DNA of 64,000 nucleotides, taken from the NCBI RefSeq assembly GCF_004366815.1, contig NZ_SORI01000003.1:62001-126000 (forward strand), in the 5' to 3' direction. The notes below the pieces were generated by a model. It was not told the DNA's origin, searched no databases, and saw nothing but the letters and a program-made list of their open reading frames with translations. Positions 1 to 64,000 of the stretch are shown in pieces. Source of the DNA: Aminivibrio pyruvatiphilus (GTDB lineage Bacteria > Synergistota > Synergistia > Synergistales > Aminobacteriaceae). The translations under genes and the position numbers were made by a program. How positions within the stretch are numbered: the first letter of the stretch is position 1; each line of letters begins with the position of its first letter.

Positions 1-162
1 CTGCTCATCCCCCTTGTCCTCATCCTTCCCGGCTTCCTGGGGACAAAGGGTGTCTGGATCTCCTTCCCCCTGGCGGACAGCGGCTCCTTTCTGCTGACCC
101 TCTACCTGTTCAGGAGGGAGCTTCGGAATCTGTCCGTTTCCGGGCCGGCCGGGAGTGACTGA
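1..162 (+). CDS. MATE-family efflux transporter, C-terminal fragment
   Basis: An open frame enters from the left edge and runs 53 codons to a TGA at 160-162. It reads LLIPLVLILPGFLG, then a GVWISFPLADS stretch and a last hydrophobic segment (FLLTLYLF), ending in a short polar tail. This pattern (helix, a G-x-W/I-x-x-P-x-A-D motif, last helix) is what I know from the final two transmembrane segments of MATE multidrug/Na+ antiporters. The rest of the gene lies outside the window. It converges on the hydratase gene, with 24 bp between the two stops. The family call rests on a short tail and is moderate. Confidence 0.55.
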   Translation: MLIPLVLILPGFLGTKGVWISFPLADSGSFLLTLYLFRRELRNLSVSGPAGSD

Positions 163-186
163 CCCGGAATGGCCTCTCTCCGTTCC

Positions 187-2484
187 TCAGGACTTCCTTT
201 CCCGGTTGTAGTTGATCAGGGAACCGGCGAGTATGACTGCCCGCTCGTCCTCCGTCAGGACACCGGTCTCGAGGGTGATTTTTTCGAAGCTCCCCTTCCC
301 GGCCACATAGGCGGAAAACTCCATCTCCCCCCGCTCCATGGCCTGCCGGATACCGGGAATGAAGATCCAGCTCCCCGCGGAGAAGGAGGGGTCGCCGTGG
401 AGGAGGAAGGGAACCATCCCCCAGTTGATGAGATTGCTTCTGTACCTCTTCGTGGCGTACTCCCGGGCGATGTTCGCTCCTCCCCCGAGAACCCTCTGGC
501 AGCTCGCCGCCTGTTCCCGGGCCGAACCGTCCCCTGGCTTCCTGGCATACACGGCGGAAGCCAGGCTGACGGATTTCAAAGAAATTTCCCCGAACCCCGG
601 GACGGCTCCCAGGGCGGATAAAACCTCTTCCAGCTCCGGGGAGATCTCCCCGGGGGCTTTGCCCTCGGCAAGGGCCTTTGCAAAGGCCCTGACCTCCTTC
701 GCCTTCCCCACGTAGGAGGGATCCTTCCTGGAGAGGGTGAATTCCGCCAGTCCCAGGGGGTTGGAACGGAAACTCGCCGTCTCGCCCGAAGGGATGAGTT
801 CGTCGGTGGTGGTCACGGGATCGGTGATGAATGAGACCACCTTCAGCAGGAGGTGATCCGGCAGGGGCGGCATCTCCGGCCAGTCGGCGATGTTCGGGCC
901 GAAGACCAGGGGCGTGCCGGAGTCAGGCGAGCCGAACCCGCTGTAGACCCTGTTCCTGTAGGGAGTGTCGTCGAAGTGGTATTCCCACCGCTCCTCCGCC
1001 GGGTCAAGGTCCGTGGCGGGGGTGAGGAAGCCGCCGTTTGCGGCCGTGGCGGCGATGCTCCGGGCGTCCATGAGGGCCACCGCTGCGATCTGCCCTTCTC
1101 CGGGCTTCGATCCCTCCCTGTTGGGAAAATTCCTGGTGGTGTGACGGATGGAGAGGGAACCGCTGGCGGGAACGTCTCCCGCCCCGAAGCATGGACCGCA
1201 GAAGGCCGTCCGGACCACGGCACCGGCCATCATCAGTTCGGTGATGGTTCCGTTCTTCACCAGTTCGAGCAGCACGGGCTGGCTCGAGGGGTAGACAGAC
1301 AGGGAGAACTCCCCGCTGCCCGTGCTCTTTCCCTTCAGGAGAGACGCCGCAGCCATGACGTTCGTGTAGGTTCCCCCGGAACAGCCCGCAATGATCCCCT
1401 GATCCACCCGGAGCCTGCCCTTCTCGAGCTTGCCGGTGAGGCTGAACTTCGCCTTCGTGTTTCCCAGGAGTTCCGCTGCTGACCGTTCCACTTCCCTGAG
1501 GATGTCGCCGGAATTCTCGTTGAACCGTTCTATCTCCATGGCGTTGGAAGGATGGAACGGCAGGGCGATCATGGGCTTCACCGCGGCAAGGTCCACCATG
1601 ACCATGCCGTCGTACCAGGCGACTTTGCCGGGGTTCAGCTCCCTGAAATCGCCGGAACGGCCGTGGGCTGCAAGAAAGTCTTTCACATTTCCGTCAGTGC
1701 GCCAGATCGATGAAAGGCAGGCCGTCTCGGTGGTCATCACGTCCACGCCGCACCGGTAATCGGCGGAGAGGTTCGAAACGCCGTCCCCCACGAACTCCAT
1801 GATGCTGTTCTTGACGTAGCCGCTGTTGAAGACGGCGCCGATCACGGCCAGCGCCACGTCCTGGGGGCCGACGCCGGGGCGGGGTTTTCCCGTGAGGTAC
1901 ACCCCCACCACCCGCGGGTAGGCGATGTCGTATGTCTGGCCCAAAAGCTGCTTGACCAGCTCGCCGCCCCCTTCGCCCACCGCGAGGGTTCCCAGGGCGC
2001 CGTATCGGGTGTGGCTGTCGCTCCCGAGGATCATTTTTCCGCAGCCCGCCATGGCCTCCCTCATGTACATGTGGATCACCGCCATGTGGGCGGGAACGTA
2101 AATACCTCCGTATTTTCTCGCCGCCGAGAGGCCGAAGAGGTGGTCGTCCTCGTTGATGGTGCCTCCTACGGCGCACAGAGAATTGTGGCAGTTGGTGAGG
2201 ACGTAGGGGAGAGGGAAGGATTCCAGGCCGCTGGCCCGGGCCGTCTGGATGATGCTTACGTAGGTGATGTCGTGGGACGTCAGGGCATCGAACCTGATCT
2301 TCAGCCGCTCCATGGCCCCCGAGGTGTTGTGGGCCTCGAGGATGGACCAGGAGATGGTGCCCTTCCGGGCCTCTTCCCGGCTGACCGGCCGCCCGGCAAG
2401 TTCCGCGGCCTTCGCGCCGGCGCCTTCCACAACCACATGTTTCCCGTCCACGAGATACGCGCCTTGTTCCAGAAGTCTCACCAT
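187..2484 (-). CDS. Aconitase-family hydratase (YbhJ-like)
   Basis: 765 aa, the length of the YbhJ-type aconitase-superfamily hydratases. A [4Fe-4S] site is visible: one Cys in GCSGGTYTN and two in FCGPCFG, the counterparts of the aconitase CxxC pair plus single Cys. Other aconitase-like blocks are [12 protein letters not shown] near residue 155 and the late [12 protein letters not shown] block. The C-terminal third resembles a swivel domain ([18 protein letters not shown]). It should reversibly hydrate or dehydrate a carboxylic acid, but the substrate is not known for this subfamily. ATG at 2484 follows a GGAGGGG site. It lies 68 bp downstream of proC on the same strand, with no clear terminator between them. 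Confidence 0.85.
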
Positions 2485-2552
2485 GGTCCGTCCCCTCCGT
2501 CGTCTCGGTTCTTCCGGGGCGGCGCCCCGTTTACAGCGGCTCCGTGCTTTTC

Positions 2553-3377
2553 TCAGCCTTCCTTTTTGTCGCAGTACAGTCCCGCCGCCTTTTCGGCGGA
2601 CACGGTGATCCCCCGGATGAGGGCGGAGCTGAACCCCTCGTGTTCCATCCGGTTGAGACCGGAAATGGTACAGCCCTTGGGGGTGGTCACCTTGTCGATT
2701 TCGTTTTCGGGGTGGCTCCCGCTCACGGAAAGCAGGCAGGCGGCGCCCTTGGCCGTCTGGACAGCCATGGCCAGTGAGTTCTTGGCCGACAGGCCGATCT
2801 CGATCCCCCCCTGGGAGGCAGCCCGGATGGCCCGGAGGAAAAAGGCTATGCCGCAGGCGCCCAGGGCTGTGGCGGCGATCATGTCCTCTTCCCTGATCCG
2901 GAGGGTCTTCCCCACGTCGTTGAAGATCCGCTTGGCCATCTCCAGCGCCCGGTCGTCGGGACCGTTGGAGGCAAGGCAGGTCATGGACTCCCGGACGGCG
3001 ATGGCCGTGTTGGGCATGGCCCGTGCGATACGGAGAGGTTTCCCGATGACCTCCTCGATCCTTTTGATGGTCACTCCCGTGACCACGGAGATGAGGATGT
3101 GCCGGTCAAAATCCAGCGCCGGGGCAATCTCCTCCAGAAGAGTATCCACCCGCTGGGGCTCCACGGCAACGATGACCACGTCGGCCCCCTTCACCGCGGC
3201 GGGGTTGTCGCTGGTCACCTCGAACCCCATGGCCTTGTACTCCTCCAGGAGATGGGTCCGTCTCCGGGTGAGGGTGATCATCCCGGGGGTAAAATGACCG
3301 GCCTGGGCCAGGCCTTTGGCAATGCTCGTCCCGATGTTTCCCGCCCCGAGGATGGCAATCCGTACCGCGTTTTCCAT
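2553..3377 (-). CDS. proC: Pyrroline-5-carboxylate reductase
   Basis: 274 aa. The N-terminus has a Rossmann NAD(P) motif ([15 protein letters not shown]). The middle has the [11 protein letters not shown] block and the C-terminus has [14 protein letters not shown], matching the P5C-reductase signature. It reduces 1-pyrroline-5-carboxylate to proline with NAD(P)H in the cytoplasm. The open frame extends 75 codons further upstream, but ATG at 3377 has a GGGAGG site 8 nt before it and begins exactly at the Rossmann strand, so I chose it. Neighbours are an M20 amidohydrolase upstream, separated by a terminator-like hairpin, and the aconitase-family hydratase downstream. The dimerisation region diverges somewhat from textbook ProC, so a related imine reductase is possible. 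Confidence 0.85.
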
Positions 3378-3448
3378 TTCTGTTCGAACCTCCCTTGAAA
3401 TTCCGGGCATCATCGGGAGATCCGGTGAGCCGTAATTTTTTAGCGGAC

Positions 3449-3477
3449 AGTATATCAAAGCCAGCCCCCGTTGAAAA
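3449..3477 (-). promoter_or_regulatory. Possible promoter for proC
   Basis: On the minus strand TTTTCA (3472-3477) and TATACT (3449-3454) are separated by 17 bp and lie about 70 bp before the proC start. The -35 match is weak and it touches the terminator hairpin just upstream. Confidence 0.3.
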
Positions 3478-3494
3478 GCCCGAATCCTCGGGCT
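3472..3494 (-). terminator. Rho-independent terminator-like hairpin after the M20 gene
   Basis: AGCCCGA (3477-3483) pairs perfectly with TCGGGCT (3488-3494) around a 4-nt loop. It is flanked by four A on both sides, so a short U run follows in either direction. It sits in the 276-bp gap between the M20 gene and proC and probably separates their transcripts. Confidence 0.5.
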
Positions 3495-3548
3495 AAAACA
3501 GCATTTTTGGGCAGAGGGAGTGTCGCCGGGAAAAGCGCCCGGGCCGGG

Positions 3549-3603
3549 AAACCGACATGGATGTCGGTTTAAGGTGCAGTTGTCATGGACGACAATCTGC
3601 ACC
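3549..3603. repeat. Two adjacent inverted repeats in the M20-proC gap
   Basis: AAACCGACAT (3549-3558) and ATGTCGGTTT (3561-3570) form a perfect 10-bp stem with a 2-nt centre. Next to it, GGTGCAG-TTGTC (3573-3584) pairs with GACAA-TCTGCACC (3591-3603) with one bulge. Neither has a U run. They could be operators, mRNA-stabilising stems or a small dispersed repeat; only one copy of each was noticed in this window. Confidence 0.6.
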
Positions 3604-3653
3604 GACGGCCCAAGCGAGCACCGGTGACGCTCCCCGCTGCCCGCAGCTGCCCG

Positions 3654-4826
3654 TCAGTCCCTGAAGGGCAGGACGTTCCGCCGGTATTCCTCCCGGGCCG
3701 CTTCCCGCAGATCCCCGTCGGTGAGGAGATCCCAGCCTGTGAGGGCAAGCCCCGCGGCGGCGAGAACCACCACATCGTCGCCCCTGGGAGAGACGGCGGC
3801 CTCCCGGAATTCCGCCGTGTGTCCGGCCACGGACGTGTCCGCTATGGCGAGGTACTCGTGGATGGCGGGCAGCTCCAGGGAGACGTTCCCCACGTCCGAC
3901 GACCCGACCCTCTCCCGGGGATCGGGGTATTCCATGATCTCCCCGAGAGACTCCATGTTCCTCTTGAAAGCCTCCCCCATGGCGGCATTGGGATATCGCT
4001 CGGCATAGACGGGCTCCCCTTCCAGGATGAAGGCGGCCCCCGTGACCATGGCGGCCGCCTCGGCAACCCGGTTGAGATCGCGGTACATGGCGATAAGCTC
4101 CTTTTTCGTGGAGGCCCGGACGGTAAAGCAGGCCTCGGCGAGATCGGGGATGACGTTCGAGGCCGTGCCGCCCCTGGTGATGATTCCGTTGATCTTTGCG
4201 GAGTTCGGCCAGGTCTGCCTGAGAGTGTCGATGCCGTTGAAGAAGGCTATGAGCGATGTGAGGGCGTTCACGCCCTTGTCCGGAACGGCCGAGTGGGCCG
4301 CCCTTCCCAGGAATTCGACCCGCACTCCCTGGGCGGCAAGCCCGCCCCGGCCGATGAGATTCTTCGTGTTGGGGTGCACCATGAGGGCGAAATCCACACC
4401 GGCGAAGCATCCCCGCTCCACCATGTAGATTTTCCCCCCTCCCTCCTCCTCGCCCGGGGTTCCGATCACCTGGACTTCTCCCGCAATGTCCTCCAGGGCG
4501 GAGGCAAGGGCAATCCCCGCGCCGACGGCGGAGGCGGCGATGATATTGTGCCCGCAGGCGTGCCCGAGGCCTTTCAGGGCGTCGTACTCCGAGAGGAAAG
4601 CAACCACGGGCCCTCCCTCCTGCCCCCTCTTCACCGCCCGGAAAGCGGTTTCCATGCCGCAGAAGGGCATTTCCACGGTGAAGCCGTGACGCTCAAGCAG
4701 CTCCTTCTGCCAGAGGGCCGCCCGGTGTTCCTCGAAGGCCGTCTCGGGGCATCCGTGGATGTTGTGGCTCAGCTGCAGAAGTTCCTGCCTGATCTCTTCA
4801 ACCCTGTTTCTGATCCGGTTTTTCAT
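3654..4826 (-). CDS. M20-family amidohydrolase / peptidase (AbgB-like)
   Basis: 390 aa, usual for the M20D group (aminoacylase, aminobenzoyl-glutamate hydrolase and related zinc amidases). Metal-site blocks are visible: SEYDAL with GHACGHN around residues 80-95, and TPGEEEGGGK with the catalytic Glu pair near residue 130. A lid/dimerisation domain (AAHSAVPDKGVNAL) follows, and a late His sits in VAGHTAEF. It should hydrolyse an N-acyl or peptide bond of a small amide. ATG at 4826 has an AAGGAGAG site. It lies just after the terminator of the peptide-importer operon on the same strand, so it is either read through or has a promoter in that 90-bp gap. The substrate cannot be read from sequence. 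Confidence 0.85.
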   Translation of the reverse strand: MKNRIRNRVEEIRQELLQLSHNIHGCPETAFEEHRAALWQKELLERHGFTVEMPFCGMETAFRAVKRGQEGGPVVAFLSEYDALKGLGHACGHNIIAASAVGAGIALASALEDIAGEVQVIGTPGEEEGGGKIYMVERGCFAGVDFALMVHPNTKNLIGRGGLAAQGVRVEFLGRAAHSAVPDKGVNALTSLIAFFNGIDTLRQTWPNSAKINGIITRGGTASNVIPDLAEACFTVRASTKKELIAMYRDLNRVAEAAAMVTGAAFILEGEPVYAERYPNAAMGEAFKRNMESLGEIMEYPDPRERVGSSDVGNVSLELPAIHEYLAIADTSVAGHTAEFREAAVSPRGDDVVVLAAAGLALTGWDLLTDGDLREAAREEYRRNVLPFRD

Positions 4827-4849
4827 GAAAGGGCTCTCTCCTTCTTTTG

Positions 4850-4886
4850 AAAAAAAGACAGGCCGGCGGCACTTGGCCCCGGCCTG
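4850..4886 (-). terminator. Terminator of the peptide ABC importer operon
   Basis: CAGGCCGG (4859-4866) pairs with CCGGCCTG (4879-4886). On the minus strand the stem is followed by TCTTTTTTT. It is a clear rho-independent terminator just after the binding-protein gene. Confidence 0.8.
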
Positions 4887-4916
4887 CCTTTATCTTTCCG
4901 GCCGCTGAAGTCCGGC

Positions 4917-6455
4917 TTATTTCACGTCCATGTCGTAGGCAAGGATGGATTTATCCGCCCTGGGTTCGAAGGTCACGGAGTTCTTCTTGCCGTAGATGTC
5001 CTGCTGGAAGTACAGGGGAACGATGCCGCCGTCCTCCACGATCATGCGGGCTGCCTTTTCGAGGATGACCCTGCGCTTCTCGGGGTCCGCCGTACCGTCG
5101 GCCTCGTCGACGAGGGCGTCAAACTCCGGGTTGGCGTAATGGCCCCGGTTGGAGCCGCCCTTGGCGGGATTCTTGCCCCTGGTGTAGAAGAGTACGCTGG
5201 CCATCTCGCCCACGTCGATGGGCTCGGACCACCCGGTCATGACAAGGCTGGACTTGTCGCCGGGGCGTACGAAATCGAAGAAGGTGGTCTTGGGGTGAAG
5301 GCGGAGCTCGATCTGGATTCCCGCCTTGGTGAGCTGGCCCGCCAGGGCCTGGGCAACCTGCCCGTCGTTGGGATAGCGGCCGTTGGGAGCGTCGAGGTAG
5401 ACCTTGAAACCGTCAGGATATCCGGCTTCTGCGAGGAGCTTCTTCGCCTCTTCGGGGTCGTACTTCGGCTCCGGCATGTCCTCCACGTATCCTCTGCGGC
5501 CCTTCAGGACCATCTGGTTCGTGGCGTAGGCATTGCCGTTCATGATCATCTTCACGATGGAGTCCCTGTTGATGGCCAGAGACAGAGCTTTCCTGACCCT
5601 GACGTCTGCGAGGGGGTTCCTGTCGAGCCCGATGACACCGGGGCCCTGGGGCCTGTGGGAGTCCACGTGGAGATAGATCAGCCGCTCGCTGGGCCGGTCC
5701 ACCACCGAAAGGCCTTCCGTGCTCTTCAGCTTGTCCACGTCACGGACGGGAACGTCCTCGATGATGTCCACTTCGCCGGTCAGCAGGGCTGCCGTGCGGG
5801 TGGCGGCGTTGCTGATGGGCCGGAAGGTGACCTTCCCGATCTTCGGCGCTCCGCCCCAGTACTGCTCGTTGGCCTTCATGGCGATATGGTCTTCCTTGAC
5901 CCATTCCACGAAGACATAGGGGCCGGTGCCCACGGGGGCCTGGTTGAAGGCTGTCTCGCCGAGTTTTGTCCTGTAGGCCTTCGGCAGGATGCGCAGCGCG
6001 GCCAGGGACTCGAGAAGAACCGCCGTGGGGGCCTTGGTGACGATCTTCACCGTGTGGGGATCCACAACTTCCACCCTGTCGATGGAGGCGGTAAAGTTCT
6101 TCAGCAGGGATGTGCGGCACACCTCGACGGTGTAGGCTACGTCTTCGGCGGTGAAGTCGCTGCCGTCATGGAACTTGACGCCCTTTTTCAGGCTGAAGGT
6201 CCAGGTGAGATTGTCGTCGCCGATGGTCCAGGATTCGGCGAGGGCCGCCCGGGGAACGCCGAGGGCGTCGTTGTTGAGAAGGCCGTCGTACATGTACCGC
6301 CCCATGGTGTTGGTGATGGTCTCATCCTGCTGGGAAGGGTCCATGAAGAGCGCGTCCGACGCGAGGCCGATGACGATGCTCTTCTCCGCGGCCGCCGGGG
6401 CGGCCAGGACAAGGCAGAGCGCGAGTACTGCAAAGAGAGCTGCAAATTTCCTCAT
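4917..6455 (-). CDS. Peptide ABC transporter substrate-binding protein (SBP family 5)
   Basis: 512 aa with a signal peptide (MRKFAALFAVLALCLVLAAPAAA, cleaved after AAA). It has the family-5 landmarks: an N-terminal TITNTMGRYMYDGL block, WTFSLKKGVKFHDGSDFTAEDV near residue 90, and VRKALSLAINRDSIV near residue 285. It should bind di- or oligopeptides in the periplasm for the DppBCDF-type membrane complex encoded just upstream. ATG at 6455 has an AAGGAGG site. It is the last gene of the operon, which is less usual than a first position. A TATAAT-like element right after the preceding gene suggests it may also have its own promoter. Confidence 0.92.
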   Translation of the reverse strand: MRKFAALFAVLALCLVLAAPAAAEKSIVIGLASDALFMDPSQQDETITNTMGRYMYDGLLNNDALGVPRAALAESWTIGDDNLTWTFSLKKGVKFHDGSDFTAEDVAYTVEVCRTSLLKNFTASIDRVEVVDPHTVKIVTKAPTAVLLESLAALRILPKAYRTKLGETAFNQAPVGTGPYVFVEWVKEDHIAMKANEQYWGGAPKIGKVTFRPISNAATRTAALLTGEVDIIEDVPVRDVDKLKSTEGLSVVDRPSERLIYLHVDSHRPQGPGVIGLDRNPLADVRVRKALSLAINRDSIVKMIMNGNAYATNQMVLKGRRGYVEDMPEPKYDPEEAKKLLAEAGYPDGFKVYLDAPNGRYPNDGQVAQALAGQLTKAGIQIELRLHPKTTFFDFVRPGDKSSLVMTGWSEPIDVGEMASVLFYTRGKNPAKGGSNRGHYANPEFDALVDEADGTADPEKRRVILEKAARMIVEDGGIVPLYFQQDIYGKKNSVTFEPRADKSILAYDMDVK

Positions 6456-6495
6456 TCGTTTATTCCTCCTTATATTTTTTCGTTCCGGCGGGTCT

Positions 6496-6501
6496 ATTAT
6501 A
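6496..6501 (-). promoter_or_regulatory. Possible -10 box for the binding-protein gene
   Basis: TATAAT on the minus strand lies immediately after the ATPase gene, about 40 bp before the binding-protein start. No good -35 box is seen 17 bp upstream, so this is only suggestive. Confidence 0.3.
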
Positions 6502-6503
6502 AA

Positions 6504-7496
6504 CTATTCTTCTCCGTACAGATGACACGCCACCATCCTGCCCTCCACGGGCAGAAGGGACGGCCTCCGGGCATCGCAGACCTCCATCTTCCGGGGGCAG
6601 CGGCCGGCGAAGGGGCAGCCGGGCGGAAGGCTGATGGGGCTCGGGACGTCCCCCTGCAGGGGAGCGGCCGCCTTCTCCCTGTCAAGCGTCGGGGCGGCGG
6701 CAAGGAGCGCCTGGGTGTAGGGGTGGAGGGGATGGCCGAAAATGCTGTCCCGGTCTCCCTGCTCCACGATGAAGCCCAGGTACATGATCCCCAGCCTCTC
6801 GGTGACATGGCGCACCACGGAAAGATCATGGGCGATGAACATGTAGGAGAGGCCGAACTCGTCCCTCAGGTCCATCATCAGGTTCAGCACCTGGGCCTGG
6901 ATGGACACGTCGAGGGCCGAGACGGGTTCGTCGGCGACGATGAAGGAGGGGTTCGTGGCCAGGGCCCTGGCGATGCCTATGCGCTGACGCTGCCCCCCGG
7001 AGAACTGGTGGGGGTACCTGTCGGCCTGTTCGGGCCGGAAGCCCACGATATCCAGGAGACGCAGCATCCTGTTCTCCGCCTCCTCCTTCCCCGAGACCGT
7101 CCCGTGGAAGAGCATGGGCTCCTTGATGATGTCCTTTATCTTCTGCCTCGGGTTCAGGGAGGCGTAGGGATCCTGGAAGATCATCTGCATCTTCTTCCGG
7201 ACAGGCATCATCCTGGAGGGAGAATAGGCCGTGATGTCCTCCCCGTCGAAGACGATCCGCCCCGCCTTGGGCTCCAGCAGGCGCACCACGGTGCGGGCTG
7301 TGGTGGATTTTCCGCATCCCGACTCGCCCACCAGGCTGAAGACCTCGCCCCGGAGAATGTCGAAGGAGACGCCGTTCACCGCATGGACGGTTTTTACCGG
7401 CCTTCCCGCAAGCCGGTCCAGGATGCCCCGGGGCTGGCTGAAACTCTGAACGAGGTCCGTGACCTCGAGAAGAACGTCCCGCCTGCTACCGCCCAT
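6504..7496 (-). CDS. Oligopeptide/dipeptide ABC transporter ATPase (DppF-like)
   Basis: 330 aa. It has Walker A GESGCGKST near residue 60, a Q-loop with the peptide-importer PYASLNPRQ motif, signature FSGGQRQRIGIARAL, Walker B FIVADEPVSALD, and the C-terminal oligopeptide-transporter extension ending with CPFAGRCP and further Cys (likely an Fe-S or structural cluster in this family). It powers peptide uptake as a heterodimer with the adjacent DppD-like ATPase, whose end it overlaps by 11 bp. Confidence 0.92.
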   Translation of the reverse strand: MGGSRRDVLLEVTDLVQSFSQPRGILDRLAGRPVKTVHAVNGVSFDILRGEVFSLVGESGCGKSTTARTVVRLLEPKAGRIVFDGEDITAYSPSRMMPVRKKMQMIFQDPYASLNPRQKIKDIIKEPMLFHGTVSGKEEAENRMLRLLDIVGFRPEQADRYPHQFSGGQRQRIGIARALATNPSFIVADEPVSALDVSIQAQVLNLMMDLRDEFGLSYMFIAHDLSVVRHVTERLGIMYLGFIVEQGDRDSIFGHPLHPYTQALLAAAPTLDREKAAAPLQGDVPSPISLPPGCPFAGRCPRKMEVCDARRPSLLPVEGRMVACHLYGEE

Positions 7497-8487
7497 GGCC
7501 TTCCGCCTCCTCTCCGCCCTGTACGGGGTTGTGGCAGCTCACCATCCGCCCCGGGGCGACGGTGCGCATCCGGGGAGCCTCTTTCCTGCAGAGTTCCGTG
7601 GCATACCCGCACCGGGGGGCGAAGGAGCATCCCGGCGGAAGGTCGAAGAGGTTCGGCACCATGCCGGGTATCTGGGGGAGCCTCCGGCTTCTTTCTCCGG
7701 ACAGCCTGGGGATGGACTCCAGCAATCCCTTCGTGTAGGGATGGAAGGGATTGTGCACAAGCTCCCTTGTCGGCCCTTCCTCGACCACCCTGCCGCAGTA
7801 CATGACGGCCACCCTGTGGGTCATCTCGGAGACTACGGCGAGGTCGTGGGTGATGAGGATGAGCGCGGAGCCGAACCGCTTCACGAGATTTTCCATGAGA
7901 GCAAGGATCTGGGCCTGCACCGTCACGTCCAGGGCGGTGGTAGGTTCGTCGGCGATGATGAGCTTCGGGTTTGCGGCAAGGGCGATGGCGATGACCACCC
8001 GCTGCCGCATGCCCCCGGAAAACTGGTGGGGGTAGTTCTCGAGCCGGTCCTCCGGGTTGGGGATGCCCACTTCCCTGAGGAGCTCAAGGCTTCTCTTCCT
8101 GCGGTCCGCCTGGGAGAGGGGGGTATGGAGGGCCAGCATCTCGTCTATCTGCCTCCCGATGGTCTGCAGGGGGTTCAGGGACGTCATGGGGTCCTGGAAG
8201 ATCATGGAGATCTCCTTCCCCCTGATGCGGCGCATCTCCTCCTCCGACTTCTCCAGGAGGTTTTCTCCCCGGAAGATCACTTCTCCGGCGGCGACCCTCC
8301 CCGGAGGGTCGATGAGGCCGAGGAGGGAGAATCCGGTGACGGACTTTCCGCCCCCCGATTCTCCCACGATACCCAGGATTTCCCCTTCCCTGAGGGTGAA
8401 GTCCACTCCGTCCACGGCCTTCACCGTGCCCCGGAAGAGCTCAAAGCGGGTCTGCAGATTTCTGACTTCCAGAAGGTATTCAGACAT
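7486..8487 (-). CDS. Oligopeptide/dipeptide ABC transporter ATPase (DppD-like)
   Basis: 333 aa. Visible elements are Walker A GESGGGKS, the Q-loop block MIFQDPMTSLNPLQ, signature FSGGMRQRVVIAIAL, Walker B LIIADEPTTALD, and the C-terminal Cys-containing peptide-importer domain (GCSFAPRCGYATELC). It pairs with the DppF-like ATPase. ATG at 8487 follows GAGGTATCCC and lies 9 bp after the DppC-like stop. Confidence 0.92.
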   Translation of the reverse strand: MSEYLLEVRNLQTRFELFRGTVKAVDGVDFTLREGEILGIVGESGGGKSVTGFSLLGLIDPPGRVAAGEVIFRGENLLEKSEEEMRRIRGKEISMIFQDPMTSLNPLQTIGRQIDEMLALHTPLSQADRRKRSLELLREVGIPNPEDRLENYPHQFSGGMRQRVVIAIALAANPKLIIADEPTTALDVTVQAQILALMENLVKRFGSALILITHDLAVVSEMTHRVAVMYCGRVVEEGPTRELVHNPFHPYTKGLLESIPRLSGERSRRLPQIPGMVPNLFDLPPGCSFAPRCGYATELCRKEAPRMRTVAPGRMVSCHNPVQGGEEAEGHGR

Positions 8488-8496
8488 GGGATACCT

Positions 8497-9381
8497 CTAT
8501 TTCAGACGGGGATTGAACTCGTCGCGGAGAAAATCCCCAAGGAGATTGATTCCGAAGACCAGGAGCATGATGAACATCCCCGGAAAGACCGACGACCACC
8601 AGAGGCCGCTGAAGAGAACGTCGTAGCCGTTCTTGACGAGAAGGCCCAGGGAGGGCCTGGTCACGGGAACGCCCACCCCGAGGTAGCTGAGGGTGGCCTC
8701 CGTGAGGATCACCGTGCCCACGTGGATCGTGGCGATGACGATGAGGGGAGTCAGGATGTTGGGCAACACGTGCCGCAGGATGATGGGGAAGGGAGAGAGG
8801 CCGATGAGCCTGGCCGCGTCCACGTATTCCTTTTTCTTCTCCACCAGCACAGAGCCCCTGACCGTCCGGGCGTAGAGCACCCAGCCCACGATGGTGAGGG
8901 CGGTCACCAGCTTTCCGAGGCCGCGGCCGAAGGCGGCCATGATGAAGAGGGCCACCAGCATGGCCGGAAAGGAGAGCTGGATGTCCACGATCCGCATGAG
9001 GAGACTGTCGAGCCTGCCGCCGAAATAGCCCGCAGTGAGGCCGAGAAAGGTGCCGAGAACGCAGGAGAGAACCACCACCGAAAGGCCGATGAACAGGGAG
9101 ATCCTGCTGCCGTAGACCATGGCGCTCAGCAGATCCCGCCCCTGGTCGTCCGTGCCGAGGACAAAGGCCGGGTCGCCGCCCTCCATCCAGACCGGCGGCT
9201 TGAAGGCGTCCATGAGGTCCAGGCTGCCGATATCGTAGGGATTCTGGGGAGTGAACAGGGGCCCGGCGGTCACCAGGACCACGAAAAACGTGACGATGAG
9301 AAGCCCTGCCATGGCGCCGGGACTCCGGACAAAGTTGTGAAAGAACTCGCTTTTGAAAAATCCTTCTTTTTTTGCGCTCAT
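8497..9381 (-). CDS. Peptide ABC transporter permease (DppC-like)
   Basis: 294 aa, about six membrane segments. It has the N-terminal OppC-type helix (MAGLLIVTFFVVLVTAGPLF), the GTDDQGRDLLSAMVYGSRISL block typical of DppC/OppC, and the EAA loop (YVDAARLIGLSPFPIILRHV). The reading frame stays open far upstream, but ATG at 9381 has GAGGTGA before it and lies 5 bp after the DppB-like stop, so it is the start. It forms the membrane channel with the DppB-like protein. Confidence 0.92.
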   Translation of the reverse strand: MSAKKEGFFKSEFFHNFVRSPGAMAGLLIVTFFVVLVTAGPLFTPQNPYDIGSLDLMDAFKPPVWMEGGDPAFVLGTDDQGRDLLSAMVYGSRISLFIGLSVVVLSCVLGTFLGLTAGYFGGRLDSLLMRIVDIQLSFPAMLVALFIMAAFGRGLGKLVTALTIVGWVLYARTVRGSVLVEKKKEYVDAARLIGLSPFPIILRHVLPNILTPLIVIATIHVGTVILTEATLSYLGVGVPVTRPSLGLLVKNGYDVLFSGLWWSSVFPGMFIMLLVFGINLLGDFLRDEFNPRLK

Positions 9382-9386
9382 ACCGG

Positions 9387-10352
9387 TCACCTCAGGTCGA
9401 TTCGGGGATCGATCAGGGTATAGACGATGTCCACGAGGAAGTTGATCAGGACGAATATGGCCGCCACGATCATGAGGTAGGCCACGATGACGGGCCTGTC
9501 CGCCGTGTTGATGGAGTCCACCAGGAGCTTGCCCATGCCCGGCCATGCGAAGATGGTTTCCGTCACGGTGGCGAAGGCAATGAGGCTCCCGATCTGCATG
9601 CCGAAGACCGTCACCACGGGAACGAGGGCGTTCTTCAGCGCGTGGGAGAAGAAGAGGCTCCTCCAGGAGACGCCCTTGGCCCTGGCGAACCGGATGAAGT
9701 CCTGGCGCATGACCTCCATGATCTGGGCCCGGATGAGCCGGATAAGCATGGCCAGTGTTCCGAGGGCGAGGGTCACCGCCGGGAGGACGATGTGCCGGAA
9801 GCCGTCCCAGGTGAGGAAAGCGAAGGGGATGCCGAAAAGAGGAGCCGTGGCCCCCCGGCCGGACGAAGGCAGGAGACCCTTCTCCACGGCGAAGTAGAAG
9901 ATGAGGAGAATGCCCACCCAGAAGGACGGCAGGGAAATCCCCAGCAGGGACCCCCCCATGACCGCCCGGCTGAAGGGGCTGTTCGGCCTCGCCCCGGCGT
10001 AGACTCCGCATGGCAGCGCCACCGCCAGGGACAGGAGCACCGAGAAGAAGACCAGTTCGAGGGTGGCGGGCATCCGCTCCACGATGAGGGTCAGGGCGGG
10101 GCGCTTGAAGATGTAGGACACCCCCAGGTCCCCCCGGAGGAGGTTCTGCAGGAAGACCCCGTACTGCACCCACAGGGGCCGGTCGAGGCCGAGGGCTGTC
10201 CGGGCCTCGGCGATCTGGGCGTCCGTGGCCGTGGGCGGCACGATCATGAGGACCGGGTCGCCGGTGAAGCTCATCACGAGAAAAACGATCACCGAGACGG
10301 TGAACAGGACGACAATCATCTGGACAAGGCGTTTCAGCAGATATTTCAGCAT
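9387..10352 (-). CDS. Peptide ABC transporter permease (DppB-like)
   Basis: 321 aa. It starts with the DppB-type helix MLKYLLKRLVQMIVVLFTVS and has the characteristic GLDRPLWVQYGVFLQNLLRGDLG block near residue 65. The EAA loop is FIRFARAKGVSWRSLFFSHAL. It is the first gene of the importer set B-C-D-F-A, about 60 bp after murB on the same strand. Its ribosome-binding site is weak (GGGGATATGATCC). Confidence 0.92.
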   Translation of the reverse strand: MLKYLLKRLVQMIVVLFTVSVIVFLVMSFTGDPVLMIVPPTATDAQIAEARTALGLDRPLWVQYGVFLQNLLRGDLGVSYIFKRPALTLIVERMPATLELVFFSVLLSLAVALPCGVYAGARPNSPFSRAVMGGSLLGISLPSFWVGILLIFYFAVEKGLLPSSGRGATAPLFGIPFAFLTWDGFRHIVLPAVTLALGTLAMLIRLIRAQIMEVMRQDFIRFARAKGVSWRSLFFSHALKNALVPVVTVFGMQIGSLIAFATVTETIFAWPGMGKLLVDSINTADRPVIVAYLMIVAAIFVLINFLVDIVYTLIDPRIDLR

Positions 10353-10411
10353 GGATCATATCCCCGTTTCGTGTGGAATGGAGAGCCCCGGGTTCAGCGG
10401 CAGGCAACACC

Positions 10412-11380
10412 TCACGGGCAGGCCTCCGATGCCGGGACGAGCTTCCCCGTCTCGTCGGCGTACCGGACTTCGCAGTCGAGCCAGACGCCTATCCTGTCGT
10501 GAACCCTGCGCCGGACCAGGCCGATGAGGCCAAGGACATCCCGGGAGGACGCCCCCCCGAGGTTGACGATAAAATTGGCGTGCAGAGAGGAAACCCGGGC
10601 CCCTCCCACGGTCTCCCCCTTGAGGCCCGTGTCCTCGATGATCTTTCCCGGAGGGCCCGCGAGCTCGAAGACCGCCGGATCGTTGGTGAACACGGAGCCG
10701 CAGTTGGGCAGGTCAAGGGGAAACTTGCCCCTGCGCTCCCCGAGGACCCGGATCTGTTCCCTCCTCACCGCGCCGGGTTCCGACCGCCGGAAATCCAGGA
10801 CGGCGCCGAGGACGATCCACCGTTTTTCCGGCACGTCGGGAGGATCCTGGAAGAGGGACCGCCGGTAGGAGAAGCCGCACTCTTCATTCACGAATGTCCG
10901 CCGTTCCCCGGCAAGCGAGACGGCGTCCACGGACCGGATGTTCTCTCCGGCACTGTGCCGGAGGCTTCCTCCGTTCATGGTGACCAGACCGCCCAGGGAG
11001 CCGGGAATGCCCGCCGCGTGCTCGAAGCCGGAAAGCCCTGCGTCGGCAAGGTTCTTTACCAGCTTCGGCACCCAGATTCCTCCCCTGGCCCTCACCTCCG
11101 TACCGGAGATAGAAAATTCCGAAAAAAGCCTCCCCAGCTTCATCACCACGCCCCGGATGCCGCCGTCAGGGAAGAGCAGGTTCGTCCCCTTCCCCAAGAC
11201 AAGAAAGGGCACATTCTCTCCCCTGACAAATTCCAGGAGCCGGAGGATCTCCTCCTCCGTGCGGGGCTGGACCAGGGCGTCCGCCGGCCCCCCGATCTTC
11301 CACGAACAATGGTCTTTCAGCGGCTCCATGGGGGAGACCACCCCCACACGGAGTTTCTGCAGCTTTTCCGCAAGGATCAT
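10412..11380 (-). CDS. murB: UDP-N-acetylmuramate dehydrogenase
   Basis: 322 aa. FAD-binding PCMH-type blocks are visible: KIGGPADALVQP near residue 30, GKGTNLLFPDGGIRGVV near 65, and GIPGSLGGLVTMNGG near 125. The catalytic Ser is in NCGSVFTND, and a C-terminal EVRYADE supplies a candidate catalytic Glu. It reduces UDP-GlcNAc-enolpyruvate to UDP-MurNAc in peptidoglycan synthesis. The frame is open further upstream, but ATG at 11380 begins the homologous region. No other cell-wall genes are adjacent, so it is displaced from the usual mur cluster. Confidence 0.92.
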   Translation of the reverse strand: MILAEKLQKLRVGVVSPMEPLKDHCSWKIGGPADALVQPRTEEEILRLLEFVRGENVPFLVLGKGTNLLFPDGGIRGVVMKLGRLFSEFSISGTEVRARGGIWVPKLVKNLADAGLSGFEHAAGIPGSLGGLVTMNGGSLRHSAGENIRSVDAVSLAGERRTFVNEECGFSYRRSLFQDPPDVPEKRWIVLGAVLDFRRSEPGAVRREQIRVLGERRGKFPLDLPNCGSVFTNDPAVFELAGPPGKIIEDTGLKGETVGGARVSSLHANFIVNLGGASSRDVLGLIGLVRRRVHDRIGVWLDCEVRYADETGKLVPASEACP

Positions 11381-11408
11381 GGGTGTTTCCGAACCGCCTT
11401 TCGCGAAG

Positions 11409-11434
11409 GGGGGATGGGAATCCTCCCATCCCCC
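11409..11434. repeat. Perfect 11-bp stem-loop between yhaN-like gene and murB
   Basis: GGGGGATGGGA (11409-11419) and TCCCATCCCCC (11424-11434) pair perfectly around a 4-nt loop. There is no U run in either direction. It lies in the 82-bp gap before murB and may be an mRNA processing or stability element. Confidence 0.55.
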
Positions 11435-11462
11435 TGCAGGTTTTCCGCGTTTCTTCTCTCCC

Positions 11463-14400
11463 TCATACTGCCGGGCGGAAGGTTCCCCGCTCGATATGGT
11501 GGAAGGCGAGAAAATCCGGAGCGGTCCCCCGGGCCTCCACCACGGTCCGGAAAATGTCGAGGGTCTTTTTCTGGCAGGTGAAAAGGAGCACCTGGTTGTC
11601 CTCCGCCGCTTCGAGAATGGCCTCAGCGGCCCCCTGCTGGCGGGTTTCGTCGAACCGGACGAGAAGATCGTCAAGTATCAGGGGCAGGGGCTCGGAATTC
11701 CGTCCCCACAGCGTCGCCAGGGAGAGCCGCATGGACAGGTAGACCTGGTCGGCGAGCCCTGAACTCCACTTGACCTCGTCCTTCCGTTCCCTGGAGGGAT
11801 CGTTCCCTTCAAGGACCACGGAGAGTCCTCTCTCTCCTCCACCCGAAAGAAGAGTGTAGCGGTTTCCCGTCATGAGCGCAAGATATTTTCCCGCCCTGCG
11901 GATCACCTCGGGCTGGCGCTCCCTCTCGTGCTTCTCCTTGGAAACCTCGAGGAAATGCCTGGCGAGGATCACCGAAAGCCACTCTTTCACGCTGTCGTCC
12001 AGCTTCCGCTCCATCTCGCTCCTGGAAAAGAGCAGTTCCCCGAGGCGCTCATCCGCGGCGATCTGCTCCAGGCGGAGGGCAAGCCTACCTCTGGAGTCCG
12101 CCGCGGCCTCGAACTCCTTTTCCAGCACGGCGGCTTCCTCCGCCGCCCGCTCCCTCTCCTTCGCCCCGTCCTCCGCCGGGAGGGCCAGGAGCTCCTCTCC
12201 CGCCTTCTCCACTTCCTCCGCGGTGCCGAAAAGGCCAAGGAGGACCTTCCGCTCCCGGGAGGCATCGTCAAGGAGGCGTTCCCGTTCGTCCCAGCGGGCG
12301 GCGAGGGCCCTGTACCGTTCCTCGTTTTCCGAACCGGCGATGGTGAAGAGCTCCCCTGTTTTTTCCCCGTTGACTTCCAGCTCTCCCCGGTGTCCGGAAA
12401 GGGAGACGGAAAGGGCCGCCAGGTCCCGTTCGAGAGCGGCGATCTCCCCCTTTCTCTCCCCGGCCTGCCGCAGCGCGGCGGCAAGAATACGGATGGAAGA
12501 CGGGTCGGGCTCTTCCGATAGCTCTGCGCCCGCACCCGCGAAGAGCCCCGCCAGGTCGGCAATGCGCTGCCTCACCGAGGAGATATACCTCTCGAGTTCC
12601 CTCATCTCCGCCTTCCGAGATTCGATAGCGGACTTCTCCGACCGGAGCTGCAGTATCCGGGGCACCAGGGCCTCCATGTCCTTCGGGGCAAGGTTCTGGT
12701 CAAATTGCCGCCCTGCAAGCCAGCGGCGCCATTCGGCCACAAGACTGTCAAGCTCTGCAGCTGTCCGCTCAAGGGCGCTCTCCATGGCCTCGCTCTCGCT
12801 GTCCATCCGGGCCATCACGGCGGCCATCTGTCGGCTCCGTTCGCTCAGCACGGCGAACCGTTCGTTCGCCGAATTGTCCCTCTCCCCTTCTTCCAGAAGC
12901 TCGTCCATTTCGTTGGCGAACCTCGGGGCCCTGATACCGAGCCGCTCCCCGAGTTCCTCCCGTCTGTTCCGGAGCCTTTCGACCCTGGCCTTCTGGCTTT
13001 CCAGCAGCAGCAGGGTCTCCTCCATCCGCAGGTCGAGATCGTCCATCCTGCGGGTCCACCAGGAGAGGGCCGTCTCGTACCGCTTCTGCTGGTCCCGGTG
13101 GGCTATGAATGAGAGCAGGGAGGCGCTGAAAAGGGCCACGGCGCCGAAGAACCACAACCGGTCAGAGGTGAGCCAGGCCTGGTAGGTGCCCCCTCCGCCC
13201 ACGGCGAGCAGCGCCCCGGAGATGAGGGCCACCATGGTCCCGGGCTCGGGGGGCTCTTCCTCGGCGAGGACCGCTTTTTCACTGATAATGGTGGTCCTGG
13301 CTTCCTCGAGGTTCGCCAGCTCCTCTTCCTCGTCGCAGAGTTCCCCGAACACGGCCCGCAGGCCGGTGATGAGGCTCCACCGCTCGGTGGCCCGCTTTGC
13401 TCTTGTCTCCACTCCCGCCGTTTCCCGGTCGAGGGAAGCGGCCTCGCTTCTCCGGTCTTCCCGCAGGCGATTCCACTGGACAAGGGATTTCTCCTCTTCA
13501 CCCTTCCTCCTCTCGAGAAGCTCCTTCCGCTCTGCGGTCCTTCTGGCGTAGTCTATGGCTTGGGCAGAGACATCGGCCCCGGCGAGGTGTTCTTCCGTCC
13601 ACCAGGAACAGAGATTCTCCAGGTTTCCCCTGAAGGCCTTTTCCGCGTCCCCTATCTCCTTTTCCAGAAGCCCCCTTCTGGCGAGAGATGCCCGGAACTG
13701 CTCGCTCTCGTGCTCCAATCCCTCCACTTCCTGCCGCGCTTGAAGACACCCGAGGACGGGGTCCGCCTCCAGGACGGCCTTCTCCCTTGCCTTCGCCGCC
13801 TTTTCTTCCTCCAGGCGGGCGACGGCGGCCTCTATCCTTTCCTTCTCCTCTTTCAGCCGTTCCAGCCGGGACAGGCCGTTTTCGGGAAAGGGATGAAGCT
13901 CCGTCATACCGGCAAGCCTCAGTTCAGTCTCCTCGAGGGCCTTCCGGGAGGGGCGGGCCTTTTCAAGAAGCTCCAGCCTGGCGATCCGTCCTTTGAGGAT
14001 CTCCAGCCGCTCCTTCTTCTTTTCAATGGAGTCTTCCATGGCAGACAGGTCGTCCTTCATCCTCCGCCATGCGCCGTTACGCTCCCTGAGATCCCGTATG
14101 GCGGCGTCCGTTTCGCCCATGGAGGCGAGAAGCCGGTTCACCGCCGACGCACTCCGGGCGTTCCCCCACGGCCGGTAGAGTTCATTCTGCCGGGCATCGA
14201 GCAGCGAGAGCAGTTTCGGAAGGGATGCCGACCCCAGGCCGGCTCCGGCGGCAAAGAACCGGGCGGCCACGTCGGAAGAGTTCAGGGGGTCCAGGGACTG
14301 CATCTCCCCGAGCCCCATGGCGAAAACGCTCTCGTAGACATCCCTGCTGATGGAGAAGAAATCCGGCGAAAGCTCGGCGGCAGGGCCCCCGTCGGCGGGA

Positions 14401-14684
14401 GCAATGAGGTTCTTCTGCCCCTCCACGGTCAGGATGTAATCCCTCCCGTCCTCCATGCGGATCCTTGCGGAGCCTCCGTGCTGCCCGCCATTCAGGGGCT
14501 CGTACAGGTTCGCCTTCCCCCTGCCGTTCTTCCCCCTGCTGAAAAGCAGGCGGCGGAAGAAATTCATCAGGGTGGTCTTGCCGCTTTCGTTCTCTCCATG
14601 AAAGATGGTGAGCCCTTTAGACAGTTTAGCTCCCGAGCCCGAGAAAACACCGAAGTTATTGACAAAAAATTCCGTTATCTTCAT
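11463..14684 (-). CDS. AAA-type ATPase, YhaN/SbcC-like
   Basis: 1073 aa. N-terminal Walker A is GENESGKTT at about residues 30-38, in the context NNFGVFSG typical of YhaN/RecF/SbcC-like ATPases. Long charged coiled-coil arms (Glu/Arg/Leu-rich, roughly residues 185-480 and 560-930) flank a central hydrophobic pair (ISGALLAVGGGG and FFGAVALFSASLLSFIA, about residues 480-530). The C-terminus has the signature-like SSGLADQVYLSMRLSL and Walker B LPLILDDLLVRFDE. It overlaps the upstream nuclease gene by 4 bp (ATGA), so the two are translationally coupled. By analogy with B. subtilis YhaN/YhaO it probably works with that nuclease on DNA ends. The membrane-like centre is a known feature of this subfamily. 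Confidence 0.85.
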   Translation of the reverse strand: MKITEFFVNNFGVFSGSGAKLSKGLTIFHGENESGKTTLMNFFRRLLFSRGKNGRGKANLYEPLNGGQHGGSARIRMEDGRDYILTVEGQKNLIAPADGGPAAELSPDFFSISRDVYESVFAMGLGEMQSLDPLNSSDVAARFFAAGAGLGSASLPKLLSLLDARQNELYRPWGNARSASAVNRLLASMGETDAAIRDLRERNGAWRRMKDDLSAMEDSIEKKKERLEILKGRIARLELLEKARPSRKALEETELRLAGMTELHPFPENGLSRLERLKEEKERIEAAVARLEEEKAAKAREKAVLEADPVLGCLQARQEVEGLEHESEQFRASLARRGLLEKEIGDAEKAFRGNLENLCSWWTEEHLAGADVSAQAIDYARRTAERKELLERRKGEEEKSLVQWNRLREDRRSEAASLDRETAGVETRAKRATERWSLITGLRAVFGELCDEEEELANLEEARTTIISEKAVLAEEEPPEPGTMVALISGALLAVGGGGTYQAWLTSDRLWFFGAVALFSASLLSFIAHRDQQKRYETALSWWTRRMDDLDLRMEETLLLLESQKARVERLRNRREELGERLGIRAPRFANEMDELLEEGERDNSANERFAVLSERSRQMAAVMARMDSESEAMESALERTAAELDSLVAEWRRWLAGRQFDQNLAPKDMEALVPRILQLRSEKSAIESRKAEMRELERYISSVRQRIADLAGLFAGAGAELSEEPDPSSIRILAAALRQAGERKGEIAALERDLAALSVSLSGHRGELEVNGEKTGELFTIAGSENEERYRALAARWDERERLLDDASRERKVLLGLFGTAEEVEKAGEELLALPAEDGAKERERAAEEAAVLEKEFEAAADSRGRLALRLEQIAADERLGELLFSRSEMERKLDDSVKEWLSVILARHFLEVSKEKHERERQPEVIRRAGKYLALMTGNRYTLLSGGGERGLSVVLEGNDPSRERKDEVKWSSGLADQVYLSMRLSLATLWGRNSEPLPLILDDLLVRFDETRQQGAAEAILEAAEDNQVLLFTCQKKTLDIFRTVVEARGTAPDFLAFHHIERGTFRPAV

Positions 14685-15976
14685 AATCCGTCAATCCCTT
14701 CGAGCAGTCCGGACAGGGCCGAAAAGGTCCCCCTGTCGAGGAGCAGCTCCGCGTCCTCGTCGGACAGGGAGTCTATCACGTCCAGCACCTCCCGGGACGG
14801 GATCCTGTCCAGAATTCCCCGCTCTCTGAGGATGTTCTTGAGTCCATCCCGGAGATTGCCTCCCTGCCGGAAAGCCCGGACCTCCTTCAGGAAATCGCCT
14901 GCAAAATGGCTGCCCGCCGCGAGGGAGTCAAGATCCAGGGGGGGGGCCGTCACCTCGAAAATCTCCTCGGTGAAGATGAAATCGGGCCTGTCTTCCTCCC
15001 CTTCGTTCACTGTCTCAAGAAGCCCGCCGGGCCCCCTGAGAAACCCCGGGCGGCGGAGGAGTCCGTGGATCTTCCCCCGGCCTGAAATGGAAAGCCGCAG
15101 AAGGGCCGGCAGCCTGCCGTTTTCCCGCCGGACCGTCTCCTTCAGGTCCGACACGGCCTGGAAAAACTCCTCGTCCCGCTCCATTCCGTCAATGGAAATG
15201 TCCCCGCTTCTCCACCGTACCACGTCGCAGGGGACGAACTCGGCACACCCTGGCTCACCGGCGGAGAGGGTGACGTAAAAAACGCCCTTTTTCCCCGTTT
15301 CCCGGATGTTCCTCCCCTGGATAGTCCCGGGATAGACCACAAGGGGGTCCCGGCAGAGCACCTCCGCCCCGTGCACGTGGCCCAGGGCCCAGTAGTCCAT
15401 GCCCGCCGCCCTCAGGTCGTCCAGGGAACAGGGGGCGTAGTTTTCATGCCCCTTCCGGCCGCCCACGTTGCAGTGGAGCAGGGCGATGTTCACGCCTTCT
15501 CCCTTCCGGCCCGCGAACCGGAGGGCCACATTTTCCTCCACGTCCCGGACGGGATAGCTGAAGCCGTGAACCGTGCCGGCCATCTCCCCTCCAAGCACCA
15601 GGGGAACTGACTCGACCCCGGGGCCGAACCGGAAGGCCAGGGGCGGAAAATCCCTGTCCGCCTCCCATCCCGAGAGGGAATCGTGGTTTCCCGCAGCGAT
15701 GAAGGAAGGGATTCCTCCGCCGGAAAGGCGCCGAAGCTGTTCGAGAAAAAAAACCTGGGCCCGGACGCTTCTGTCCTCGCTGTCATAGACATCGCCCGAG
15801 ACCAAGAAGAAATCCGCTCCCTTCTTCAGGGCGAAGGTGACGGCATTTTCAAAAGCCCGGAAAGTCGCTTTTCGCAGGAATGCCCCGAGGGAGGGAGAGA
15901 TATCGGAAAGCCCGGAAAAAGGGCTGTCGAGGTGAAGGTCCGCGCAGTGAACGAAAGAAATTTTCCGGCCGCTCAC
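14681..15976 (-). CDS. Metallophosphoesterase, YhaO/SbcD-like DNA nuclease
   Basis: 431 aa from GTG at 15976. Calcineurin-like nuclease motifs are in order: HCADLHLDSPF, SGDVYDSEDR, AAGNHDSLSG, and a late ALGHVHGAE. These are the metal ligands of the Mre11/SbcD/YhaO phosphoesterases. GTG is preceded by GGAGAGGGGG at 8 nt; an in-frame TTG at 16045 would add 23 residues without recognisable homology. It is the first gene of the nuclease-ATPase pair and lies divergent from the FabH-like gene, so its promoter must be in 15977-16150. A role in DNA end processing is inferred from the family. Confidence 0.85.
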   Translation of the reverse strand: MSGRKISFVHCADLHLDSPFSGLSDISPSLGAFLRKATFRAFENAVTFALKKGADFFLVSGDVYDSEDRSVRAQVFFLEQLRRLSGGGIPSFIAAGNHDSLSGWEADRDFPPLAFRFGPGVESVPLVLGGEMAGTVHGFSYPVRDVEENVALRFAGRKGEGVNIALLHCNVGGRKGHENYAPCSLDDLRAAGMDYWALGHVHGAEVLCRDPLVVYPGTIQGRNIRETGKKGVFYVTLSAGEPGCAEFVPCDVVRWRSGDISIDGMERDEEFFQAVSDLKETVRRENGRLPALLRLSISGRGKIHGLLRRPGFLRGPGGLLETVNEGEEDRPDFIFTEEIFEVTAPPLDLDSLAAGSHFAGDFLKEVRAFRQGGNLRDGLKNILRERGILDRIPSREVLDVIDSLSDEDAELLLDRGTFSALSGLLEGIDGL

Positions 15977-16152
15977 CGGGTCTTCCCCCTCTCCGCCGGG
16001 AGAAAAGGCAGCTCGTTCTGGTACACTCGGCACCACTCCCTTCAAAAATCCCGTCTACTTTATGCCACAGCTTCCTTCTTTGCAACACGATCCTGTTTCC
16101 TCAGTTTTTCCCGGCAGAGGGAATCACGCCGGGGCCCCTTGTCTCCCGGGGC

Positions 16153-16181
16153 TTGTCACCGGCCGGTGACAATGGGATAAT
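16153..16181 (+). promoter_or_regulatory. Promoter with overlapping 20-bp palindromic operator
   Basis: TTGTCA (16153-16158) and GATAAT (16176-16181) are spaced by 17 bp, a good sigma-70-type promoter, 41 bp before the FabH-like ATG. The perfect palindrome TTGTCACCGGCCGGTGACAA spans 16153-16172, covering the -35 box and most of the spacer. This is the geometry of a repressor operator. The cognate regulator is not identifiable here. Confidence 0.7.
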
Positions 16182-16221
16182 TCTTCCGTAATTGAATCCG
16201 ATTGTGGAGGATTATAGAGAG

Positions 16222-17235
16222 ATGAAAGGATTTGGAGCGGCCATTTCGGCCATTTCGTACTACCTTCCGCCGAAAGTGGTGGACAACAGGGCCCTCGTGG
16301 AGGAGTTCGGCACGTGGACTGAAGATAAAATATACCAGAAAACCGGAATAAGGGAACGCCACGTGGTCGACGGGGAGCTGGTGTCGGACCTTGCGGCCAG
16401 GGCGGCGGAAAAGCTCTTCGAAGAACACGGCGTCGACCGGGATTCTATCGACTTCCTGCTGCTGTGCACCGAAAGCCCCGATTATTACCTTCCGGCCACA
16501 GCCTGCGTGGTGCAGGACCGTCTTGGCCTGAAAAAAACCACCGGGGCCCTGGACTACAACCTGGGATGCTCGGGCTTCATCTATGGCCTCGCCCTCTCGA
16601 AGGGGCTCATCGCCGCGGGCATAGCGTCGAGGGTCCTGCTCATCACCGCCGACACCCTGACCCGGACAATCAACCCGAAGGACAAGAGCACCCGGACCAT
16701 CTTCGGCGACGCCGCGGCGGCCATCCTGGTGGAGGCCTCCGACACGGCCCGTATCGGCGATTTCGTCCTCGGCACCGACGGCTCAGGCATGGACAAGCTC
16801 ATCATACCCGCCGGTGCATGGGCAGCCCCCCGCTCTCCCGAAACTGCCGCCGAACGGACAAACAAGTGGGGAAACACCAGGAGCGCGGAAAACCTGTACA
16901 TGAACGGCCCGGAGGTACTCAACTTCACCCTGGCCACCGTGCCCGAAGCGGTCAGCCGGACACTGGAGGCTCATTCCCTGAAGCTCGAGGACGTGGACCT
17001 CTTTGTCTTCCACCAGGCCACGCTCCTCATCCTGGAGCACCTGAGGAAGGAAATCGGCATTCCTCCGGAGAAGTTCTTCATGAACATGGAGAACAAGGGC
17101 AACACGGTGAGCGCCACCATTCCCATGGCTCTGCGGGACGCCGCCGACGAGGGCAGGCTCCGCCCCGGGGACAGGGTCATGGCCGTGGGATTCGGCGTCG
17201 GGTATTCCTGGGGAGCGACTATCATACGATGGTAA
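16222..17235 (+). CDS. 3-oxoacyl-ACP synthase III family protein (FabH-like)
   Basis: 337 aa. Catalytic Cys is in LGCSGFIYGL near residue 110, His in FHQAT near 260, and Asn in NKGNTVSATIP near 290, giving the Cys-His-Asn triad of FabH-type ketoacyl synthases. The usual GATIIRW ending is present. It should condense an acyl-CoA with malonyl-ACP or a similar donor in the cytoplasm. ATG at 16222 was chosen over an upstream TTG at 16192, because GGAGG and AGAGAG precede it and homology begins there. It is a single-gene unit with its own promoter/operator and a strong terminator, not part of a fab cluster, so it may serve a special acyl starter or a secondary pathway rather than bulk fatty acid synthesis. 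Confidence 0.85.
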   Translation: MKGFGAAISAISYYLPPKVVDNRALVEEFGTWTEDKIYQKTGIRERHVVDGELVSDLAARAAEKLFEEHGVDRDSIDFLLLCTESPDYYLPATACVVQDRLGLKKTTGALDYNLGCSGFIYGLALSKGLIAAGIASRVLLITADTLTRTINPKDKSTRTIFGDAAAAILVEASDTARIGDFVLGTDGSGMDKLIIPAGAWAAPRSPETAAERTNKWGNTRSAENLYMNGPEVLNFTLATVPEAVSRTLEAHSLKLEDVDLFVFHQATLLILEHLRKEIGIPPEKFFMNMENKGNTVSATIPMALRDAADEGRLRPGDRVMAVGFGVGYSWGATIIRW

Positions 17236-17275
17236 GAACAGCACCTCTTGTATTCTGAAAAATGTGATAGACTGG

Positions 17276-17306
17276 GGGGCGGAACAGTCATGTTCCGCCC
17301 CTTTTT
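17276..17306 (+). terminator. Rho-independent terminator of the FabH-like gene
   Basis: GGGGCGGAACA (17276-17286) pairs perfectly with TGTTCCGCCCC (17291-17301), followed by TTTTT. Confidence 0.9.
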
Positions 17307-17332
17307 CGCTGCGCACAAGGAGCGTGGATACA

Positions 17333-18481
17333 TTGAGCGGAATGGTACTCCGGAAGTTTGTCGCCCCTGAAATCATCTTCGGCAGAGGATCCCGCGCTCT
17401 CGCCGGCCGGTACGCCAGGAACCTCGGAGGCACGAAGATCCTCGTGGTCACCGACGACGGCGTGGCCGAAGCCGGGTGGCTCGATCCCCTCCTCGAAAGC
17501 CTCGAAGGCGAGGGCCTGGGCTGGGCGGTCTACCGCGACGTTCAGCCGAACCCCACCGAATCCATGGTCATGCGGGGAGCTCACATCTACACCTCGGAAG
17601 GCTGCGACCTCATCCTCACCCTCGGCGGAGGAAGCCCCATGGACTGCGCCAAGGCCATCGGTGCCGTCCACGCCAACGGGGGGAACGTGCTGGACTTTGT
17701 GGGGGTGGACAAAATCCCCGTCCCCTGCCCTCCGGTGGTCTGCATACCCACCACCGCAGGAAGCGCCGCGGACATCTCCCAGTTTTCCATCATCAAGAAC
17801 GAAAAAACAGGCATCAAACACGCCATTGTCAGCAAGTCCATGGTCCCTGACGTGGCCCTGGTGGACCCGGACACGACCCTCACCATGGACGGCTTCCTCA
17901 CCGCGTCCACGGGAATGGACGCCCTCACCCACGCCTTCGAGGCCTACGTGTCCCGGGCGCACTCGCCTCTTACGGACCTCCACGCACTCCAGTCCGTGGA
18001 GATGGTGCACACCTTTCTTCTCCGCGCCATGGGCGACCTCTCCAACCCGGAATACCGGACCGGGATGATGCTGGCGTCCCTCCATGCCGGCCTCGCCTTT
18101 TCCAACGCGAGTCTCGGCGTGGTCCACGCCCTCTCCCACAGTCTCGGCGGGCTCCTCGACCTTCCCCACGGAGAATGCAACTCCCTGCTCCTCCGTCACG
18201 GGGTGGAAGCCAACTTCGATGCCGTCCCCGAACGGTTTGCCTCCCTCCTCGAACGGTTCGGCGGCCCTGCGGAACCTCCCGGCGTCCTCCCCGGGCTGCT
18301 CGCCCGCCTTGATGACCTCAGGGAACGGGCAGGTCTTCCGGGAAGGCTCCGGGATCTCGGCCTGAGTGAGGATCTTCTTCCCGAAATAGCGGCGGCGGCT
18401 TGGGAGGACCCCTGCATGATCACGAACCCCCGTCCCATGTCCTCTTCCGACCTTGAGGGAATCCTGCGAAATGCCTACTGA
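17333..18481 (+). CDS. Iron-containing alcohol dehydrogenase, ErcA-like
   Basis: 382 aa, the standard length for group III iron alcohol dehydrogenases. It starts LRKFVAPEIIFG. The NAD-binding GGGSPMDCAKAIG is near residue 100. Iron ligands are Asp/His in TGMDALTHAFEAYVS and two His in GVVHALSHSLGG and LPHGECNSLL. The N-terminus and overall pattern recall ErcA, an ADH-like protein linked in Pseudomonas to regulation of ethanol oxidation. I chose TTG at 17333 because AAGGAG lies 10 nt before it; the ATG at 17342 is 19 nt from that site and GTG at 17324 only 1 nt. The end overlaps an HD-GYP gene by 11 bp, which favours a sensing/signalling role over bulk catabolism, but catalysis is not excluded. 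Confidence 0.82.
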   Translation: MSGMVLRKFVAPEIIFGRGSRALAGRYARNLGGTKILVVTDDGVAEAGWLDPLLESLEGEGLGWAVYRDVQPNPTESMVMRGAHIYTSEGCDLILTLGGGSPMDCAKAIGAVHANGGNVLDFVGVDKIPVPCPPVVCIPTTAGSAADISQFSIIKNEKTGIKHAIVSKSMVPDVALVDPDTTLTMDGFLTASTGMDALTHAFEAYVSRAHSPLTDLHALQSVEMVHTFLLRAMGDLSNPEYRTGMMLASLHAGLAFSNASLGVVHALSHSLGGLLDLPHGECNSLLLRHGVEANFDAVPERFASLLERFGGPAEPPGVLPGLLARLDDLRERAGLPGRLRDLGLSEDLLPEIAAAAWEDPCMITNPRPMSSSDLEGILRNAY

Positions 18482-19562
18482 CCGGCGGACATCCGAGCAG
18501 GACGACCAGCTCCTGGCCCTCATGGGGCTCGGAGCCCAGTCGGGGAAGAAAAGCCACTACCCGGAGCTGAAGCGGCGGCTCGCCGAGCTTGAACGGGTCC
18601 AGGCACTGCTGGACAGGGCCCAGGACGCTATCTTCGTGGTCTCCCTTCCCGATGAAACCGTGGAGTACAGGAACGAATCCGCCCTTGGTCTCCGCGGCGG
18701 CTTCGGGCGGAGAGAACAGCGTCCCCTGGAGGACTTCCTCAAGGGACCCGACGGGAGAGGACTCACCATCAGGTCATGTTTTCCCGACCCCGGGGAGGGG
18801 GAGGACCGTATGATCCTTCCCCTGCTGACCGAGAAGGGCGTCCGGCGGTTCGAGGCTTCCTTCATGGCGGCGGAGACGGAAGGCCGCCTCTCCGGGGTAC
18901 TCATCCTCAGGGACCAGGAGGACAGGATCCGCACGGAGGCCCGGCTCGCCGAATCCCTGCGGCAGGTGGAGCAGGCCCGGATGCGGACCGTCCATCTCAC
19001 CGCCACCCTCGTGGAGATCAAGGACTCCTACACGGGCAAGAACCAGCGCCAGGCCGCGGGCCTCGCCCACGCCATCGGCACGGCTCTCGGAATGACGGGA
19101 GACCCCCTGGAAAACCTGGTAACGGCCACACTCCTCCACGACGTGGGGATGATGGCCATTCCCGCGGAAATTCTCTGCATTCCGGGACCTCTCCGTCCTG
19201 TGGACCGCCGGCTGATGCAGGAACACGCCTCCATAGGATGCGACATTCTGAAGAAACAGGGATTCCCGCCGGAGATCCACCTCACGGTGCTCCACCACCA
19301 TGAACGCATGGACGGCAGCGGCTATCCGAAGGGCCTGAAGGGAGAGGAAATCCCTTTCGGGGCCCGGATCGCCGGCATTGCCGACGTGACGGAGGCCATG
19401 CTGAGCCACAGGCCCTACCGCCCCGCCTGGCCCCTGGAAAAGGTGCTGGAGGAACTCTCGGGAAAAAAAGGGGTCCTTTATGACCCGGAAGCGGCTGAAA
19501 CCTGCATAAAACTGCTTGAAGGAGGGTACACCCTCGACGACGAGTGGTTTTACAAAAGGTAA
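18471..19562 (+). CDS. HD-GYP domain protein with N-terminal PAS-like region
   Basis: 363 aa. Residues about 30-150 look like a degenerate PAS-type sensor (a VQALLDRAQDAIFVVSLPDETV start is typical). A short linker helix follows, then an HD-GYP domain with LLHDVGMMAIP, EHASIGCDIL, LHHHERMDGSGYPKG and ARIAGIADVTEAM. HD, the HHE pair and GYP are present, so it could hydrolyse cyclic di-GMP. The Lys usually after HDxG is Met here, which may affect activity. No signal peptide or membrane segment is seen, so it is cytoplasmic. ATG at 18471 has GAGGGA at 10 nt and lies inside the ErcA-like gene (11-bp overlap), implying coupled translation. Confidence 0.85.
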   Translation: MPTDRRTSEQDDQLLALMGLGAQSGKKSHYPELKRRLAELERVQALLDRAQDAIFVVSLPDETVEYRNESALGLRGGFGRREQRPLEDFLKGPDGRGLTIRSCFPDPGEGEDRMILPLLTEKGVRRFEASFMAAETEGRLSGVLILRDQEDRIRTEARLAESLRQVEQARMRTVHLTATLVEIKDSYTGKNQRQAAGLAHAIGTALGMTGDPLENLVTATLLHDVGMMAIPAEILCIPGPLRPVDRRLMQEHASIGCDILKKQGFPPEIHLTVLHHHERMDGSGYPKGLKGEEIPFGARIAGIADVTEAMLSHRPYRPAWPLEKVLEELSGKKGVLYDPEAAETCIKLLEGGYTLDDEWFYKR

Positions 19563-19594
19563 AAAATTCCGGGGGCCCTTAAGGGCCCCCGGAA
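19561..19594 (-). terminator. Terminator after the STAS gene
   Basis: TTCCGGGGGCCC (19567-19578) and GGGCCCCCGGAA (19583-19594) form a perfect 12-bp stem. On the minus strand it is followed by TTTTTT, so it ends the MCP-STAS transcript. It also sits right at the convergent end of the HD-GYP gene and may stop that transcript less efficiently. Confidence 0.85.
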
Positions 19595-19598
19595 CGCA

Positions 19599-19907
19599 TT
19601 ACTGGTGGGACACGTTGAACACGAGATCAAGGCGGGTGAGCCGGAACAGTTCCTCCACCATCCCCCGAAGGCCTGTGATGACCATCTTTCCGCCCTTCTG
19701 GAGGCATCTCTTGTGAATGGAGATCAGGACCCCCAGCCCGGAGCTGTCCACGTATTCCAGGCCCGAAAGGTCGATGGTCAGGTGGATTATCCCTTCTTCA
19801 AGAAGCCCTATGAGCTGCTCCCTCACGGACGCCGAATCCTCGACGTACATGCTGCCGCCCAGGCGTACCCGCGCCCCGGCGCCGCTTTTGCTAATATCCA
19901 CTTTCAT
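19599..19907 (-). CDS. STAS-domain protein (anti-sigma factor antagonist type)
   Basis: 102 aa, a single STAS domain. It has the central LSGLEYVDSSGLGVLISIHKR block; the first or second Ser of DSSG is the usual phosphorylation site in SpoIIAA/RsbV-like proteins. ATG at 19907 follows AAGGAGGATGCGCC. It lies 45 bp after the chemoreceptor gene, so the two are probably co-transcribed. It could be a partner-switch component controlled by a serine kinase/phosphatase; the SpoIIE-type phosphatase at 33.2-34.4 kb is a possible but unproven partner. Confidence 0.88.
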   Translation of the reverse strand: MKVDISKSGAGARVRLGGSMYVEDSASVREQLIGLLEEGIIHLTIDLSGLEYVDSSGLGVLISIHKRCLQKGGKMVITGLRGMVEELFRLTRLDLVFNVSHQ

Positions 19908-19952
19908 GGCGCATCCTCCTTCTCCATGGACAAACTTCGGAAAGCAAGCCAA

Positions 19953-22088
19953 TTATACGACAGCGGGCTTATTTGACAAAACCCCGCCGTCCTTTTCAAT
20001 TTTGAAGCGCTCCGTCATGCGCCGCATGTCCTCGGAGGTCTCGCTGACCTCCTGGGCGCTCGTGGCCACGGTCTCCATGGCAGCCGCCGTCTCCTCCATG
20101 GAGGCCGCGAGGGTCTGCACATGGTCGTCTGTGAGCTCCATGACGCTGGCGGTGGTGTCGATGAGGGAAATCACCTTGTCGGACTTGGCCACCTCCTCGT
20201 CGGTGGTGGAAATGATTTTCCTGATGTCCTCCACGGAACTCCTGATGGCTTTGCCGATCCGTTCCAGGGACTCCCCGGCCACATGGGCGATGGACACGCC
20301 TTCCTCGACGCCCTGCCGGCTTTTCTGCATGGACGCCACGGCGGACCTGGTCCCGTCGAGGATCCTGGCCACCAGTTCAGCTACCTCCCTGGCTCCCTGC
20401 TGGGACTGCTCCGCCAGTTTCCGGACCTCCTCGGCCACCACGGCGAACCCCCTGCCGGCCTCCCCTGCCCGGGCCGCCTCAATGGCGGCGTTGAGGGCGA
20501 GAAGGTTGGTCTGGTCGGCGAGGCCGGTGATGGTGTCTCCCACCACGCCGATCCGGGCGGAAAAGGTATCGAGCTGCGACAGAAGCTGTTCCGTTTCTTC
20601 CACGGAAAGCTTGATGTTCTCCATGCGCTCCACGGTCTGGGCCACGGTTTTCCGACCCTCCTCGGCCGCGCCTGACATCTCGCCGGAATTTTTGTCGGCG
20701 CTCGCCGCGAGGCTCTGGGCGATCTGGATGAGGCTGCTCATCTCGAGCATGACCTTGGAGGCCTCAACTGAGTTTTCCCGGCCCCTCCTGGTCTGCTCGG
20801 CCAGTTGGGCGTTGCCCTCGGCCACCTCGTTGGTGGTGCTGGTCACCTCTTCGGTGGAGGCCGCCGTCTCTTCGGAGAGGGCTGACAGGTGGATCGACTT
20901 TTCCTTCAGCTCCCGGACCATCTCCCGCTGCCCCCGGACCATGTCCGCCAGGGAGTCCGCCATGAGCCCCAGTTCGTCCCGCGAGACGATGTGAAAATCC
21001 TCCCGCTCGATGGACAGATCCCCTTCCTTCGCCATCCCGGCGAGGACGGTCACCCTGTTCAGGGGGCGGGTGAGGCTCCTGGTCATGGCGAAAGCGATGA
21101 CTGCTCCGAGAATCACTGCGGCCACCGTAGACACGAGAATGACGGAAATGGTGGAAGCAAGGCTGGTCACGGCGTGATCGGCAATTTTCTGGGAATTCGC
21201 CGCCCCGGTCTGCACCACCTGGTCGGCGAGGGCAAGAATGGCCCTTCCCGTCTCGACCCTCCGGGCGTTGATTTCGTCGAGTCTTCTCCAGGCAGCCAGG
21301 ATCTCCGCCATCACGGACCGGTAGTCCGCCCCGGCGTGTTCCACCGCCTCGAGCTGTTCGATATTCACCCGCTGGAAGGTCATGGCCTTCAGGCGCTCCA
21401 GAATCGATCCCATCTCATCGAAGTACCGCAGCCCCTCTTCCAGGAGCACGGGGTTCCTCTGGGCCTGCCCCCTGTAGTTGGCGACGCGGACCAGGTTCCC
21501 CAGGTCGATGACGGCGTTGCCGAGAACAATCTTCTGCAGCCGCTCCGAAAGTTCCGACGGCAGGGTGCTCTCGCCGAACTCCTTTTCGAGGGTCTGCTCC
21601 TGGGACTGAAGGTACCGCTCGGCGTTCTCGAAGAATGCTTTTTCGCCGTCAGTGGCCCTGCTCCTGAGGGCATTCATGGTCTCCACGGTCTTCTCGGTAT
21701 CGTCCATGAGCTTCACGTACTCGTCCAGGCCTGCCAGGGCTTTGGCGGCGTCCGCCCTGAGAGTCACCAGGGCAGGGTACTTCTCAGCGAGGGCAGCCGC
21801 CTCCCCCAGGGCTGTCCGGGAACTTTCAGCGGCCCGGCGACCTGCTTCGAGGAAGGTCCGGTCGTAGGTGTAGCCATAGCCCCGTATTTCATACATGAGA
21901 TCCTGAACGGTGCTCTGAACCCTGTTGGCCGCCACCATTTCCGGTACGTACTCGTCGGCGAGGGAACGGGCTTCACGGCTCACTTCCCCCATGTTGAGCC
22001 AGCTCAGCGCCCCCACCCCCGAAAATATGAGCAGCAGTACGCCGAAAGCAAGGGCAAGCTTCGCCCCAATCCTGAAGTTCCTGAACAT
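19953..22088 (-). CDS. Methyl-accepting chemotaxis protein
   Basis: 711 aa. TM1 is at about 9-31 ([18 protein letters not shown]) and TM2 at about 310-335 ([20 protein letters not shown]). The roughly 275-residue periplasmic region between them is all helical by composition, of the four-helix or bimodular (HBM) type, and not a Cache fold. A HAMP domain follows, then a cytoplasmic signalling domain with the conserved tip [20 protein letters not shown] and [10 protein letters not shown]. It should relay ligand binding to CheA/CheW at the inner membrane. No che genes lie in this window. It leads a two-gene unit with the STAS gene. Confidence 0.93.
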
Positions 22089-22206
22089 TCTTCCACCTCT
22101 CTCCTCTTGAGAATAAGATCAAAAAAACATTCTTTCAGGGCGGCCATCCCGCCGCGGGGAACACGGCGCCCCGGCGTACGGGAAGAGACCCCGTTTTTTC
22201 CTGCGG

Positions 22207-22632
22207 TTACATCACCGTGACCGGATCTCCTCTTCTCACTTCTCCGCCCCTGCCCACCCGAAGAAAGTACCCCGCCGCGGGCAGAAGGCACCAGCCCCGG
22301 TAATCGTAGCTGTGGGGCTCCCCCGGTTTTTTGCCTTTCTCGATGACTTCCAGAAGCACAGAATCCCCCGCCTTGAGAACCGCTCCCACGGGCAGCTCTT
22401 CGGGGAGCCCTTCCACCACCAGGTTCTCAGCGAGGGATCCAGGTGGAAAGGCAAAACCGGCCTCTTCTTCCGCCTTCCGGATATCCTCGGCCCGAAGAAG
22501 GCTCACTTCCCGTTCCGTGACGCCTCTGTGGGAGTCCCCTTCGATACCGCCGGGAAAGAACCGGGCACGTTCCACTTCCGTCTTCGGCTGCTGCCGTTCC
22601 GTGCTCACGCAAATGGCCGTCACTGAAGCCAT
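22207..22632 (-). CDS. MOSC-domain protein
   Basis: 141 aa. It has the small stand-alone MOSC pattern: GIEGDSHRG (compare the GxxGDRH-type motif), REVSLLRAEDIRKAE, LAENLVVEGLP, and LKAGDSVLLEVIEKGKKP. MOSC proteins carry sulfur to or from molybdenum cofactor and related substrates, and small ones often sit in Moco gene sets. The molybdenum hydroxylase at 29-32 kb makes that link plausible, though unproven. ATG at 22632 was chosen; an in-frame GTG three codons earlier is an alternative. Confidence 0.8.
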   Translation of the reverse strand: MASVTAICVSTERQQPKTEVERARFFPGGIEGDSHRGVTEREVSLLRAEDIRKAEEEAGFAFPPGSLAENLVVEGLPEELPVGAVLKAGDSVLLEVIEKGKKPGEPHSYDYRGWCLLPAAGYFLRVGRGGEVRRGDPVTVM

Positions 22633-22694
22633 GATTCCCACACCCCCCGCTTGTTCGTTATAAAAAAGAACCAGTTCATAATACGATAGAATAC

Positions 22695-22722
22695 AAAAAA
22701 AGGCGAGGCCCGGAGGCCCCGC
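22695..22722 (-). terminator. Terminator after codA
   Basis: GCGAGGCC (22703-22710) pairs with GGCCCCGC (22715-22722) with one wobble. Seven U follow on the minus strand. Confidence 0.8.
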
Positions 22723-22761
22723 ACTTCACTTTCAGCAGGCATCGGCGGTGTACCGTGTTCT

Positions 22762-24096
22762 TCAGGCCATCCTCGGCAGAAGCACCGGATGGGCTTCCTC
22801 TTCCTCTCCGGCACCTCTGCAGGAGGCGGAAAAATCGACGTGCCGCTTCCTCCCGCCCCAGCTCAGAGTCCGCTGAGCCGGCACCGTTTCGGCGATCACA
22901 GAGCCGTTCCGTACCGACCAGAGACACTCGCTCTGGAGCCGTATGGCCTCGAACCGGTCCGGGGCGTCGAGGACCAGGAGGTTCGCGGGCTTCCCCTGCT
23001 CGATGCCGTAGCGCTCCTCCACGTTCATGGTCCGGGCGGAATTGACGGTGATCATGTCGAAGAGGCGGAATATCTGGTCGTACCCGCTCATGTGGGCCGT
23101 GTGGAGCAGCAGGTTGGCGGCGGCGAGCATGGATCCCTTTCCCATGGGGTACCATGGGTCCATGATGGAATCATGGCCGATGCAGACGTTCACCCCCGCC
23201 GCATCCAGTTCGTCCACCCGGGTGTGCCCCCTGCGCCGGGGATAGCCGTCTGTGCGGTTCTGGAGCACCGAGTTGTCGAAGGGAAGGGTGATGAAATTCA
23301 TCTTCGCCCGCCGGAAAATGCCCATGAGCTTCAGGGCGTAGTCGTTGTTGTAATTATGCATGGCCGTGGTATGGCTCGCCGTCGTGCGGGGACCCATGCC
23401 GGAGGCGATGGCGCATTTTGCCATGACCTCTGCAAACCGGGACTGGTCGTCCCCCGTCTCGTCGCAGTGAATGTCCACGAGCCGGCCGTACTTTTCCGCC
23501 AGATCGAAGGCCAGCTCCACGGACCGGACGCCGTCCTCCCGGGTCAGCTCGTTGTGGGGAATGGCACCGACGCAGTCGCACCCCATCTCCACTGCGCGGC
23601 GAAGATTCCGTTCGCCGTCGGGTATGGTGTAGATGCCGTCCTGGGGAAAGGCCACCACCTGGATTTCGGCAACCTCCCGCATTTCGTCCTTCAGTTCCAG
23701 CAGGGCTTCCACGGTAACCAGGGACGGGTCGGTGGTGTCGGCGTGGGTCCGGATGAACTGCACGCCGTTGGCCGCCTCCCAGAGGACGGCTTCCCTGGCG
23801 TTCCGGAGAATCTCCTCTTTCGTGACGCCCGGCCGGCGCTCGCCCCAGATGGCAATGCCCTCGAGGAGGGTGCCCGAGGCGTTGTACCGGGGCGATCCCA
23901 CTGTGAGGACCGCGTCGAGGTGGAGGTGGGGGTCCGCGAAAGGAGGAGTCACCAGCCTGCCGCCCGCGTCGATCTCCCGGACCGCGCCGCAGTCCAGCCG
24001 CCTTTCCACGGCGGCGAACATTCCCCCGCTGATGCCGATGTCCGCTATTTCTCCGTCTGCAAGCCGTGCCCGGCGAATAATCAGGTCCATGGCCAT
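22762..24096 (-). CDS. codA: Cytosine deaminase
   Basis: 444 aa. It aligns by eye along most of its length with E. coli CodA: PPFADPHLHLD (metal His57 and His59), FPQDG, HCDETGDDQSR (His210, catalytic Glu213), TASHTTAMH (His242) and IGHDSIMDPWYP (metal Asp309). It deaminates cytosine (or a related pyrimidine or isoguanine) to the oxo base and ammonia in the cytoplasm. ATG at 24096 has a GGAGAGAGGGG site; a second ATG two codons later is possible. It has a good promoter at 24131-24159 and is divergent from a nucleobase-type ABC importer, which fits a salvage role. Confidence 0.9.
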   Translation of the reverse strand: MAMDLIIRRARLADGEIADIGISGGMFAAVERRLDCGAVREIDAGGRLVTPPFADPHLHLDAVLTVGSPRYNASGTLLEGIAIWGERRPGVTKEEILRNAREAVLWEAANGVQFIRTHADTTDPSLVTVEALLELKDEMREVAEIQVVAFPQDGIYTIPDGERNLRRAVEMGCDCVGAIPHNELTREDGVRSVELAFDLAEKYGRLVDIHCDETGDDQSRFAEVMAKCAIASGMGPRTTASHTTAMHNYNNDYALKLMGIFRRAKMNFITLPFDNSVLQNRTDGYPRRRGHTRVDELDAAGVNVCIGHDSIMDPWYPMGKGSMLAAANLLLHTAHMSGYDQIFRLFDMITVNSARTMNVEERYGIEQGKPANLLVLDAPDRFEAIRLQSECLWSVRNGSVIAETVPAQRTLSWGGRKRHVDFSASCRGAGEEEEAHPVLLPRMA

Positions 24097-24130
24097 TTCC
24101 CCTCTCTCCTTTTAATGCTACCGGTTGCAC

Positions 24131-24159
24131 ATTTTAACACGAGGACTGCCCGGTGTCCA
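24131..24159 (-). promoter_or_regulatory. codA promoter
   Basis: On the minus strand TGGACA (24154-24159) and TAAAAT (24131-24136) are 17 bp apart, each one mismatch from consensus, and lie about 35 bp before the codA ATG. Confidence 0.6.
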
Positions 24160-24200
24160 TGGCTGACAAAAAATTCCGGAATTCTCGTTACATATCACCA

Positions 24201-24229
24201 TTGACACGGGCTGAAGGCAACCGTTTAAT
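24201..24229 (+). promoter_or_regulatory. Promoter of the BMP-type importer operon
   Basis: TTGACA (24201-24206, consensus) and TTTAAT (24224-24229) are separated by 17 bp. A second, weaker candidate is TTGCCG at 24246 with TAAGAT at 24269, also 17 bp apart. Both point rightward to the importer. Confidence 0.6.
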
Positions 24230-24236
24230 GATGTGA

Positions 24237-24417
24237 ATAGGCATTTTGCCGGTACATTTCTGATAAAATAAGATACTGCCCTTATCCTGCACCGGAACAT
24301 ACGGGGAGGTGAGCCGGAAAAGTCAGTCCACCGGGAAAGGGTGCGTCCGAACGGCAGTTTGGGGAAGCGTCCGCGGCATCTGCGGCCGCTGTTACCGAGA
24401 CCAGGGAGGTGTATCTT
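24237..24417 (+). other. Long 5' leader of the importer operon
   Basis: About 180 nt separate the predicted transcription start from the TTG start codon, with no gene seen. The stretch 24290-24410 is rich in short complementary G/C blocks (for example CGGCATCTGCGG-type pairing near 24374) and ends in the GGGAGG site. A structured leader or riboswitch is possible. I could not match it to purine, cobalamin, TPP or Moco consensus motifs. Confidence 0.35.
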
Positions 24418-25410
24418 TTGAGGAAAAGCGTATTGGCGTTGTTGATGATATTCGTCCTGCTCCTCGCCGGAACCGCTTCGGCGGAGGCCAAGGACTACAA
24501 GGACTTCAAGCTGGCCGCCGTCTTCCAGACGGCCATCGAGGAGCCCTGGGACGGGGCGATCCACCAGGCCTGTCTCCTGCTGCAGAAGGAACTGGGCTTC
24601 ACCTATGAATTCACCGAAAAAGTGGGAGCTGCCGACTTTGAAAGGGTCCTCAGGGAATACGCCGAGAGAGGCTTCGACCTCATCGTGGGAGACGCCTTCC
24701 TCGCCGGAGAGGAACCTTCCCGCCGCATAGCGAAGGACTATCCCGAAGTCGCTTTCGCCTTCGGGTCCGAGTTCACCTTCCAGGAACCAAACTACTCCGT
24801 GTTCGACAACTGGATTCATGAACCCTCATACCTCTGCGGCATCATCGCGGGCCGCATGACTAAAACCAACACCCTCGGAATCGTCGCAGCCATCCCCATC
24901 GCGGAAGTCAACCGTCTCGTCCACGCCTTCAAACAGGGCGCCCTTTCGGTCAATCCGGCCGTCAAGGTGAAGGTCGCCTACATCGGGAGCTGGTTCGATC
25001 CCCCCAAGGCCAAGGAAGCCACCCTCGCCCAGATCGAGGCGGGAGCCGACCTTATTTTCGCCGAACGGTTCGGCGTGTTCGAGGCCGCCAAGGAGAAGGG
25101 CGTCCTCGCCTTCGGCAACATGATGGACCAGCACGCCCTCGCGCCCGAGGTGGTCATCACCGGACCGGTGTGGAATATGGAACCCACCGTCCGCCACTCC
25201 ATCGACGCCGTGAGAAACAAGGAATGGAAGGCCGAAGACCTGAGAGAATGGTCCATGATGGCCCGGGGCGGCGCATATCTCGCTCCCTTCCACGAGTTCC
25301 AGCAGAAGCTTCCTCCCGAAGTGATCAAGGAAGTCCGGGAGCTGGAAGCGAAGATCATGAACGGCCAGTTCACCGTGCCCGTCGTCGAGACCGAGCTCAA
25401 GACGGACTGA
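24418..25410 (+). CDS. BMP-family ABC transporter substrate-binding protein
   Basis: 330 aa with a signal peptide (RKSVLALLMIFVLLLAGTASA). No lipobox Cys is present, so it is a secreted soluble protein or held by other means. The BMP/PnrA fold is indicated by KLAAVFQTAIEEPWDGAIHQA, the middle block YPEVAFAFGSEF, EPSYLCGIIAGRMTKTNTLG and GADLIFAERFG. It should bind nucleosides or nucleobases in the periplasm. TTG at 24418 is preceded by GGGAGG at 8-9 nt, a better fit than the GTG at 24409. It is followed by an intercistronic terminator, then the ATPase and two permeases. Confidence 0.9.
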   Translation: MRKSVLALLMIFVLLLAGTASAEAKDYKDFKLAAVFQTAIEEPWDGAIHQACLLLQKELGFTYEFTEKVGAADFERVLREYAERGFDLIVGDAFLAGEEPSRRIAKDYPEVAFAFGSEFTFQEPNYSVFDNWIHEPSYLCGIIAGRMTKTNTLGIVAAIPIAEVNRLVHAFKQGALSVNPAVKVKVAYIGSWFDPPKAKEATLAQIEAGADLIFAERFGVFEAAKEKGVLAFGNMMDQHALAPEVVITGPVWNMEPTVRHSIDAVRNKEWKAEDLREWSMMARGGAYLAPFHEFQQKLPPEVIKEVRELEAKIMNGQFTVPVVETELKTD

Positions 25411-25421
25411 TTGCCGCTCCG

Positions 25422-25448
25422 GGGGCGGGCCCTCCTGCCCGCCCCTTT
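25422..25448 (+). terminator. Intercistronic terminator/attenuator after the BMP gene
   Basis: GGGGCGGGC (25422-25430) and GCCCGCCCC (25437-25445) form a perfect 9-bp stem followed by TTTCGTCTTT. It probably gives more binding-protein than ATPase message. Confidence 0.7.
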
Positions 25449-25503
25449 CGTCTTTATCCATCATTCTCAATGTATTCGCAGCTACCCGAAAGGGGTGGAT
25501 ACC

Positions 25504-27078
25504 ATGCCCGCTGACAGGCTTGCCATGAGCGCCGGACCCGGGGAAGTGCCGGCCTCCGGGCACACCGACCCTCCCTGCGTCGTGGAAATGCTCTCCATTA
25601 CCAAGACATTCCTCGACGTCACGGCGAACAGGGACGTGAACTTTTCGCTCAGGGAAGGGGAAATCTGCGCTCTTCTCGGCGAGAACGGCGCAGGGAAGAC
25701 CACGCTCATGAACATTCTCTTCGGCTATTACGCCGCCGACAGCGGAGAAATCCGCATCGGGGGCGAGAAAGTCTCCTTTTCGTCCCCCAGGGACGCCATC
25801 GCCTGCCGCATCGGCATGGTCCACCAGCACTTCACCCTGGTGCCGTCCCAGACCGTGCTTGAAAACGTGGTGGTGGGAAGCGGCGGAGGGAGATTCTTCC
25901 TCGATCTTTCCGGGGCGAGAAAAAAACTGCTCGCCCTTCAGGACCGCTTCGGACTCCACGTGGACCCCGACGCCCCGGTGTGGACCCTCCCCATCGGCGG
26001 ACAGCAGAAGGTGGAGATCCTGAAGGCCCTCTACAGGGACGCCCGCATCCTGATCCTCGACGAACCCACGGCGGTGCTCGCACCCCTGGAAACCAGGGAG
26101 CTTTTCGCGACCCTCCGCACCCTCGCAGCGGAGGGCTGCTCCATCATCTTCATCTCCCACAAGCTCTACGAGGTCATGGAGATCGCCGACCGGGTGGTGG
26201 TGCTCACAAAGGGAGTCCTCACCGCCGAAAGGAAGGTCTCCGAGACCACCGAGAGGGAGCTGGCCAGCCTCATGGTGGGCCGGGAACTCGCGGAGAAGAA
26301 GCGTCCCCCCCGGGGAACCCCGGGAAGCCCCCTTCTGGTCGTCCGGGGGCTGACGGTGAAGAACGACAGGAATCTCGAGGCAGTGAACGATCTCTCCCTG
26401 GACATCCGCTCAGGAGAGATCCTGGGCATGGCCGGCGTTTCCGGCAACGGGCAGAGAGAGCTCGCGGAAGCCCTGTTCGGCCTGCGCAAACCCGTGTCGG
26501 GCACCATCTCCGTGGACGGCGGAACCCTTCCCCCGGGCAGGCCGAAAGCCTCGGTGAACAGCGGCATGGGGAGGATTCCCGAGGACAGGATGACCACCGG
26601 TCTCCTCCTTGAGCTTTCCGTGGAGGAAAACCTCGTCCTGGAGAACCACGGCGAATTCCGCTCCATGGGCATGCTGGACCACGGCGCCATAGGGCGGCAC
26701 GCCGACCGGCTCATCTCCGAGTTCAGCATCAGGACCGACGGCAGGGCGGCAAAAGCCCGGACCCTTTCGGGAGGAAACCTCCAGAAGATCATCCTGGCAA
26801 GGGAACTTTCCGCGTCGCCGAAAGTGGTGGTGGCTGCCCAGCCCACCAGGGGGCTCGACGTGGGCGCCATCGAATACGTCCACTGGCGGATCCTGGATGC
26901 CAGGGCAAGCGGCGCAGCCATTCTTCTCATCTCCGAGGATCTCGACGAAATATTCCAGCTCAGCGACCGGATCGCCGTCATGTTCGAAGGCCGCATCATG
27001 GGCATCGCCGACGGCGGCTCAGCGTCCAGGGAGCGGATCGGACTCTGGATGAGCGGGGTGAACGAACCATGCGCATGA
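25504..27078 (+). CDS. Nucleoside-type ABC transporter ATPase (two-domain)
   Basis: 524 aa with two tandem nucleotide-binding domains. The first has Walker A GENGAGKTT near residue 65, signature LPIGGQQKVEILKAL and Walker B ILILDEPTAVLAP. The second has the degenerate P-loop GVSGNGQREL, signature LSGGNLQKIILAREL and AAQPTRGLD instead of the normal Walker B Asp-Glu. This is the standard architecture of BMP-linked nucleoside importers such as NupO/YufO. ATG at 25504 has AAGGGGTGG before it. It overlaps the next permease by 10 bp. Confidence 0.92.
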   Translation: MPADRLAMSAGPGEVPASGHTDPPCVVEMLSITKTFLDVTANRDVNFSLREGEICALLGENGAGKTTLMNILFGYYAADSGEIRIGGEKVSFSSPRDAIACRIGMVHQHFTLVPSQTVLENVVVGSGGGRFFLDLSGARKKLLALQDRFGLHVDPDAPVWTLPIGGQQKVEILKALYRDARILILDEPTAVLAPLETRELFATLRTLAAEGCSIIFISHKLYEVMEIADRVVVLTKGVLTAERKVSETTERELASLMVGRELAEKKRPPRGTPGSPLLVVRGLTVKNDRNLEAVNDLSLDIRSGEILGMAGVSGNGQRELAEALFGLRKPVSGTISVDGGTLPPGRPKASVNSGMGRIPEDRMTTGLLLELSVEENLVLENHGEFRSMGMLDHGAIGRHADRLISEFSIRTDGRAAKARTLSGGNLQKIILARELSASPKVVVAAQPTRGLDVGAIEYVHWRILDARASGAAILLISEDLDEIFQLSDRIAVMFEGRIMGIADGGSASRERIGLWMSGVNEPCA

Positions 27079-28127
27079 TCATAACGAAACGGGCCCCCCT
27101 TCCAGGATGGATCCAGGTACTCGTCCCCGTGGGAGCCATTCTGGCGACCCTCGTCCTTTCGGCCGTTCCCATCCTCATCGCCGGAGGGGACCTCTGGCTC
27201 TCCTACACGTCTCTCTTCAGGGGAGCCCTGGGCACCCGGTACAACTTTCTCGAAACCTGCGTGAAGGCCGCTCCCCTGACCTTCACCGGCCTGGCCGTGG
27301 CCTTCGCCTTCCGGGCGAAATTCTGGAACATCGGCGCGGAAGGGCAGCTTCTCGCCGGGGCCATCGCGGCCACATGGGTTGGCATCAGCGCCCCGGCCCT
27401 TCCGAAAGCCGCCGTGCTGATCCTCGTCTGCGCTGCGGGCTTTCTCGCAGGCGGCCTCTGGGCCACCGTCCCGGCCCTTCTGAAGACGAAGTACAGGGTG
27501 GATGACGTGGTCACCACCCTCCTTCTGAACTACGTCATGTGGCACATCATGGGATACCTGCTCTTCGGCCCCCTCCAGATGCCGAACTCGAGCTGGCCCA
27601 GGTCGCCCGCCATAGCGGAGCTGGCCCGGTTCCCCGTGCTCCTGGTCCGCTCCCGGTTCCACCTCGGCATCGTGCTTGCGGTCGCTGCCGTCCTCATTGT
27701 CTGGTTCATCAACTCGAAGACCGTCTTCGGATACCAGTCCCGGGCGGTGGGGGTCAACCCCAGGGCGGCGGCTTTCGGAGGCATTGACGTCAACTCAGTG
27801 ATCATCCGCACCGCCGTCCTTTCCGGCGGGCTCGCGGGAATGGCGGGAGTGGGGGAGGTGGCCGCCATTCACTTCCATCTCCTCATGGACATATCGCCCG
27901 GCTTCGGGTACTCGGGCATCGTCATCGCCATGCTGGGAAGGCTCCATCCCCTGGGAACGGCCCTCGCGGCCTTCTTCTTCAGCGTCATAATCGTCGGGGC
28001 CCAGTCCATGAGCAGGCTCACCGGCGTCCCGACCTACATCGCCGAGGTGATCCAGGGCATGGCCCTCATCGTGATGCTCATCGCCCTCCTCCTCACCGAA
28101 TACCGCATAAAGGCGGTGAAAGACTGA
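27069..28127 (+). CDS. Nucleoside-type ABC transporter permease 1
   Basis: 352 aa, about 9-10 hydrophobic segments. It has the BPD_transp_2 pattern: FWNIGAEGQLLAGAIAATW near residue 90, VDDVVTTLLLNYV, the loop RAVGVNPRAAAFGGIDV, and GFGYSGIVIAMLGRLHPLG. It resembles YufP/NupP. It overlaps the ATPase by 10 bp and the second permease by 1 bp. Confidence 0.92.
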   Translation: MRMIITKRAPLPGWIQVLVPVGAILATLVLSAVPILIAGGDLWLSYTSLFRGALGTRYNFLETCVKAAPLTFTGLAVAFAFRAKFWNIGAEGQLLAGAIAATWVGISAPALPKAAVLILVCAAGFLAGGLWATVPALLKTKYRVDDVVTTLLLNYVMWHIMGYLLFGPLQMPNSSWPRSPAIAELARFPVLLVRSRFHLGIVLAVAAVLIVWFINSKTVFGYQSRAVGVNPRAAAFGGIDVNSVIIRTAVLSGGLAGMAGVGEVAAIHFHLLMDISPGFGYSGIVIAMLGRLHPLGTALAAFFFSVIIVGAQSMSRLTGVPTYIAEVIQGMALIVMLIALLLTEYRIKAVKD

Positions 28128-29071
28128 TGGAACAGGTACTCACCCTCACCTTCATCACCGGCCTCCTCGCCGCCATGATGCGCATGGCCACCCCCATCAT
28201 CTTCGGCACCCTGGGGGAAATTCTCAGCGAGCGGGCAGGCGTCCTGAACCTCGGCATCGAGGGGATCATGCTCATGGGCGCCATGACGGGCTTCCTCACC
28301 ACCCTCAGCACCGGCTCCCTCTGGCTCGGCGTGGCCGCGGCGGCACTGATCGGCGCTCTCCTTGCCCTTTTCATGGCCTTCCTGGCGGTCTACCTCGGGC
28401 TCTCCCAGCATGTCTCCGGCCTCGGCATCACCCTGTTCTCCACCGGGCTGGCCATGTTCATCTACCGGCTCAGCGTGGGATCTCCGGTGAATCCTCCCAC
28501 GGTACGGCCCTTCACCCAGATGGCCATTCCGTTCCTGTCGGAGCTGCCCGTGGTGGGCCCCGCATTTTTCACCCAGTACACCCTGGTCTACTGGGCGTTT
28601 CTTCTCATCCCGGCCCTCTGGATTCTTCTCTACAGGACCACCTGGGGTCTCGCCATCCGCACGGTGGGTGAAAACCCCCTCGCGGCCGATACAGTGGGCA
28701 TCAACGTCAACCTCGTCCGGACCCTCTGCCTGGCGGCCGGGGGGGCCCTCATGGGCATCGGAGGCGCCTTCCTCACCCTCGCCCACCAGAACATGTTCCT
28801 CATCGACGTGGTGGGAGGCAGGGGATGGATCAGCATCGCCATGGTCATCTTCGGCAACTGGGATCCCGTCCGTGGAGCGGCGGGAGCCCTCATCTTCGGC
28901 TTCCTCGACGCCCTGCAGCTCCGCCTCCAGGGACTGGGATTCAACATTCCCTTCCACCTGTTCCTTCTCATCCCCTACCTGATGACGGTCGTCGCCCTTG
29001 TCAGCGTGTCGCGGAGGGCCGCGGCCCCGGCAGGTCTCCTGAAGCCCTACCGGCGGGAAGAAAAAGGCTAG
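28127..29071 (+). CDS. Nucleoside-type ABC transporter permease 2
   Basis: 314 aa. It shows ATPIIFGTLGEILSERAGVLNLGIEGIML near the start, the loop RTVGENPLAADTVGINV and GRGWISIAMVIFGNWDPVRG, as in YufQ/NupQ-type permeases. It begins in the TGATG overlap with permease 1 and completes the importer. Confidence 0.92.
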   Translation: MEQVLTLTFITGLLAAMMRMATPIIFGTLGEILSERAGVLNLGIEGIMLMGAMTGFLTTLSTGSLWLGVAAAALIGALLALFMAFLAVYLGLSQHVSGLGITLFSTGLAMFIYRLSVGSPVNPPTVRPFTQMAIPFLSELPVVGPAFFTQYTLVYWAFLLIPALWILLYRTTWGLAIRTVGENPLAADTVGINVNLVRTLCLAAGGALMGIGGAFLTLAHQNMFLIDVVGGRGWISIAMVIFGNWDPVRGAAGALIFGFLDALQLRLQGLGFNIPFHLFLLIPYLMTVVALVSVSRRAAAPAGLLKPYRREEKG

Positions 29072-29074
29072 AGA

Positions 29075-29094
29075 CTTTCTCCCCGGGGAGAAAG
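29075..29094. repeat. 20-bp perfect palindrome between importer and hydroxylase genes
   Basis: CTTTCTCCCCGGGGAGAAAG occupies the start of the 52-bp gap between permease 2 and the molybdenum hydroxylase gene. It has no loop and no U run. It could be an operator for an internal promoter or an mRNA processing stem. Confidence 0.6.
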
Positions 29095-29123
29095 AGAATT
29101 ATCGACAGACGGGAGAGTGCAGC

Positions 29124-31451
29124 ATGACGCAGCGATATGTCGGAAAAAGCGTCCAGAGAGTGGACGCGGTGAAAAAAGCGACCGGCGAGGCCTGTTTCGT
29201 GGCCGACATTACCCTTCCCCGGATGCTCCGCGCCAGGGTCGTCAGGGCGGGCATCCCCCACGGAAAAATCCTTTCCGTCGACACCTCGGCGGCGGAGGCC
29301 ATGCCCGGAGTGAAGAAGGTCGTCACGGGACAGGGATGCTCCATGCTCTTCGGCACATGCCTCTGGGACCAGCCTCCCCTGGCGGTGGACAAGGTGCGCC
29401 ATGCGGGCGAGCCGGTGGCGGTGGTGCTGGCGGAAACGGAAAACCAGGCCGAAGCGGCGGCGAAGGCAGTGACGATCGAATATGAAAAGCTTCCCTTCGT
29501 CCTCGACCCCGTGGAGGCCGCCGCGCCGGGGGCGCCTCTGATCCATGAAAAAAACGGCTCCTACCGCAGGGTGGAGTACGTGGTCCATCCCGTTCCCGGA
29601 ACCAACATCTTCCACCATTACAAGCTCCGCAAGGGAGAGAGCGAAAAAGGCTTCGCCGAAGCGGATGTCACCGTGGAGGACGAGTTCGAATTTCCCATCT
29701 CGAGCCATGCCGCCATCGAGCCCCACGGGGCGGTGTGCAGGTTCGGCGCCGACGGGAGTATCGAGATCTGGGCTTCCAACCAGGCCCCCTTCGTCCTCCG
29801 GGACGTGCTGGCCGACATGTTCAAAATCCCTGCCGCGAAGGTCCGGGTCCACATTCCCTACCTCGGGGGCGGCTTCGGCGGCAAGTCCGACGTCTCCATC
29901 GAGCCCATGGTGGCCTACGCGGCCAGCTTCGTCCCGGGATACGCCGTGAAGCTCGTCCTCACCAGGAAGGAAGTCATCACCGGCTCCCTGGTGGGCCGAG
30001 GCATGAAGGGGAACATGAAGATCGGGGCGAAGAAGGACGGCACCTTCACGGCGCTGAAGGCCGAGATGTACTTTGCCGACGGGGCCTACGGCGACACCGG
30101 ATGGCCCGTGGATACCGTGGCGGGACACAACTGCACCGGCCCCTACGAGTTTCCCCACGTCACGGTGGACGTGTACGGAATGTACACCAACACCCCCAAC
30201 GTGGGAGCCTACCGGGGATACGGGCACCCGGAAGGGCAGCTCATGTCGAGCCGCCTCCTGGACATGCTGGCGCGGAAGCTCGGCATGACTCCCGGCGAGC
30301 TCATGCGGAAGAACTTCCTGTCCGAAGGACGGCAGAACGCCCTGGGCCAGGTGATAAAGAAGAGCCACGGCGACCTTCCGGGATGCCTCGCCGCCGTGGA
30401 GAAGGCCCTGGACGAAACGCCCCTCCCCGACAGCGACGAGCGGTTCCTCTACGGCAGGGGAATCGCCTCCATGATGAAATCCCCCAAGATGTCCTCCAAC
30501 GCGGCCTCCACATGCACAGTGCAGATCAACGCCGACGGCTGCGCCTTCGTAAACCTTTCGGGGATCGAGATGGGCCAGGGAGTCCAGACCGTCTTCGCCC
30601 AGATGGCGGCGGAGGCACTGCAGATCCCCTTCGAGAAGGTGAAGACCTACTCGGAGGTGGACACCCAGTTCTCCCCCTGGGAGTGGCAGACCGTGGCCTC
30701 CATGCAGACCTACAGGGGCGGCCGGGCCATCCAGGACGCCTGCGGGCAGATCATCGCCATCGCCAGGGAAACGGCATCGAAGGCCTGGAACTGCTCCCCG
30801 TCCCTGGTAGTTTACAGGGACGGAGAATGCGTCCATCCCAATACGGGCGAGGTCCTCTCCCTGGCGAACCTGGCCAGGGGGTACATGGCTCCCGACTGCC
30901 TCACCATAGGAGCTCCCCTGACAGCCACGGGCTGGTACCGGGTTCCCGGGCTCGTGGAGCCCGACCCGGAAACGGGCATGGGCAACGCGGCGGGCAGCTG
31001 GACCTTCGGAAGCCAGGGCTGCACCCTCAGGGTGGACCGGCAGACCGGGGAAGTGAAGATCCTCCACTTCGCCTCGGCCTTTGACGTGGGGAAGGCGATC
31101 AACCCCGCCACCGCAAGGGGACAGGTCACCGGCGGCGTGGTCCAGGGCATGGGCGCGGCCCTCATGGAAAAAATCCTCTTTACCGCCGACGGCGCGGCAA
31201 AGAACGTCAACTTCCCGGCCTACAAAATACCGAGGCTGAAGGACGCCCCGGAGAAACAGACCGTGGAGCTGCTGGAGACACCCAACCCCGAGGGACCCTG
31301 GAGCGCAAAGCCCATGGCGGAACACCCCATCGTGGCGGTGGCCCCCGTGATCCTCAACGCCCTCCGGGACGCCACGGGAGTGGAATTCACATCTCTTCCG
31401 GTGACACCGGACACAATACTCGAAGCCCTCAGGGCAAAGGAGGCCCGGTAA
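29124..31451 (+). CDS. Xanthine-dehydrogenase-family molybdenum-binding subunit
   Basis: 775 aa. Molybdopterin-binding and active-site blocks are in order: HAAIEPHGAVC (residues 193-203), PYLGGGFGGKSD near 250, VGAYRGYGHPEGQ near 360, EMGQGVQTVFAQM near 480 and KPMAEHPIVAVAP near 735, where Glu of the last block corresponds to the catalytic Glu of xanthine dehydrogenase. It should hydroxylate a purine or other N-heterocycle using water. ATG at 29124 follows GGGAGAG at a usable distance. It is directly followed by the [2Fe-2S] subunit, 1 bp away. The FAD subunit normally found with these two is absent from the window. Confidence 0.9.
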   Translation: MTQRYVGKSVQRVDAVKKATGEACFVADITLPRMLRARVVRAGIPHGKILSVDTSAAEAMPGVKKVVTGQGCSMLFGTCLWDQPPLAVDKVRHAGEPVAVVLAETENQAEAAAKAVTIEYEKLPFVLDPVEAAAPGAPLIHEKNGSYRRVEYVVHPVPGTNIFHHYKLRKGESEKGFAEADVTVEDEFEFPISSHAAIEPHGAVCRFGADGSIEIWASNQAPFVLRDVLADMFKIPAAKVRVHIPYLGGGFGGKSDVSIEPMVAYAASFVPGYAVKLVLTRKEVITGSLVGRGMKGNMKIGAKKDGTFTALKAEMYFADGAYGDTGWPVDTVAGHNCTGPYEFPHVTVDVYGMYTNTPNVGAYRGYGHPEGQLMSSRLLDMLARKLGMTPGELMRKNFLSEGRQNALGQVIKKSHGDLPGCLAAVEKALDETPLPDSDERFLYGRGIASMMKSPKMSSNAASTCTVQINADGCAFVNLSGIEMGQGVQTVFAQMAAEALQIPFEKVKTYSEVDTQFSPWEWQTVASMQTYRGGRAIQDACGQIIAIARETASKAWNCSPSLVVYRDGECVHPNTGEVLSLANLARGYMAPDCLTIGAPLTATGWYRVPGLVEPDPETGMGNAAGSWTFGSQGCTLRVDRQTGEVKILHFASAFDVGKAINPATARGQVTGGVVQGMGAALMEKILFTADGAAKNVNFPAYKIPRLKDAPEKQTVELLETPNPEGPWSAKPMAEHPIVAVAPVILNALRDATGVEFTSLPVTPDTILEALRAKEAR

Positions 31452-31452
31452 C

Positions 31453-31923
31453 ATGCCTGTCCTCAACTTCACCGTCAACGGCGTTCCCAGGACCGTCCAT
31501 CTCGAGGAAGGGAGGGTGATGCTCTCCTCCGTGCTCCGGGACTGTCTCGGCCTCACGGGAACAAAGGTCGGCTGCGGCACGGGGCAGTGCGGTTCCTGCA
31601 CGGTGGTTCTGAACGGCAGCGCGGTGACAAGCTGCACCGTTCCGGCGGAAAAGTGCGAGGGCGCCGACGTGCTCACCATCGAGGCCCTTGCCGAGGGAGG
31701 CGTGCTTCACCCCATCCAGCAGGCCTTCGTGGACGCCGGGGCGATCCAGTGCGGCTTCTGCACCCCCGGCCTCATCATGCGGCTGTACGCCCTCCTCACA
31801 GTGAACCCGGACGCCACGGACGACATCCTTGTGGAAGAGATCAACAGGCACCTCTGCCGCTGCACGGGGTACGAGGCCATCCTCGCCGCCGCACGGCTTG
31901 CCCGGGAGAGAATGAAGAAATAA
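31453..31923 (+). CDS. [2Fe-2S] subunit of the molybdenum hydroxylase
   Basis: 156 aa. It has a plant-type ferredoxin domain with KVGCGTGQCGSCTV and SCTV (first cluster), then an alpha-helical domain with CGFCTPGL and CRCTGYE (second cluster). It passes electrons from the Mo site to an acceptor. It follows the large subunit by 1 bp (overlapping signals), so the two are made together. The natural acceptor is unclear because no FAD subunit is encoded next to it. Confidence 0.93.
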   Translation: MPVLNFTVNGVPRTVHLEEGRVMLSSVLRDCLGLTGTKVGCGTGQCGSCTVVLNGSAVTSCTVPAEKCEGADVLTIEALAEGGVLHPIQQAFVDAGAIQCGFCTPGLIMRLYALLTVNPDATDDILVEEINRHLCRCTGYEAILAAARLARERMKK

Positions 31924-31928
31924 CGCGA

Positions 31929-31949
31929 GGGAGGGGCTCCGCCCCTCCC
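31929..31949. repeat. Intercistronic hairpin
   Basis: GGGAGGGGC (31929-31937) and GCCCCTCCC (31941-31949) form a 9-bp stem with a 3-nt loop. No U run follows, so it is more likely an mRNA stability element than a terminator. Confidence 0.5.
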
Positions 31950-31972
31950 CGAAAAGAAAGGAGAATGAAATT

Positions 31973-33181
31973 ATGGCTTTCAGTCTTCTGGTCAAAAACG
32001 CCCGGACCCGGTTTTCCGGCGGAAAGCTCCTGTCCATCGGCATCGAGGGCGAAAAAATCGCCGCTGTCGGCGAAAACCTTCCCGAGGGCGGAGCGGCGCA
32101 GGTCATCGACGCCGAAGGCAGGCTCGTCACCGAGTCCTTCGTGAACGGCCATCTTCATCTCTGCAAAGTCTACACCCTCGAGATGGTGGGGCAGGATGCC
32201 CTTTCCTCCTACCACGGCGGCTCCATGGGGGGCGCCATGACAGCCATCGAGCAGGCTTCCAGGGTAAAGGACAATTACGATGAAAAATGGATCATCGAAA
32301 ACGTCCGCAAGGCCTGCCGCCTGGCCCAGAAGTACGGCAACACCCACATCCGCGCCTTCGCCGACACGGACACCAAGGCGAAGCTGGAGGGCGTCAAGGC
32401 CCTGATCAAGGCCAGGGAGGAGTTCAGGGACATCGTGGACCTCCAGGTGGTGGCCTTCCCCCAGGACGGCGTGGTGCGCGATCCCGGCGCCGAGGATTAC
32501 ATCCGGAAGGCCCTGGAGCTGGGAGCGGACGTGGTGGGCGGCATTCCCTGGATCGAGTACACCGATGCCGACATGCAGGAGCATATCGACAGGATGTTCG
32601 CCCTGGCGAAGGAGTTCAACAGGGATGTCTCCATGCTCATCGACGACGCCGGCGACCCGGGCCTCAGGTCCCTGGAGATGCTGGCGGTGAAGACGCTGAA
32701 GGAAGGCTGGCAGGGACGGGTCACGGCCCAGCACTGCAGGGCCATGGCCATGTACCGGGAGCCCTACTTCCGCAAGATCCTGGCCCTGCTCCAGAAGGCC
32801 TCCATCGGCCTGGTGAGCGATCCCCAGACCGGCCCCCTCCATGCCCGGGTCCGGGACCTCTACGACTCCGGCGTGGCCGTCGCCCTCGGCCAGGACGACA
32901 TCGCCGACGCCTACTACCCCTTCGGCAGGAACAACATGCTCGAAGTGGCCTTCCTGGCGGTCCACCTGCTGTGGATGACCACCTTCAGCGACATGGAGAT
33001 TATCTACGACCTCATCACCACCAACGCGGCGAAGGCCATGGGCATCAGGGGACACGTCCTCGAGCCCGGCGGGAACGCCGACCTGGTGGTGCTGAACGCC
33101 GGCGACGTTTACCACGCCATCTGGGAGCACGAGGCCCCCTTCAGGGTCATCCGGAAGGGAAAGGACGTCACCCTGCAATAA
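31973..33181 (+). CDS. CodA-like amidohydrolase with altered metal site
   Basis: 402 aa. It is related to cytosine deaminase: NGHLHLCKVY (His60, His62), VVAFPQDGVV, a TAQHCRAM block (His254) and LGQDDIADAYYPFG (Asp308). It differs at two key places compared with CodA: the HCDE motif is replaced by LIDD (residues 222-225) and GHDD by GQDD. One metal/active-site His and the catalytic Glu are therefore changed. It may bind metal differently, act on a different substrate, or belong to a separate, less-known CodA-like clade. It is the last gene of the importer-hydroxylase run, which suggests a role in the same heterocycle pathway. ATG at 31973 follows AAAGGAG. Confidence 0.85.
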   Translation: MAFSLLVKNARTRFSGGKLLSIGIEGEKIAAVGENLPEGGAAQVIDAEGRLVTESFVNGHLHLCKVYTLEMVGQDALSSYHGGSMGGAMTAIEQASRVKDNYDEKWIIENVRKACRLAQKYGNTHIRAFADTDTKAKLEGVKALIKAREEFRDIVDLQVVAFPQDGVVRDPGAEDYIRKALELGADVVGGIPWIEYTDADMQEHIDRMFALAKEFNRDVSMLIDDAGDPGLRSLEMLAVKTLKEGWQGRVTAQHCRAMAMYREPYFRKILALLQKASIGLVSDPQTGPLHARVRDLYDSGVAVALGQDDIADAYYPFGRNNMLEVAFLAVHLLWMTTFSDMEIIYDLITTNAAKAMGIRGHVLEPGGNADLVVLNAGDVYHAIWEHEAPFRVIRKGKDVTLQ

Positions 33182-33195
33182 CCCCCCGAAGCACG

Positions 33196-33229
33196 GCATC
33201 CCCCTCCCGAAGGAGGGGGATGCTTTTTT
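33196..33229 (+). terminator. Terminator of the importer-hydroxylase operon
   Basis: GCATCCCCCTCC (33196-33207) and GGAGGGGGATGC (33212-33223) form a perfect 12-bp stem followed by TTTTTT. It is the end of the rightward run that begins at 24.4 kb. Confidence 0.92.
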
Positions 33230-33231
33230 CT

Positions 33232-34413
33232 TCAAATAAACGAAACGGTGACTTCCTTCAGGTATTTTTCCTCCAGGGTGCGGACGATGGTCCGGATGAT
33301 GTTCCGGCGCATTTCCAGCTCCACCGGCAGGGTGGGGTCCTGGTGGGCCTCGTTCACCCTCGTCCCCACCACAAAGGAAATCCGGTCGCTCTCCAGCAGC
33401 AGGGAGGCCAGCCTCGCCGCCGAGTTCTTCTCCCGGACGATCTCCTTTCCGTCCAGAATCCTGGACACCAGGGTCAGGGTGAGGATCCCCTCGGTGATGA
33501 GGTCCACCCCGTCCATGGAGGACAGGGGCGGCATTCCCCCCCGGGCCGTGGCGAGGTCCGTCACAAGAGGGCGTCCCAGCTCCCTGGCCACGATTTCGGC
33601 GGTGGTGCCGCCGCAGATGGCCTTCCGTCCAGGGAATTTCCCGAGCATTTCGGCGTACTCCCTGTCCCGTTGCCCGTCGAAGGGAGGGCCTGAAAGCACC
33701 AGGAGCTTCCGGGGCGACCGGAAATACATGACGGCGCAGGTCACGTCGTCACCGGCATGCTCATGGGGCTCCCTGACCAGTGCCTCGGAGACGATGCGCC
33801 TCGACAGCTCCCGGGAAGAGAGCCCGGGCCTGTCTCGAAGCAGACGCAGGATATAGTCCGTGCATTTTTCCTCCCCCCACCCCGTGGGGTTCGCCCAGGA
33901 TCCCATGCCCGCCTGGGTCACCCCGTCGGAAAACAGGATGATCCTGTCCTCGGGCCGGGCAAAGAATTCGTTCACCGTGATCTTCCGGTCCTTCCACCGA
34001 GACGAGGCCATCTCACGCCTGCCCGGGGTCATCACCCTCCCGCCCCGCACAAGAAGGAAGGGGGGGTTGTCCATCTCGATCACCCGGGTCCAGCCGTGGA
34101 GCACCGCGTCCACGATGGTGAAGGTGGCGTAGCTTATCCCCCGGACTTTGCACACCGGCAGGGCATCCATCATCACCTCGGCGGACCGGAGGATCTCCAT
34201 GTCCCCCTCCATGAAGCGGAGGGCCATGGTGGCCGTCATGGAGGAGAGGATGCTCGCCTTTATCCCGCTCCCAAGGCCGTCGGAGAGCACGGACACCACC
34301 CTGTTCCTCCCCGGGATTTTCCGGGAGAAAAAGCTGTCGCCGCAGACGAACTGCCCCGTCTTCCTCTTCTGGAAAAAGTCCACGTCCAGGAACAGGGGAT
34401 CGGCTGAGTTCAT
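33232..34413 (-). CDS. SpoIIE-family (PPM-type) protein phosphatase
   Basis: 393 aa. The phosphatase part has GDSFFSRKIPGRNRVVSVLSDG (metal Asp in SDGLGSG), FSDGVTQAGMG near residue 170, and HAGDDVTCAVMYF (late metal Asp). The last 150 residues form an extra domain of unclear type (CGGTTAEIVAREL, then MDGVDLITEGILTL). Such phosphatases typically dephosphorylate a STAS-type antagonist. ATG at 34413 overlaps the stop of the hydrogenase-like gene in ATGA, with GGAGG just before it, so synthesis is coupled to that protein. Confidence 0.85.
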   Translation of the reverse strand: MNSADPLFLDVDFFQKRKTGQFVCGDSFFSRKIPGRNRVVSVLSDGLGSGIKASILSSMTATMALRFMEGDMEILRSAEVMMDALPVCKVRGISYATFTIVDAVLHGWTRVIEMDNPPFLLVRGGRVMTPGRREMASSRWKDRKITVNEFFARPEDRIILFSDGVTQAGMGSWANPTGWGEEKCTDYILRLLRDRPGLSSRELSRRIVSEALVREPHEHAGDDVTCAVMYFRSPRKLLVLSGPPFDGQRDREYAEMLGKFPGRKAICGGTTAEIVARELGRPLVTDLATARGGMPPLSSMDGVDLITEGILTLTLVSRILDGKEIVREKNSAARLASLLLESDRISFVVGTRVNEAHQDPTLPVELEMRRNIIRTIVRTLEEKYLKEVTVSFI

Positions 34414-36128
34414 TGGTCCTCCCCCCTGCCGCAGTCGTCGCTCTCCTGCTCGGAATACCCTTCGGCGATGGACCGCAGCAGCATCTCCGTGTCGGCCATG
34501 TGCTCGCCGAGGCGGCAGGCGATCTCCTGGACGGTGAGGACGTTCCTCTCGATGACCTCGGCGGCCCGCTGGGCGATCTTGTCCCGCTTCAGCTCCCTCC
34601 GGGTCACGTCGAGCATCACCGCCCCCACCGTCTCCCCCGGCTCGATGGAGAACAGGGTGATGTCCAGCAGCACGTCCCCTGCCCGGTAATGGTCCAGGTG
34701 GATGTCCTGCCCCTTCTCCAGCACGATCTCGAACAGGTGGGAAAAGGGAAGGATCCGGCTGAGGATGCAGCCCTTCAGCCCCGGCTCCGCCCGGTACACC
34801 AGCATGGCCTGCTCGCCGAAGAGCCGGGCGAACCGTTCGTTGCACTCCACGATGTGGAGGTTCCGGTCCACGATCACCACGCCGGAAGGCATGGTCCGCA
34901 GCAGGGCGTTCGCCTTCTTCTGAGCCTGGTTCCTCATGTGGATCACGCACATCTCCGGTTCCGCCCGGCCGAGGGCCAGGGCCGCCGCAAGCTCCCGGCA
35001 CGTCCCGTAGCCGCACCCCCCGCAGTTTACCTCGTCTTCCGGCCGGTTCTTCCCGACCCGCTTCAGGGCGTTCTTCAGCTCCTCTTCCCCCACTTCCGGG
35101 GTGTCGGACCCCAGGACCAGGAAATGTCCCGGGGCATCGGAAAGGTTGGCATAGGCCTCCACACGGTTCCGGCGCAGCAGTCCCGGCTCCTCCCACGTGC
35201 CGCCGGGACCGTTGATGCACCCGCCGAGACAGGCAAAGCACTCAAGGAACACGGGGGCCCCCAGGCTCTCCGGAGAAAGCCCCCGGAGGTAGCGGCGCAG
35301 GTTCTGCAGTCCGGACACGGTGACAAAGCGGACCTTCCTGTCCACTCCGCTGGCCCGGATCATATCGCTCATGCCGCCCTCCACCGGGTACAGGAAACCG
35401 TCGCCGGAAGGTTCGGGGAAAAACCGGTCCGCCTCCCCCGGAACGCACTTCTCCGGGGCAACTCCTTCCTCCCGGAGCCATCGGCGGAGTTCCCGGAAGG
35501 TAAGGGCCGCGTCGATGGTGTCCACCGACCGGTCGGACTCGTCCTTCCGGGCGATGCACGGCCCGATGAACACCACGGCGCCTTCAGGGTCCACCAGCTC
35601 CTTGAATATCCGGCAGTGGGCCTCCACAGGGGAGGGAACCGTGGAGAGGGTCCCCGCGAGTTCGGGGAGATACTTCTCCACGTAGGACACCACGCTGGGG
35701 CACGTGGTGGAGAGAAAGAGTCCGGGATCGGCGTCCGAAAGGGTCTTCGCCAGGGATTCGCACACCGCCCCTGCCCCGAGGGCCGTTTCCCCCACGCCGG
35801 AAAAGCCCAGGTGCTTCAGGGCGGCCACCAGGCAGGCGGAATCCAGCCCCGGGAACTCACAGGCCCACGTGGGGGCCATGGAGGCGTACACTCTCCGGCC
35901 GGAAGCGATCATGGCCTTCACCCTGGGAAGGTCCAGCCTCGGCTTCACCGCCTGGAAGGGGCAGGCTTCCACGCACAGGCCGCAGGCCACGCACATTTCG
36001 GGAATGACCGCCGCCTGCCCCCTCTCGACCCGGATCGCCTTCACCGGACACTCCCGGATGCACCGGAAGCACCCCTGGCACTCCGAACCGAAGGACACCA
36101 CGTTCGAACAGACCACGGGATCACTCAT
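34410..36128 (-). CDS. Sensory-type [FeFe] hydrogenase with PAS domain (HydS-like)
   Basis: 572 aa. Two [4Fe-4S] ferredoxin motifs lie at Cys17-27 (CQGCFRCIRECP) and Cys46-56 (CVACGLCVEACP). A reduced H-cluster domain follows: TTCPS at 141-145, GPCIARK around Cys191, and ECFACLGGC at Cys297-304. A Cys-rich NCGGCGYGTC lies at 368-377, and a PAS-type sensor at about 410-520 (SGVVIVDRNLHIVECNERF). In catalytic hydrogenases the first motif is TSCCPxW, so the proton-relay Cys is lost here, as in the putatively sensory group C enzymes. It probably senses H2 or redox state and controls the SpoIIE-type phosphatase it overlaps. A ferredoxin-like protein overlaps its start. Confidence 0.85.
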   Translation of the reverse strand: MSDPVVCSNVVSFGSECQGCFRCIRECPVKAIRVERGQAAVIPEMCVACGLCVEACPFQAVKPRLDLPRVKAMIASGRRVYASMAPTWACEFPGLDSACLVAALKHLGFSGVGETALGAGAVCESLAKTLSDADPGLFLSTTCPSVVSYVEKYLPELAGTLSTVPSPVEAHCRIFKELVDPEGAVVFIGPCIARKDESDRSVDTIDAALTFRELRRWLREEGVAPEKCVPGEADRFFPEPSGDGFLYPVEGGMSDMIRASGVDRKVRFVTVSGLQNLRRYLRGLSPESLGAPVFLECFACLGGCINGPGGTWEEPGLLRRNRVEAYANLSDAPGHFLVLGSDTPEVGEEELKNALKRVGKNRPEDEVNCGGCGYGTCRELAAALALGRAEPEMCVIHMRNQAQKKANALLRTMPSGVVIVDRNLHIVECNERFARLFGEQAMLVYRAEPGLKGCILSRILPFSHLFEIVLEKGQDIHLDHYRAGDVLLDITLFSIEPGETVGAVMLDVTRRELKRDKIAQRAAEVIERNVLTVQEIACRLGEHMADTEMLLRSIAEGYSEQESDDCGRGEDQ

Positions 36129-36390
36129 GACCGGCCTCCCCTTTCCCGAATTCCCTGTCCAGGATCTCCTCTATTCCCTCCGGCGAAACTCCCGTGTAAA
36201 CATGATCATCCACCTGCACCACGGGCCCCTTCGAACACAGCCCCTCGCAGCGGCTCCCCTTGAGGAAAATTCCTGCCTCCAGATCATGCTCCTTCAGGAA
36301 GGACCGGACCACTTCAAGGGAACGGGCATTTCCCCTGGCAAAACAGGAGCTGCCCATGCAGAGGGTGATCTCCCTCTTTTTCTTCATCAT
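36121..36390 (-). CDS. Thioredoxin-like [2Fe-2S] ferredoxin (NuoE C-terminal type)
   Basis: 89 aa. The N-terminal half has CMGSSCFARG, the C-terminal half CEGLCSKGP, giving the C-x4-C...C-x3-C cluster ligands of the NuoE/HydA-type Trx-like ferredoxin fold. It likely moves electrons to or from the hydrogenase-like protein, whose start it overlaps by 8 bp. ATG at 36390 has GGAGG at 11 nt; a directly following second ATG is also possible. Confidence 0.88.
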   Translation of the reverse strand: MMKKKREITLCMGSSCFARGNARSLEVVRSFLKEHDLEAGIFLKGSRCEGLCSKGPVVQVDDHVYTGVSPEGIEEILDREFGKGEAGHE

Positions 36391-36527
36391 GACGCACAGC
36401 GCCTCCTTGATCGTATTTCGCGGCAATGATACTATAAAGTTACATCTTTCACTAAATCAGAATACAAATATAGAATAATGCTGATGAATTGCCCCAAGAG
36501 AAAGACCGGCAACTCAATGAAAAGGAA

Positions 36528-36536
36528 TGGTATAAT
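36528..36536 (+). promoter_or_regulatory. Extended -10 promoter for rubrerythrin
   Basis: TGGTATAAT gives a consensus TATAAT (36531-36536) with the upstream TG of extended -10 promoters. No good -35 box. The start codon is 44 bp downstream. Confidence 0.5.
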
Positions 36537-36579
36537 TTTCAGCGGACTTATCAGCACTATTACATCGGGAGGTATCGCA

Positions 36580-37164
36580 TTGAAATCACTCAAGGGAACG
36601 AAAACAGAAGAGAACCTCATGAAAGCCTTCGCAGGCGAGTCGCAGGCGCGGAACAGATACAGCTACTACTCCTCCGTGGCAAAAAAGGAAGGGTACGTCC
36701 AGATTTCCAACATTTTCGCCGAGACGGCTGAAAACGAAAAAGAGCATGCGAAGCTCTTCTTCAAGTTCCTTGTCAAGGATGTCAACGGCAGCATGGTGAC
36801 CATACACGCCGACTATCCGGTGGCTTTCGGCGACACGAAGGAAAACCTCCTTGCCGCCGCCGAGGGAGAGCACGAGGAGTGGGGAACGCTGTATCCCGAT
36901 TTTGCGAAAATCGCCGAAGAGGAAGGCTTCAGGGAAGTGGCCCGGGTTTTCCGCGAAGTGGCCGAGGTGGAAGAGCGGCACGAAAAACGGTACCGGAAGC
37001 TCCATGCCAATCTGGCCGCCGGAACGGTGTTCAAAAAGGAGATTCCCGTGGAGTGGAAGTGCAACAACTGCGGCTATGTCCATACAGGCAGGGAAGCGCC
37101 CGAACTCTGCCCTGCCTGCGCTCACCCGAAGGCCCACTTCGAGGTGTTCGTCGAAGCATACTAG
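36580..37164 (+). CDS. Rubrerythrin
   Basis: 194 aa, the usual size. The diiron four-helix domain has [34 protein letters not shown] and [10 protein letters not shown]. The C-terminal rubredoxin-type site has CNNCGY and CPACAHP. It reduces hydrogen peroxide in the cytoplasm of anaerobes. Start is TTG at 36580 with GGGAGG at 7 nt; homology begins there, whereas the upstream in-frame ATG at 36478 adds non-conserved residues. It is divergent from the sensory hydrogenase operon. Confidence 0.93.
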
Positions 37165-37178
37165 AGAACAGACGCCCG

Positions 37179-37219
37179 TCCCCGGATTTTCCCCGCTGCG
37201 CGGGCGGAAGATCCGGGGA
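37179..37219 (+). terminator. Stem-loop after rubrerythrin
   Basis: TCCCCGGAT (37179-37187) and ATCCGGGGA (37211-37219) close a nested hairpin with an inner CCCGC/GCGGG pair. No U run follows, so termination may be partial and the next gene may be co-transcribed. Confidence 0.45.
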
Positions 37220-37250
37220 TCCGGCCGCCCCGGCAGAAGGATGGTGGAGA

Positions 37251-38015
37251 ATGCCGCTGTCCCCTTCAGCGAGAAAAAAATACCTGTACGCATCGGCTGC
37301 TGTCGTTCTGGCAGCCGGCGCTGCGTTCTTCGCCCTTTCGTCCGGCGGAACGGGACTGCGGCAGCTGTTTCTGAAATTTCTGGGCGCGGTGGAGAGCTCG
37401 GGTCCCTTCGGGCCCCTGCTGTTTCTCGCGCTTTTCAACGGCGCATGCGTCTTCCTGCTGCCCACGTTCTATCTCACCATCGGCGCCGGAGTGCTCTTCG
37501 GCCTCCGGGCGGGCTTTCTCGTCGCCACCCTGTCGGTGGCATCCGGGGCATCGGCGGCCTTCCTTTTCGCCCGCTACAGGGTCCGCAGGCGCATTCTCGA
37601 AACGTGGGGCAGCAATACGTCCTTTCTCGCCCTGGACGAGGCAGTCGCAGAGGACGGCTGGAAGATCGTCCTCCTCAGCAGGCTCTCCCCCGCCTTCCCC
37701 TTCAATATACTGAACTACGCTTTCGGCCTTACGGCGATACCGTTCCCCGTCTATTTCGCCGCATCCTGGGCTGGAAGCATTCCCTGGACGTTCATGTACG
37801 TCTATTCAGGATCGCTGGCCGCCGATATCGCCGGACTTCATCCGGAAATGGCCCAGGGTTCGAAACTTCAGTGGGCCCTGTCCTTCCTCGGACTGGCTGC
37901 CACCGCCGCGGCCACCATCACCGCGTCCCGGACCGCCGGCAGGGCACTGAAAAAACGCCTCCGCCTCGAGGAAGAGAGGGAGGAGGCCCGTCGCAGTTCC
38001 GCTAACCGGCAATGA
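37251..38015 (+). CDS. TVP38/TMEM64-family (DedA/VTT) membrane protein
   Basis: 254 aa, about five to six membrane segments. The SNARE-associated/VTT pattern is visible: FLLPTFYLTIGAGVLFG, then the conserved RLSPAFPFNILNYAFGLT loop and YFAASWAGSIPWTFMYVYSG. VTT/DedA-fold proteins are linked to lipid scrambling or transport and membrane homeostasis; the exact role here is unknown. ATG at 37251 was chosen because the membrane protein begins there; the frame is open far upstream inside the rubrerythrin gene. Its end overlaps the opposite DUF6868 gene by 14 bp. Confidence 0.85.
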   Translation: MPLSPSARKKYLYASAAVVLAAGAAFFALSSGGTGLRQLFLKFLGAVESSGPFGPLLFLALFNGACVFLLPTFYLTIGAGVLFGLRAGFLVATLSVASGASAAFLFARYRVRRRILETWGSNTSFLALDEAVAEDGWKIVLLSRLSPAFPFNILNYAFGLTAIPFPVYFAASWAGSIPWTFMYVYSGSLAADIAGLHPEMAQGSKLQWALSFLGLAATAAATITASRTAGRALKKRLRLEEEREEARRSSANRQ

Positions 38016-38244
38016 GAAGGGCGATCCAGGGCACGAGGCAGAAAACGAACACGAACAGCTTGTAAAACCCCAGGAAGAAATACATGGCCACGTCGAAAAC
38101 ATCCCTGTCCAGGGCGAACCATCTCCTGTGAAGAGCGAATATCCTGTCCCCGGCGAAAACGAAGACGGCCGCCATTGCTCCCAGCGCAAGGTAATTCAGC
38201 AGGGCGCACCAGAAAAAGAACAAGCGCAGCGTGCTCACGTCCAT
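38002..38244 (-). CDS. DUF6868-type small membrane protein
   Basis: 80 aa, two hydrophobic segments (LFFFWCALLNYLALGAMAAVF and FFLGFYKLFVFVFCLVPWIALL) with a charged middle FALHRRWFALDRDVFD. This two-helix layout with H-x-x-W-F in the middle matches small proteins labelled DUF6868. Function is unknown. ATG at 38244 follows GGGAGGGG. It is too short to judge topology with confidence. Confidence 0.7.
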   Translation of the reverse strand: MDVSTLRLFFFWCALLNYLALGAMAAVFVFAGDRIFALHRRWFALDRDVFDVAMYFFLGFYKLFVFVFCLVPWIALLIAG

Positions 38245-38571
38245 GAAATCCCCTCCCTTATGGTCCGCCGGAACCCGGCGGGTTTCTCGACTTTCCGTCA
38301 AGAATAGTAGCCTATCGGCAAGTGAAGAACAAGCCCGGGCGAAAAAGCTCCCGCCCCGGCTTTCCCTGCCTCCGACATCATACGGGGTGATATTTTTCAC
38401 CCCGCTCGGTGCTCGTTTTTTCTCCTGCTGCAGCATTTGGGTTGACATTCTCCGAGACACCACAGCATTTGACGTGAGACATTAAACATGATATATATTC
38501 TGATGAATGTAAAAAATGCCAGGTACCTGTGATGGCAGATTCATCCCACAAACTCCCTAGGAGGCGAGGCA
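38245..38571. other. 327-bp intergenic region between DUF6868 and DUF6282 genes
   Basis: No gene is seen. It holds a hairpin next to the DUF6868 start (CCGCCGG/CCGGCGG, 38265-38281), a second stem CGGGGTGA/TCACCCCG (38383-38404) followed 15 nt later by a T run, and the rightward promoter described separately. Confidence 0.6.
38469..38497 (+). promoter_or_regulatory. Promoter for the DUF6282-Tct operon
   Basis: TTGACG (38469-38474) and TATATA (38492-38497) are separated by 17 bp. The GTG start is 75 bp downstream of the -10 box. Confidence 0.6.
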
Positions 38572-39582
38572 GTGTTTAAGGATTCATGGCAGTTCAGCCG
38601 GTCCAGAAGCAAAAGCGAGAAATTCCTCGAAGGTGCCATCGATCTTCATGTTCATCCCGGCCCCCATCTTTTCAGCAGCCCCAGGAGCACCGACCCCATC
38701 AAGACTGCCATCGAGGCTCGGGACGCAGGCATGCGGGCCTTCGCCATCATGGACGTGTTCAACATGTCCGTCGGAACCGCCTGGATGGTCCAGCAGGTGG
38801 TGGAAGGCATCGAGGTCTACGGCGGCATTATCCTGAACACCGTGTTCGGCGGCATGAACCCCAGGGCGGTAAAGACGGCCATGTACTACGGCTCAGGGGC
38901 CAGGTACGTTACCTTCGGAGCCCATTCCACCTACTTCCAGGCCTACAAGGAAGGCCGGTACGACGACGACGGAAAATGGATTCTCCTCCGGGAGAAGTAC
39001 CCAAAGTTCGTCACCGAGGAACTGGACCGGTGCATCCGGATCCCCGAAGGAGAGCCCACACCGGAGCTGAAGGAGATTCTCGAAGTCATCGCGGCCAACC
39101 CCCAGGTGTATCTTGAAACAGGCCATGTCTCGAACCAGGAGGCTTTCAGGCTTCTTGAACTGGGAAAACAGTACGGCATCAAGAAGCTTGTGGTGTCCAA
39201 CGCAGTGGTGGAAAATATGACCGACGCGGAGATCGAAAAAGCCATCGGCATGGGCGCCTGGATTGAAAGGCTGCTCGCCGCCCACACTCACACCACCCCC
39301 ATTCCCAAAACCCATTACTACGTCGAACCGGAATACCGGGCCATGGATGAAGGTCTGCAGTCCACCACCCACGGCGGCGTCGCCAAAGTCGCCGAGCAGA
39401 TAAAGAAGTTCGGCGCGGACCACTTCTTCATCGGCACGGATTTCGGCGTATACACCCTGCCTACTCCGGTGGAAGGCTTCAGGGAATTCATCGCCTGCCT
39501 CATGGACCTCGGACTCACTGACGAGGAGATCCGGAAGGTCAGCAGCATCAACCCCGGAAAACTGGTCGATCTGAACGACTGA
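38572..39582 (+). CDS. DUF6282-family protein, amidohydrolase-like
   Basis: 336 aa. It begins its fold with GAIDLHVHPGPH (His-x-His of a metal-dependent hydrolase), then has YVTFGAHSTYF, YLETGHVSNQEAF and HFFIGTDFGVYTLP, consistent with a TIM-barrel metallohydrolase, and ends NPGKLVDL as in amidohydrolases. It probably hydrolyses a small cyclic or linear amide/ester. GTG at 38572 has AGGAGG at 8 nt. It precedes the tripartite tricarboxylate transporter, so its substrate or product may be what that system imports. Confidence 0.8.
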   Translation: MFKDSWQFSRSRSKSEKFLEGAIDLHVHPGPHLFSSPRSTDPIKTAIEARDAGMRAFAIMDVFNMSVGTAWMVQQVVEGIEVYGGIILNTVFGGMNPRAVKTAMYYGSGARYVTFGAHSTYFQAYKEGRYDDDGKWILLREKYPKFVTEELDRCIRIPEGEPTPELKEILEVIAANPQVYLETGHVSNQEAFRLLELGKQYGIKKLVVSNAVVENMTDAEIEKAIGMGAWIERLLAAHTHTTPIPKTHYYVEPEYRAMDEGLQSTTHGGVAKVAEQIKKFGADHFFIGTDFGVYTLPTPVEGFREFIACLMDLGLTDEEIRKVSSINPGKLVDLND

Positions 39583-39652
39583 CGGATACTTTTGCGGGGA
39601 GGACCCGCGGAACGGAAAAGAATCACAATAAACCAAGGGAGGGAAGTTTTTT

Positions 39653-40618
39653 ATGCTGACGAAAAGAACAATGCTTCTAGGTGCCGCAGTGATGCTCGCA
39701 GTGCTGTCTTTCGGAACCCTGGCTTACGCCGCAGAGTTCCCGAAGGCGAAACAGATCCGCATGGTTGTTCCCTACGGGGCCGGCGGAGGAGTGGACATCT
39801 CCACCAGAATTCTCGCCACCCCGGCCCAGGACATTCTCGGCCAGCGGATCGACGTGGTCTGCATGCCCGGCGCGGGCGGACAGGAAGGAATCAACTTCGT
39901 CCTGCAGCAGCCCAGGGACGGCTACACGCTCCTCGTCACCGACTACGGCCCCCTGGTGACCACGGCGCTCACGGAAGAAGTGACCTACGATCTCTCCGAC
40001 TGGGTCCCCCTTGTCCAGATCACCGAAGTGGTCCCCACGTTCTTTGTGCTCGCCGAGTCCCCCCTGAAAAGTGTGGATGACTGGGTGAAGGCGGCGAAAG
40101 AGAAGCCAGAGTCGCTGACGGTCGCCCACGGCAGGCACCTGAGCGTTCCCCATCTGCCCCTGATCCTCTTCGAGAAAACCGCGGGAATTAAAAACACCCA
40201 TGTTCCCACCACCGGCGGCTCCGAGGCCCTTGCTTTCGTTCTCGGCAAAAAGGTGGACATCGGCGCGTCCGTGCCGAGCACCATCGCCTCCTCCGTGAAG
40301 GCCGGAACCATGTTCCCCCTTGCGGTCTGCTCTCTTGAAAGGGTCGCCACCCTTCCCGACACCCCCACGATGAAGGAACTCGGGTACGACGTGGTCCTTC
40401 CGGCCTGGTACACCGTTTTCGCTCCCAAGGGTGTTCCTGAGGAAACATTGAAGATCCTCGAGGAGAAGTTCATCGAGGCCCTGAAATCCGAAGGAGCGAA
40501 GGAAATGGCGGGCAAGTCCAACGTCCTCCTGACCCCCTACGGCCGGGACAAGACGGTCGGCCTCTACGAAGGGACAATTTCCAGCCTCAAGACCATTCTG
40601 GCGGACGTCAAAAAGTAA
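39653..40618 (+). CDS. tctC: TTT-family periplasmic binding protein
   Basis: 321 aa with a signal peptide (MLTKRTMLLGAAVMLAVLS, cut near AYAAEF). It has the TctC/Bug-family motifs: IRMVVPYGAGGGVDISTR, PGAGGQEGINFV and DTPTMKELGY. Such proteins bind carboxylates, including citrate, nicotinate and aromatic or amino acids. It is followed by an intercistronic terminator and then the two membrane subunits. Confidence 0.92.
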   Translation: MLTKRTMLLGAAVMLAVLSFGTLAYAAEFPKAKQIRMVVPYGAGGGVDISTRILATPAQDILGQRIDVVCMPGAGGQEGINFVLQQPRDGYTLLVTDYGPLVTTALTEEVTYDLSDWVPLVQITEVVPTFFVLAESPLKSVDDWVKAAKEKPESLTVAHGRHLSVPHLPLILFEKTAGIKNTHVPTTGGSEALAFVLGKKVDIGASVPSTIASSVKAGTMFPLAVCSLERVATLPDTPTMKELGYDVVLPAWYTVFAPKGVPEETLKILEEKFIEALKSEGAKEMAGKSNVLLTPYGRDKTVGLYEGTISSLKTILADVKK

Positions 40619-40633
40619 CGGCGGCCTGAAAAC

Positions 40634-40677
40634 AAAGAGCGGGTCAATTCCCGGAACAGGGGAATTCCCGCTCTTTT
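40634..40677 (+). terminator. Intercistronic terminator after tctC
   Basis: AAAGAGCGGG (40634-40643) and CCCGCTCTTT (40667-40676) form the outer stem, AATTCCC/GGGAATT the inner stem, followed by T. It should favour binding-protein message over permease message. Confidence 0.75.
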
Positions 40678-40702
40678 CCAATGCAAGGAGGACGGTGCAG
40701 CT

Positions 40703-42229
40703 GTGGATGGACTATTAATGCAGGTACTGGAAGGCGCGTTTGCCCTTCCCGTCGTTTTGTACACTACCGTCGGCGTATTTCTCGGAATCACCGTCGGCGC
40801 CATTCCGGGACTGAGCGGGGACATGGCCATCGCCCTTCTGCTTCCGCTCATCTACAAGGTCTCTCCCGCGGCAGCTCTGGGCATGCTCATGGGGATTTAC
40901 AAGGGAAGCATGTTCGGCGGTTCCATCTCGGCCATTTCCTTCGGAGTGCCGGGAACGGCAGCCGCAGCAGCCACCGTGGAGGACGGGTATCCCGCGAAGC
41001 TGAAGGGGCATCCCATGCAGGCCATGCTGACCGCGCTCTATTCCTCGGTCACAGGAGACCTCATCAGCACGCTGCTTCTCGTTTTCGTCGCCGTGCCGAT
41101 GGCGAAGGTGGCCCTGCACTTCGGGCCCGTGGAATTTTTCGCACTGTATGTTTTCGCCCTTATGATGATCTCCCTTCTCGTGGTGGGCGAAATGAAGAAA
41201 GGCATCGCCGCCGCGGCAATCGGTCTTTTTATCGGAACCATCGGCATGGACCCCATGATGGGGTCCGTCAGGCTCACCTTCGGCATTTCGAGCCTGAGGG
41301 GGGGCATTCCCCTGATCCCCCTCCTCGTGGGAGTGTTTGCCGTATCGGAACTGATGATCCAGTTCGGGAAAGAATGCGCAAGTCTTTCGGCACAGAAGGT
41401 CGCTGAAGATGTTAAAAAGGCGGAAACCCTTGTCGGTTATGACCCGGCGAAGGACAAAATGAGCCTGAAGATTTACTGGTCCACCTTCAAAGCTACCCTC
41501 ATCGGATCGGGAATGGGCACCTTCATAGGCGCGCTTCCCGGTGCCGGGTCGTCCCTCGCGGCCTTCATGAGTTACGGCCTGGCACGGAAAATGTCCAAAA
41601 CACCTGGTGAATTCGGCAAGGGCACCCTTGAAGGCGTCGCCGCGCCGGAAGCGGGAAACAGCGCCACTGCCGGAGCCTCCCTTATTCCCCTTTTCGCCTT
41701 CGGCATTCCCGGAAGCGCCACGGCAGCCCTCTTCGGAGCGGCGCTCGTCATGCAGGGGATCAATCCCGGACCCATGATGATCGAAGAAAACAAGGTGATC
41801 ATCTACACTCTGTTCGTCATCATCATCTACGCCACCTTCATCAACCTGGCGCTTTCCCACGGGCTCATTCCCCTGTACGCGAAACTTGCCCAGATCAAGG
41901 CCTGCTACCTCGTTCCCACGGTCTTCGCCCTTGCGCTGCTCGGGACCTTCGCGTCCCGCAACTCCCTGTTCGACGTCTGGGTGCTCCTGGCCGCCGGAAT
42001 TCTCGGCATTTACCTGAGGAAGAACGATTTCCCCCTCGGGCCTCTCGTTCTGGGGTTCATCGTCGGGCCGGGTGCTGAAAAGGCGCTTCGCCAGGCACTT
42101 CTCATGGGCCGTGGTGAATGGAGCTTCCTGCTGAAAAGTCCCATAGCGCTCGGCTTTTACGCCCTGTGCATTCTGTCGCTGATCCTCATTCATTTCTCCG
42201 TGAAGAAAAACCTTGTGGAGGAGGACTGA
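40703..42229 (+). CDS. tctA: TTT-family large permease subunit
   Basis: 508 aa, about 11-12 membrane segments. It has the two TctA repeats: GITVGAIPGLSGDMAIALLLPLIY near residue 30 and GTFIGALPGAGSSLAAFMSYGL near 275, plus EGVAAPEAGNSATAGASLIPLF. It forms the transport channel with TctB. GTG at 40703 follows AAGGAGGA at about 10 nt. Its stop is overlapped by the tctB start (TGATG). Confidence 0.93.
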   Translation: MDGLLMQVLEGAFALPVVLYTTVGVFLGITVGAIPGLSGDMAIALLLPLIYKVSPAAALGMLMGIYKGSMFGGSISAISFGVPGTAAAAATVEDGYPAKLKGHPMQAMLTALYSSVTGDLISTLLLVFVAVPMAKVALHFGPVEFFALYVFALMMISLLVVGEMKKGIAAAAIGLFIGTIGMDPMMGSVRLTFGISSLRGGIPLIPLLVGVFAVSELMIQFGKECASLSAQKVAEDVKKAETLVGYDPAKDKMSLKIYWSTFKATLIGSGMGTFIGALPGAGSSLAAFMSYGLARKMSKTPGEFGKGTLEGVAAPEAGNSATAGASLIPLFAFGIPGSATAALFGAALVMQGINPGPMMIEENKVIIYTLFVIIIYATFINLALSHGLIPLYAKLAQIKACYLVPTVFALALLGTFASRNSLFDVWVLLAAGILGIYLRKNDFPLGPLVLGFIVGPGAEKALRQALLMGRGEWSFLLKSPIALGFYALCILSLILIHFSVKKNLVEED

Positions 42230-42720
42230 TGCCCGTGGAAAACGCACACACCCCTGAACGGAAGACACCCCCGTTTTTTCGGAAGCCTGCCGGAATCTCC
42301 GGCCTTCTGCTCATGGCCCTGGCCCTGTTCTTCTTCTCCTTCACCGTCACCGGAAAATGGAGTACCGGAGCCGGCATCGGAGCACGGCTGTTCCCCCAGC
42401 TTTCCCTGGGGACAATGTTCCTGACCGGTGCGGCCATCTTCTTCAGCAGAGGTGAAACCGGAGGAAGCAAGCACGGCGAAGTGACGCCGCTGCGGGTCAT
42501 TTCCTTCATGGGACTTGCCGTGCTGTTCGTTTTTGGAGTCCTTCGGCTCGGTCTTGCCGTAGGAACTTTTCTCTACCTCACGGCGATTTTCTTCCACTTC
42601 GGAAAGGACGGAGGAATGGTTCGGAAAGTCCTGCTTCCGGCCCTTGGTATTACCGTCTTCATATGGGGACTTTTCACCTATTTCGCACAAATCGTTCTGC
42701 CGCCGGCCCTTCTTTTCTAG
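42229..42720 (+). CDS. tctB: TTT-family small permease subunit
   Basis: 163 aa, four hydrophobic segments (GLLLMALALFFFSFTV, QLSLGTMFLTGAAIFF, FMGLAVLFVFGVLRLG, ITVFIWGLFTYFAQIV). Size and position directly after TctA identify TctB. The ATG at 42229 overlaps the tctA stop. Confidence 0.9.
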   Translation: MPVENAHTPERKTPPFFRKPAGISGLLLMALALFFFSFTVTGKWSTGAGIGARLFPQLSLGTMFLTGAAIFFSRGETGGSKHGEVTPLRVISFMGLAVLFVFGVLRLGLAVGTFLYLTAIFFHFGKDGGMVRKVLLPALGITVFIWGLFTYFAQIVLPPALLF

Positions 42721-42765
42721 CGAAAGCAGGCGGAAACCAGGCATCAAATCGGGAGGATAACCATC

Positions 42766-43236
42766 ATGAGAAAACTCAGAATTTCCTTTGCGGATGAAAA
42801 GGTGGAGGCCTTTGCAGTCCTTCTGGACGAAAAGGCCCCGTCAACCTGCGACTGTCTCTGGAACGCCCTGGAAAAACCGGTGGAAGGCCTGTGCATCCAC
42901 GCCATGTGGACCGGCAGGGAGATCTCCTTCCCCTTCCCGGGAGGGGCCTTTCCTCTGGATGAAGGCCTTCACCTTCCCCCGGAGAACCAGATCACCATCC
43001 CCCTTCCCGGGGACATCGTCTGGAATGCCTACGCCCCTTACCAGTGGCAGGGAAACCCGAACATCGTGTACGACTTCGGCGTCTTCTACGGCCGGGACAG
43101 CAGACTCCTGCTGCCCATGGGGTGGAAACCCAGCACGCTCTTCGCCCGGATCGAGGAAAACCTGGAACCCTTCGCCGCCGTGTGCGCCCGGTGCCAGAGC
43201 GAAGGAAGAAAAAAGCTCAGGATAGAGCGGGCATAA
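42766..43236 (+). CDS. DUF3830 family protein
   Basis: 156 aa, soluble. The DUF3830 features are visible: DEKAPSTCDCLWNAL near residue 25, HAMWTGREISFPF near 48, a PGDIVWNAY block near 85 and a YGRDSRLLLPMG block near 108. These are cyclophilin-like-fold proteins of unknown function that often stand near hydantoinase/amidase or transporter genes. ATG at 42766 follows GGGAGGATAACC. It is the last structural gene before the regulator. Confidence 0.85.
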   Translation: MRKLRISFADEKVEAFAVLLDEKAPSTCDCLWNALEKPVEGLCIHAMWTGREISFPFPGGAFPLDEGLHLPPENQITIPLPGDIVWNAYAPYQWQGNPNIVYDFGVFYGRDSRLLLPMGWKPSTLFARIEENLEPFAAVCARCQSEGRKKLRIERA

Positions 43237-43242
43237 CCCGTG

Positions 43243-43286
43243 CGGGAGGAACGGCGCCGGAAGAGTATCCGCCGCCGCTCCTCCCG
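43243..43286. repeat. Near-perfect 14-bp stem-loop after the DUF3830 gene
   Basis: CGGGAGGAACGGCG (43243-43256) pairs with CGCCGCTCCTCCCG (43273-43286) with one mismatch. No U run. It may mark the mRNA 3' end of the transporter operon. Confidence 0.5.
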
Positions 43287-43407
43287 GGAAACCGGACAAA
43301 AAATACACCCCGGGCGAAATTTCATTCTGATGACATTGCCGGATGCGCTTTCTTCAAAAGAAGATTGCTGCGGCACAGCCTGATTGACAAAGGACGGTAC
43401 AACTCCC

Positions 43408-44127
43408 GTGGCGAAGAACGCGAAACCCCTTTTCCAGTCCCTATCCGACCAGGTTTTTTCCTTCCTGAAGGAGAAAATAATCAACAATGAGCTGCTGCCC
43501 GGGAGCGTTCTTTCCATCGACAGGCTCACCGCTGAATTCGGCATCAGCAACACTCCGGTGCGGGAAGCGGTTGTCAGGCTTGAAGGTCTCGACCTGGTGA
43601 CCGTTCACAGGAACAGGAACATCACCGTCAGCAGCCTGAGCCGGGACAAAATTCTCGATATTCTCGAGATGAGGCGGCTTCTCGAAACCTACGGCTCCAG
43701 AACCGCCGCCCTGCACGTCACCGACGGCGAAATCAGGTCACTCGATACGGTACTGGACAAAGTCCTGGACAACCCGACTGATTTCGACTACTACAAGCAC
43801 TCCGATCTGGAGCTTCACGACGCCATCACCAGGCACATAAAAAACCGGGAGATACAGGCCTCTCTGAAAAACCTCAGCGTCTACTCGCTGAGAATCCGCT
43901 ATTACGCGAGGTTTTACGGAGAAGAAAACCGGAATCCGGAAAACTCGGTTGTCAAAATTACAGCGGAACACAGGGCAATCCTGGATGCCCTGAAAAGCCA
44001 CGACCCCGACAGGGTGGAACAGGCGGTCATGACCCACCTGCTGAACGCCGAGGAACGGACCCTCAGAGCCCTCGACAGACTTGAGAACACCAAAGGCACG
44101 GGGAAACAGGAAGAACCGGCCCGCTGA
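43408..44127 (+). CDS. GntR-family regulator with FCD domain
   Basis: 239 aa. N-terminal winged helix: LSDQVFSFLKEKIINNELLPGSVLS, then EFGISNTPVREAVVRLEGLDLV. A C-terminal all-helical FCD domain follows (EMRRLLETYGSRTAA, SDLELHDAITRH, EHRAILDAL), with Asp/His residues that usually bind a metal and a carboxylate ligand. It likely controls the DUF6282-Tct genes. GTG at 43408 was preferred over TTG at 43384 because AAAGGAC precedes it, though spacing is long. Confidence 0.85.
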   Translation: MAKNAKPLFQSLSDQVFSFLKEKIINNELLPGSVLSIDRLTAEFGISNTPVREAVVRLEGLDLVTVHRNRNITVSSLSRDKILDILEMRRLLETYGSRTAALHVTDGEIRSLDTVLDKVLDNPTDFDYYKHSDLELHDAITRHIKNREIQASLKNLSVYSLRIRYYARFYGEENRNPENSVVKITAEHRAILDALKSHDPDRVEQAVMTHLLNAEERTLRALDRLENTKGTGKQEEPAR

Positions 44128-44250
44128 AAAACCATTTTCCTCCCTGCTCCATCCGGCTGCAGAACGCTCCTTCCCGACGGCTCCTTTTCTCTTCCCCCTG
44201 TCCGGCAATTCATTCCCGACGGCCCGCCATGTCTCCGCCGTTTCACCCCG

Positions 44251-44598
44251 TCACGGGGCAGGAATCCTCACTGCCAGCCAGAACGCCGCGCCCGCCGCCA
44301 GGATGAAGAGAAGCAGAACAGGCCAGTACCTGAAAAGAATACTGTTCCGGGCAAATGCCTCTCTCCATCCGGACCCGGCAGCATCGCCCCTCGACCATGC
44401 CCTGGCGGCGAGCAGGGAGAGGGTTCCAAGAACGATAACGGAAAAAGCGAGCAGGTACAGGGACCATCCAGTGAACAGCAATCCCTCGCCGGGAGCCTTC
44501 AGGGAGGAGAGAAAAAGGGAATCCCGGTACAGCAGAATCGCGGCGGACCAGTACAGGAAAATGGAAAGAATCAGGTTGACGAAAATTTTTTTGTTCAT
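44251..44598 (-). CDS. Hypothetical membrane protein
   Basis: 115 aa, three hydrophobic segments (VNLILSIFLYWSAAILL; LLFTGWSLYLLAFSVIVLGTLSLLAA; FRYWPVLLLFILAAGAAFWLAV) separated by charged loops. I do not recognise a family. ATG at 44598 has GGAGGTGC before it, and a TATAAT lies about 20 bp upstream, so it is likely a real single gene. It is convergent with the GntR gene and divergent from alkaline phosphatase. Confidence 0.65.
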   Translation of the reverse strand: MNKKIFVNLILSIFLYWSAAILLYRDSLFLSSLKAPGEGLLFTGWSLYLLAFSVIVLGTLSLLAARAWSRGDAAGSGWREAFARNSILFRYWPVLLLFILAAGAAFWLAVRIPAP

Positions 44599-44617
44599 GG
44601 CCGCACCTCCGAAGACA

Positions 44618-44623
44618 TTATAC
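44618..44623 (-). promoter_or_regulatory. -10 box of the small membrane protein gene
   Basis: TATAAT on the minus strand, about 20 bp before the start. No clear -35 box. Confidence 0.35.
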
Positions 44624-44673
44624 CGGCATATCCGCGCAAGGGATGACGCGTCTTCTCCGGCGGCGTAGTCGGG

Positions 44674-44679
44674 TATAAT
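44674..44679 (+). promoter_or_regulatory. -10 box of the alkaline phosphatase gene
   Basis: TATAAT on the plus strand, 37 bp before the ATG. No clear -35 box, so an activator may be needed. Confidence 0.4.
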
Positions 44680-44715
44680 AGGCACACCAGGCCTCCACGG
44701 CCTTCCTGAGAGGAG

Positions 44716-46134
44716 ATGACCTGTCTGATCTGTGCACGCCGGTTACAGTGTTTCCTGAAAAACACCCTTCTTCCCTCCCTCATCGCGCTGTTTCTCGCAG
44801 CCGCGGCTATTGGCGCCGAGGGCAGGGAAAGTGCAAAGTACATCTTTCTCTTCATCGGCGACGGCATGGGAGTGGCCCAGGTTCGGGCCGCGGAACTGTA
44901 CGGCCTCGCATCCGGGGCCGGAAAGCCCTCCTTCAGCACCTTTTCTGCCAGGGGCAAAATCTCCACTGCTGCTGCAAACGGCGCCGTGACGGATTCGGCA
45001 GCGGCTGGTACGGCCCTTGCCTCCGGCTACAGGACGAACAACGGCATTCTCAACATGGACCCGTCCCGGACGAAACGGTTTATAACCGTGGCCATGCTGG
45101 CCAAAGACAGGGGAATGAAGGCGGGCATCGTCACGTCCTCCTTCCTGAACGACGCCACACCGGCGGCCTTCTATGCCTGGAGCCCTTCCAGGACCGACTA
45201 CTACGAAATCGGCGAACAACTCGCCGCCAGCGGCTTCGACTACTTTGCCGGCGGAGGAGTCACCCGGCGCAGAGGCCGCAGGGGAGATCTCAGGGATATC
45301 TACGACCTCGCCAGGGAGAAAGGATACCGGGTGCTCAGGACCCGGGAGGAACTGGCGGCCGCCGTCCCCGGTGCCGGGATCATCGCGCCCGGCGCGGCGG
45401 GAGCCCTGCCCTACGAAATGGACCGCCCGAAGGGGGACCTTTCCCTGGCGGACTTCACCAGAAGGGGCATTGAGCTGCTCGACAGCCCGAAGGGTTTTTT
45501 CCTCCTGGTCGAGGGAGGAACCATCGACTGGGCCTGCCACCGGAACGATGCTGCCGCCCTGGTTCACGACATGTCCGCCTTCGACGCCGCCGTCAGGGAA
45601 GCCCTCTCCTTCGCCCGGAAACGGCCGGAGGAGACCCTCATCGTCGTCCTTGCCGACCACGAAACCGGCGGCATGACCCTGGACGACCGGACGGATGCTG
45701 AAAACATATTCGCCGTGCTCTCGGCCCAGAAAGGGTCCTCCGAATTCTTCGACGGAAAAATTGCCGCTTTCCGGAAGGGCAGCCGCCGGACCTTTGAAGA
45801 CATGCTGCCGATGATCAGGGAAACATTCGGCCTCCACGCCCTTTCGGACGGCGAGCTTGAGGAGCTGCGGGCAGCCTTTGGCCAGAGCATGAAACCGAAG
45901 GACCAGCGAAAAAGAGACAGGGAGTACCTGCGCCGCTACGGTCCCTACGAGCCCCTTTCCGTGACGGCCACCCGCATCCTCGGGCGGAAGGCGGGCATCG
46001 TCTGGTCGTCCTTCGGCCATTCGGGGGCCGCCGTCCCCGTCTTCGCCCACGGGGCCGGAGCGCACCGCTTCGCCGGAGAGTACGATAACACGGACATCGC
46101 CCGGAATCTCATGGACCTCCTTCCGTCCAGGTAG
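44716..46134 (+). CDS. Alkaline phosphatase
   Basis: 472 aa. A hydrophobic leader (LLPSLIALFLAAAAIGAEG) points to export. Active-site pattern: FIGDGMGVAQ (metal Asp49), GAVTDSAAAGTALASG (nucleophile Ser94), EGGTIDWACHRND, LADHETGG, and a late FGHSGAAVPVFAHG. It should hydrolyse phosphomonoesters in the periplasm. The AGGAG directly abuts the ATG at 44716, so initiation may be weak or the true start may differ slightly; no better codon was found in frame. Confidence 0.9.
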   Translation: MTCLICARRLQCFLKNTLLPSLIALFLAAAAIGAEGRESAKYIFLFIGDGMGVAQVRAAELYGLASGAGKPSFSTFSARGKISTAAANGAVTDSAAAGTALASGYRTNNGILNMDPSRTKRFITVAMLAKDRGMKAGIVTSSFLNDATPAAFYAWSPSRTDYYEIGEQLAASGFDYFAGGGVTRRRGRRGDLRDIYDLAREKGYRVLRTREELAAAVPGAGIIAPGAAGALPYEMDRPKGDLSLADFTRRGIELLDSPKGFFLLVEGGTIDWACHRNDAAALVHDMSAFDAAVREALSFARKRPEETLIVVLADHETGGMTLDDRTDAENIFAVLSAQKGSSEFFDGKIAAFRKGSRRTFEDMLPMIRETFGLHALSDGELEELRAAFGQSMKPKDQRKRDREYLRRYGPYEPLSVTATRILGRKAGIVWSSFGHSGAAVPVFAHGAGAHRFAGEYDNTDIARNLMDLLPSR

Positions 46135-46217
46135 CGGACGGCATTGACCGGAGCCCCCGTTTCCCGGGGGATATGGTATTCTCGAAAAAACGATCTGAAG
46201 GAAAGGATGGCGGACCT

Positions 46218-47507
46218 ATGGACGAACGATTCGCAGCATTCAGGTCACGGGCCTGTGAAATGGACAGGTGGGACCCTCTGAAATCCTTCCGGGAACTTTT
46301 CCACATTCCTCCGGGAACGGTCTACATGGACGGCAACTCCCTGGGACTGCCCCCGAAGGCTGCCGGGGACGCCCTGGCGAAAACTTTCGGTGAATGGCGG
46401 GACCTTGCCATAGGCGGCTGGCTCGAGGGAACCCCTCCCTGGTTCCACCTGGCGGAGGAGGCGGGACGGAGGATGGCTCCCCTCATGGGGGCCTCCCCCG
46501 ACGAAGTGGTCATGTCCGGCTCCACCACGGTGAACCTCCACGCCCTGGTGAGCACCTTCTACCAGCCCTCCGGAATCCGGACGAAGATCGTGGCCGACGA
46601 GCTGAACTTTCCCTCGGACATATACGCCCTGGCAGGCCAGGTGAGACTGAAGGGGCTTGACCCCAAGGAGCACCTGGTGCTGGTGCGCTCCAGGGACGGC
46701 CGCACCATCGACGAGGACGACATCATCTCCGCCTTCGACGACCGGACGGCCCTGGCCCTCCTGCCCGGGGTGCTCTACAGGAGCGGCCAGCTCCTGGACA
46801 TGGAGCGGCTCGTAAAGGAAGCCCACAAACGGGACATTCTCATCGGCTTCGACTGCGCCCACTCCGCCGGAGCCCTCCCCCACAGGCTTTCAGACTGGGA
46901 TGCCGATTTCGCCTTCTGGTGCAGCTACAAGTACCTGAACGGAGGCCCCGGCAGCCCCGCGTTCCTGTACATCAACAGAAGGCATTTCGGGCGCGAGCCG
47001 GGCCTCGCCGGCTGGTTCGGCTTCGACAAGAGCCGCCAGTTCGACATGGACCTTGAATTCAGCCACGCCCGCTCCGCCGGAGGATGGCAGATCGGCACTC
47101 CCCCGGTGCTTTCCGCCTCTCCCCTGCTGCCTTCCCTGGACATATTCTCCAGAGCGGGCATGGAACGTCTCCGGCATAAATCCCTGGCCCTCACCGGCTT
47201 TCTCGCCGAAATCCTCGAAGGGACGCTTTCTTCCGCCCCTTACGGCTACTCCGTGGGCACTCCGGGAGAGGAGCACCGCAGAGGCGGTCACCTGGCCGTG
47301 GAGCACCCGGAAGCCTGGAGGATCTGCCAGGCCCTGAAAAAAAGAAAAATCATCCCGGATTTCCGCCCCCCCAGGGTCATCCGCCTTGCCCCCGTTCCCC
47401 TCTACAGTTCCTTCGGGGATGTTCTTGCCGTCGCGGAAGCCCTGAAGGAGATCGTGGACGGCCGGGAGTACGAGGACTTCTCCCCGGTCCGGGACGCGGT
47501 ATCCTAG
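46218..47507 (+). CDS. kynU: Kynureninase
   Basis: 429 aa. A PLP-dependent fold with VYMDGNSLGLPP near residue 35, GSTTVNLHALVSTFY near 101, FDCAHSAGALPH near 211, and the PLP Lys238 in WCSYKYLNGGPGS, the kynureninase signature. It splits kynurenine to anthranilate and alanine. No other tryptophan-degradation gene is nearby, so it may feed amino-acid fermentation. ATG at 46218 follows AAGGATGG. It ends with a good terminator. Confidence 0.9.
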   Translation: MDERFAAFRSRACEMDRWDPLKSFRELFHIPPGTVYMDGNSLGLPPKAAGDALAKTFGEWRDLAIGGWLEGTPPWFHLAEEAGRRMAPLMGASPDEVVMSGSTTVNLHALVSTFYQPSGIRTKIVADELNFPSDIYALAGQVRLKGLDPKEHLVLVRSRDGRTIDEDDIISAFDDRTALALLPGVLYRSGQLLDMERLVKEAHKRDILIGFDCAHSAGALPHRLSDWDADFAFWCSYKYLNGGPGSPAFLYINRRHFGREPGLAGWFGFDKSRQFDMDLEFSHARSAGGWQIGTPPVLSASPLLPSLDIFSRAGMERLRHKSLALTGFLAEILEGTLSSAPYGYSVGTPGEEHRRGGHLAVEHPEAWRICQALKKRKIIPDFRPPRVIRLAPVPLYSSFGDVLAVAEALKEIVDGREYEDFSPVRDAVS

Positions 47508-47519
47508 CCTTGTGCAACA

Positions 47520-47552
47520 AACGGGGTCCCTTTCATGGGATCCCGTTTTTTT
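47520..47552 (+). terminator. Terminator of kynU
   Basis: AACGGGGTCCC (47520-47530) pairs with GGGATCCCGTT (47537-47547), with a G-T wobble, followed by five T. Confidence 0.8.
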
Positions 47553-47579
47553 CTGACCCCGGACGCACAGATGACCGTC

Positions 47580-47608
47580 TGTACAAAACCTTCCCTTTGA
47601 ACTACTAT
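47580..47608 (+). promoter_or_regulatory. Possible promoter for the M20-M42 pair
   Basis: TGTACA (47580-47585) and TACTAT (47603-47608) are 17 bp apart; each matches four of six consensus bases. The start codon is about 50 bp downstream. Confidence 0.35.
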
Positions 47609-47658
47609 TGCACCGTACAGCCTGTTTTATTGGAAGATTGCGAAAAGGAGGAGATCGA

Positions 47659-48864
47659 ATGATGGATTTTCGGGCTGCAGCGCAGAAAATGCACCAGACT
47701 ATTGTAGAGTGGAGAAGAGATCTGCACAGGATACCCGAGACAGGCGTCAACACCCCCCAGACGGAGGCCTACGTCTGCGCCGAGCTGGACAAAATGGGGA
47801 TACCCTACCGGAAGGGACTTGGGGGCCACGGCGTGGCCGCCCTTCTCGAGGGAAAACGGAAGAAACCCGTTTTCGCCATCCGGGCTGACATGGACGGCCT
47901 GCCCATAAAGGAGGAGACCGGCCTTCCCTTCGCTTCCACCAACGGATGCATGCACGCCTGCGGCCATGACGCCCACGCCGCCATGGGCCTGGCCGCGGCG
48001 AAGATCCTTCTCGAGGCGAAAAACGAGCTCGAGGGCTCTGTTCTCTTCATCTTCCAGCCGGGCGAGGAAGGCTGCCCCGACGGCCCCGGAGGAGCGAAAA
48101 GAATGCTCGACGACGGCGCCTTCGGCAATCCCGCACCGGATGCCATGGCTGGGCTTCACACAGGCTCTATCTGGAAGGACTTTGTCCCGGGAGAGATAGG
48201 TTACCGCCCGGGCGGCATCATGGCCTGCATGGACCGGTTCGAGATCCTCATCAAGGGAAAGGGGTCCCACGGCGCCTACCCCCATGGCTCGGTGGACACC
48301 ATCTCCATCGCCGGGCAGATCATCACGGAGCTCCAGACAATCGTGAGCCGGGAAGTGGACCCCCTCGAGCCGACAGTAGTCAGCCTGGGCGAGATCCACG
48401 CCGGAACTGCCTTCAACATCATTCCGGGGGAGTGCCGCATCACCGGCACAGTGAGAGCGCTCAACCAGGCAACCCGGGAATTCCTGGCCCGCCGTATCGA
48501 GGAGGTCGCCTCAGGTGTCGCCTCGAGCATGCGGGGAAGCATCGAATTCAAGTACGGATGGGAAGGCCCGGCCCCCGTGGTGAACGATCCCGCCATGACA
48601 GAAGAACTCAGGCTTGCCGCGGAGAAGATCGTGGGCCCCGAAAAGGTCAGGGAAATCTCCCGTCCTTCCATGGGAGGAGAAGACATCGCCTTCTTCCTGG
48701 AGAAAGCCCCGGGGACGTTCTTCTTCCTGCCCGGCTGCAATGAAGCGAAGGGACAGACCTGGCCCCACCACAACAGCAGATTCGATATCGACGAAGACAT
48801 CCTCTGGATAGGACCGGCCGTTCTGGCCACCATGGCCTTCGACTGGCTGAAGAAACAGGCATGA
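47659..48864 (+). CDS. M20-family amidohydrolase (hippurate hydrolase/aminoacylase-like)
   Basis: 401 aa. RRDLHRIPETG at the start, RADMDGLPI near 75, HACGHDAHAAMG near 100 (metal His/Cys), PGEEGCPDGPGGAK near 137, and HGAYPHGSVDT near 195 mark the M20D fold; the late GGEDIAFFLEKAPG is also typical. It should release an amino acid from an N-acyl or other amide. ATG at 47659 has AAGGAGG at 7 nt. The following M42 peptidase is separated by a strong terminator/attenuator. Confidence 0.9.
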   Translation: MMDFRAAAQKMHQTIVEWRRDLHRIPETGVNTPQTEAYVCAELDKMGIPYRKGLGGHGVAALLEGKRKKPVFAIRADMDGLPIKEETGLPFASTNGCMHACGHDAHAAMGLAAAKILLEAKNELEGSVLFIFQPGEEGCPDGPGGAKRMLDDGAFGNPAPDAMAGLHTGSIWKDFVPGEIGYRPGGIMACMDRFEILIKGKGSHGAYPHGSVDTISIAGQIITELQTIVSREVDPLEPTVVSLGEIHAGTAFNIIPGECRITGTVRALNQATREFLARRIEEVASGVASSMRGSIEFKYGWEGPAPVVNDPAMTEELRLAAEKIVGPEKVREISRPSMGGEDIAFFLEKAPGTFFFLPGCNEAKGQTWPHHNSRFDIDEDILWIGPAVLATMAFDWLKKQA

Positions 48865-48866
48865 TC

Positions 48867-48904
48867 GCAGCGGGGAGCCCCGGGGGCTCCCCGCTGCCTT
48901 TTTT
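48867..48904 (+). terminator. Terminator/attenuator between the M20 and M42 genes
   Basis: GCAGCGGGGAGCCC (48867-48880) and GGGCTCCCCGCTGC (48884-48897) form a perfect 14-bp stem followed by CTTTTTT. It ends just before the M42 ribosome-binding site. Confidence 0.85.
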
Positions 48905-48920
48905 GAAAGGAGAGAATTCC

Positions 48921-50012
48921 ATGCTGAAGGAGAGGCTCAGAGGTTTGCTCAGGGAACTCACAGGCATCCCCGGCGTGTCCGGCGAAGAGCAGAAAGTCAT
49001 CGCCGCGATGGCGGACAAACTCCGTCCCATGGCCGATGAGCTTTCGGTGGACCGGTGGGGAAACATCGTGGCCGTGAGAAAGGGCGGCCTTCCGGGACCG
49101 AAGGTAATGGTGGCGGCCCATGCCGACGAAATCGGCCTGTGCGTGAAGAACATCCTTCCGAACGGTTTCCTCCTCATGAGCCGCATAGGCGTGGTGAGCG
49201 ACCTCCTTCTCCAGGGACGGAGAGTGAGGATCAACGGCTCCATCCCGGGCATCCTGGGGATCAAGGCCGGCCACCTCATGAGCGCCGAGGAACGCACGAA
49301 GGTCAAACCCATGAACGAATGCTACATCGACGTCGGAGCCTTCTCCCGGGACGAAGTCCTGGCCATGGGTATCCGGGTTGGAGACCGCATCGCTTTCGAG
49401 GGCGATTTCATGGAGATGACAAATCCAGACCTCATCTGCTCCAAGGCCGTGGATGACCGGATAGGGTGCTCCATCCTCACCGCGCTTTTCGAGGAGCTGC
49501 AGGGAATGTCCTTTCCCGGCACCCTGTGCGGCGTCATCACGGTCCAGGAAGAGATTGGGCTTCGGGGAGCAGCCATGGTCAGCGGGCGGGTGGCCCCCGA
49601 CTACGCCATAGCCCTCGACACCATTCCAAGCGGAGACACCCCGGACGTAAGCTTTGACCGCCAGCTTCCGGTGCGGCTGGGCGGCGGGCCTGCCGTCGCC
49701 CTTTTGGACGGCTACGACTCCGCTTTCATCGCCAACGTGGTCCACCCGAAAGTGCGACGGATACTCGAAGAGGCCGCAGAAAGGGCGGCGGTGCCCCTCC
49801 AGATGGTCACCCTCGGGGGGGAGGTCTATACCACCGATGCCGCGAACATCTCTCTCGAAGCCAACGGCATTCCGGTAGGCCTTCTTCTGACGCCCCGGAG
49901 GTATTCCCATTCGCCCGTGGAGCTGGTGAACCTCAACGACGCCGTCAGCGCGGTCCTGGTACTGAAGGAGATGATCCGGGAAAACGGTTCCGTCTCCCTC
50001 GATTTTATCTGA
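48921..50012 (+). CDS. M42-family metallopeptidase
   Basis: 363 aa. Metal-site blocks are AAHADEIGL near residue 70, SKAVDDRIG near 180, VQEEIGLRGA near 213, ALDTIPSGDTP near 233 and RYSHSPVE near 320. These are the dinuclear metal ligands and catalytic Glu of M42 glutamyl-/leucyl-type aminopeptidases, which form large tetrahedral complexes in the cytoplasm. ATG at 48921 follows AAAGGAGAG. It fits a peptide-fermenting lifestyle. Confidence 0.9.
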   Translation: MLKERLRGLLRELTGIPGVSGEEQKVIAAMADKLRPMADELSVDRWGNIVAVRKGGLPGPKVMVAAHADEIGLCVKNILPNGFLLMSRIGVVSDLLLQGRRVRINGSIPGILGIKAGHLMSAEERTKVKPMNECYIDVGAFSRDEVLAMGIRVGDRIAFEGDFMEMTNPDLICSKAVDDRIGCSILTALFEELQGMSFPGTLCGVITVQEEIGLRGAAMVSGRVAPDYAIALDTIPSGDTPDVSFDRQLPVRLGGGPAVALLDGYDSAFIANVVHPKVRRILEEAAERAAVPLQMVTLGGEVYTTDAANISLEANGIPVGLLLTPRRYSHSPVELVNLNDAVSAVLVLKEMIRENGSVSLDFI

Positions 50013-50105
50013 GTTCCCGGCGGGAAACCGCCTATATGACATTGTGTTCACGATAAGTAGTTTTACCTACTTTACAAATGGCTCGTTCGATGCTAGCATA
50101 ACGAA

Positions 50106-50248
50106 TACAGTATTTTGGATACAGGCATTGCGCATCTCCTCCCTTTCTTCCCTGAAGAAAGAGGATTTCGGCCCTGCTTACGGGCAGAAACATTCATTCC
50201 CTGAACATCGGGGCCGGTTTCCCCAACCGGCCCCGCCTCCTTTTTTTT
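50106..50248 (+). ncRNA. Candidate small RNA upstream of the RND operon
   Basis: The 390-bp gap after the M42 gene contains TTTACA (50071-50076) and TAGCAT (50094-50099), 17 bp apart, and ends in a strong terminator at 50210-50248. A transcript of about 140 nt would hold a C/U-rich TCTCCTCCC stretch (anti-ribosome-binding-site type) and a small hairpin CTTTCTT/AAGAAAG near 50145. The region could equally be a long 3' UTR of the M42 gene. Confidence 0.3.
50210..50248 (+). terminator. Terminator in the M42-RND gap
   Basis: GGGGCCGGTT (50210-50219) and AACCGGCCCC (50225-50234) form a perfect 10-bp stem followed by GCCTCC and eight T. It lies about 200 nt beyond the M42 stop. Confidence 0.75.
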
Positions 50249-50411
50249 CTGGCGAAATTTCTTTCTTTGCTGTATATTCCTGCCATAATCCCTTTCCGGG
50301 CTTTCGGCCTGACAGGCGTTCATAGTTTTCCCTGGCGGCGGGAGTCTGCTTCCGGCGGTTTTTAGCCGGGCTGCTTCCGCTTCCTACCTTTTTTCGGGGA
50401 GGATGATACCC
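50249..50411 (+). promoter_or_regulatory. Upstream region of the RND operon with possible extended -10
   Basis: No gene is seen in this stretch. TGCCATAAT (50281-50289) resembles an extended -10 box; no good -35 box is present. The region ends in GGGGAGG just before the adaptor gene. Confidence 0.3.
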
Positions 50412-51707
50412 TTGGCACGTGGGGCAAAAAAAAGAATTGCAGGCATTGCGCTCACAGCAGCGGTCGCGGCAGCACTCTATCTCTTCGCGGGCAAAGGAAC
50501 CGTGGAAAAAGATGCCGTTCAGACTCCCCTCCCGTCCAGGCCGGTGAAGTACATGACCGTCGCCGTGAGGGACGCCGGAGGGGAAAGGACATTCCCGGGG
50601 AAAGTAGTCGCTTCCCAGAAGGTGGACCTGGCCTTCAGGGTGTCGGGGCAGATCATCGAACTGCCCTCCGTGAAGGGAGTCTACGTGGAGGAAGGAACGC
50701 TGCTCGCCCGTCTCGACCCGAGGGACTTCCAGATCCAGCTTGCCAATGCGAAGAACGAGCTGGGGAACGCCAGGGCACAGCTTGATGCCATGAGGGCCGG
50801 GGCAAGGAAAGAAGAGGTCGCCATGCTCTCTTCGAAGGTGGAGTCTGCCCGGGCCCAGATGAACGACGCCCTGACCACCATGGACCGGGTGGAGAAACTC
50901 TACAAGGCGGGCGGCTTTTCCAGGGCCGAATACGACAAGGCCCGCACATCCTACCAGGTTGCCCGCTCCGCCTACCAGAGCGCCTCCCAGGAACTTGCCA
51001 GGGCCCGTGCGGGCGCCAGGCCGGAGGACATCGCCGCCATGGAATACACCATCAGGGGGATCAAGGGACGGGTGGCGGCGGCCGAGAACGCCCTGAAGGA
51101 CACGGAACTCCGCGCCCCCTTCGGCGGAGTGGTCGTCGAAAGGTACGCCGACAACAACCAGAGCGTCCAGAAGGACCAGCCTGTGGTGAGCCTCCAGGAT
51201 CTCGGTTCCCTCGAAGTATCCATTTCCGTTTCCGAGCGGCTTGTGGCCCTCGCCCGAAGAGACGTTCTCACCCATGCGGCTGCGAGATTCAGTACCCTGC
51301 CCGACAGGCGCATCCCCCTCGCGTACAGGGAAGCCTCAGCCTCGGCCGACCCCCAGACCCAGACATACCTGGTGACCTTCTCCCTGGAAAAGCCGGAGGA
51401 AATCACCGTCCTCCCCGGCATGACCGTGGACGTCATCGTCACCGGCCTCGACCCGTCCTTGCCCGGTTCTCTGGAAGTGCCTTCCGAAGCAGTCTTCGCC
51501 GGAAAGGGAACGGAGCATTTCGTGTGGAAAATAACGGGCACGGATCCTCTGAAAGTCACGGCGGTTCCGGTGCTGGTTTCCGGCTTCCGGGCCGACATGG
51601 CGGAAGTGAAGGGAGAGCTGGCGCCGGGAGACAGGATCGTCACGGCTGGAGTGTCCTTTCTGCAGGAGGGCGACCCGGTCACCCTCTACGAAGGACCCCG
51701 CCGTTAG
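50412..51707 (+). CDS. RND efflux periplasmic adaptor (MFP) subunit
   Basis: 431 aa. A short cytoplasmic tail and one membrane helix (AGIALTAAVAAALYLF) come first. The lipoyl/barrel-sandwich half motif FRVSGQIIELPSVKGVYVEEG follows, then a long coiled-coil hairpin (about 100-235) and the second lipoyl half LRAPFGGVVVERYADNNQSVQ, with a beta-barrel region ending DRIVTAGVSFLQEGDPV. It bridges the inner-membrane pump and an outer-membrane channel. GGGGAGG lies 9 nt before TTG at 50412 but directly against ATG at 50403, so TTG is preferred; the ATG would add three residues. The pump gene follows 12 bp later. Confidence 0.9.
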   Translation: MARGAKKRIAGIALTAAVAAALYLFAGKGTVEKDAVQTPLPSRPVKYMTVAVRDAGGERTFPGKVVASQKVDLAFRVSGQIIELPSVKGVYVEEGTLLARLDPRDFQIQLANAKNELGNARAQLDAMRAGARKEEVAMLSSKVESARAQMNDALTTMDRVEKLYKAGGFSRAEYDKARTSYQVARSAYQSASQELARARAGARPEDIAAMEYTIRGIKGRVAAAENALKDTELRAPFGGVVVERYADNNQSVQKDQPVVSLQDLGSLEVSISVSERLVALARRDVLTHAAARFSTLPDRRIPLAYREASASADPQTQTYLVTFSLEKPEEITVLPGMTVDVIVTGLDPSLPGSLEVPSEAVFAGKGTEHFVWKITGTDPLKVTAVPVLVSGFRADMAEVKGELAPGDRIVTAGVSFLQEGDPVTLYEGPRR

Positions 51708-51719
51708 CGGAGGGGCGCC

Positions 51720-54700
51720 ATGAATTTCGCCGATTTTTCCCTGCGGAAAAGCACCATCACCTGGTTTCTCACCGTCCTGGTCGTCATAGGAGGCGTCTGG
51801 GCCTACGGGAGGCTCGGGAAACTTGAAGACCCGTCTTTCACCATCAAAACGGCGGCCATAAGCACGACCTACCCCGGAGCCTCGCCGCGGGAGGTAGAGG
51901 AAGAGGTAACGGCTCTCATCGAATCCGCCGCCCAGAAACTCGGCCAGACCGACAAGGTCCGGTCACTCTCGAAAGAAGGAGTGTCCATCGTTTACGTGGA
52001 CATCAAGGACACCTACACGGCGAAGGATCTTCCCCAGATATGGGACGAACTTCGCCGAAAAATATCGGATATCCAGTCCAGCCTCCCCCCGGGAGCGGGC
52101 CCGTCGGTGGTGAACGACGACTACGGCGATGTCTTCGGCGTATATTTCGCCCTCACCGGGGACGGCTATACCTTCCGGGAGCTGGAGGATCACGGAGACT
52201 TCCTGCGCCGTGAGCTCCTTCTCGTTCCGGGGGTGGCAAAAGTGGAAATCGCCGGCATCCAGCAGGAGGTCATCTACCTGGAGATGGACCGCACCCGCAT
52301 GGCTGCCCTGGGAATCTCCCTGGACGAAATATCGAACCTTCTTTCCGCCCAGAACGTGGTCACAGGAGCGGGCTCGGCAGCCGTGGGGCCGGAGCTGCTT
52401 CGCATAGCCCCCACGGGATACTTTTCGTCCCTGGACGTCCTGGAAAACCTTCTGCTCCGGGCAGGCTCCGGGCAGACCCTCCGGCTCGGCGACATCGCCT
52501 CGGTATCCAGGGGCTACATGGAACCTCCGGCAAGGGCCATGCGGTTCAACGGCAAACCCGCCCTCGGCATAGGCGTCTCCAATGTGGACGGGGGCAACGT
52601 GATCACCATCGGCGAAGCGGTGAAGCAGAGGCTCCGGGAACTCCTCCCCCGGACCCCCGTGGGGATGGAGATGCATCTGATCTACTACCAGGCGGACACA
52701 GTCAAAGAGTCCATCGACAACTTCGTCACGAACCTTCTCGAGGCCCTCGCCATCGTTATCGGCATCCTTCTCGTCTTCATGGGCCTCCGGAGCGGCCTGC
52801 TCATCGGCGCCATGCTCCTTCTCACCATCCTCGCCACCTTCGTCGCCATGAAACTCGCGGCCATCGACCTCCACAGCATCTCTCTCGGGGCTCTCATCAT
52901 CGCCCTCGGGATGCTCGTAGACAACGCCATCGTGGTGGCCGACGGCATTCTCGTGGGAGTCGAGCAGGGGAAGGACCCCGCCGCTGCCGCCAGGGAGGTG
53001 GTGGGGCAGACCCAGATGCCCCTTCTCGGGGCGACCATCATCGCCGTAATCGCCTTCGCTCCCATAGGACTCTCCCCCGACAGCACGGGTGAATACTGCC
53101 GGAGCCTCTTCCAGGTGGTGGGCATTTCTCTTATGCTCAGCTGGCTCCTCGCGGTAACGGTCACCCCCCTCGCGGGAGCTGCCGTCCTCAGGACAACGAA
53201 ATCCGCAGTCTCCACCGATCCTTACGGCACGCCCATCTACAGGGCGTACCGGAATTTCCTCCGGATCTGCCTCACCCGGCGAAAGACCGTCATCGCCTCG
53301 GTGTTCGTCTTGCTGGTCCTCTCCATGGCTGCCTTCAGCATGGTGGACAAATCCTTCTTCCCCAACTCCACGAGCCCCATGTTCACCGTGGATTTCTGGC
53401 GGATCAGGGGAACCGGCGTGGAAGCCACCCTTGACGACGGCCGGAGAATGCAGGCCTTCCTTTCCGTTCAGCCCGAAACGAAATCAGTGGCCGTCTACGC
53501 GGGAGAAGGAGCGCTGCGTTTCATCCTCACCTACACCCCCGGGGACCCTGCGTCAAACTACGGCCATCTTATTGTGGAGGCTACGGATTCCGAGGGAGCT
53601 GAACGGCTGAAAAGCAGGCTCGCAGAATTTGTCCGGGCCGAACTGCCCCATCTCGACCCGAGAATCCGCTCTTTCAGCAAGGGAACCGGCGGCGGCGCGA
53701 AGGTCCAGGTCCGCTTTCTGGGCGAGGATCCCGACACCCTCAGGGACCTCCGGAACAAAGCCGTGGCCGTTCTGAAAGAAGACCCCGACAGCATCAACAT
53801 ACGGGACAACTGGGGCGAACGGGTCAAGGTCATCCGCCCCGTCCTGGGCGATACCATCCAGGAACTCGGCCTGACCAGAAAGGACGTGGCGAACGCCCTC
53901 AAGGCGTCCTATTCGGGACTGAGAGTCGGGCTCTTCCGGGAAGGGGAAAAACTTGTCCCCATGATGGCCCGTCTTCCGGCGGAAGAGCGGGGCAGCCTGG
54001 AGAATCTGGGCGAGACCCAGATCTGGAGCACCCTCTCCCGGCGGTACATCCCCCTCGCGCAGGCGGCACAGGACATCGAAGTGACCGCCGAGGACCCGGC
54101 CGTTTACCGCATCAACCGCATGAGGGCTCTCACCGTGGAGGCCGACAGCGGTTCAGGGTCGGCTGCCGCCCTTTTCAGCCGAGTCCGGGAAAAGATTGAG
54201 TCCCTTCCCCTGCCCCCCGGCACCACCATGGAATGGGGCGGTGAATATGAAAACTCACGCAAAGCCCAGGGCGGTCTGATGGGAATGATCCCCGTGGCCT
54301 TCATGGTTATTGTGGTTATTCTGGTGGCCCTCTTCAACGGCCTCCGGCAGCCCCTCATCATCCTTCTCTGCCTGCCCCTGTCCGTCATGGGCCTTTCCGT
54401 GGGGCTGCTGGTCATGGGAAAATCCTTTGACTTCCTCGCTCTCCTGGGGTTCCTGAGCCTGGCCGGGATGCTCATCAAGAATGCCATTGTCCTCATCGAC
54501 CAGATCGACCTCGAAATCCGGCTTGGGAAAGCCCCCTTCGACGCCATCCTGGATTCGGGCATCAGCCGGTGCCGTCCCGTAATGATGGCGGCTCTCACCA
54601 CCGTCCTCGGCATGATCCCACTCTACTTCGACGTTCTTTTCTCCGCCATGGCGGTGACCATCATGTTCGGCCTTTCCTTCGCCACCGTGCTGACCCTGGT

Positions 54701-54740
54701 GGTCGTTCCGGTGCTCTACGCGGAAGCGCTGAAAGCCTAG
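51720..54740 (+). CDS. RND-family efflux pump permease (AcrB-like)
   Basis: 1006 aa, 12 membrane segments in two halves. It starts with FSLRKSTITWFLTVLVVIGG. It has the typical TTYPGASPREVEEEVT near residue 45, TM4 block GALIIALGMLVDNAIVVADG (Asp of the proton relay) near 395, and the second-half block LLGFLSLAGMLIKNAIVLIDQID near 905. It exports drugs or other amphiphiles using the proton motive force. No outer-membrane channel gene is adjacent, so it may use the TolC protein encoded at 57.8 kb. It ends with a strong terminator. Confidence 0.94.
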   Translation: MNFADFSLRKSTITWFLTVLVVIGGVWAYGRLGKLEDPSFTIKTAAISTTYPGASPREVEEEVTALIESAAQKLGQTDKVRSLSKEGVSIVYVDIKDTYTAKDLPQIWDELRRKISDIQSSLPPGAGPSVVNDDYGDVFGVYFALTGDGYTFRELEDHGDFLRRELLLVPGVAKVEIAGIQQEVIYLEMDRTRMAALGISLDEISNLLSAQNVVTGAGSAAVGPELLRIAPTGYFSSLDVLENLLLRAGSGQTLRLGDIASVSRGYMEPPARAMRFNGKPALGIGVSNVDGGNVITIGEAVKQRLRELLPRTPVGMEMHLIYYQADTVKESIDNFVTNLLEALAIVIGILLVFMGLRSGLLIGAMLLLTILATFVAMKLAAIDLHSISLGALIIALGMLVDNAIVVADGILVGVEQGKDPAAAAREVVGQTQMPLLGATIIAVIAFAPIGLSPDSTGEYCRSLFQVVGISLMLSWLLAVTVTPLAGAAVLRTTKSAVSTDPYGTPIYRAYRNFLRICLTRRKTVIASVFVLLVLSMAAFSMVDKSFFPNSTSPMFTVDFWRIRGTGVEATLDDGRRMQAFLSVQPETKSVAVYAGEGALRFILTYTPGDPASNYGHLIVEATDSEGAERLKSRLAEFVRAELPHLDPRIRSFSKGTGGGAKVQVRFLGEDPDTLRDLRNKAVAVLKEDPDSINIRDNWGERVKVIRPVLGDTIQELGLTRKDVANALKASYSGLRVGLFREGEKLVPMMARLPAEERGSLENLGETQIWSTLSRRYIPLAQAAQDIEVTAEDPAVYRINRMRALTVEADSGSGSAAALFSRVREKIESLPLPPGTTMEWGGEYENSRKAQGGLMGMIPVAFMVIVVILVALFNGLRQPLIILLCLPLSVMGLSVGLLVMGKSFDFLALLGFLSLAGMLIKNAIVLIDQIDLEIRLGKAPFDAILDSGISRCRPVMMAALTTVLGMIPLYFDVLFSAMAVTIMFGLSFATVLTLVVVPVLYAEALKA

Positions 54741-54757
54741 TTCCGCCCCGTTCGACG

Positions 54758-54790
54758 CATCCGGCCCCATGATGGGGCCGGATGTTTTTT
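54758..54790 (+). terminator. Terminator of the RND operon
   Basis: CATCCGGCCCC (54758-54768) pairs with GGGGCCGGATG (54774-54784), followed by TTTTTT. Confidence 0.9.
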
Positions 54791-54832
54791 CAACACTTCC
54801 AATTTGCCCTTTATTTCGTCTCTTTTCGGTTC

Positions 54833-54838
54833 TATAAT
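54833..54838 (+). promoter_or_regulatory. -10 box for the M20/DUF5058 operon
   Basis: TATAAT lies 40 bp before the ATG. The -35 candidate TTTATT at 54810-54815 is 17 bp upstream but weak. Confidence 0.45.
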
Positions 54839-54878
54839 ATGAAATGTTTTTGACATGTTCAGAGAGGAGTGAAGTGTC

Positions 54879-56120
54879 ATGTCGTTGAATGTGGACATTT
54901 CCCGCCTGATGAGCCGCCTGGAGATCCTGAGCGGATTCAACGCCACTCCGGGAAAGGGAATTACGAGGTTTTCCTATTCACCTGAGGACAGGGAAGCCAG
55001 GAAATATTTGGAAGCACTTTTCTCCTCCATGGGCCTGAAAACGACTGTGGACGGAGCGGGAAATATGCGGGCGCGCCTGGAGGGATCAGATCCGGGCGCG
55101 CCCGCCGTTCTCTCCGGTTCCCACATCGACACCGTCCTTCACGGTGGAAAGTACGACGGCGCAGTGGGTACCCTTGGGGCCATCGAGGCTGTCCAGGCAA
55201 TCATGGAAAGCGGCCTCCCCCGCCGGTGTCCTCTCGAGGTGGCGATGTTCGCCGAGGAGGAAGGGTCCAATTTCGGCTCCACCCTCGCGGGAAGCAAGGC
55301 TCTCGTGGGAAAATACACCCTCGCCCATATGGAGAAACTCAAAACTCCGGAAGGAAAATCCATGGCCGGCCTGCTCCGGGAAGGGGGATACACCCCGGAA
55401 TCCATGGCGGACAACCTCCTTCGTCCGGAAACAATCAAGGCCATGGTGGAACTCCACATCGAGCAGAGCGTGGTGCTCGAGTCACGGGGAGTTCCAGTGG
55501 GCATCGTCGAAGCTGTGGCGGGCATCAGGGTCCTTGAAATACGGATCAGGGGCGTGCCGAATCATGCGGGGGCCACCCCCATGACGCTCCGGCAGGATCC
55601 TCTGGCCGCCGGGGCCCGGCTCATGGGCACCATCGAAGACCTGGCGAAGAAATCGGCGACGGGCTCCACCGTGGCGACAGTCGGAAAGATTCTCTGCCGC
55701 CCCAACGTGTCCAACATCATTCCGGAAGAAGTCACGTTCACCGTTGACATCAGGGATGTACAAGACGCCGGGATAGAATCCGTCGCGGCCGGAATAGAGA
55801 AGGCGGCCGAAGCTCTCGCCGCCTCGAGGGACGTCTCCGTGGACGTGGTGCACATCTCCGAATCCGCCCCGGTTCTGCTTGACGGGCACATCGCCGGCGT
55901 AACGGAAACCTGCGCCCGGAGAAGAAATTTTCGCTATGCGCGCATGAACAGCGGCGCCGTCCACGATGCCTGCATGTTCGCCCCCCTGGTGCCCACCGGG
56001 ATGATCTTCATCCCGAGCAAAGGGGGCAGAAGCCACGTGCCCGAGGAGTTTACCGGGAAGGAGGACATTGGAAAGGGGGTCTCGCTGCTGGCGGACGTAC
56101 TGTACGAACTTTCGAAATGA
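54879..56120 (+). CDS. M20-family Zn hydrolase (hydantoinase/carbamoylase type)
   Basis: 413 aa. Signature blocks of the allantoate amidohydrolase / N-carbamoyl-amino-acid hydrolase group are GSHIDTVLHGGKYDGAVG near residue 80, FAEEEGSNFGSTLAGSKAL near 123, ELHIEQSVVLE near 190, GVPNHAGATPM near 227 and the late SGAVHDACMFAP with PSKGGRSHVPEE. It should remove the carbamoyl group (or a similar amide) from an N-carbamoyl amino acid or ureido acid. ATG at 54879 follows GAGAGGAG with a usable distance. Two membrane proteins follow in the same direction and may import its substrate. Confidence 0.9.
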   Translation: MSLNVDISRLMSRLEILSGFNATPGKGITRFSYSPEDREARKYLEALFSSMGLKTTVDGAGNMRARLEGSDPGAPAVLSGSHIDTVLHGGKYDGAVGTLGAIEAVQAIMESGLPRRCPLEVAMFAEEEGSNFGSTLAGSKALVGKYTLAHMEKLKTPEGKSMAGLLREGGYTPESMADNLLRPETIKAMVELHIEQSVVLESRGVPVGIVEAVAGIRVLEIRIRGVPNHAGATPMTLRQDPLAAGARLMGTIEDLAKKSATGSTVATVGKILCRPNVSNIIPEEVTFTVDIRDVQDAGIESVAAGIEKAAEALAASRDVSVDVVHISESAPVLLDGHIAGVTETCARRRNFRYARMNSGAVHDACMFAPLVPTGMIFIPSKGGRSHVPEEFTGKEDIGKGVSLLADVLYELSK

Positions 56121-56217
56121 AAGGAGGCGGGAAGGACACATCCGGAACACGGCGGCCAACATAGGGAGAAAGAGTGCTGAAAAGGCTGTTCATTGAGAGG
56201 AAAGGGAGGTGTCTTGC

Positions 56218-56910
56218 GTGGACGAAGTGTTGAAAGTGGCAAATTCCATGGGTGCATGGCTCACGGCCGCTCCAATCGTCATCATCGCCCTGGTCCAGGT
56301 GCTTCTGTACTACCGGCAGATCTACCACGCCGCCGATGCGGTGAACCTGACCAGGGAACAGCTTTCCCAGGCCTTCCGCACCGGTATGGTGACGTCCATC
56401 GGCCCCGTGGTGGCCATCTTCATCATCATGGTGGGCCTCATGTCGGTGATAGGCGCCCCCATGGCCTGGATGCGCCTCGCCGTCATCGGCGCCGCTCCCA
56501 CGGAGCTGACGGCGGCCACCCTCGGCGCCGACGCCATGGGAGTGAAGTTCGGAGGAGAGGGCTACACTCTCCAGGTGATGGCCGTCTCCTGGTGGACCAT
56601 GGCCATCAACGGCGTCGGCTGGCTCCTGCTCGTGGGGCTTTTCGCCCACAAGCTGGAGGATGTCCGGGAAAAGGTGGGCGGCGGGGACACGAAATGGCTG
56701 GGAATCCTTTCCACGGCGGCCATGATCGGCGTGTTCGGCTACCTGAACAGCCGGAATCTGACGGCGGTGAGCGGCCCCCTCGTGGCAGCCGTGACGGGGG
56801 CCGTATCCATGGTCCTCCTGCTGCAGGTGGCGAAGAAAATGCCGCAGATCAAGGAATACACCCTCGGCATAGCCATGCTTATCGGCATGTTCGCCGCCAT
56901 GTTCTACTAG
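56218..56910 (+). CDS. DUF5058-family membrane protein
   Basis: 230 aa, about six to seven membrane segments. It begins with MDEVLKVANSMGAWLTAAPIVIIALVQ-type sequence, with a loop FRTGMVTSIGPVVAIFIIMVGL and MAWMRLAVIGAAPTEL that I recognise from DUF5058 proteins. GTG at 56218 has AAAGGGAGG at 8 nt. It probably forms a two-subunit secondary transporter with the next gene. Function is unproven; pairs like this are often beside M20 hydrolases in peptide-fermenting anaerobes, which is inference from memory, not a search. Confidence 0.75.
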   Translation: MDEVLKVANSMGAWLTAAPIVIIALVQVLLYYRQIYHAADAVNLTREQLSQAFRTGMVTSIGPVVAIFIIMVGLMSVIGAPMAWMRLAVIGAAPTELTAATLGADAMGVKFGGEGYTLQVMAVSWWTMAINGVGWLLLVGLFAHKLEDVREKVGGGDTKWLGILSTAAMIGVFGYLNSRNLTAVSGPLVAAVTGAVSMVLLLQVAKKMPQIKEYTLGIAMLIGMFAAMFY

Positions 56911-56929
56911 GGAAGGAGAGGTGACTGAA

Positions 56930-57607
56930 ATGGCAGCGGAACAGATCAACGAGCAGAAGTACCACGAGGTATGGACCACGCCGGTCATCCGGCTCGGCAT
57001 CAGCACCATGCTCCTGGCCTGCGTGCTGAGCTTCATCCCCCTCATCTACCTCTACATGGTCCACGGCATCCTGCCTCCCTTCTCTGCCGCACTCACCGCA
57101 TGGGGGCTTGTGGCATCCGTCTTCGGCGCCTTCTACATCGTGGAGCCCATCTCCTACTACCCCATCCTCGGCCTTGCGGGGACCTACATCTCCTTCCTCA
57201 GCGGCAACATCTCCAACCTCCGCCTTCCCTGCTCCGCCATGGCCCAGGAAGTGGTGGGCGTTGAGGAAGGGACCAAGCAGGCGGAGATCATCGGGACCAT
57301 GGGGATCATCGGCTCCGTGGTGGTGAACCTTGCCGGGGTGACCCTGGCGGCCTTCGTGGGAGCGTGGATCATCGGCCTCTTCCCGGCCTTTGTGGCTGAC
57401 GCCTTCCGGAAATTCACCGCTCCGGCCATCTTCGGCGCCGTGTTCGGCCAGTTCGCCATGAGGCAGCCCAAGCTGGCTCCCTTCGCCCTGGCCATCCCCC
57501 TCACCCTTCTCCACTTCAAGGCTCCCATATGGCTGGTGATCCTGGCGTCGGTGTTCGGCACCATCGCCATTTCACGGATATTCTACAAGGCAAAGCTCAT
57601 TCACTGA
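56930..57607 (+). CDS. Membrane protein paired with DUF5058 (putative transporter subunit)
   Basis: 225 aa, about five hydrophobic segments (LGISTMLLACVLSFIPLIYLY; FSAALTAWGLVASVFGAFY; GIIGSVVVNLAGVTLAAFVGA; FTAPAIFGAVFGQFA; WLVILASVFGTIAISRIF). A conserved-looking PISYYPILGLAGTYISFLSG loop is present. ATG at 56930 was chosen over the upstream GTG at 56921. It lies 19 bp after the DUF5058 gene and ends in a terminator, so the two probably form one complex. I do not recognise a named family. Confidence 0.65.
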   Translation: MAAEQINEQKYHEVWTTPVIRLGISTMLLACVLSFIPLIYLYMVHGILPPFSAALTAWGLVASVFGAFYIVEPISYYPILGLAGTYISFLSGNISNLRLPCSAMAQEVVGVEEGTKQAEIIGTMGIIGSVVVNLAGVTLAAFVGAWIIGLFPAFVADAFRKFTAPAIFGAVFGQFAMRQPKLAPFALAIPLTLLHFKAPIWLVILASVFGTIAISRIFYKAKLIH

Positions 57608-57620
57608 TTCTTCTCCTATG

Positions 57621-57653
57621 AGCCGGGGGCCCTCCGGGGCCCCCGGCTCTTTA
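57621..57653 (+). terminator. Terminator of the M20/DUF5058 operon
   Basis: AGCCGGGGGCCC (57621-57632) pairs with GGGCCCCCGGCT (57637-57648), followed by CTTTACC. The U run is short but the stem is strong. Confidence 0.7.
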
Positions 57654-57769
57654 CCTTTCTTTACCCTCCCCGCAGATTCACGAAAAAAAACTGCACCAAA
57701 TACGGACCGGCCATCCCCTCCATAGGGTTAGAATAAGGGCGAACAGACAAACAAAGGGGATGGAAGCCC

Positions 57770-59020
57770 ATGAACAAAAGAAATTTCGCTCCCGCACTTC
57801 TTGTAATCCTGGCAGTGCTGACTCTCTCGGGAACCCTTTTCGCCGAAGAAAAAACGATCTCCCTGGAGGAATGCCTCGCCCTGGCCGAGGCGAACCACCC
57901 CGCCCTCGAAGAGGCCCGGGCGGCCCTGGCCGGACAGCAGGCGAAGCTCGGCCAGGTGCGGGTAAGCAACGCCCTGAAGGGAAACCTCTCAGCGTCAGGT
58001 TCGAGGAATTCCGGCAGCGACGGATCCTATACCACGTCCTTCTCCGTGAGCAAGCTTCTCTCCGACTCCGGCAAGAACGCCCTGGAGAGGAAAAGCCAGG
58101 GCCTGTCCGTGGATGCCGCCTCCGAATCGCAGCGGGAGACCGTGCTTTCCGTGCGCACCGGCGTCAAGGACGCCTACTACGGGCTGCTCCTGGCCATGCG
58201 CAAGCGCGACCAGGCGGAGTCGGCGGTGAAGACCTACCAGCGTCACCTGGACAAGGCCCGGGGGTTTTACGATGCCGGAGTCAAGGCCCGGTTCGACGTC
58301 ACCAAGGCAGAAGTGGACCTGAGCAACGCCCGGATCGACCTGGTCTCCGCCGAGTCGTCCCTCGAAACCGCCAGGGCCGCCCTGTCGCGGGCCGTGGGCG
58401 TTCCCCTGGACCATGCCCGGCCCGTATCGGACTTCCTTGCCCCGAGGGACATCCCCGCTGAAAATTTCGCCCTGGAGCAGGCCCTCGAAAACCGGCCGGA
58501 CATCCGTTCTTCCCGGCTGAAAAGCCGGGCCGGAAAACTCGGCATATCCATCGCCGCAAAGGGCAACGCCGCCGAGATTTCAGTTTCTGGGTCCGCAAAG
58601 CTCTCTGGCACGTCACTTCCTCCCAACGACGATTTCAGAGTAGAACTTAAACTCTCGGTTCCCGTCTTCGACGGGGGACTGACGGAATACAGGATCGCCG
58701 AGGCACGGGCATCCGCCGACGGGCTGGACGCCTCCCGGAAAAAGCTTGAGCAGACCATCCGCTATGAGGTCCTGTCCGCCCTCCTTTCCGTCCGGGAGGC
58801 GGAGGCCCGCATCTCCGCCGCCGAACTGCTCGTCCGCCAGGCGCAGGAAAACCTTACCCTCGCCGAAGGGCGGTACGAAATGGGCGTGGGGAACGTCCTC
58901 GAGGTCGCCGACGCGCTCCTTGCGTTCAACTCCGCCAGGGTCAGTCATTTCCAGGCGCTCCACGATTACAGCACCGCCGTTTCGGACCTCGAACAGACTC
59001 TCGGAGGTGAATTCAAATGA
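57770..59020 (+). CDS. TolC-family outer-membrane efflux protein
   Basis: 416 aa with a signal peptide (MNKRNFAPALLVILAVLTLS, cut after LFA). It has the two OEP repeats: SLEECLALAEANHPALEEARAAL early and ALENRPDIRSSRLKSRAG later, each followed by long helices, with AGVKARFDVTKAEVDLSNA and MGVGNVLEVADALLAFNSAR as the conserved repeat turns. It forms the outer-membrane and periplasmic tunnel for the MacAB genes that follow, and perhaps for the RND pump. It overlaps macA by 4 bp. Confidence 0.92.
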   Translation: MNKRNFAPALLVILAVLTLSGTLFAEEKTISLEECLALAEANHPALEEARAALAGQQAKLGQVRVSNALKGNLSASGSRNSGSDGSYTTSFSVSKLLSDSGKNALERKSQGLSVDAASESQRETVLSVRTGVKDAYYGLLLAMRKRDQAESAVKTYQRHLDKARGFYDAGVKARFDVTKAEVDLSNARIDLVSAESSLETARAALSRAVGVPLDHARPVSDFLAPRDIPAENFALEQALENRPDIRSSRLKSRAGKLGISIAAKGNAAEISVSGSAKLSGTSLPPNDDFRVELKLSVPVFDGGLTEYRIAEARASADGLDASRKKLEQTIRYEVLSALLSVREAEARISAAELLVRQAQENLTLAEGRYEMGVGNVLEVADALLAFNSARVSHFQALHDYSTAVSDLEQTLGGEFK

Positions 59021-60270
59021 AAAAGGTTTTAATCCTTCTGATCCTCATCGCCGCCGGTTTCGCCTATCTTCGGTTCTCCCATTCCGACGGGCCCCGGTAC
59101 ACGTTCCGCACCGTTCCCCTGGAGAAGGGAGACATCACCTCCACCGTAACCGCCACGGGCAAGCTGGAAGCCGTCACCGTGGTGGAAGTGGGGACCCAGG
59201 TCTCGGGTACCCTCAAGGAAATTTACGCCGACTTCAACCAGCACGTGAAAAAGGGAGAGCTCATCGCCCTCATCGACCCCGACGTGCTCAAGGCGAAGCT
59301 CGAGGAAGCGAGGGCGAACCTCGCCGTGGCGAGGGCCTCGGCGGCCAGGGCGCGGGCCAATCTTGCGGAGAGCGACCGGAACCTCAAGCGGTACAAGGAG
59401 CTGTGGAACCGTCAGCTCATCGCACGAAGCGAACTCGACGCCGTGGAAACCACCCGGCTGACCAACAGGGCAAGCGTCCAGGAAGCGGATGCCAGGGTGC
59501 TCCAGGTCCAGGCGTCCCTCAGGCAGGCGGAGACGAACCTGGAATACACAAAAATCCTCTCCCCGGAGGACGGCGTCATCATCTCGAGGGAGGTGAACGT
59601 AGGCCAGACCGTGGCCGCGAGCCTGTCGGCCCCCGTTCTCTTCACCATCGCCAAGGACCTTTCGGACATGCAGATCGAGACGTCCGTGGACGAGGCCGAC
59701 ATATCCAGGGTAAAGGAAGGGCAGGAAGTGGAATTCTCCGTGGACGCCTACAGCGGAACCACATTCAAAGGGAAGGTGAAGCAGGTGCGCATCTCCCCCG
59801 CCACATCGGACAACGTGGTAACCTACCCCGTCATCATCTCCGTGGCCAACCCGGACCTGAAGCTCAAGCCCGGAATGACGGCCAACGTGTCTATCGTCAC
59901 CGACCGCCGGAAGGACGTCCTGAAGGTCCCCATGGCGGCCCTGAGGTTTTCCCCTCCCCCGGAGGATGCCGCTCCGCAGACTGCCGCCGCCACGTCGTCC
60001 CCCTTCAGTCCTTCCATGCCCCGACGCCGACCCGGAGGCGGAGCCGGCCAGGGCAACGGGAACGGCAACGCGGGCAGGACGGGAACGGTGTCCTCCGTCT
60101 GGACGGTACGGGACGGTGTCCTCGGAGAGAAGATCCAGTTCCGCGCCGGCATCGGCGACGGCTCCTTTGTGGAGGTCATCACCTCGAAGGAGCTGAAGGA
60201 GGGTGACCTCCTGGCTGTCTCCTTCTCGGAGCAGCCAAAGGAATCCCTGTGGGGGAAGATCTTCAAATGA
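59017..60270 (+). CDS. macA: MacA-type periplasmic adaptor
   Basis: 417 aa. One N-terminal membrane helix (KVLILLILIAAGFAYL) is followed by the MacA-type block GDITSTVTATGKLEAV, the lipoyl half VGTQVSGTLKEIYADFNQHVKKG, a short coiled-coil hairpin, and TKILSPEDGVIISREVNVGQTV. A Pro/Gly/Asn-rich insert at about 312-350 (ending with a GGGAGQGNGNGNAG run) separates the last beta-barrel domain and is a local oddity. It couples MacB to TolC. It begins in the ATGA overlap with tolC and ends in ATGA with the ATPase gene. Confidence 0.9.
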   Translation: MKKVLILLILIAAGFAYLRFSHSDGPRYTFRTVPLEKGDITSTVTATGKLEAVTVVEVGTQVSGTLKEIYADFNQHVKKGELIALIDPDVLKAKLEEARANLAVARASAARARANLAESDRNLKRYKELWNRQLIARSELDAVETTRLTNRASVQEADARVLQVQASLRQAETNLEYTKILSPEDGVIISREVNVGQTVAASLSAPVLFTIAKDLSDMQIETSVDEADISRVKEGQEVEFSVDAYSGTTFKGKVKQVRISPATSDNVVTYPVIISVANPDLKLKPGMTANVSIVTDRRKDVLKVPMAALRFSPPPEDAAPQTAAATSSPFSPSMPRRRPGGGAGQGNGNGNAGRTGTVSSVWTVRDGVLGEKIQFRAGIGDGSFVEVITSKELKEGDLLAVSFSEQPKESLWGKIFK

Positions 60271-60959
60271 GCCTCATCGATGTTCGGGACATCGTGAAAA
60301 TCTACCGCACCGGCGACGTGGAGCTCCGGGCCCTGGACGGAGTGACCTTCACGGTGGACCGGGGGGAATTCGTCTCCATCATGGGGCACTCCGGCTCGGG
60401 CAAGTCCACCATGATGAATATCCTCGGCTGCCTGGACGTGCCCGACGAAGGCTCCTACTCCCTCGACGGCAGCGAGGTGGGGTCCCTGCCGAAGGACGCC
60501 CTCGCCGGAATCAGGAACAGGAAGATCGGCTTCGTCTTCCAGGGGTTCAACCTCCTTCCCCGGGCCACCGCCCTGGAGAACGTGGAGCTGCCCCTCATCT
60601 ACGCGGGGGTTCCGGGAAAAACCAGAAAGGATCGTGGGAAGGCCGCCCTCGAGCGGGTGGGCCTCGCGGAAAGGATGACACACCGTCCAAGCCAGATGTC
60701 AGGAGGCCAGCAGCAGCGGGTGGCCATCGCCCGGGCCCTGGTGGGAGAAACGCCCCTCATCCTGGCTGACGAGCCCACGGGCAACCTGGACACCAAAACC
60801 AGCGAGGAGATCATGAATCTTTTCGTGGAGCTGAACCGGGAGGGCAAGACCATCATCCTGGTCACCCACGAACCCGACATCGCCGAATACAGCTCCCGGA
60901 CCCTCATGTTCCGGGACGGCAAACTCACCGGCGACGAAAGGAGGGCTCCCCGTGCTTGA
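60267..60959 (+). CDS. MacB-type ABC transporter ATPase (separate subunit)
   Basis: 230 aa. Walker A GHSGSGKST near residue 40, Q-loop FVFQGFNLLPR, signature MSGGQQQRVAIARAL, Walker B LILADEPTGNLD and H-loop LVTHEPD are all present, typical of the MacB/LolD family. In E. coli MacB is one polypeptide; here ATPase and permease are split, as in many bacteria. It overlaps macA by 4 bp and the permease by 8 bp. Confidence 0.93.
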   Translation: MSLIDVRDIVKIYRTGDVELRALDGVTFTVDRGEFVSIMGHSGSGKSTMMNILGCLDVPDEGSYSLDGSEVGSLPKDALAGIRNRKIGFVFQGFNLLPRATALENVELPLIYAGVPGKTRKDRGKAALERVGLAERMTHRPSQMSGGQQQRVAIARALVGETPLILADEPTGNLDTKTSEEIMNLFVELNREGKTIILVTHEPDIAEYSSRTLMFRDGKLTGDERRAPRA

Positions 60960-62172
60960 GACCCTCCGCACCGCCGTGCGCTCCCTGCTCTCCAACAAAA
61001 TACGGTCGGCCCTCACCATGCTGGGCATCATCATCGGCGTCGCCGCAGTGATCACCATGGTGGCCATCGGCGCCGGGGCCAGCGTCAACATCCAGAAGTT
61101 CATCTCCGGCGTGGGGAGCAACATCCTCATCGTCATGCCCGGAGCCTCCACGGCGGGAGGCGTCCGCCAGCAGGCGGGATCGGCATCAACTCTCACGGTG
61201 CAGGACGCCGAAGCCCTGGAACAGGAAGCTTTTGCCCTGAAGGGCGTGGCCCCGGAGATTTACAGCAGAACCCAGCTCGTCTACGGCAACATGAACTGGT
61301 CCACCATGATCACCGGCAGCACGCCCTCCATCTTCGACATACGGGAATGGCGCATCGCCGACGGGCGGTTCTTCCTTGACGGGGAGGCCCGGAGCGGAGC
61401 CAAGGTGGTTGTCCTCGGCTCCACGGTGGCGAAAAACCTCTTCGGTGAAGAAGACCCCATCGGCAAGACCATCCGCATCCGGAACGTCCCCATGGATGTG
61501 GTGGGCGTCCTGGCCCCCAAGGGTCAGACCCCCTGGGGCCAGGACCAGGACGACACGGCCTTTGTCCCCTTCCGGACGGCCCAGCTCCGGCTCTTCCGCC
61601 GGGCGGCGGCAAACTCGGTCCAGAGGATTACCGTCTCGGCCCTGAACGGCGACTCCGTGTCCGAGGCGGAACGGGAAATCAAGGCCATCATCAGGCAGCG
61701 GCACCGGCTCTCCGACCGGGAAACCGACGACTTCGACGTGCGGAACATGGCGGAGATGCTCGATGCGGCGGCCCAGTCCACCAAGGTCATGTCCCTGCTC
61801 CTCGGGGCGGTGGCCTCCGTCTCCCTTCTCGTGGGCGGCATCGGCATCATGAACATCATGCTCGTCTCCGTGACGGAACGCACCAGGGAGATCGGCATCC
61901 GCATGGCCATCGGCGCCCGGGGATCGGACATCCGGACCCAGTTCCTCATGGAGGCCCTGCTTCTCTCCGTGGCGGGGGGGATCATCGGCATCGTCCTCGG
62001 CACGTCGGCATCGAAGATCATCACCGGGATTCTCGGCTGGGCCACCGTCGTTTCAACCGGCTCCATCGTGCTGGCCTTCGGCTTTTCCGTCTTCGTGGGT
62101 ATTTTCTTCGGCTTCTATCCCGCCTGGAAGGCCTCCCTCCTCAACCCCATCGAAGCCCTGCGATACGAATAG
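60952..62172 (+). CDS. MacB-type ABC transporter permease (FtsX-like)
   Basis: 406 aa. The first membrane helix with MLGIIIGVAAVITMVAIGAG is followed by a large periplasmic domain (MacB_PCD; GVGSNILIVMPGA start). Three C-terminal helices begin at LLLGAVASVSLLVGGIGIMNIMLVSVTERTREIGIRMAIGA-type sequence and end in FFGFYPAWKASLLNPIEALRYE, the FtsX/MacB signature. It works as a mechanotransmitter to extrude substrates through TolC. GTG at 60952 follows AAAGGAGG. Confidence 0.93.
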   Translation: MLETLRTAVRSLLSNKIRSALTMLGIIIGVAAVITMVAIGAGASVNIQKFISGVGSNILIVMPGASTAGGVRQQAGSASTLTVQDAEALEQEAFALKGVAPEIYSRTQLVYGNMNWSTMITGSTPSIFDIREWRIADGRFFLDGEARSGAKVVVLGSTVAKNLFGEEDPIGKTIRIRNVPMDVVGVLAPKGQTPWGQDQDDTAFVPFRTAQLRLFRRAAANSVQRITVSALNGDSVSEAEREIKAIIRQRHRLSDRETDDFDVRNMAEMLDAAAQSTKVMSLLLGAVASVSLLVGGIGIMNIMLVSVTERTREIGIRMAIGARGSDIRTQFLMEALLLSVAGGIIGIVLGTSASKIITGILGWATVVSTGSIVLAFGFSVFVGIFFGFYPAWKASLLNPIEALRYE

Positions 62173-62187
62173 GCGGTACCGAATCGA

Positions 62188-62221
62188 AAGGAGCTCCCCT
62201 CTCATCGGAGGGGAGCTCCTT
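62188..62221 (+). terminator. Terminator after the tolC-macAB operon
   Basis: AAGGAGCTCCCCTC (62188-62201) and GAGGGGAGCTCCTT (62208-62221) form a perfect 14-bp stem. The U run is short on both sides. It lies between convergent genes and may serve both. Confidence 0.65.
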
Positions 62222-62250
62222 CGTCATGGCCGATCAGTTCCGCGGGCGGT

Positions 62251-64000
62251 CTACTTTTTCCGGCCCGCCGCGAGAAGGGCCAGCGGCGCGAGGAGCATCA
62301 TCAGGGACGGAGCGAAGGATCCGCCGGCAGAGCACCCGCCGCTTCCCCCCGTATCGTACTGGACCCGTATGGGGCCGCTGAAGGCATTGAAGAGAAGCTC
62401 TCCGTCTTCGAGGTACTGCAGAACGGCATAGGCGCCGTTTCCGTGGTTGGACCGGCCGAATAGGGTCTGGTGCACCGTCCTGCCCGTGTTCCAGTCGAGC
62501 CCCGTTATTTCCCAGCCGTTCCCGGGGGTGAACCCGTTTACCAGCACCATCCCCGCAGACTGGCTGTGGACGGGAATCATGCTCGTGGAAGAGACGTCGG
62601 GGCGTGCCCAGAGACTGGACCATTCGTCGTTTTCAGGGTTCCATTCAAAGCGCTCCACACCGTAGGATGTAGGGTAGGCGGGCCCCATGAGCGCGACCTG
62701 GAGGATCTTGTTTTTCCCCGGCAGGTCGGGGTCCACCGTCCCGGGCAGGTTGTTCACCACGAAGGCCCCGTATCCCGAAACTACCACCGACTGCTCCGAC
62801 TGTACCCATTCCGGAAGCTCCTCAAAACCGCACGTCACAGGGATCTGCCCCGCCAGCCGCTCCCCTCCGGCCGGGATCTCATCCCGCCAGAAGGCGAGAA
62901 GATGCATCTGTTCAGCACCGTCGGTTATGACAACCAGCCTGTCCTCGTTTTCCCCAAAGCCCATCAGGGTCGGGGTGGAACCGGTGCCGTAGCCCATCTT
63001 TATCATGGGAGGAAGTACTGCGGAGCCTTCATAGGCGCACTGCCAGGCACCGTCATCGGGGCTGTCGGAAATCCCGCTTCCCGTCCAGACGAGTTTGCGC
63101 ATCATTCCTCCCACCTGGGGAAGAACCCCGGCGCTGGCAATGTATATTCCGCCGTCTTCGTCCACCGCAATGGAGTTGCTCACATATTCGTAATCGGCAA
63201 ACCGGTAGAAATGAACCGACGATAAATCAAGATTCCTGTCGATGACGGCCACGCCGTTGCTGAACGTGACTATCAGATGGCCGTCGTAGGCCATGGACAG
63301 GCCGAAAAGCCGGGTAATGGCAGGAAAACCAGAACCCTCTATAGCGGTAATGATATTCTCAAGAACGTAGCGTACCGCAATTCCTGCGGAGGGGTCGCCG
63401 GGGTCGGCAAGGGCAAAACCGTACAGGTTGTCGCCGAAATGGGTGTACAGCACATTTTCGTTGTCCACAACAGAGTACGAACCATTCCCGAACCTGTCCC
63501 CGTAATTATTTCCAAAAAGGTCCCCCAGGAACTGGTCCATCTCGTCGACATCCATCCCCTCGGCGGAGGACTCTCCGAACTCCCTGAATTTTTCGCCCGG
63601 AATGGCCGGAAGATCTCCCCCTGAAGCGTCTTCAAGGGCCTCAAACCTGGCGACTTCTTCCCATGCACCGTCCTTAATATTCACGTAGGCGACGCGGTCG
63701 GTCCCCACCGCCCACATGAAGTCAGGATCTGTGGATGCCAGGGTTATGATATTGACGGGGCCCCCATAGGAAACGGGCTTGCCGGCAAGATCCACGCGGA
63801 ATGCCCCCCGGGGAGGGCCGAAAGGAGTTGAATCGCTCTGGGACGAGTCAAAATGGGTGATTCCATATATTTCCGAAGAGAGAAAGGGATTCGGAGCCGG
63901 TTTGTTGAGCGATTCCGCCGGTCCCGGCAAAAGAAGAAAAAGGAACAACAAACCAACCGCCGCAGAAAGGAAAATCCCGCCTTTTTTTCCGGCAAAGCTG
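62251..64000 (-). CDS. Surface protein with Synergist-CTERM-like sorting signal, 5' end outside window
   Basis: The frame runs from the right edge to a stop at 62251; the start codon lies beyond 64000, so the roughly 580 residues seen are partial. The visible N-terminus is a signal-peptide core (GGIFLSAAVGLLFLFLLLPG, ending PAES). The middle looks like a beta-propeller-type repeat protein (repeated short strands with ITLASTDP, YVNIKDGAW, IAVDEDGGIYIASAG, MVLVNGFTP blocks), but I do not recognise a specific family. The C-terminus GGSGGCSAGGSFAP followed by a hydrophobic helix and GRKK matches the Synergist-CTERM pattern (GGC-x-AG, helix, basic end), predicted to direct processing and surface anchoring. 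Confidence 0.8.
   Translation of the reverse strand, partial: SFAGKKGGIFLSAAVGLLFLFLLLPGPAESLNKPAPNPFLSSEIYGITHFDSSQSDSTPFGPPRGAFRVDLAGKPVSYGGPVNIITLASTDPDFMWAVGTDRVAYVNIKDGAWEEVARFEALEDASGGDLPAIPGEKFREFGESSAEGMDVDEMDQFLGDLFGNNYGDRFGNGSYSVVDNENVLYTHFGDNLYGFALADPGDPSAGIAVRYVLENIITAIEGSGFPAITRLFGLSMAYDGHLIVTFSNGVAVIDRNLDLSSVHFYRFADYEYVSNSIAVDEDGGIYIASAGVLPQVGGMMRKLVWTGSGISDSPDDGAWQCAYEGSAVLPPMIKMGYGTGSTPTLMGFGENEDRLVVITDGAEQMHLLAFWRDEIPAGGERLAGQIPVTCGFEELPEWVQSEQSVVVSGYGAFVVNNLPGTVDPDLPGKNKILQVALMGPAYPTSYGVERFEWNPENDEWSSLWARPDVSSTSMIPVHSQSAGMVLVNGFTPGNGWEITGLDWNTGRTVHQTLFGRSNHGNGAYAVLQYLEDGELLFNAFSGPIRVQYDTGGSGGCSAGGSFAPSLMMLLAPLALLAAGRKK

Follow-up and report, generated by a model that had tools for sequence, protein, structure and literature searches.

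Genes and features of the locus

The window analyzed here is a 64,000-nucleotide stretch of the Aminivibrio pyruvatiphilus genome. Within it, codA1 (22762-24096, minus strand) is divergent from a run of plus-strand genes (24409-33181) in the order BMP, ATPase, permease, permease, xdhL, xdhS, and codA2, hereafter module B (BMP-ABC-XdhL-XdhS-CodA2). Open reading frames, Pfam and NCBIfam matches, and a terminator scan all agree with the layout in the preliminary description, in which a cytosine deaminase is divergent from a BMP importer, a molybdenum (Mo) hydroxylase, and a CodA-like amidohydrolase ending at one strong terminator. This intrinsic terminator (33195-33224, plus strand) has a 13-pair stem with 9 G-C pairs, followed by TTTTTT. 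The intergenic gaps from BMP to codA2 measure 90, -10, -1, 52, 1, and 49 bp, so that the run is compatible with one operon. A weaker hairpin with a weak T-tail lies between the BMP and ATPase genes (25421-25446, plus strand) and is possibly an attenuator. Upstream of codA1 there is a sigma-70-like promoter match (24131-24159, minus strand; 10/12, with TG before the second hexamer), which is a consensus match only. Scans of the window revealed no riboswitch or other RNA at the Rfam gathering threshold, and no tRNA.

CodA1 scores above the NCBIfam cut-offs for cytosine deaminases (493 versus 438 bits and 492 versus 483 bits) and keeps all seven metal and catalytic residues (H61, H63, Q156, H214, E217, H246, and D313). 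Position 314 (Asp314 in E. coli) is Ser, as in the K. pneumoniae 5-methylcytosine deaminase, and the nearest PDB entry (4r7w, E 1.3e-122) carries the title 5-methylcytosine deaminase. Downstream, a MOSC-domain protein (22207-22641, minus strand; PF03473, 33.9 bits versus a cut-off of 22.7) possibly functions in Mo-cofactor maturation; its gene travels with codA1, adjoining it in genera g1 and g9. Linkage of codA1 to module B was seen in two genera only, and in another genus codA1 is found within the AllFGH cluster, which argues against the earlier view of codA1 as an integral part of the locus.

The importer is composed of a BMP/PnrA-like substrate-binding protein (24409-25410, plus strand; PF02608, 118 bits) with a signal-peptide-like N-terminus, an ATPase with two ABC domains (25504-27078, plus strand; PF00005) whose start, from the codon context, is most likely the ATG at 25504, and two permeases (27069-28127 and 28127-29071, plus strand; both PF02653). 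The nearest PDB entry to the BMP is AtzT (6pi5), which binds guanine. The pocket residues (W47, D95-A96-F97, E166, N168, W195, E219, and R220) are invariant across 37 module-B BMPs, and two stacking aromatics (Trp/Trp) together with a Glu (AtzT Glu165) are present in 37/37, the first aromatic being offset by one column from AtzT Tyr45 in the MAFFT alignment. The columns of the guanine-reading residues Ser97, Asn218, and Asn220 of AtzT are occupied by Ala, Phe/Tyr, and Glu in the BMPs, and a guanine ligand is therefore not implied. The predicted structure of the BMP (pLDDT 74.8) was not reliable enough to look for similar folds. A role in vitamin B6 transport was set aside, with NCBIfam B6 models far below cut-off.

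XdhL (29124-31451, plus strand; MoCoBD_1/2 and Ald_Xan_dh_C in Pfam) is a large subunit of the XDH family of Mo hydroxylases, and XdhS (31453-31923, plus strand; PF00111 and PF01799) is a [2Fe-2S] small subunit. XdhL falls under every NCBIfam cut-off (477 versus 780) and forms its own clade (100/100) in a Mo hydroxylase tree from which A_L215chl (likely mis-framed, branch length 9.67) and own_C8a were left out. In the motif alignment, Glu802 is replaced by Ser and Arg880 by Val, and Glu1261 is retained; in xanthine oxidase (bovine numbering) we take the first two to be purine-binding and the third to be catalytic. The locus encodes no FAD subunit, PF00941 matches being found on contigs C8 and C30 only. 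XdhL/XdhS thus lacks both features by which a xanthine dehydrogenase would be recognized, namely the purine-binding Glu802/Arg880 pair and the FAD subunit.

CodA2 has an altered metal site

CodA2 (31973-33181, plus strand) was assigned to a distinct amidohydrolase clade from an alignment of its relatives and a structure model. Residues H60, H62, Q164, H254, D308, and D309 are retained. At the beta5 position that holds His214 in CodA and the metal ligand His217 in AtzC, CodA2 has Leu222, and at the position of the catalytic Glu217 of CodA (His219 of AtzC) it has Asp225; Leu and Asp occupy these positions in 59/59 relatives. CodA2 also fails every curated NCBIfam cut-off (best 273 versus 438). 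Judging from these residues, CodA2 is CodA-like by family only and is not the second cytosine deaminase that had been proposed, but a member of a separate, unstudied group with a predicted alteration of the metal site.

The model of CodA2 (pLDDT 89.8) gave AtzC (TM 0.91) and CodA (TM 0.90) as its best PDB fold matches. Given that AtzC is the closest structure to CodA2 and AtzT the closest to the BMP, these parts and the Mo hydroxylase could instead serve a route for another small heterocycle (s-triazine/ammelide-, creatinine-, or nicotinate-like). We consider such a route improbable: CodA2 lacks the AtzC ligand His217, the BMP pocket is unlike that of AtzT at Ser97, Asn218, and Asn220, cytosine and isocytosine deaminases recur in the neighborhood, and the AtzD/TrzD family was not found in a weak search whose controls were silent.

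Module B is conserved across phyla

The same BMP-ABC-XdhL-XdhS-codA2 order was found at 5 loci in Synergistota and 17 in Chloroflexi; Spirochaetota carry the gene set in rearranged form. Between Synergistota and Chloroflexi the seven-gene order is kept at 44-72% identity, implying an arrangement beyond chance. Module B is genuine and is conserved widely among bacteria that shun oxygen. Synteny across Synergistota, which had been put forward as a check, is present and extends to Chloroflexi, with the exception of codA1, which is local to two genera; this recurrence across phyla is at odds with the notion of an "island" as a special local arrangement. Among the papers covered by our literature searches for the gene combination, none described the module, in keeping with the earlier remark that no described pathway with exactly this gene order was known to its author. 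The order is not private to this genome.

In Firmicutes and Verrucomicrobia, codA2 occurs without BMP or Xdh, and no intact XdhL lies beside codA2 in the Firmicutes codA2 loci or in Acetomicrobium hydrogeniformans, so that the substrate of CodA2 may be something other than what XdhL produces. These solitary copies and the lineage-limited codA1 link would fit a simple salvage or uptake locus with independent enzymes and an order left by historical accident. The order kept at such divergence, the invariant BMP pocket, and the co-occurrence of codA2 with allG across phyla make this highly unlikely.

Module B is tied to an AllFGH gene set

A larger pathway appears to lie mostly on another contig, outside the window. 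Module A, as we define it, is the AllFGH-centered gene set that this genome carries on contig C30, comprising a PF04199 cyclase, a three-subunit Mo hydroxylase, an AllFGH-type transcarbamylase, a CoA-transferase III, and nucleobase permeases. The AllG family (PF06545) is above cut-off in this genome; the AllH family (PF11392) is above cut-off at relatives' loci, and AllH in this genome was identified by 39% tblastn similarity only. Carbamate kinase is also present, above cut-off. The CoA-transferase is equally close to oxalate and dicarboxylate transferases, and the NCS2 permeases score best against a xanthine permease model, yet below its cut-off.

Among codA2 genomes, 46/50 from several phyla carry allG. 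The association, computed with kinship ignored, holds in Synergistota (10/11 versus 6/140, Fisher p 7e-11) and Anaerolineae (11/13 versus 64/186, p 5e-4), and module B lies within or adjoining module A in G139, G122, G132, and the Anaerolineae G287. Taken together, the cross-phylum synteny, the AtzT-like aromatics and Glu of the BMP, and this carbamoyltransferase co-occurrence support the proposal that a heterocyclic base would be imported, hydroxylated, and hydrolyzed together. Module B very likely imports a nucleobase-like ring and oxidizes it with a Mo enzyme, the product passing into a breakdown pathway that yields energy, with the substrates themselves being inferred.

A separate cluster on contig C8 contains SsnA (33%), PreA/UacX-like, and XDH genes, and purines appear to be handled by this urate-type cluster. 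The reductive urate pathway (XdhD-YgfK/UacX-SsnA-HyuA-YgeW-YgeX; PMC12507026) was set aside as the identity of the modules, SsnA and YgfK/UacX being absent from both; the xanthinase pathway was likewise considered and set aside.

A possible route for anaerobic pyrimidine oxidation

Our best explanation, which we regard as about evenly poised between right and wrong, is that modules B and A carry out anaerobic oxidative pyrimidine breakdown in which carbamoyl phosphate is captured as ATP. It is based on synteny, co-occurrence, residue conservation, and family assignments; every substrate, the electron acceptor, and the identity of the ring-opening hydrolase are inferred. The window locus would provide the ABC-importer/Mo-hydroxylase/amidohydrolase arm: the BMP would bind a nucleobase-like heterocycle for uptake by the ABC transporter, XdhL/XdhS would hydroxylate it, with electrons passing via [2Fe-2S] to ferredoxin or to a FAD subunit common to the second Mo hydroxylase, and CodA2 would open or deaminate the XdhL product or a later intermediate, the module B product then entering module A. 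CodA1 would make uracil from cytosine, or thymine from 5-methylcytosine, for a Mo hydroxylase to oxidize to a barbiturate; ring opening would give ureidomalonate, which the AllFGH-like enzyme would split into malonamate and carbamoyl phosphate. Carbamate kinase would then make ATP, and malonate would be converted to its CoA ester. In the homologous series, ureidomalonate comes directly after oxalurate.

Pyrimidines are favored by the presence of CodB (assigned from its resemblance to the E. coli protein) and CodA1 (68%) in module A of G128, a CodB relative close to allFG in G192, and a CodA-like gene adjoining allF in G226. They are further favored by the Firmicutes loci, in which the nearest PDB entry to an "8-oxoguanine deaminase" is the isocytosine-specific deaminase 7ww2 and another CodA looks like a cytosine deaminase. 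The explanation as a whole also draws on the conserved gene order, the co-occurrence with allG, the apparently separate purine cluster on C8, the carbamate kinase, the BMP pocket, and the absence from XdhL of the purine-binding Glu and Arg. The barbiturase family PF09663 matched 0/14 module-A genomes, an uninformative result given that the search controls were silent too, and pyrimidine breakdown must thus assume a non-homologous ring-opener.

Counted against pyrimidine breakdown are the xanthine permease-like NCS2 proteins and the codA2 loci without an intact XdhL, as well as two observations that fit oxalurate, namely the hydantoinase-, AllB-, or AllD-like genes at some Anaerolineae module A loci, near allFG, and the resemblance of the CoA-transferase to CoA:oxalate CoA-transferase. 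In that alternative, a purine, hydantoin, or allantoin-like compound would be degraded as far as oxalurate, from which AllFGH would release oxamate and carbamoyl phosphate; the frc-like CoA-transferase would then activate oxalate. Cleavage of oxalurate, an acylurea, is the sole demonstrated AllFGH activity (E. coli; PMC11326118), the nearest BMPs, AtzT and 3s99, bind purines, and in nitrifiers the pairing of AllFGH with BMP transporters has been interpreted as purine-product use (PMC12625717). Nevertheless, no allantoinase, AllC, AllD, SsnA, or YgfK homologue was detected within this genome's modules, the SsnA cluster stands apart on C8, CodA1/CodB lie within or beside the modules, and XdhL is without the purine-binding residues of xanthine oxidase, leaving an oxalurate route possible but rather unlikely.

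More tentatively, pyrimidine breakdown by these modules may represent an undescribed, widespread anaerobic pathway with AllFGH-like ureidomalonate phosphorolysis, the window operon as its dedicated import and Mo-hydroxylase arm, and CodA2 as a new class with a reduced three-residue metal site. If so, fermentative Synergistota, Anaerolineae, spirochaetes, and gut Firmicutes (Flavonifractor) would oxidize pyrimidines without oxygen and recover ATP from them through carbamoyl phosphate. Functions would follow for PF04199 cyclases, for AllFGH homologues beyond allantoin metabolism, and for a Mo hydroxylase clade currently annotated as xanthine dehydrogenase. A likely annotation error is also corrected, that of "cytosine deaminase" genes without a metal ligand that true CodA enzymes invariably have.

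Comparison with known systems

The oxidative pyrimidine pathway employs uracil dehydrogenase, barbiturase, and ureidomalonase. The proposed route would share its logic from uracil through barbiturate to ureidomalonate, but AllFGH phosphorolysis would stand in for hydrolytic urea release, and the known barbiturase family was not found. As in the reductive urate pathway (PMC12507026), an anaerobic Mo hydroxylase and an amidohydrolase would act on a nucleobase, followed by carbamoyl transfer. AtzT and AtzC of the atrazine plasmid (PMC6834077, PMC4577212) share with the BMP its fold, aromatic sandwich, and Glu, and with CodA2 its fold, but differ in the polar pocket residues and the His217 ligand. 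Nitrifier clusters (allFGHK, bmpA-nupABC, codB; PMC12625717) likewise link AllFGH to a BMP-type importer and CodB; they are built around biuret and triuret hydrolases, with no Mo hydroxylase or CodA2 mentioned in the passages covered. Unlike the anaerobic allantoin branch of E. coli, which uses the oxamic transcarbamylase AllFGH (PMC11326118), the genome's modules have no detected allantoinase, AllC, or AllD, and the upstream parts are instead Mo hydroxylases, a PF04199 cyclase, CodA2, and a BMP ABC importer. Both systems nonetheless have AllF, AllG, and AllH homologues with a carbamate kinase, and the conversion of carbamoyl phosphate to ATP would apply here as well.

Gene layout of the block

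Open reading frames and NCBIfam and Pfam matches agree with the gene positions in the preliminary description, and its layout of a codA1 gene divergent from an importer, a molybdenum hydroxylase and an amidohydrolase was confirmed. CodA1 (22762-24096, minus strand) exceeds the NCBIfam cytosine deaminase cut-offs, and a MOSC gene lies downstream of it. The plus-strand run, here termed module B (24409-33181), encodes a BMP protein, an ABC ATPase, two permeases, XdhL, XdhS and the CodA-like amidohydrolase CodA2. From the ATPase gene onward, neighboring genes overlap or lie close together, and the run closes, as had been described, at a terminator consisting of a 13-pair hairpin and T6 (33195-33224). 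A weaker hairpin directly 3' of the BMP gene (25421-25446) could favor higher BMP expression. The 312-bp divergent gap between codA1 and the BMP gene carries a promoter-like match on the codA1 side only, and RNA family and tRNA scans detected neither within the window.

Beyond the terminator, the minus-strand genes at 33232-36426, encoding an iron-only hydrogenase-like protein that carries PAS (34410-36128), a thioredoxin-like 2Fe-2S protein and, further downstream, what reads by eye as a SpoIIE-type phosphatase, resemble a sensory hydrogenase cassette. Close to module B lies a second transporter/enzyme-like pair (38572-40618, plus strand), in which a TctC solute-binding protein comes after a DUF6282 protein.

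Module B is conserved across phyla

CodA2 was present at 71% identity or more in 11 of 151 Synergistota relatives. The seven-gene block is intact, where contigs are long enough, in the window's own 3.35-Mb genome and in G001, G002, G139 and G122, and partly visible in five more genomes. A genome-collection scan for CodA2 returned 80 loci (59-96% identity). Synteny extended to 16 Chloroflexi loci and the Anaerolineae genome G287, which share the Synergistota order, while in Spirochaetota the genes are rearranged, either as XdhL-XdhS-BMP-ABC-CodA2 or with the ABC genes convergent with CodA2. Module B XdhLs formed a single group in the tree (100/100 support), to which neither XdhA/XdhD of E. coli nor any other molybdenum hydroxylase tested belonged. 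The retention of block order across phyla and the single XdhL group imply that module B is a unit rather than a local accident. This unit is larger and older than originally proposed, and codA1, which had been counted within it, is a lineage-specific neighbor, divergent from module B together with the MOSC gene in only two genera (g1 and g9).

In Acetomicrobium hydrogeniformans, module B looks decayed (L039, 9435-12741): BMP and XdhL are fragments, ABC genes were not detected, XdhS remains and CodA2 is intact. Module A, a cluster encoding an AllFGH-type transcarbamylase, a PF04199 cyclase and a molybdenum hydroxylase, lies elsewhere in this genome.

CodA2 is a distinct clade linked to AllFGH

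Neither the profile scores nor the active-site residues of the second CodA-like protein fit a cytosine deaminase. CodA2 falls below all curated NCBIfam cut-offs (best, 273 vs 438 bits), and its predicted structure (pLDDT 89.8) matches AtzC (TM 0.91) and CodA (TM 0.90). In an alignment of 59 CodA2s from many phyla, E. coli CodA positions H61, H63, Q156, H246, D313 and D314 are invariant, but H214 and E217, both retained by CodA1 and other aligned CodA relatives, are Leu and Asp, respectively, in 59/59. Because the retrieval patterns left out these two positions, the search itself did not produce this result. The AtzC equivalent of H214, His217, is a zinc ligand (PMC4577212). From the Leu/Asp pair, the metal of CodA2 is predicted to be held by one Asp and just two His. 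Judged by sequence, CodA2 is a distinct enzyme clade and not a cytosine deaminase.

AllG was found in 16 of 151 Synergistota (10/11 CodA2 carriers vs 6/140 others; the eleventh carrier's genome is 85% complete), in 46/50 CodA2 genomes of other phyla vs 1/14 control genomes, and in 11/13 CodA2 carriers vs 64/186 others in a 199-genome sample of the class of Bellilinea, with co-occurrence p values that ignore relatedness of the genomes. Synergistota module A is ordered, with small variations, PucR / CN-hydrolase-CoA-transferase III-AllH-AllF-AllG-cyclase-XdhB-XdhS-XdhL2-NCS2 permease; in the window's genome, where the window is on contig C3, module A lies on contig C30 and no CN-hydrolase was seen in it. 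Module B is inserted within module A in G139, adjoins it in G122 and G132, and in G287 continues into thiolase-AllF-CN-hydrolase. Among the loci inspected in Anaerolineae and Spirochaetota, AllF-AllG-cyclase-Xdh clusters of this kind are common. In gut Firmicutes, CodA2 neighbors AllF, AllG, AllH, a PF04199 cyclase, carbamate kinase, nucleobase permeases and deaminases, with no adjoining XdhL. Given this arrangement, and the fragmentary XdhL of Acetomicrobium, CodA2 is more tightly tied to AllFGH than to XdhL. Its role may be ring opening or deamination shortly before the transcarbamylase step.

Six Firmicutes codA2 loci that have no linked molybdenum hydroxylase share a nitroreductase-family gene, whose product might stand in as the oxidoreductase. 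A metagenome-assembled genome labeled Thaumarchaeota carries CodA2, AllF, AllG, AllH, XDH, acetyl-CoA-synthetase-like and thiolase genes on one contig (L119), a possible transfer or binning error. Genes 53-59% identical to its thiolase lie beside allFG clusters at seven Spirochaetota and Anaerolineae loci.

Ligand and substrate

The nearest solved relative of the BMP protein is guanine-carrying AtzT (6pi5). Both stacking aromatics and Glu165 of AtzT are kept in 37/37 aligned module B BMPs (Synergistota, Spirochaetota, Chloroflexi and one Deltaproteobacterium), whereas Ser97, Asn218 and Asn220 are replaced by other, nearly invariant residues. All carriers probably bind one and the same flat heterocycle, which need not be guanine. 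By motif alignment, the catalytic Glu is present in XdhL, but the purine-binding Glu802 and Arg880 of xanthine oxidase are replaced by Ser and Val. No FAD subunit gene occurs in the module B locus, and PF00941 is found in the window's genome on contigs C8 and C30 only. The idea that a heterocycle is taken up and broken down jointly has good support; its identity and the chemistry are inferred only.

We favor pyrimidines as the substrate of both modules on several grounds. Module A of G128 includes CodB and a CodA1 68% identical to that of the window, G192 has a CodB relative close to allFG, and G226 a CodA-like gene just before allF. The Firmicutes "8-oxoguanine deaminase" is nearest, in the PDB, to an isocytosine-specific deaminase (7ww2), and the additional CodA of those loci to cytosine deaminases. 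CodA1 has Ser at position 314, as in Klebsiella 5-methylcytosine deaminase. Lastly, purine breakdown has a candidate elsewhere: on contig C8 (L152, 4336-15065), two XDH sets flank SsnA-like and PreA/UacX-like genes, with a MocA-like gene also present, and this cluster, apart from module B, is a probable reductive urate pathway (PMC12507026). Uracil would then yield barbiturate, and barbiturate would yield ureidomalonate. Just as AllFGH cleaves oxalurate (PMC11326118), the AllFGH homologue would cleave ureidomalonate, giving malonamate and carbamoyl phosphate; the window's genome has a carbamate kinase gene on contig C11. A purine/oxalurate route is nonetheless a serious rival, as AllB-, AllD- or hydantoinase-like genes adjoin some Anaerolineae clusters and the module A CoA-transferase is as near to oxalate enzymes as to dicarboxylate ones. 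The known barbiturase family (PF09663) also had no match in 14 module A genomes, where the controls were silent too, and this may likewise count against pyrimidines.

Searches of openly accessible literature returned no account of module B. The nearest described arrangement links AllFGH, BMP and CodB in nitrifiers (PMC12625717).
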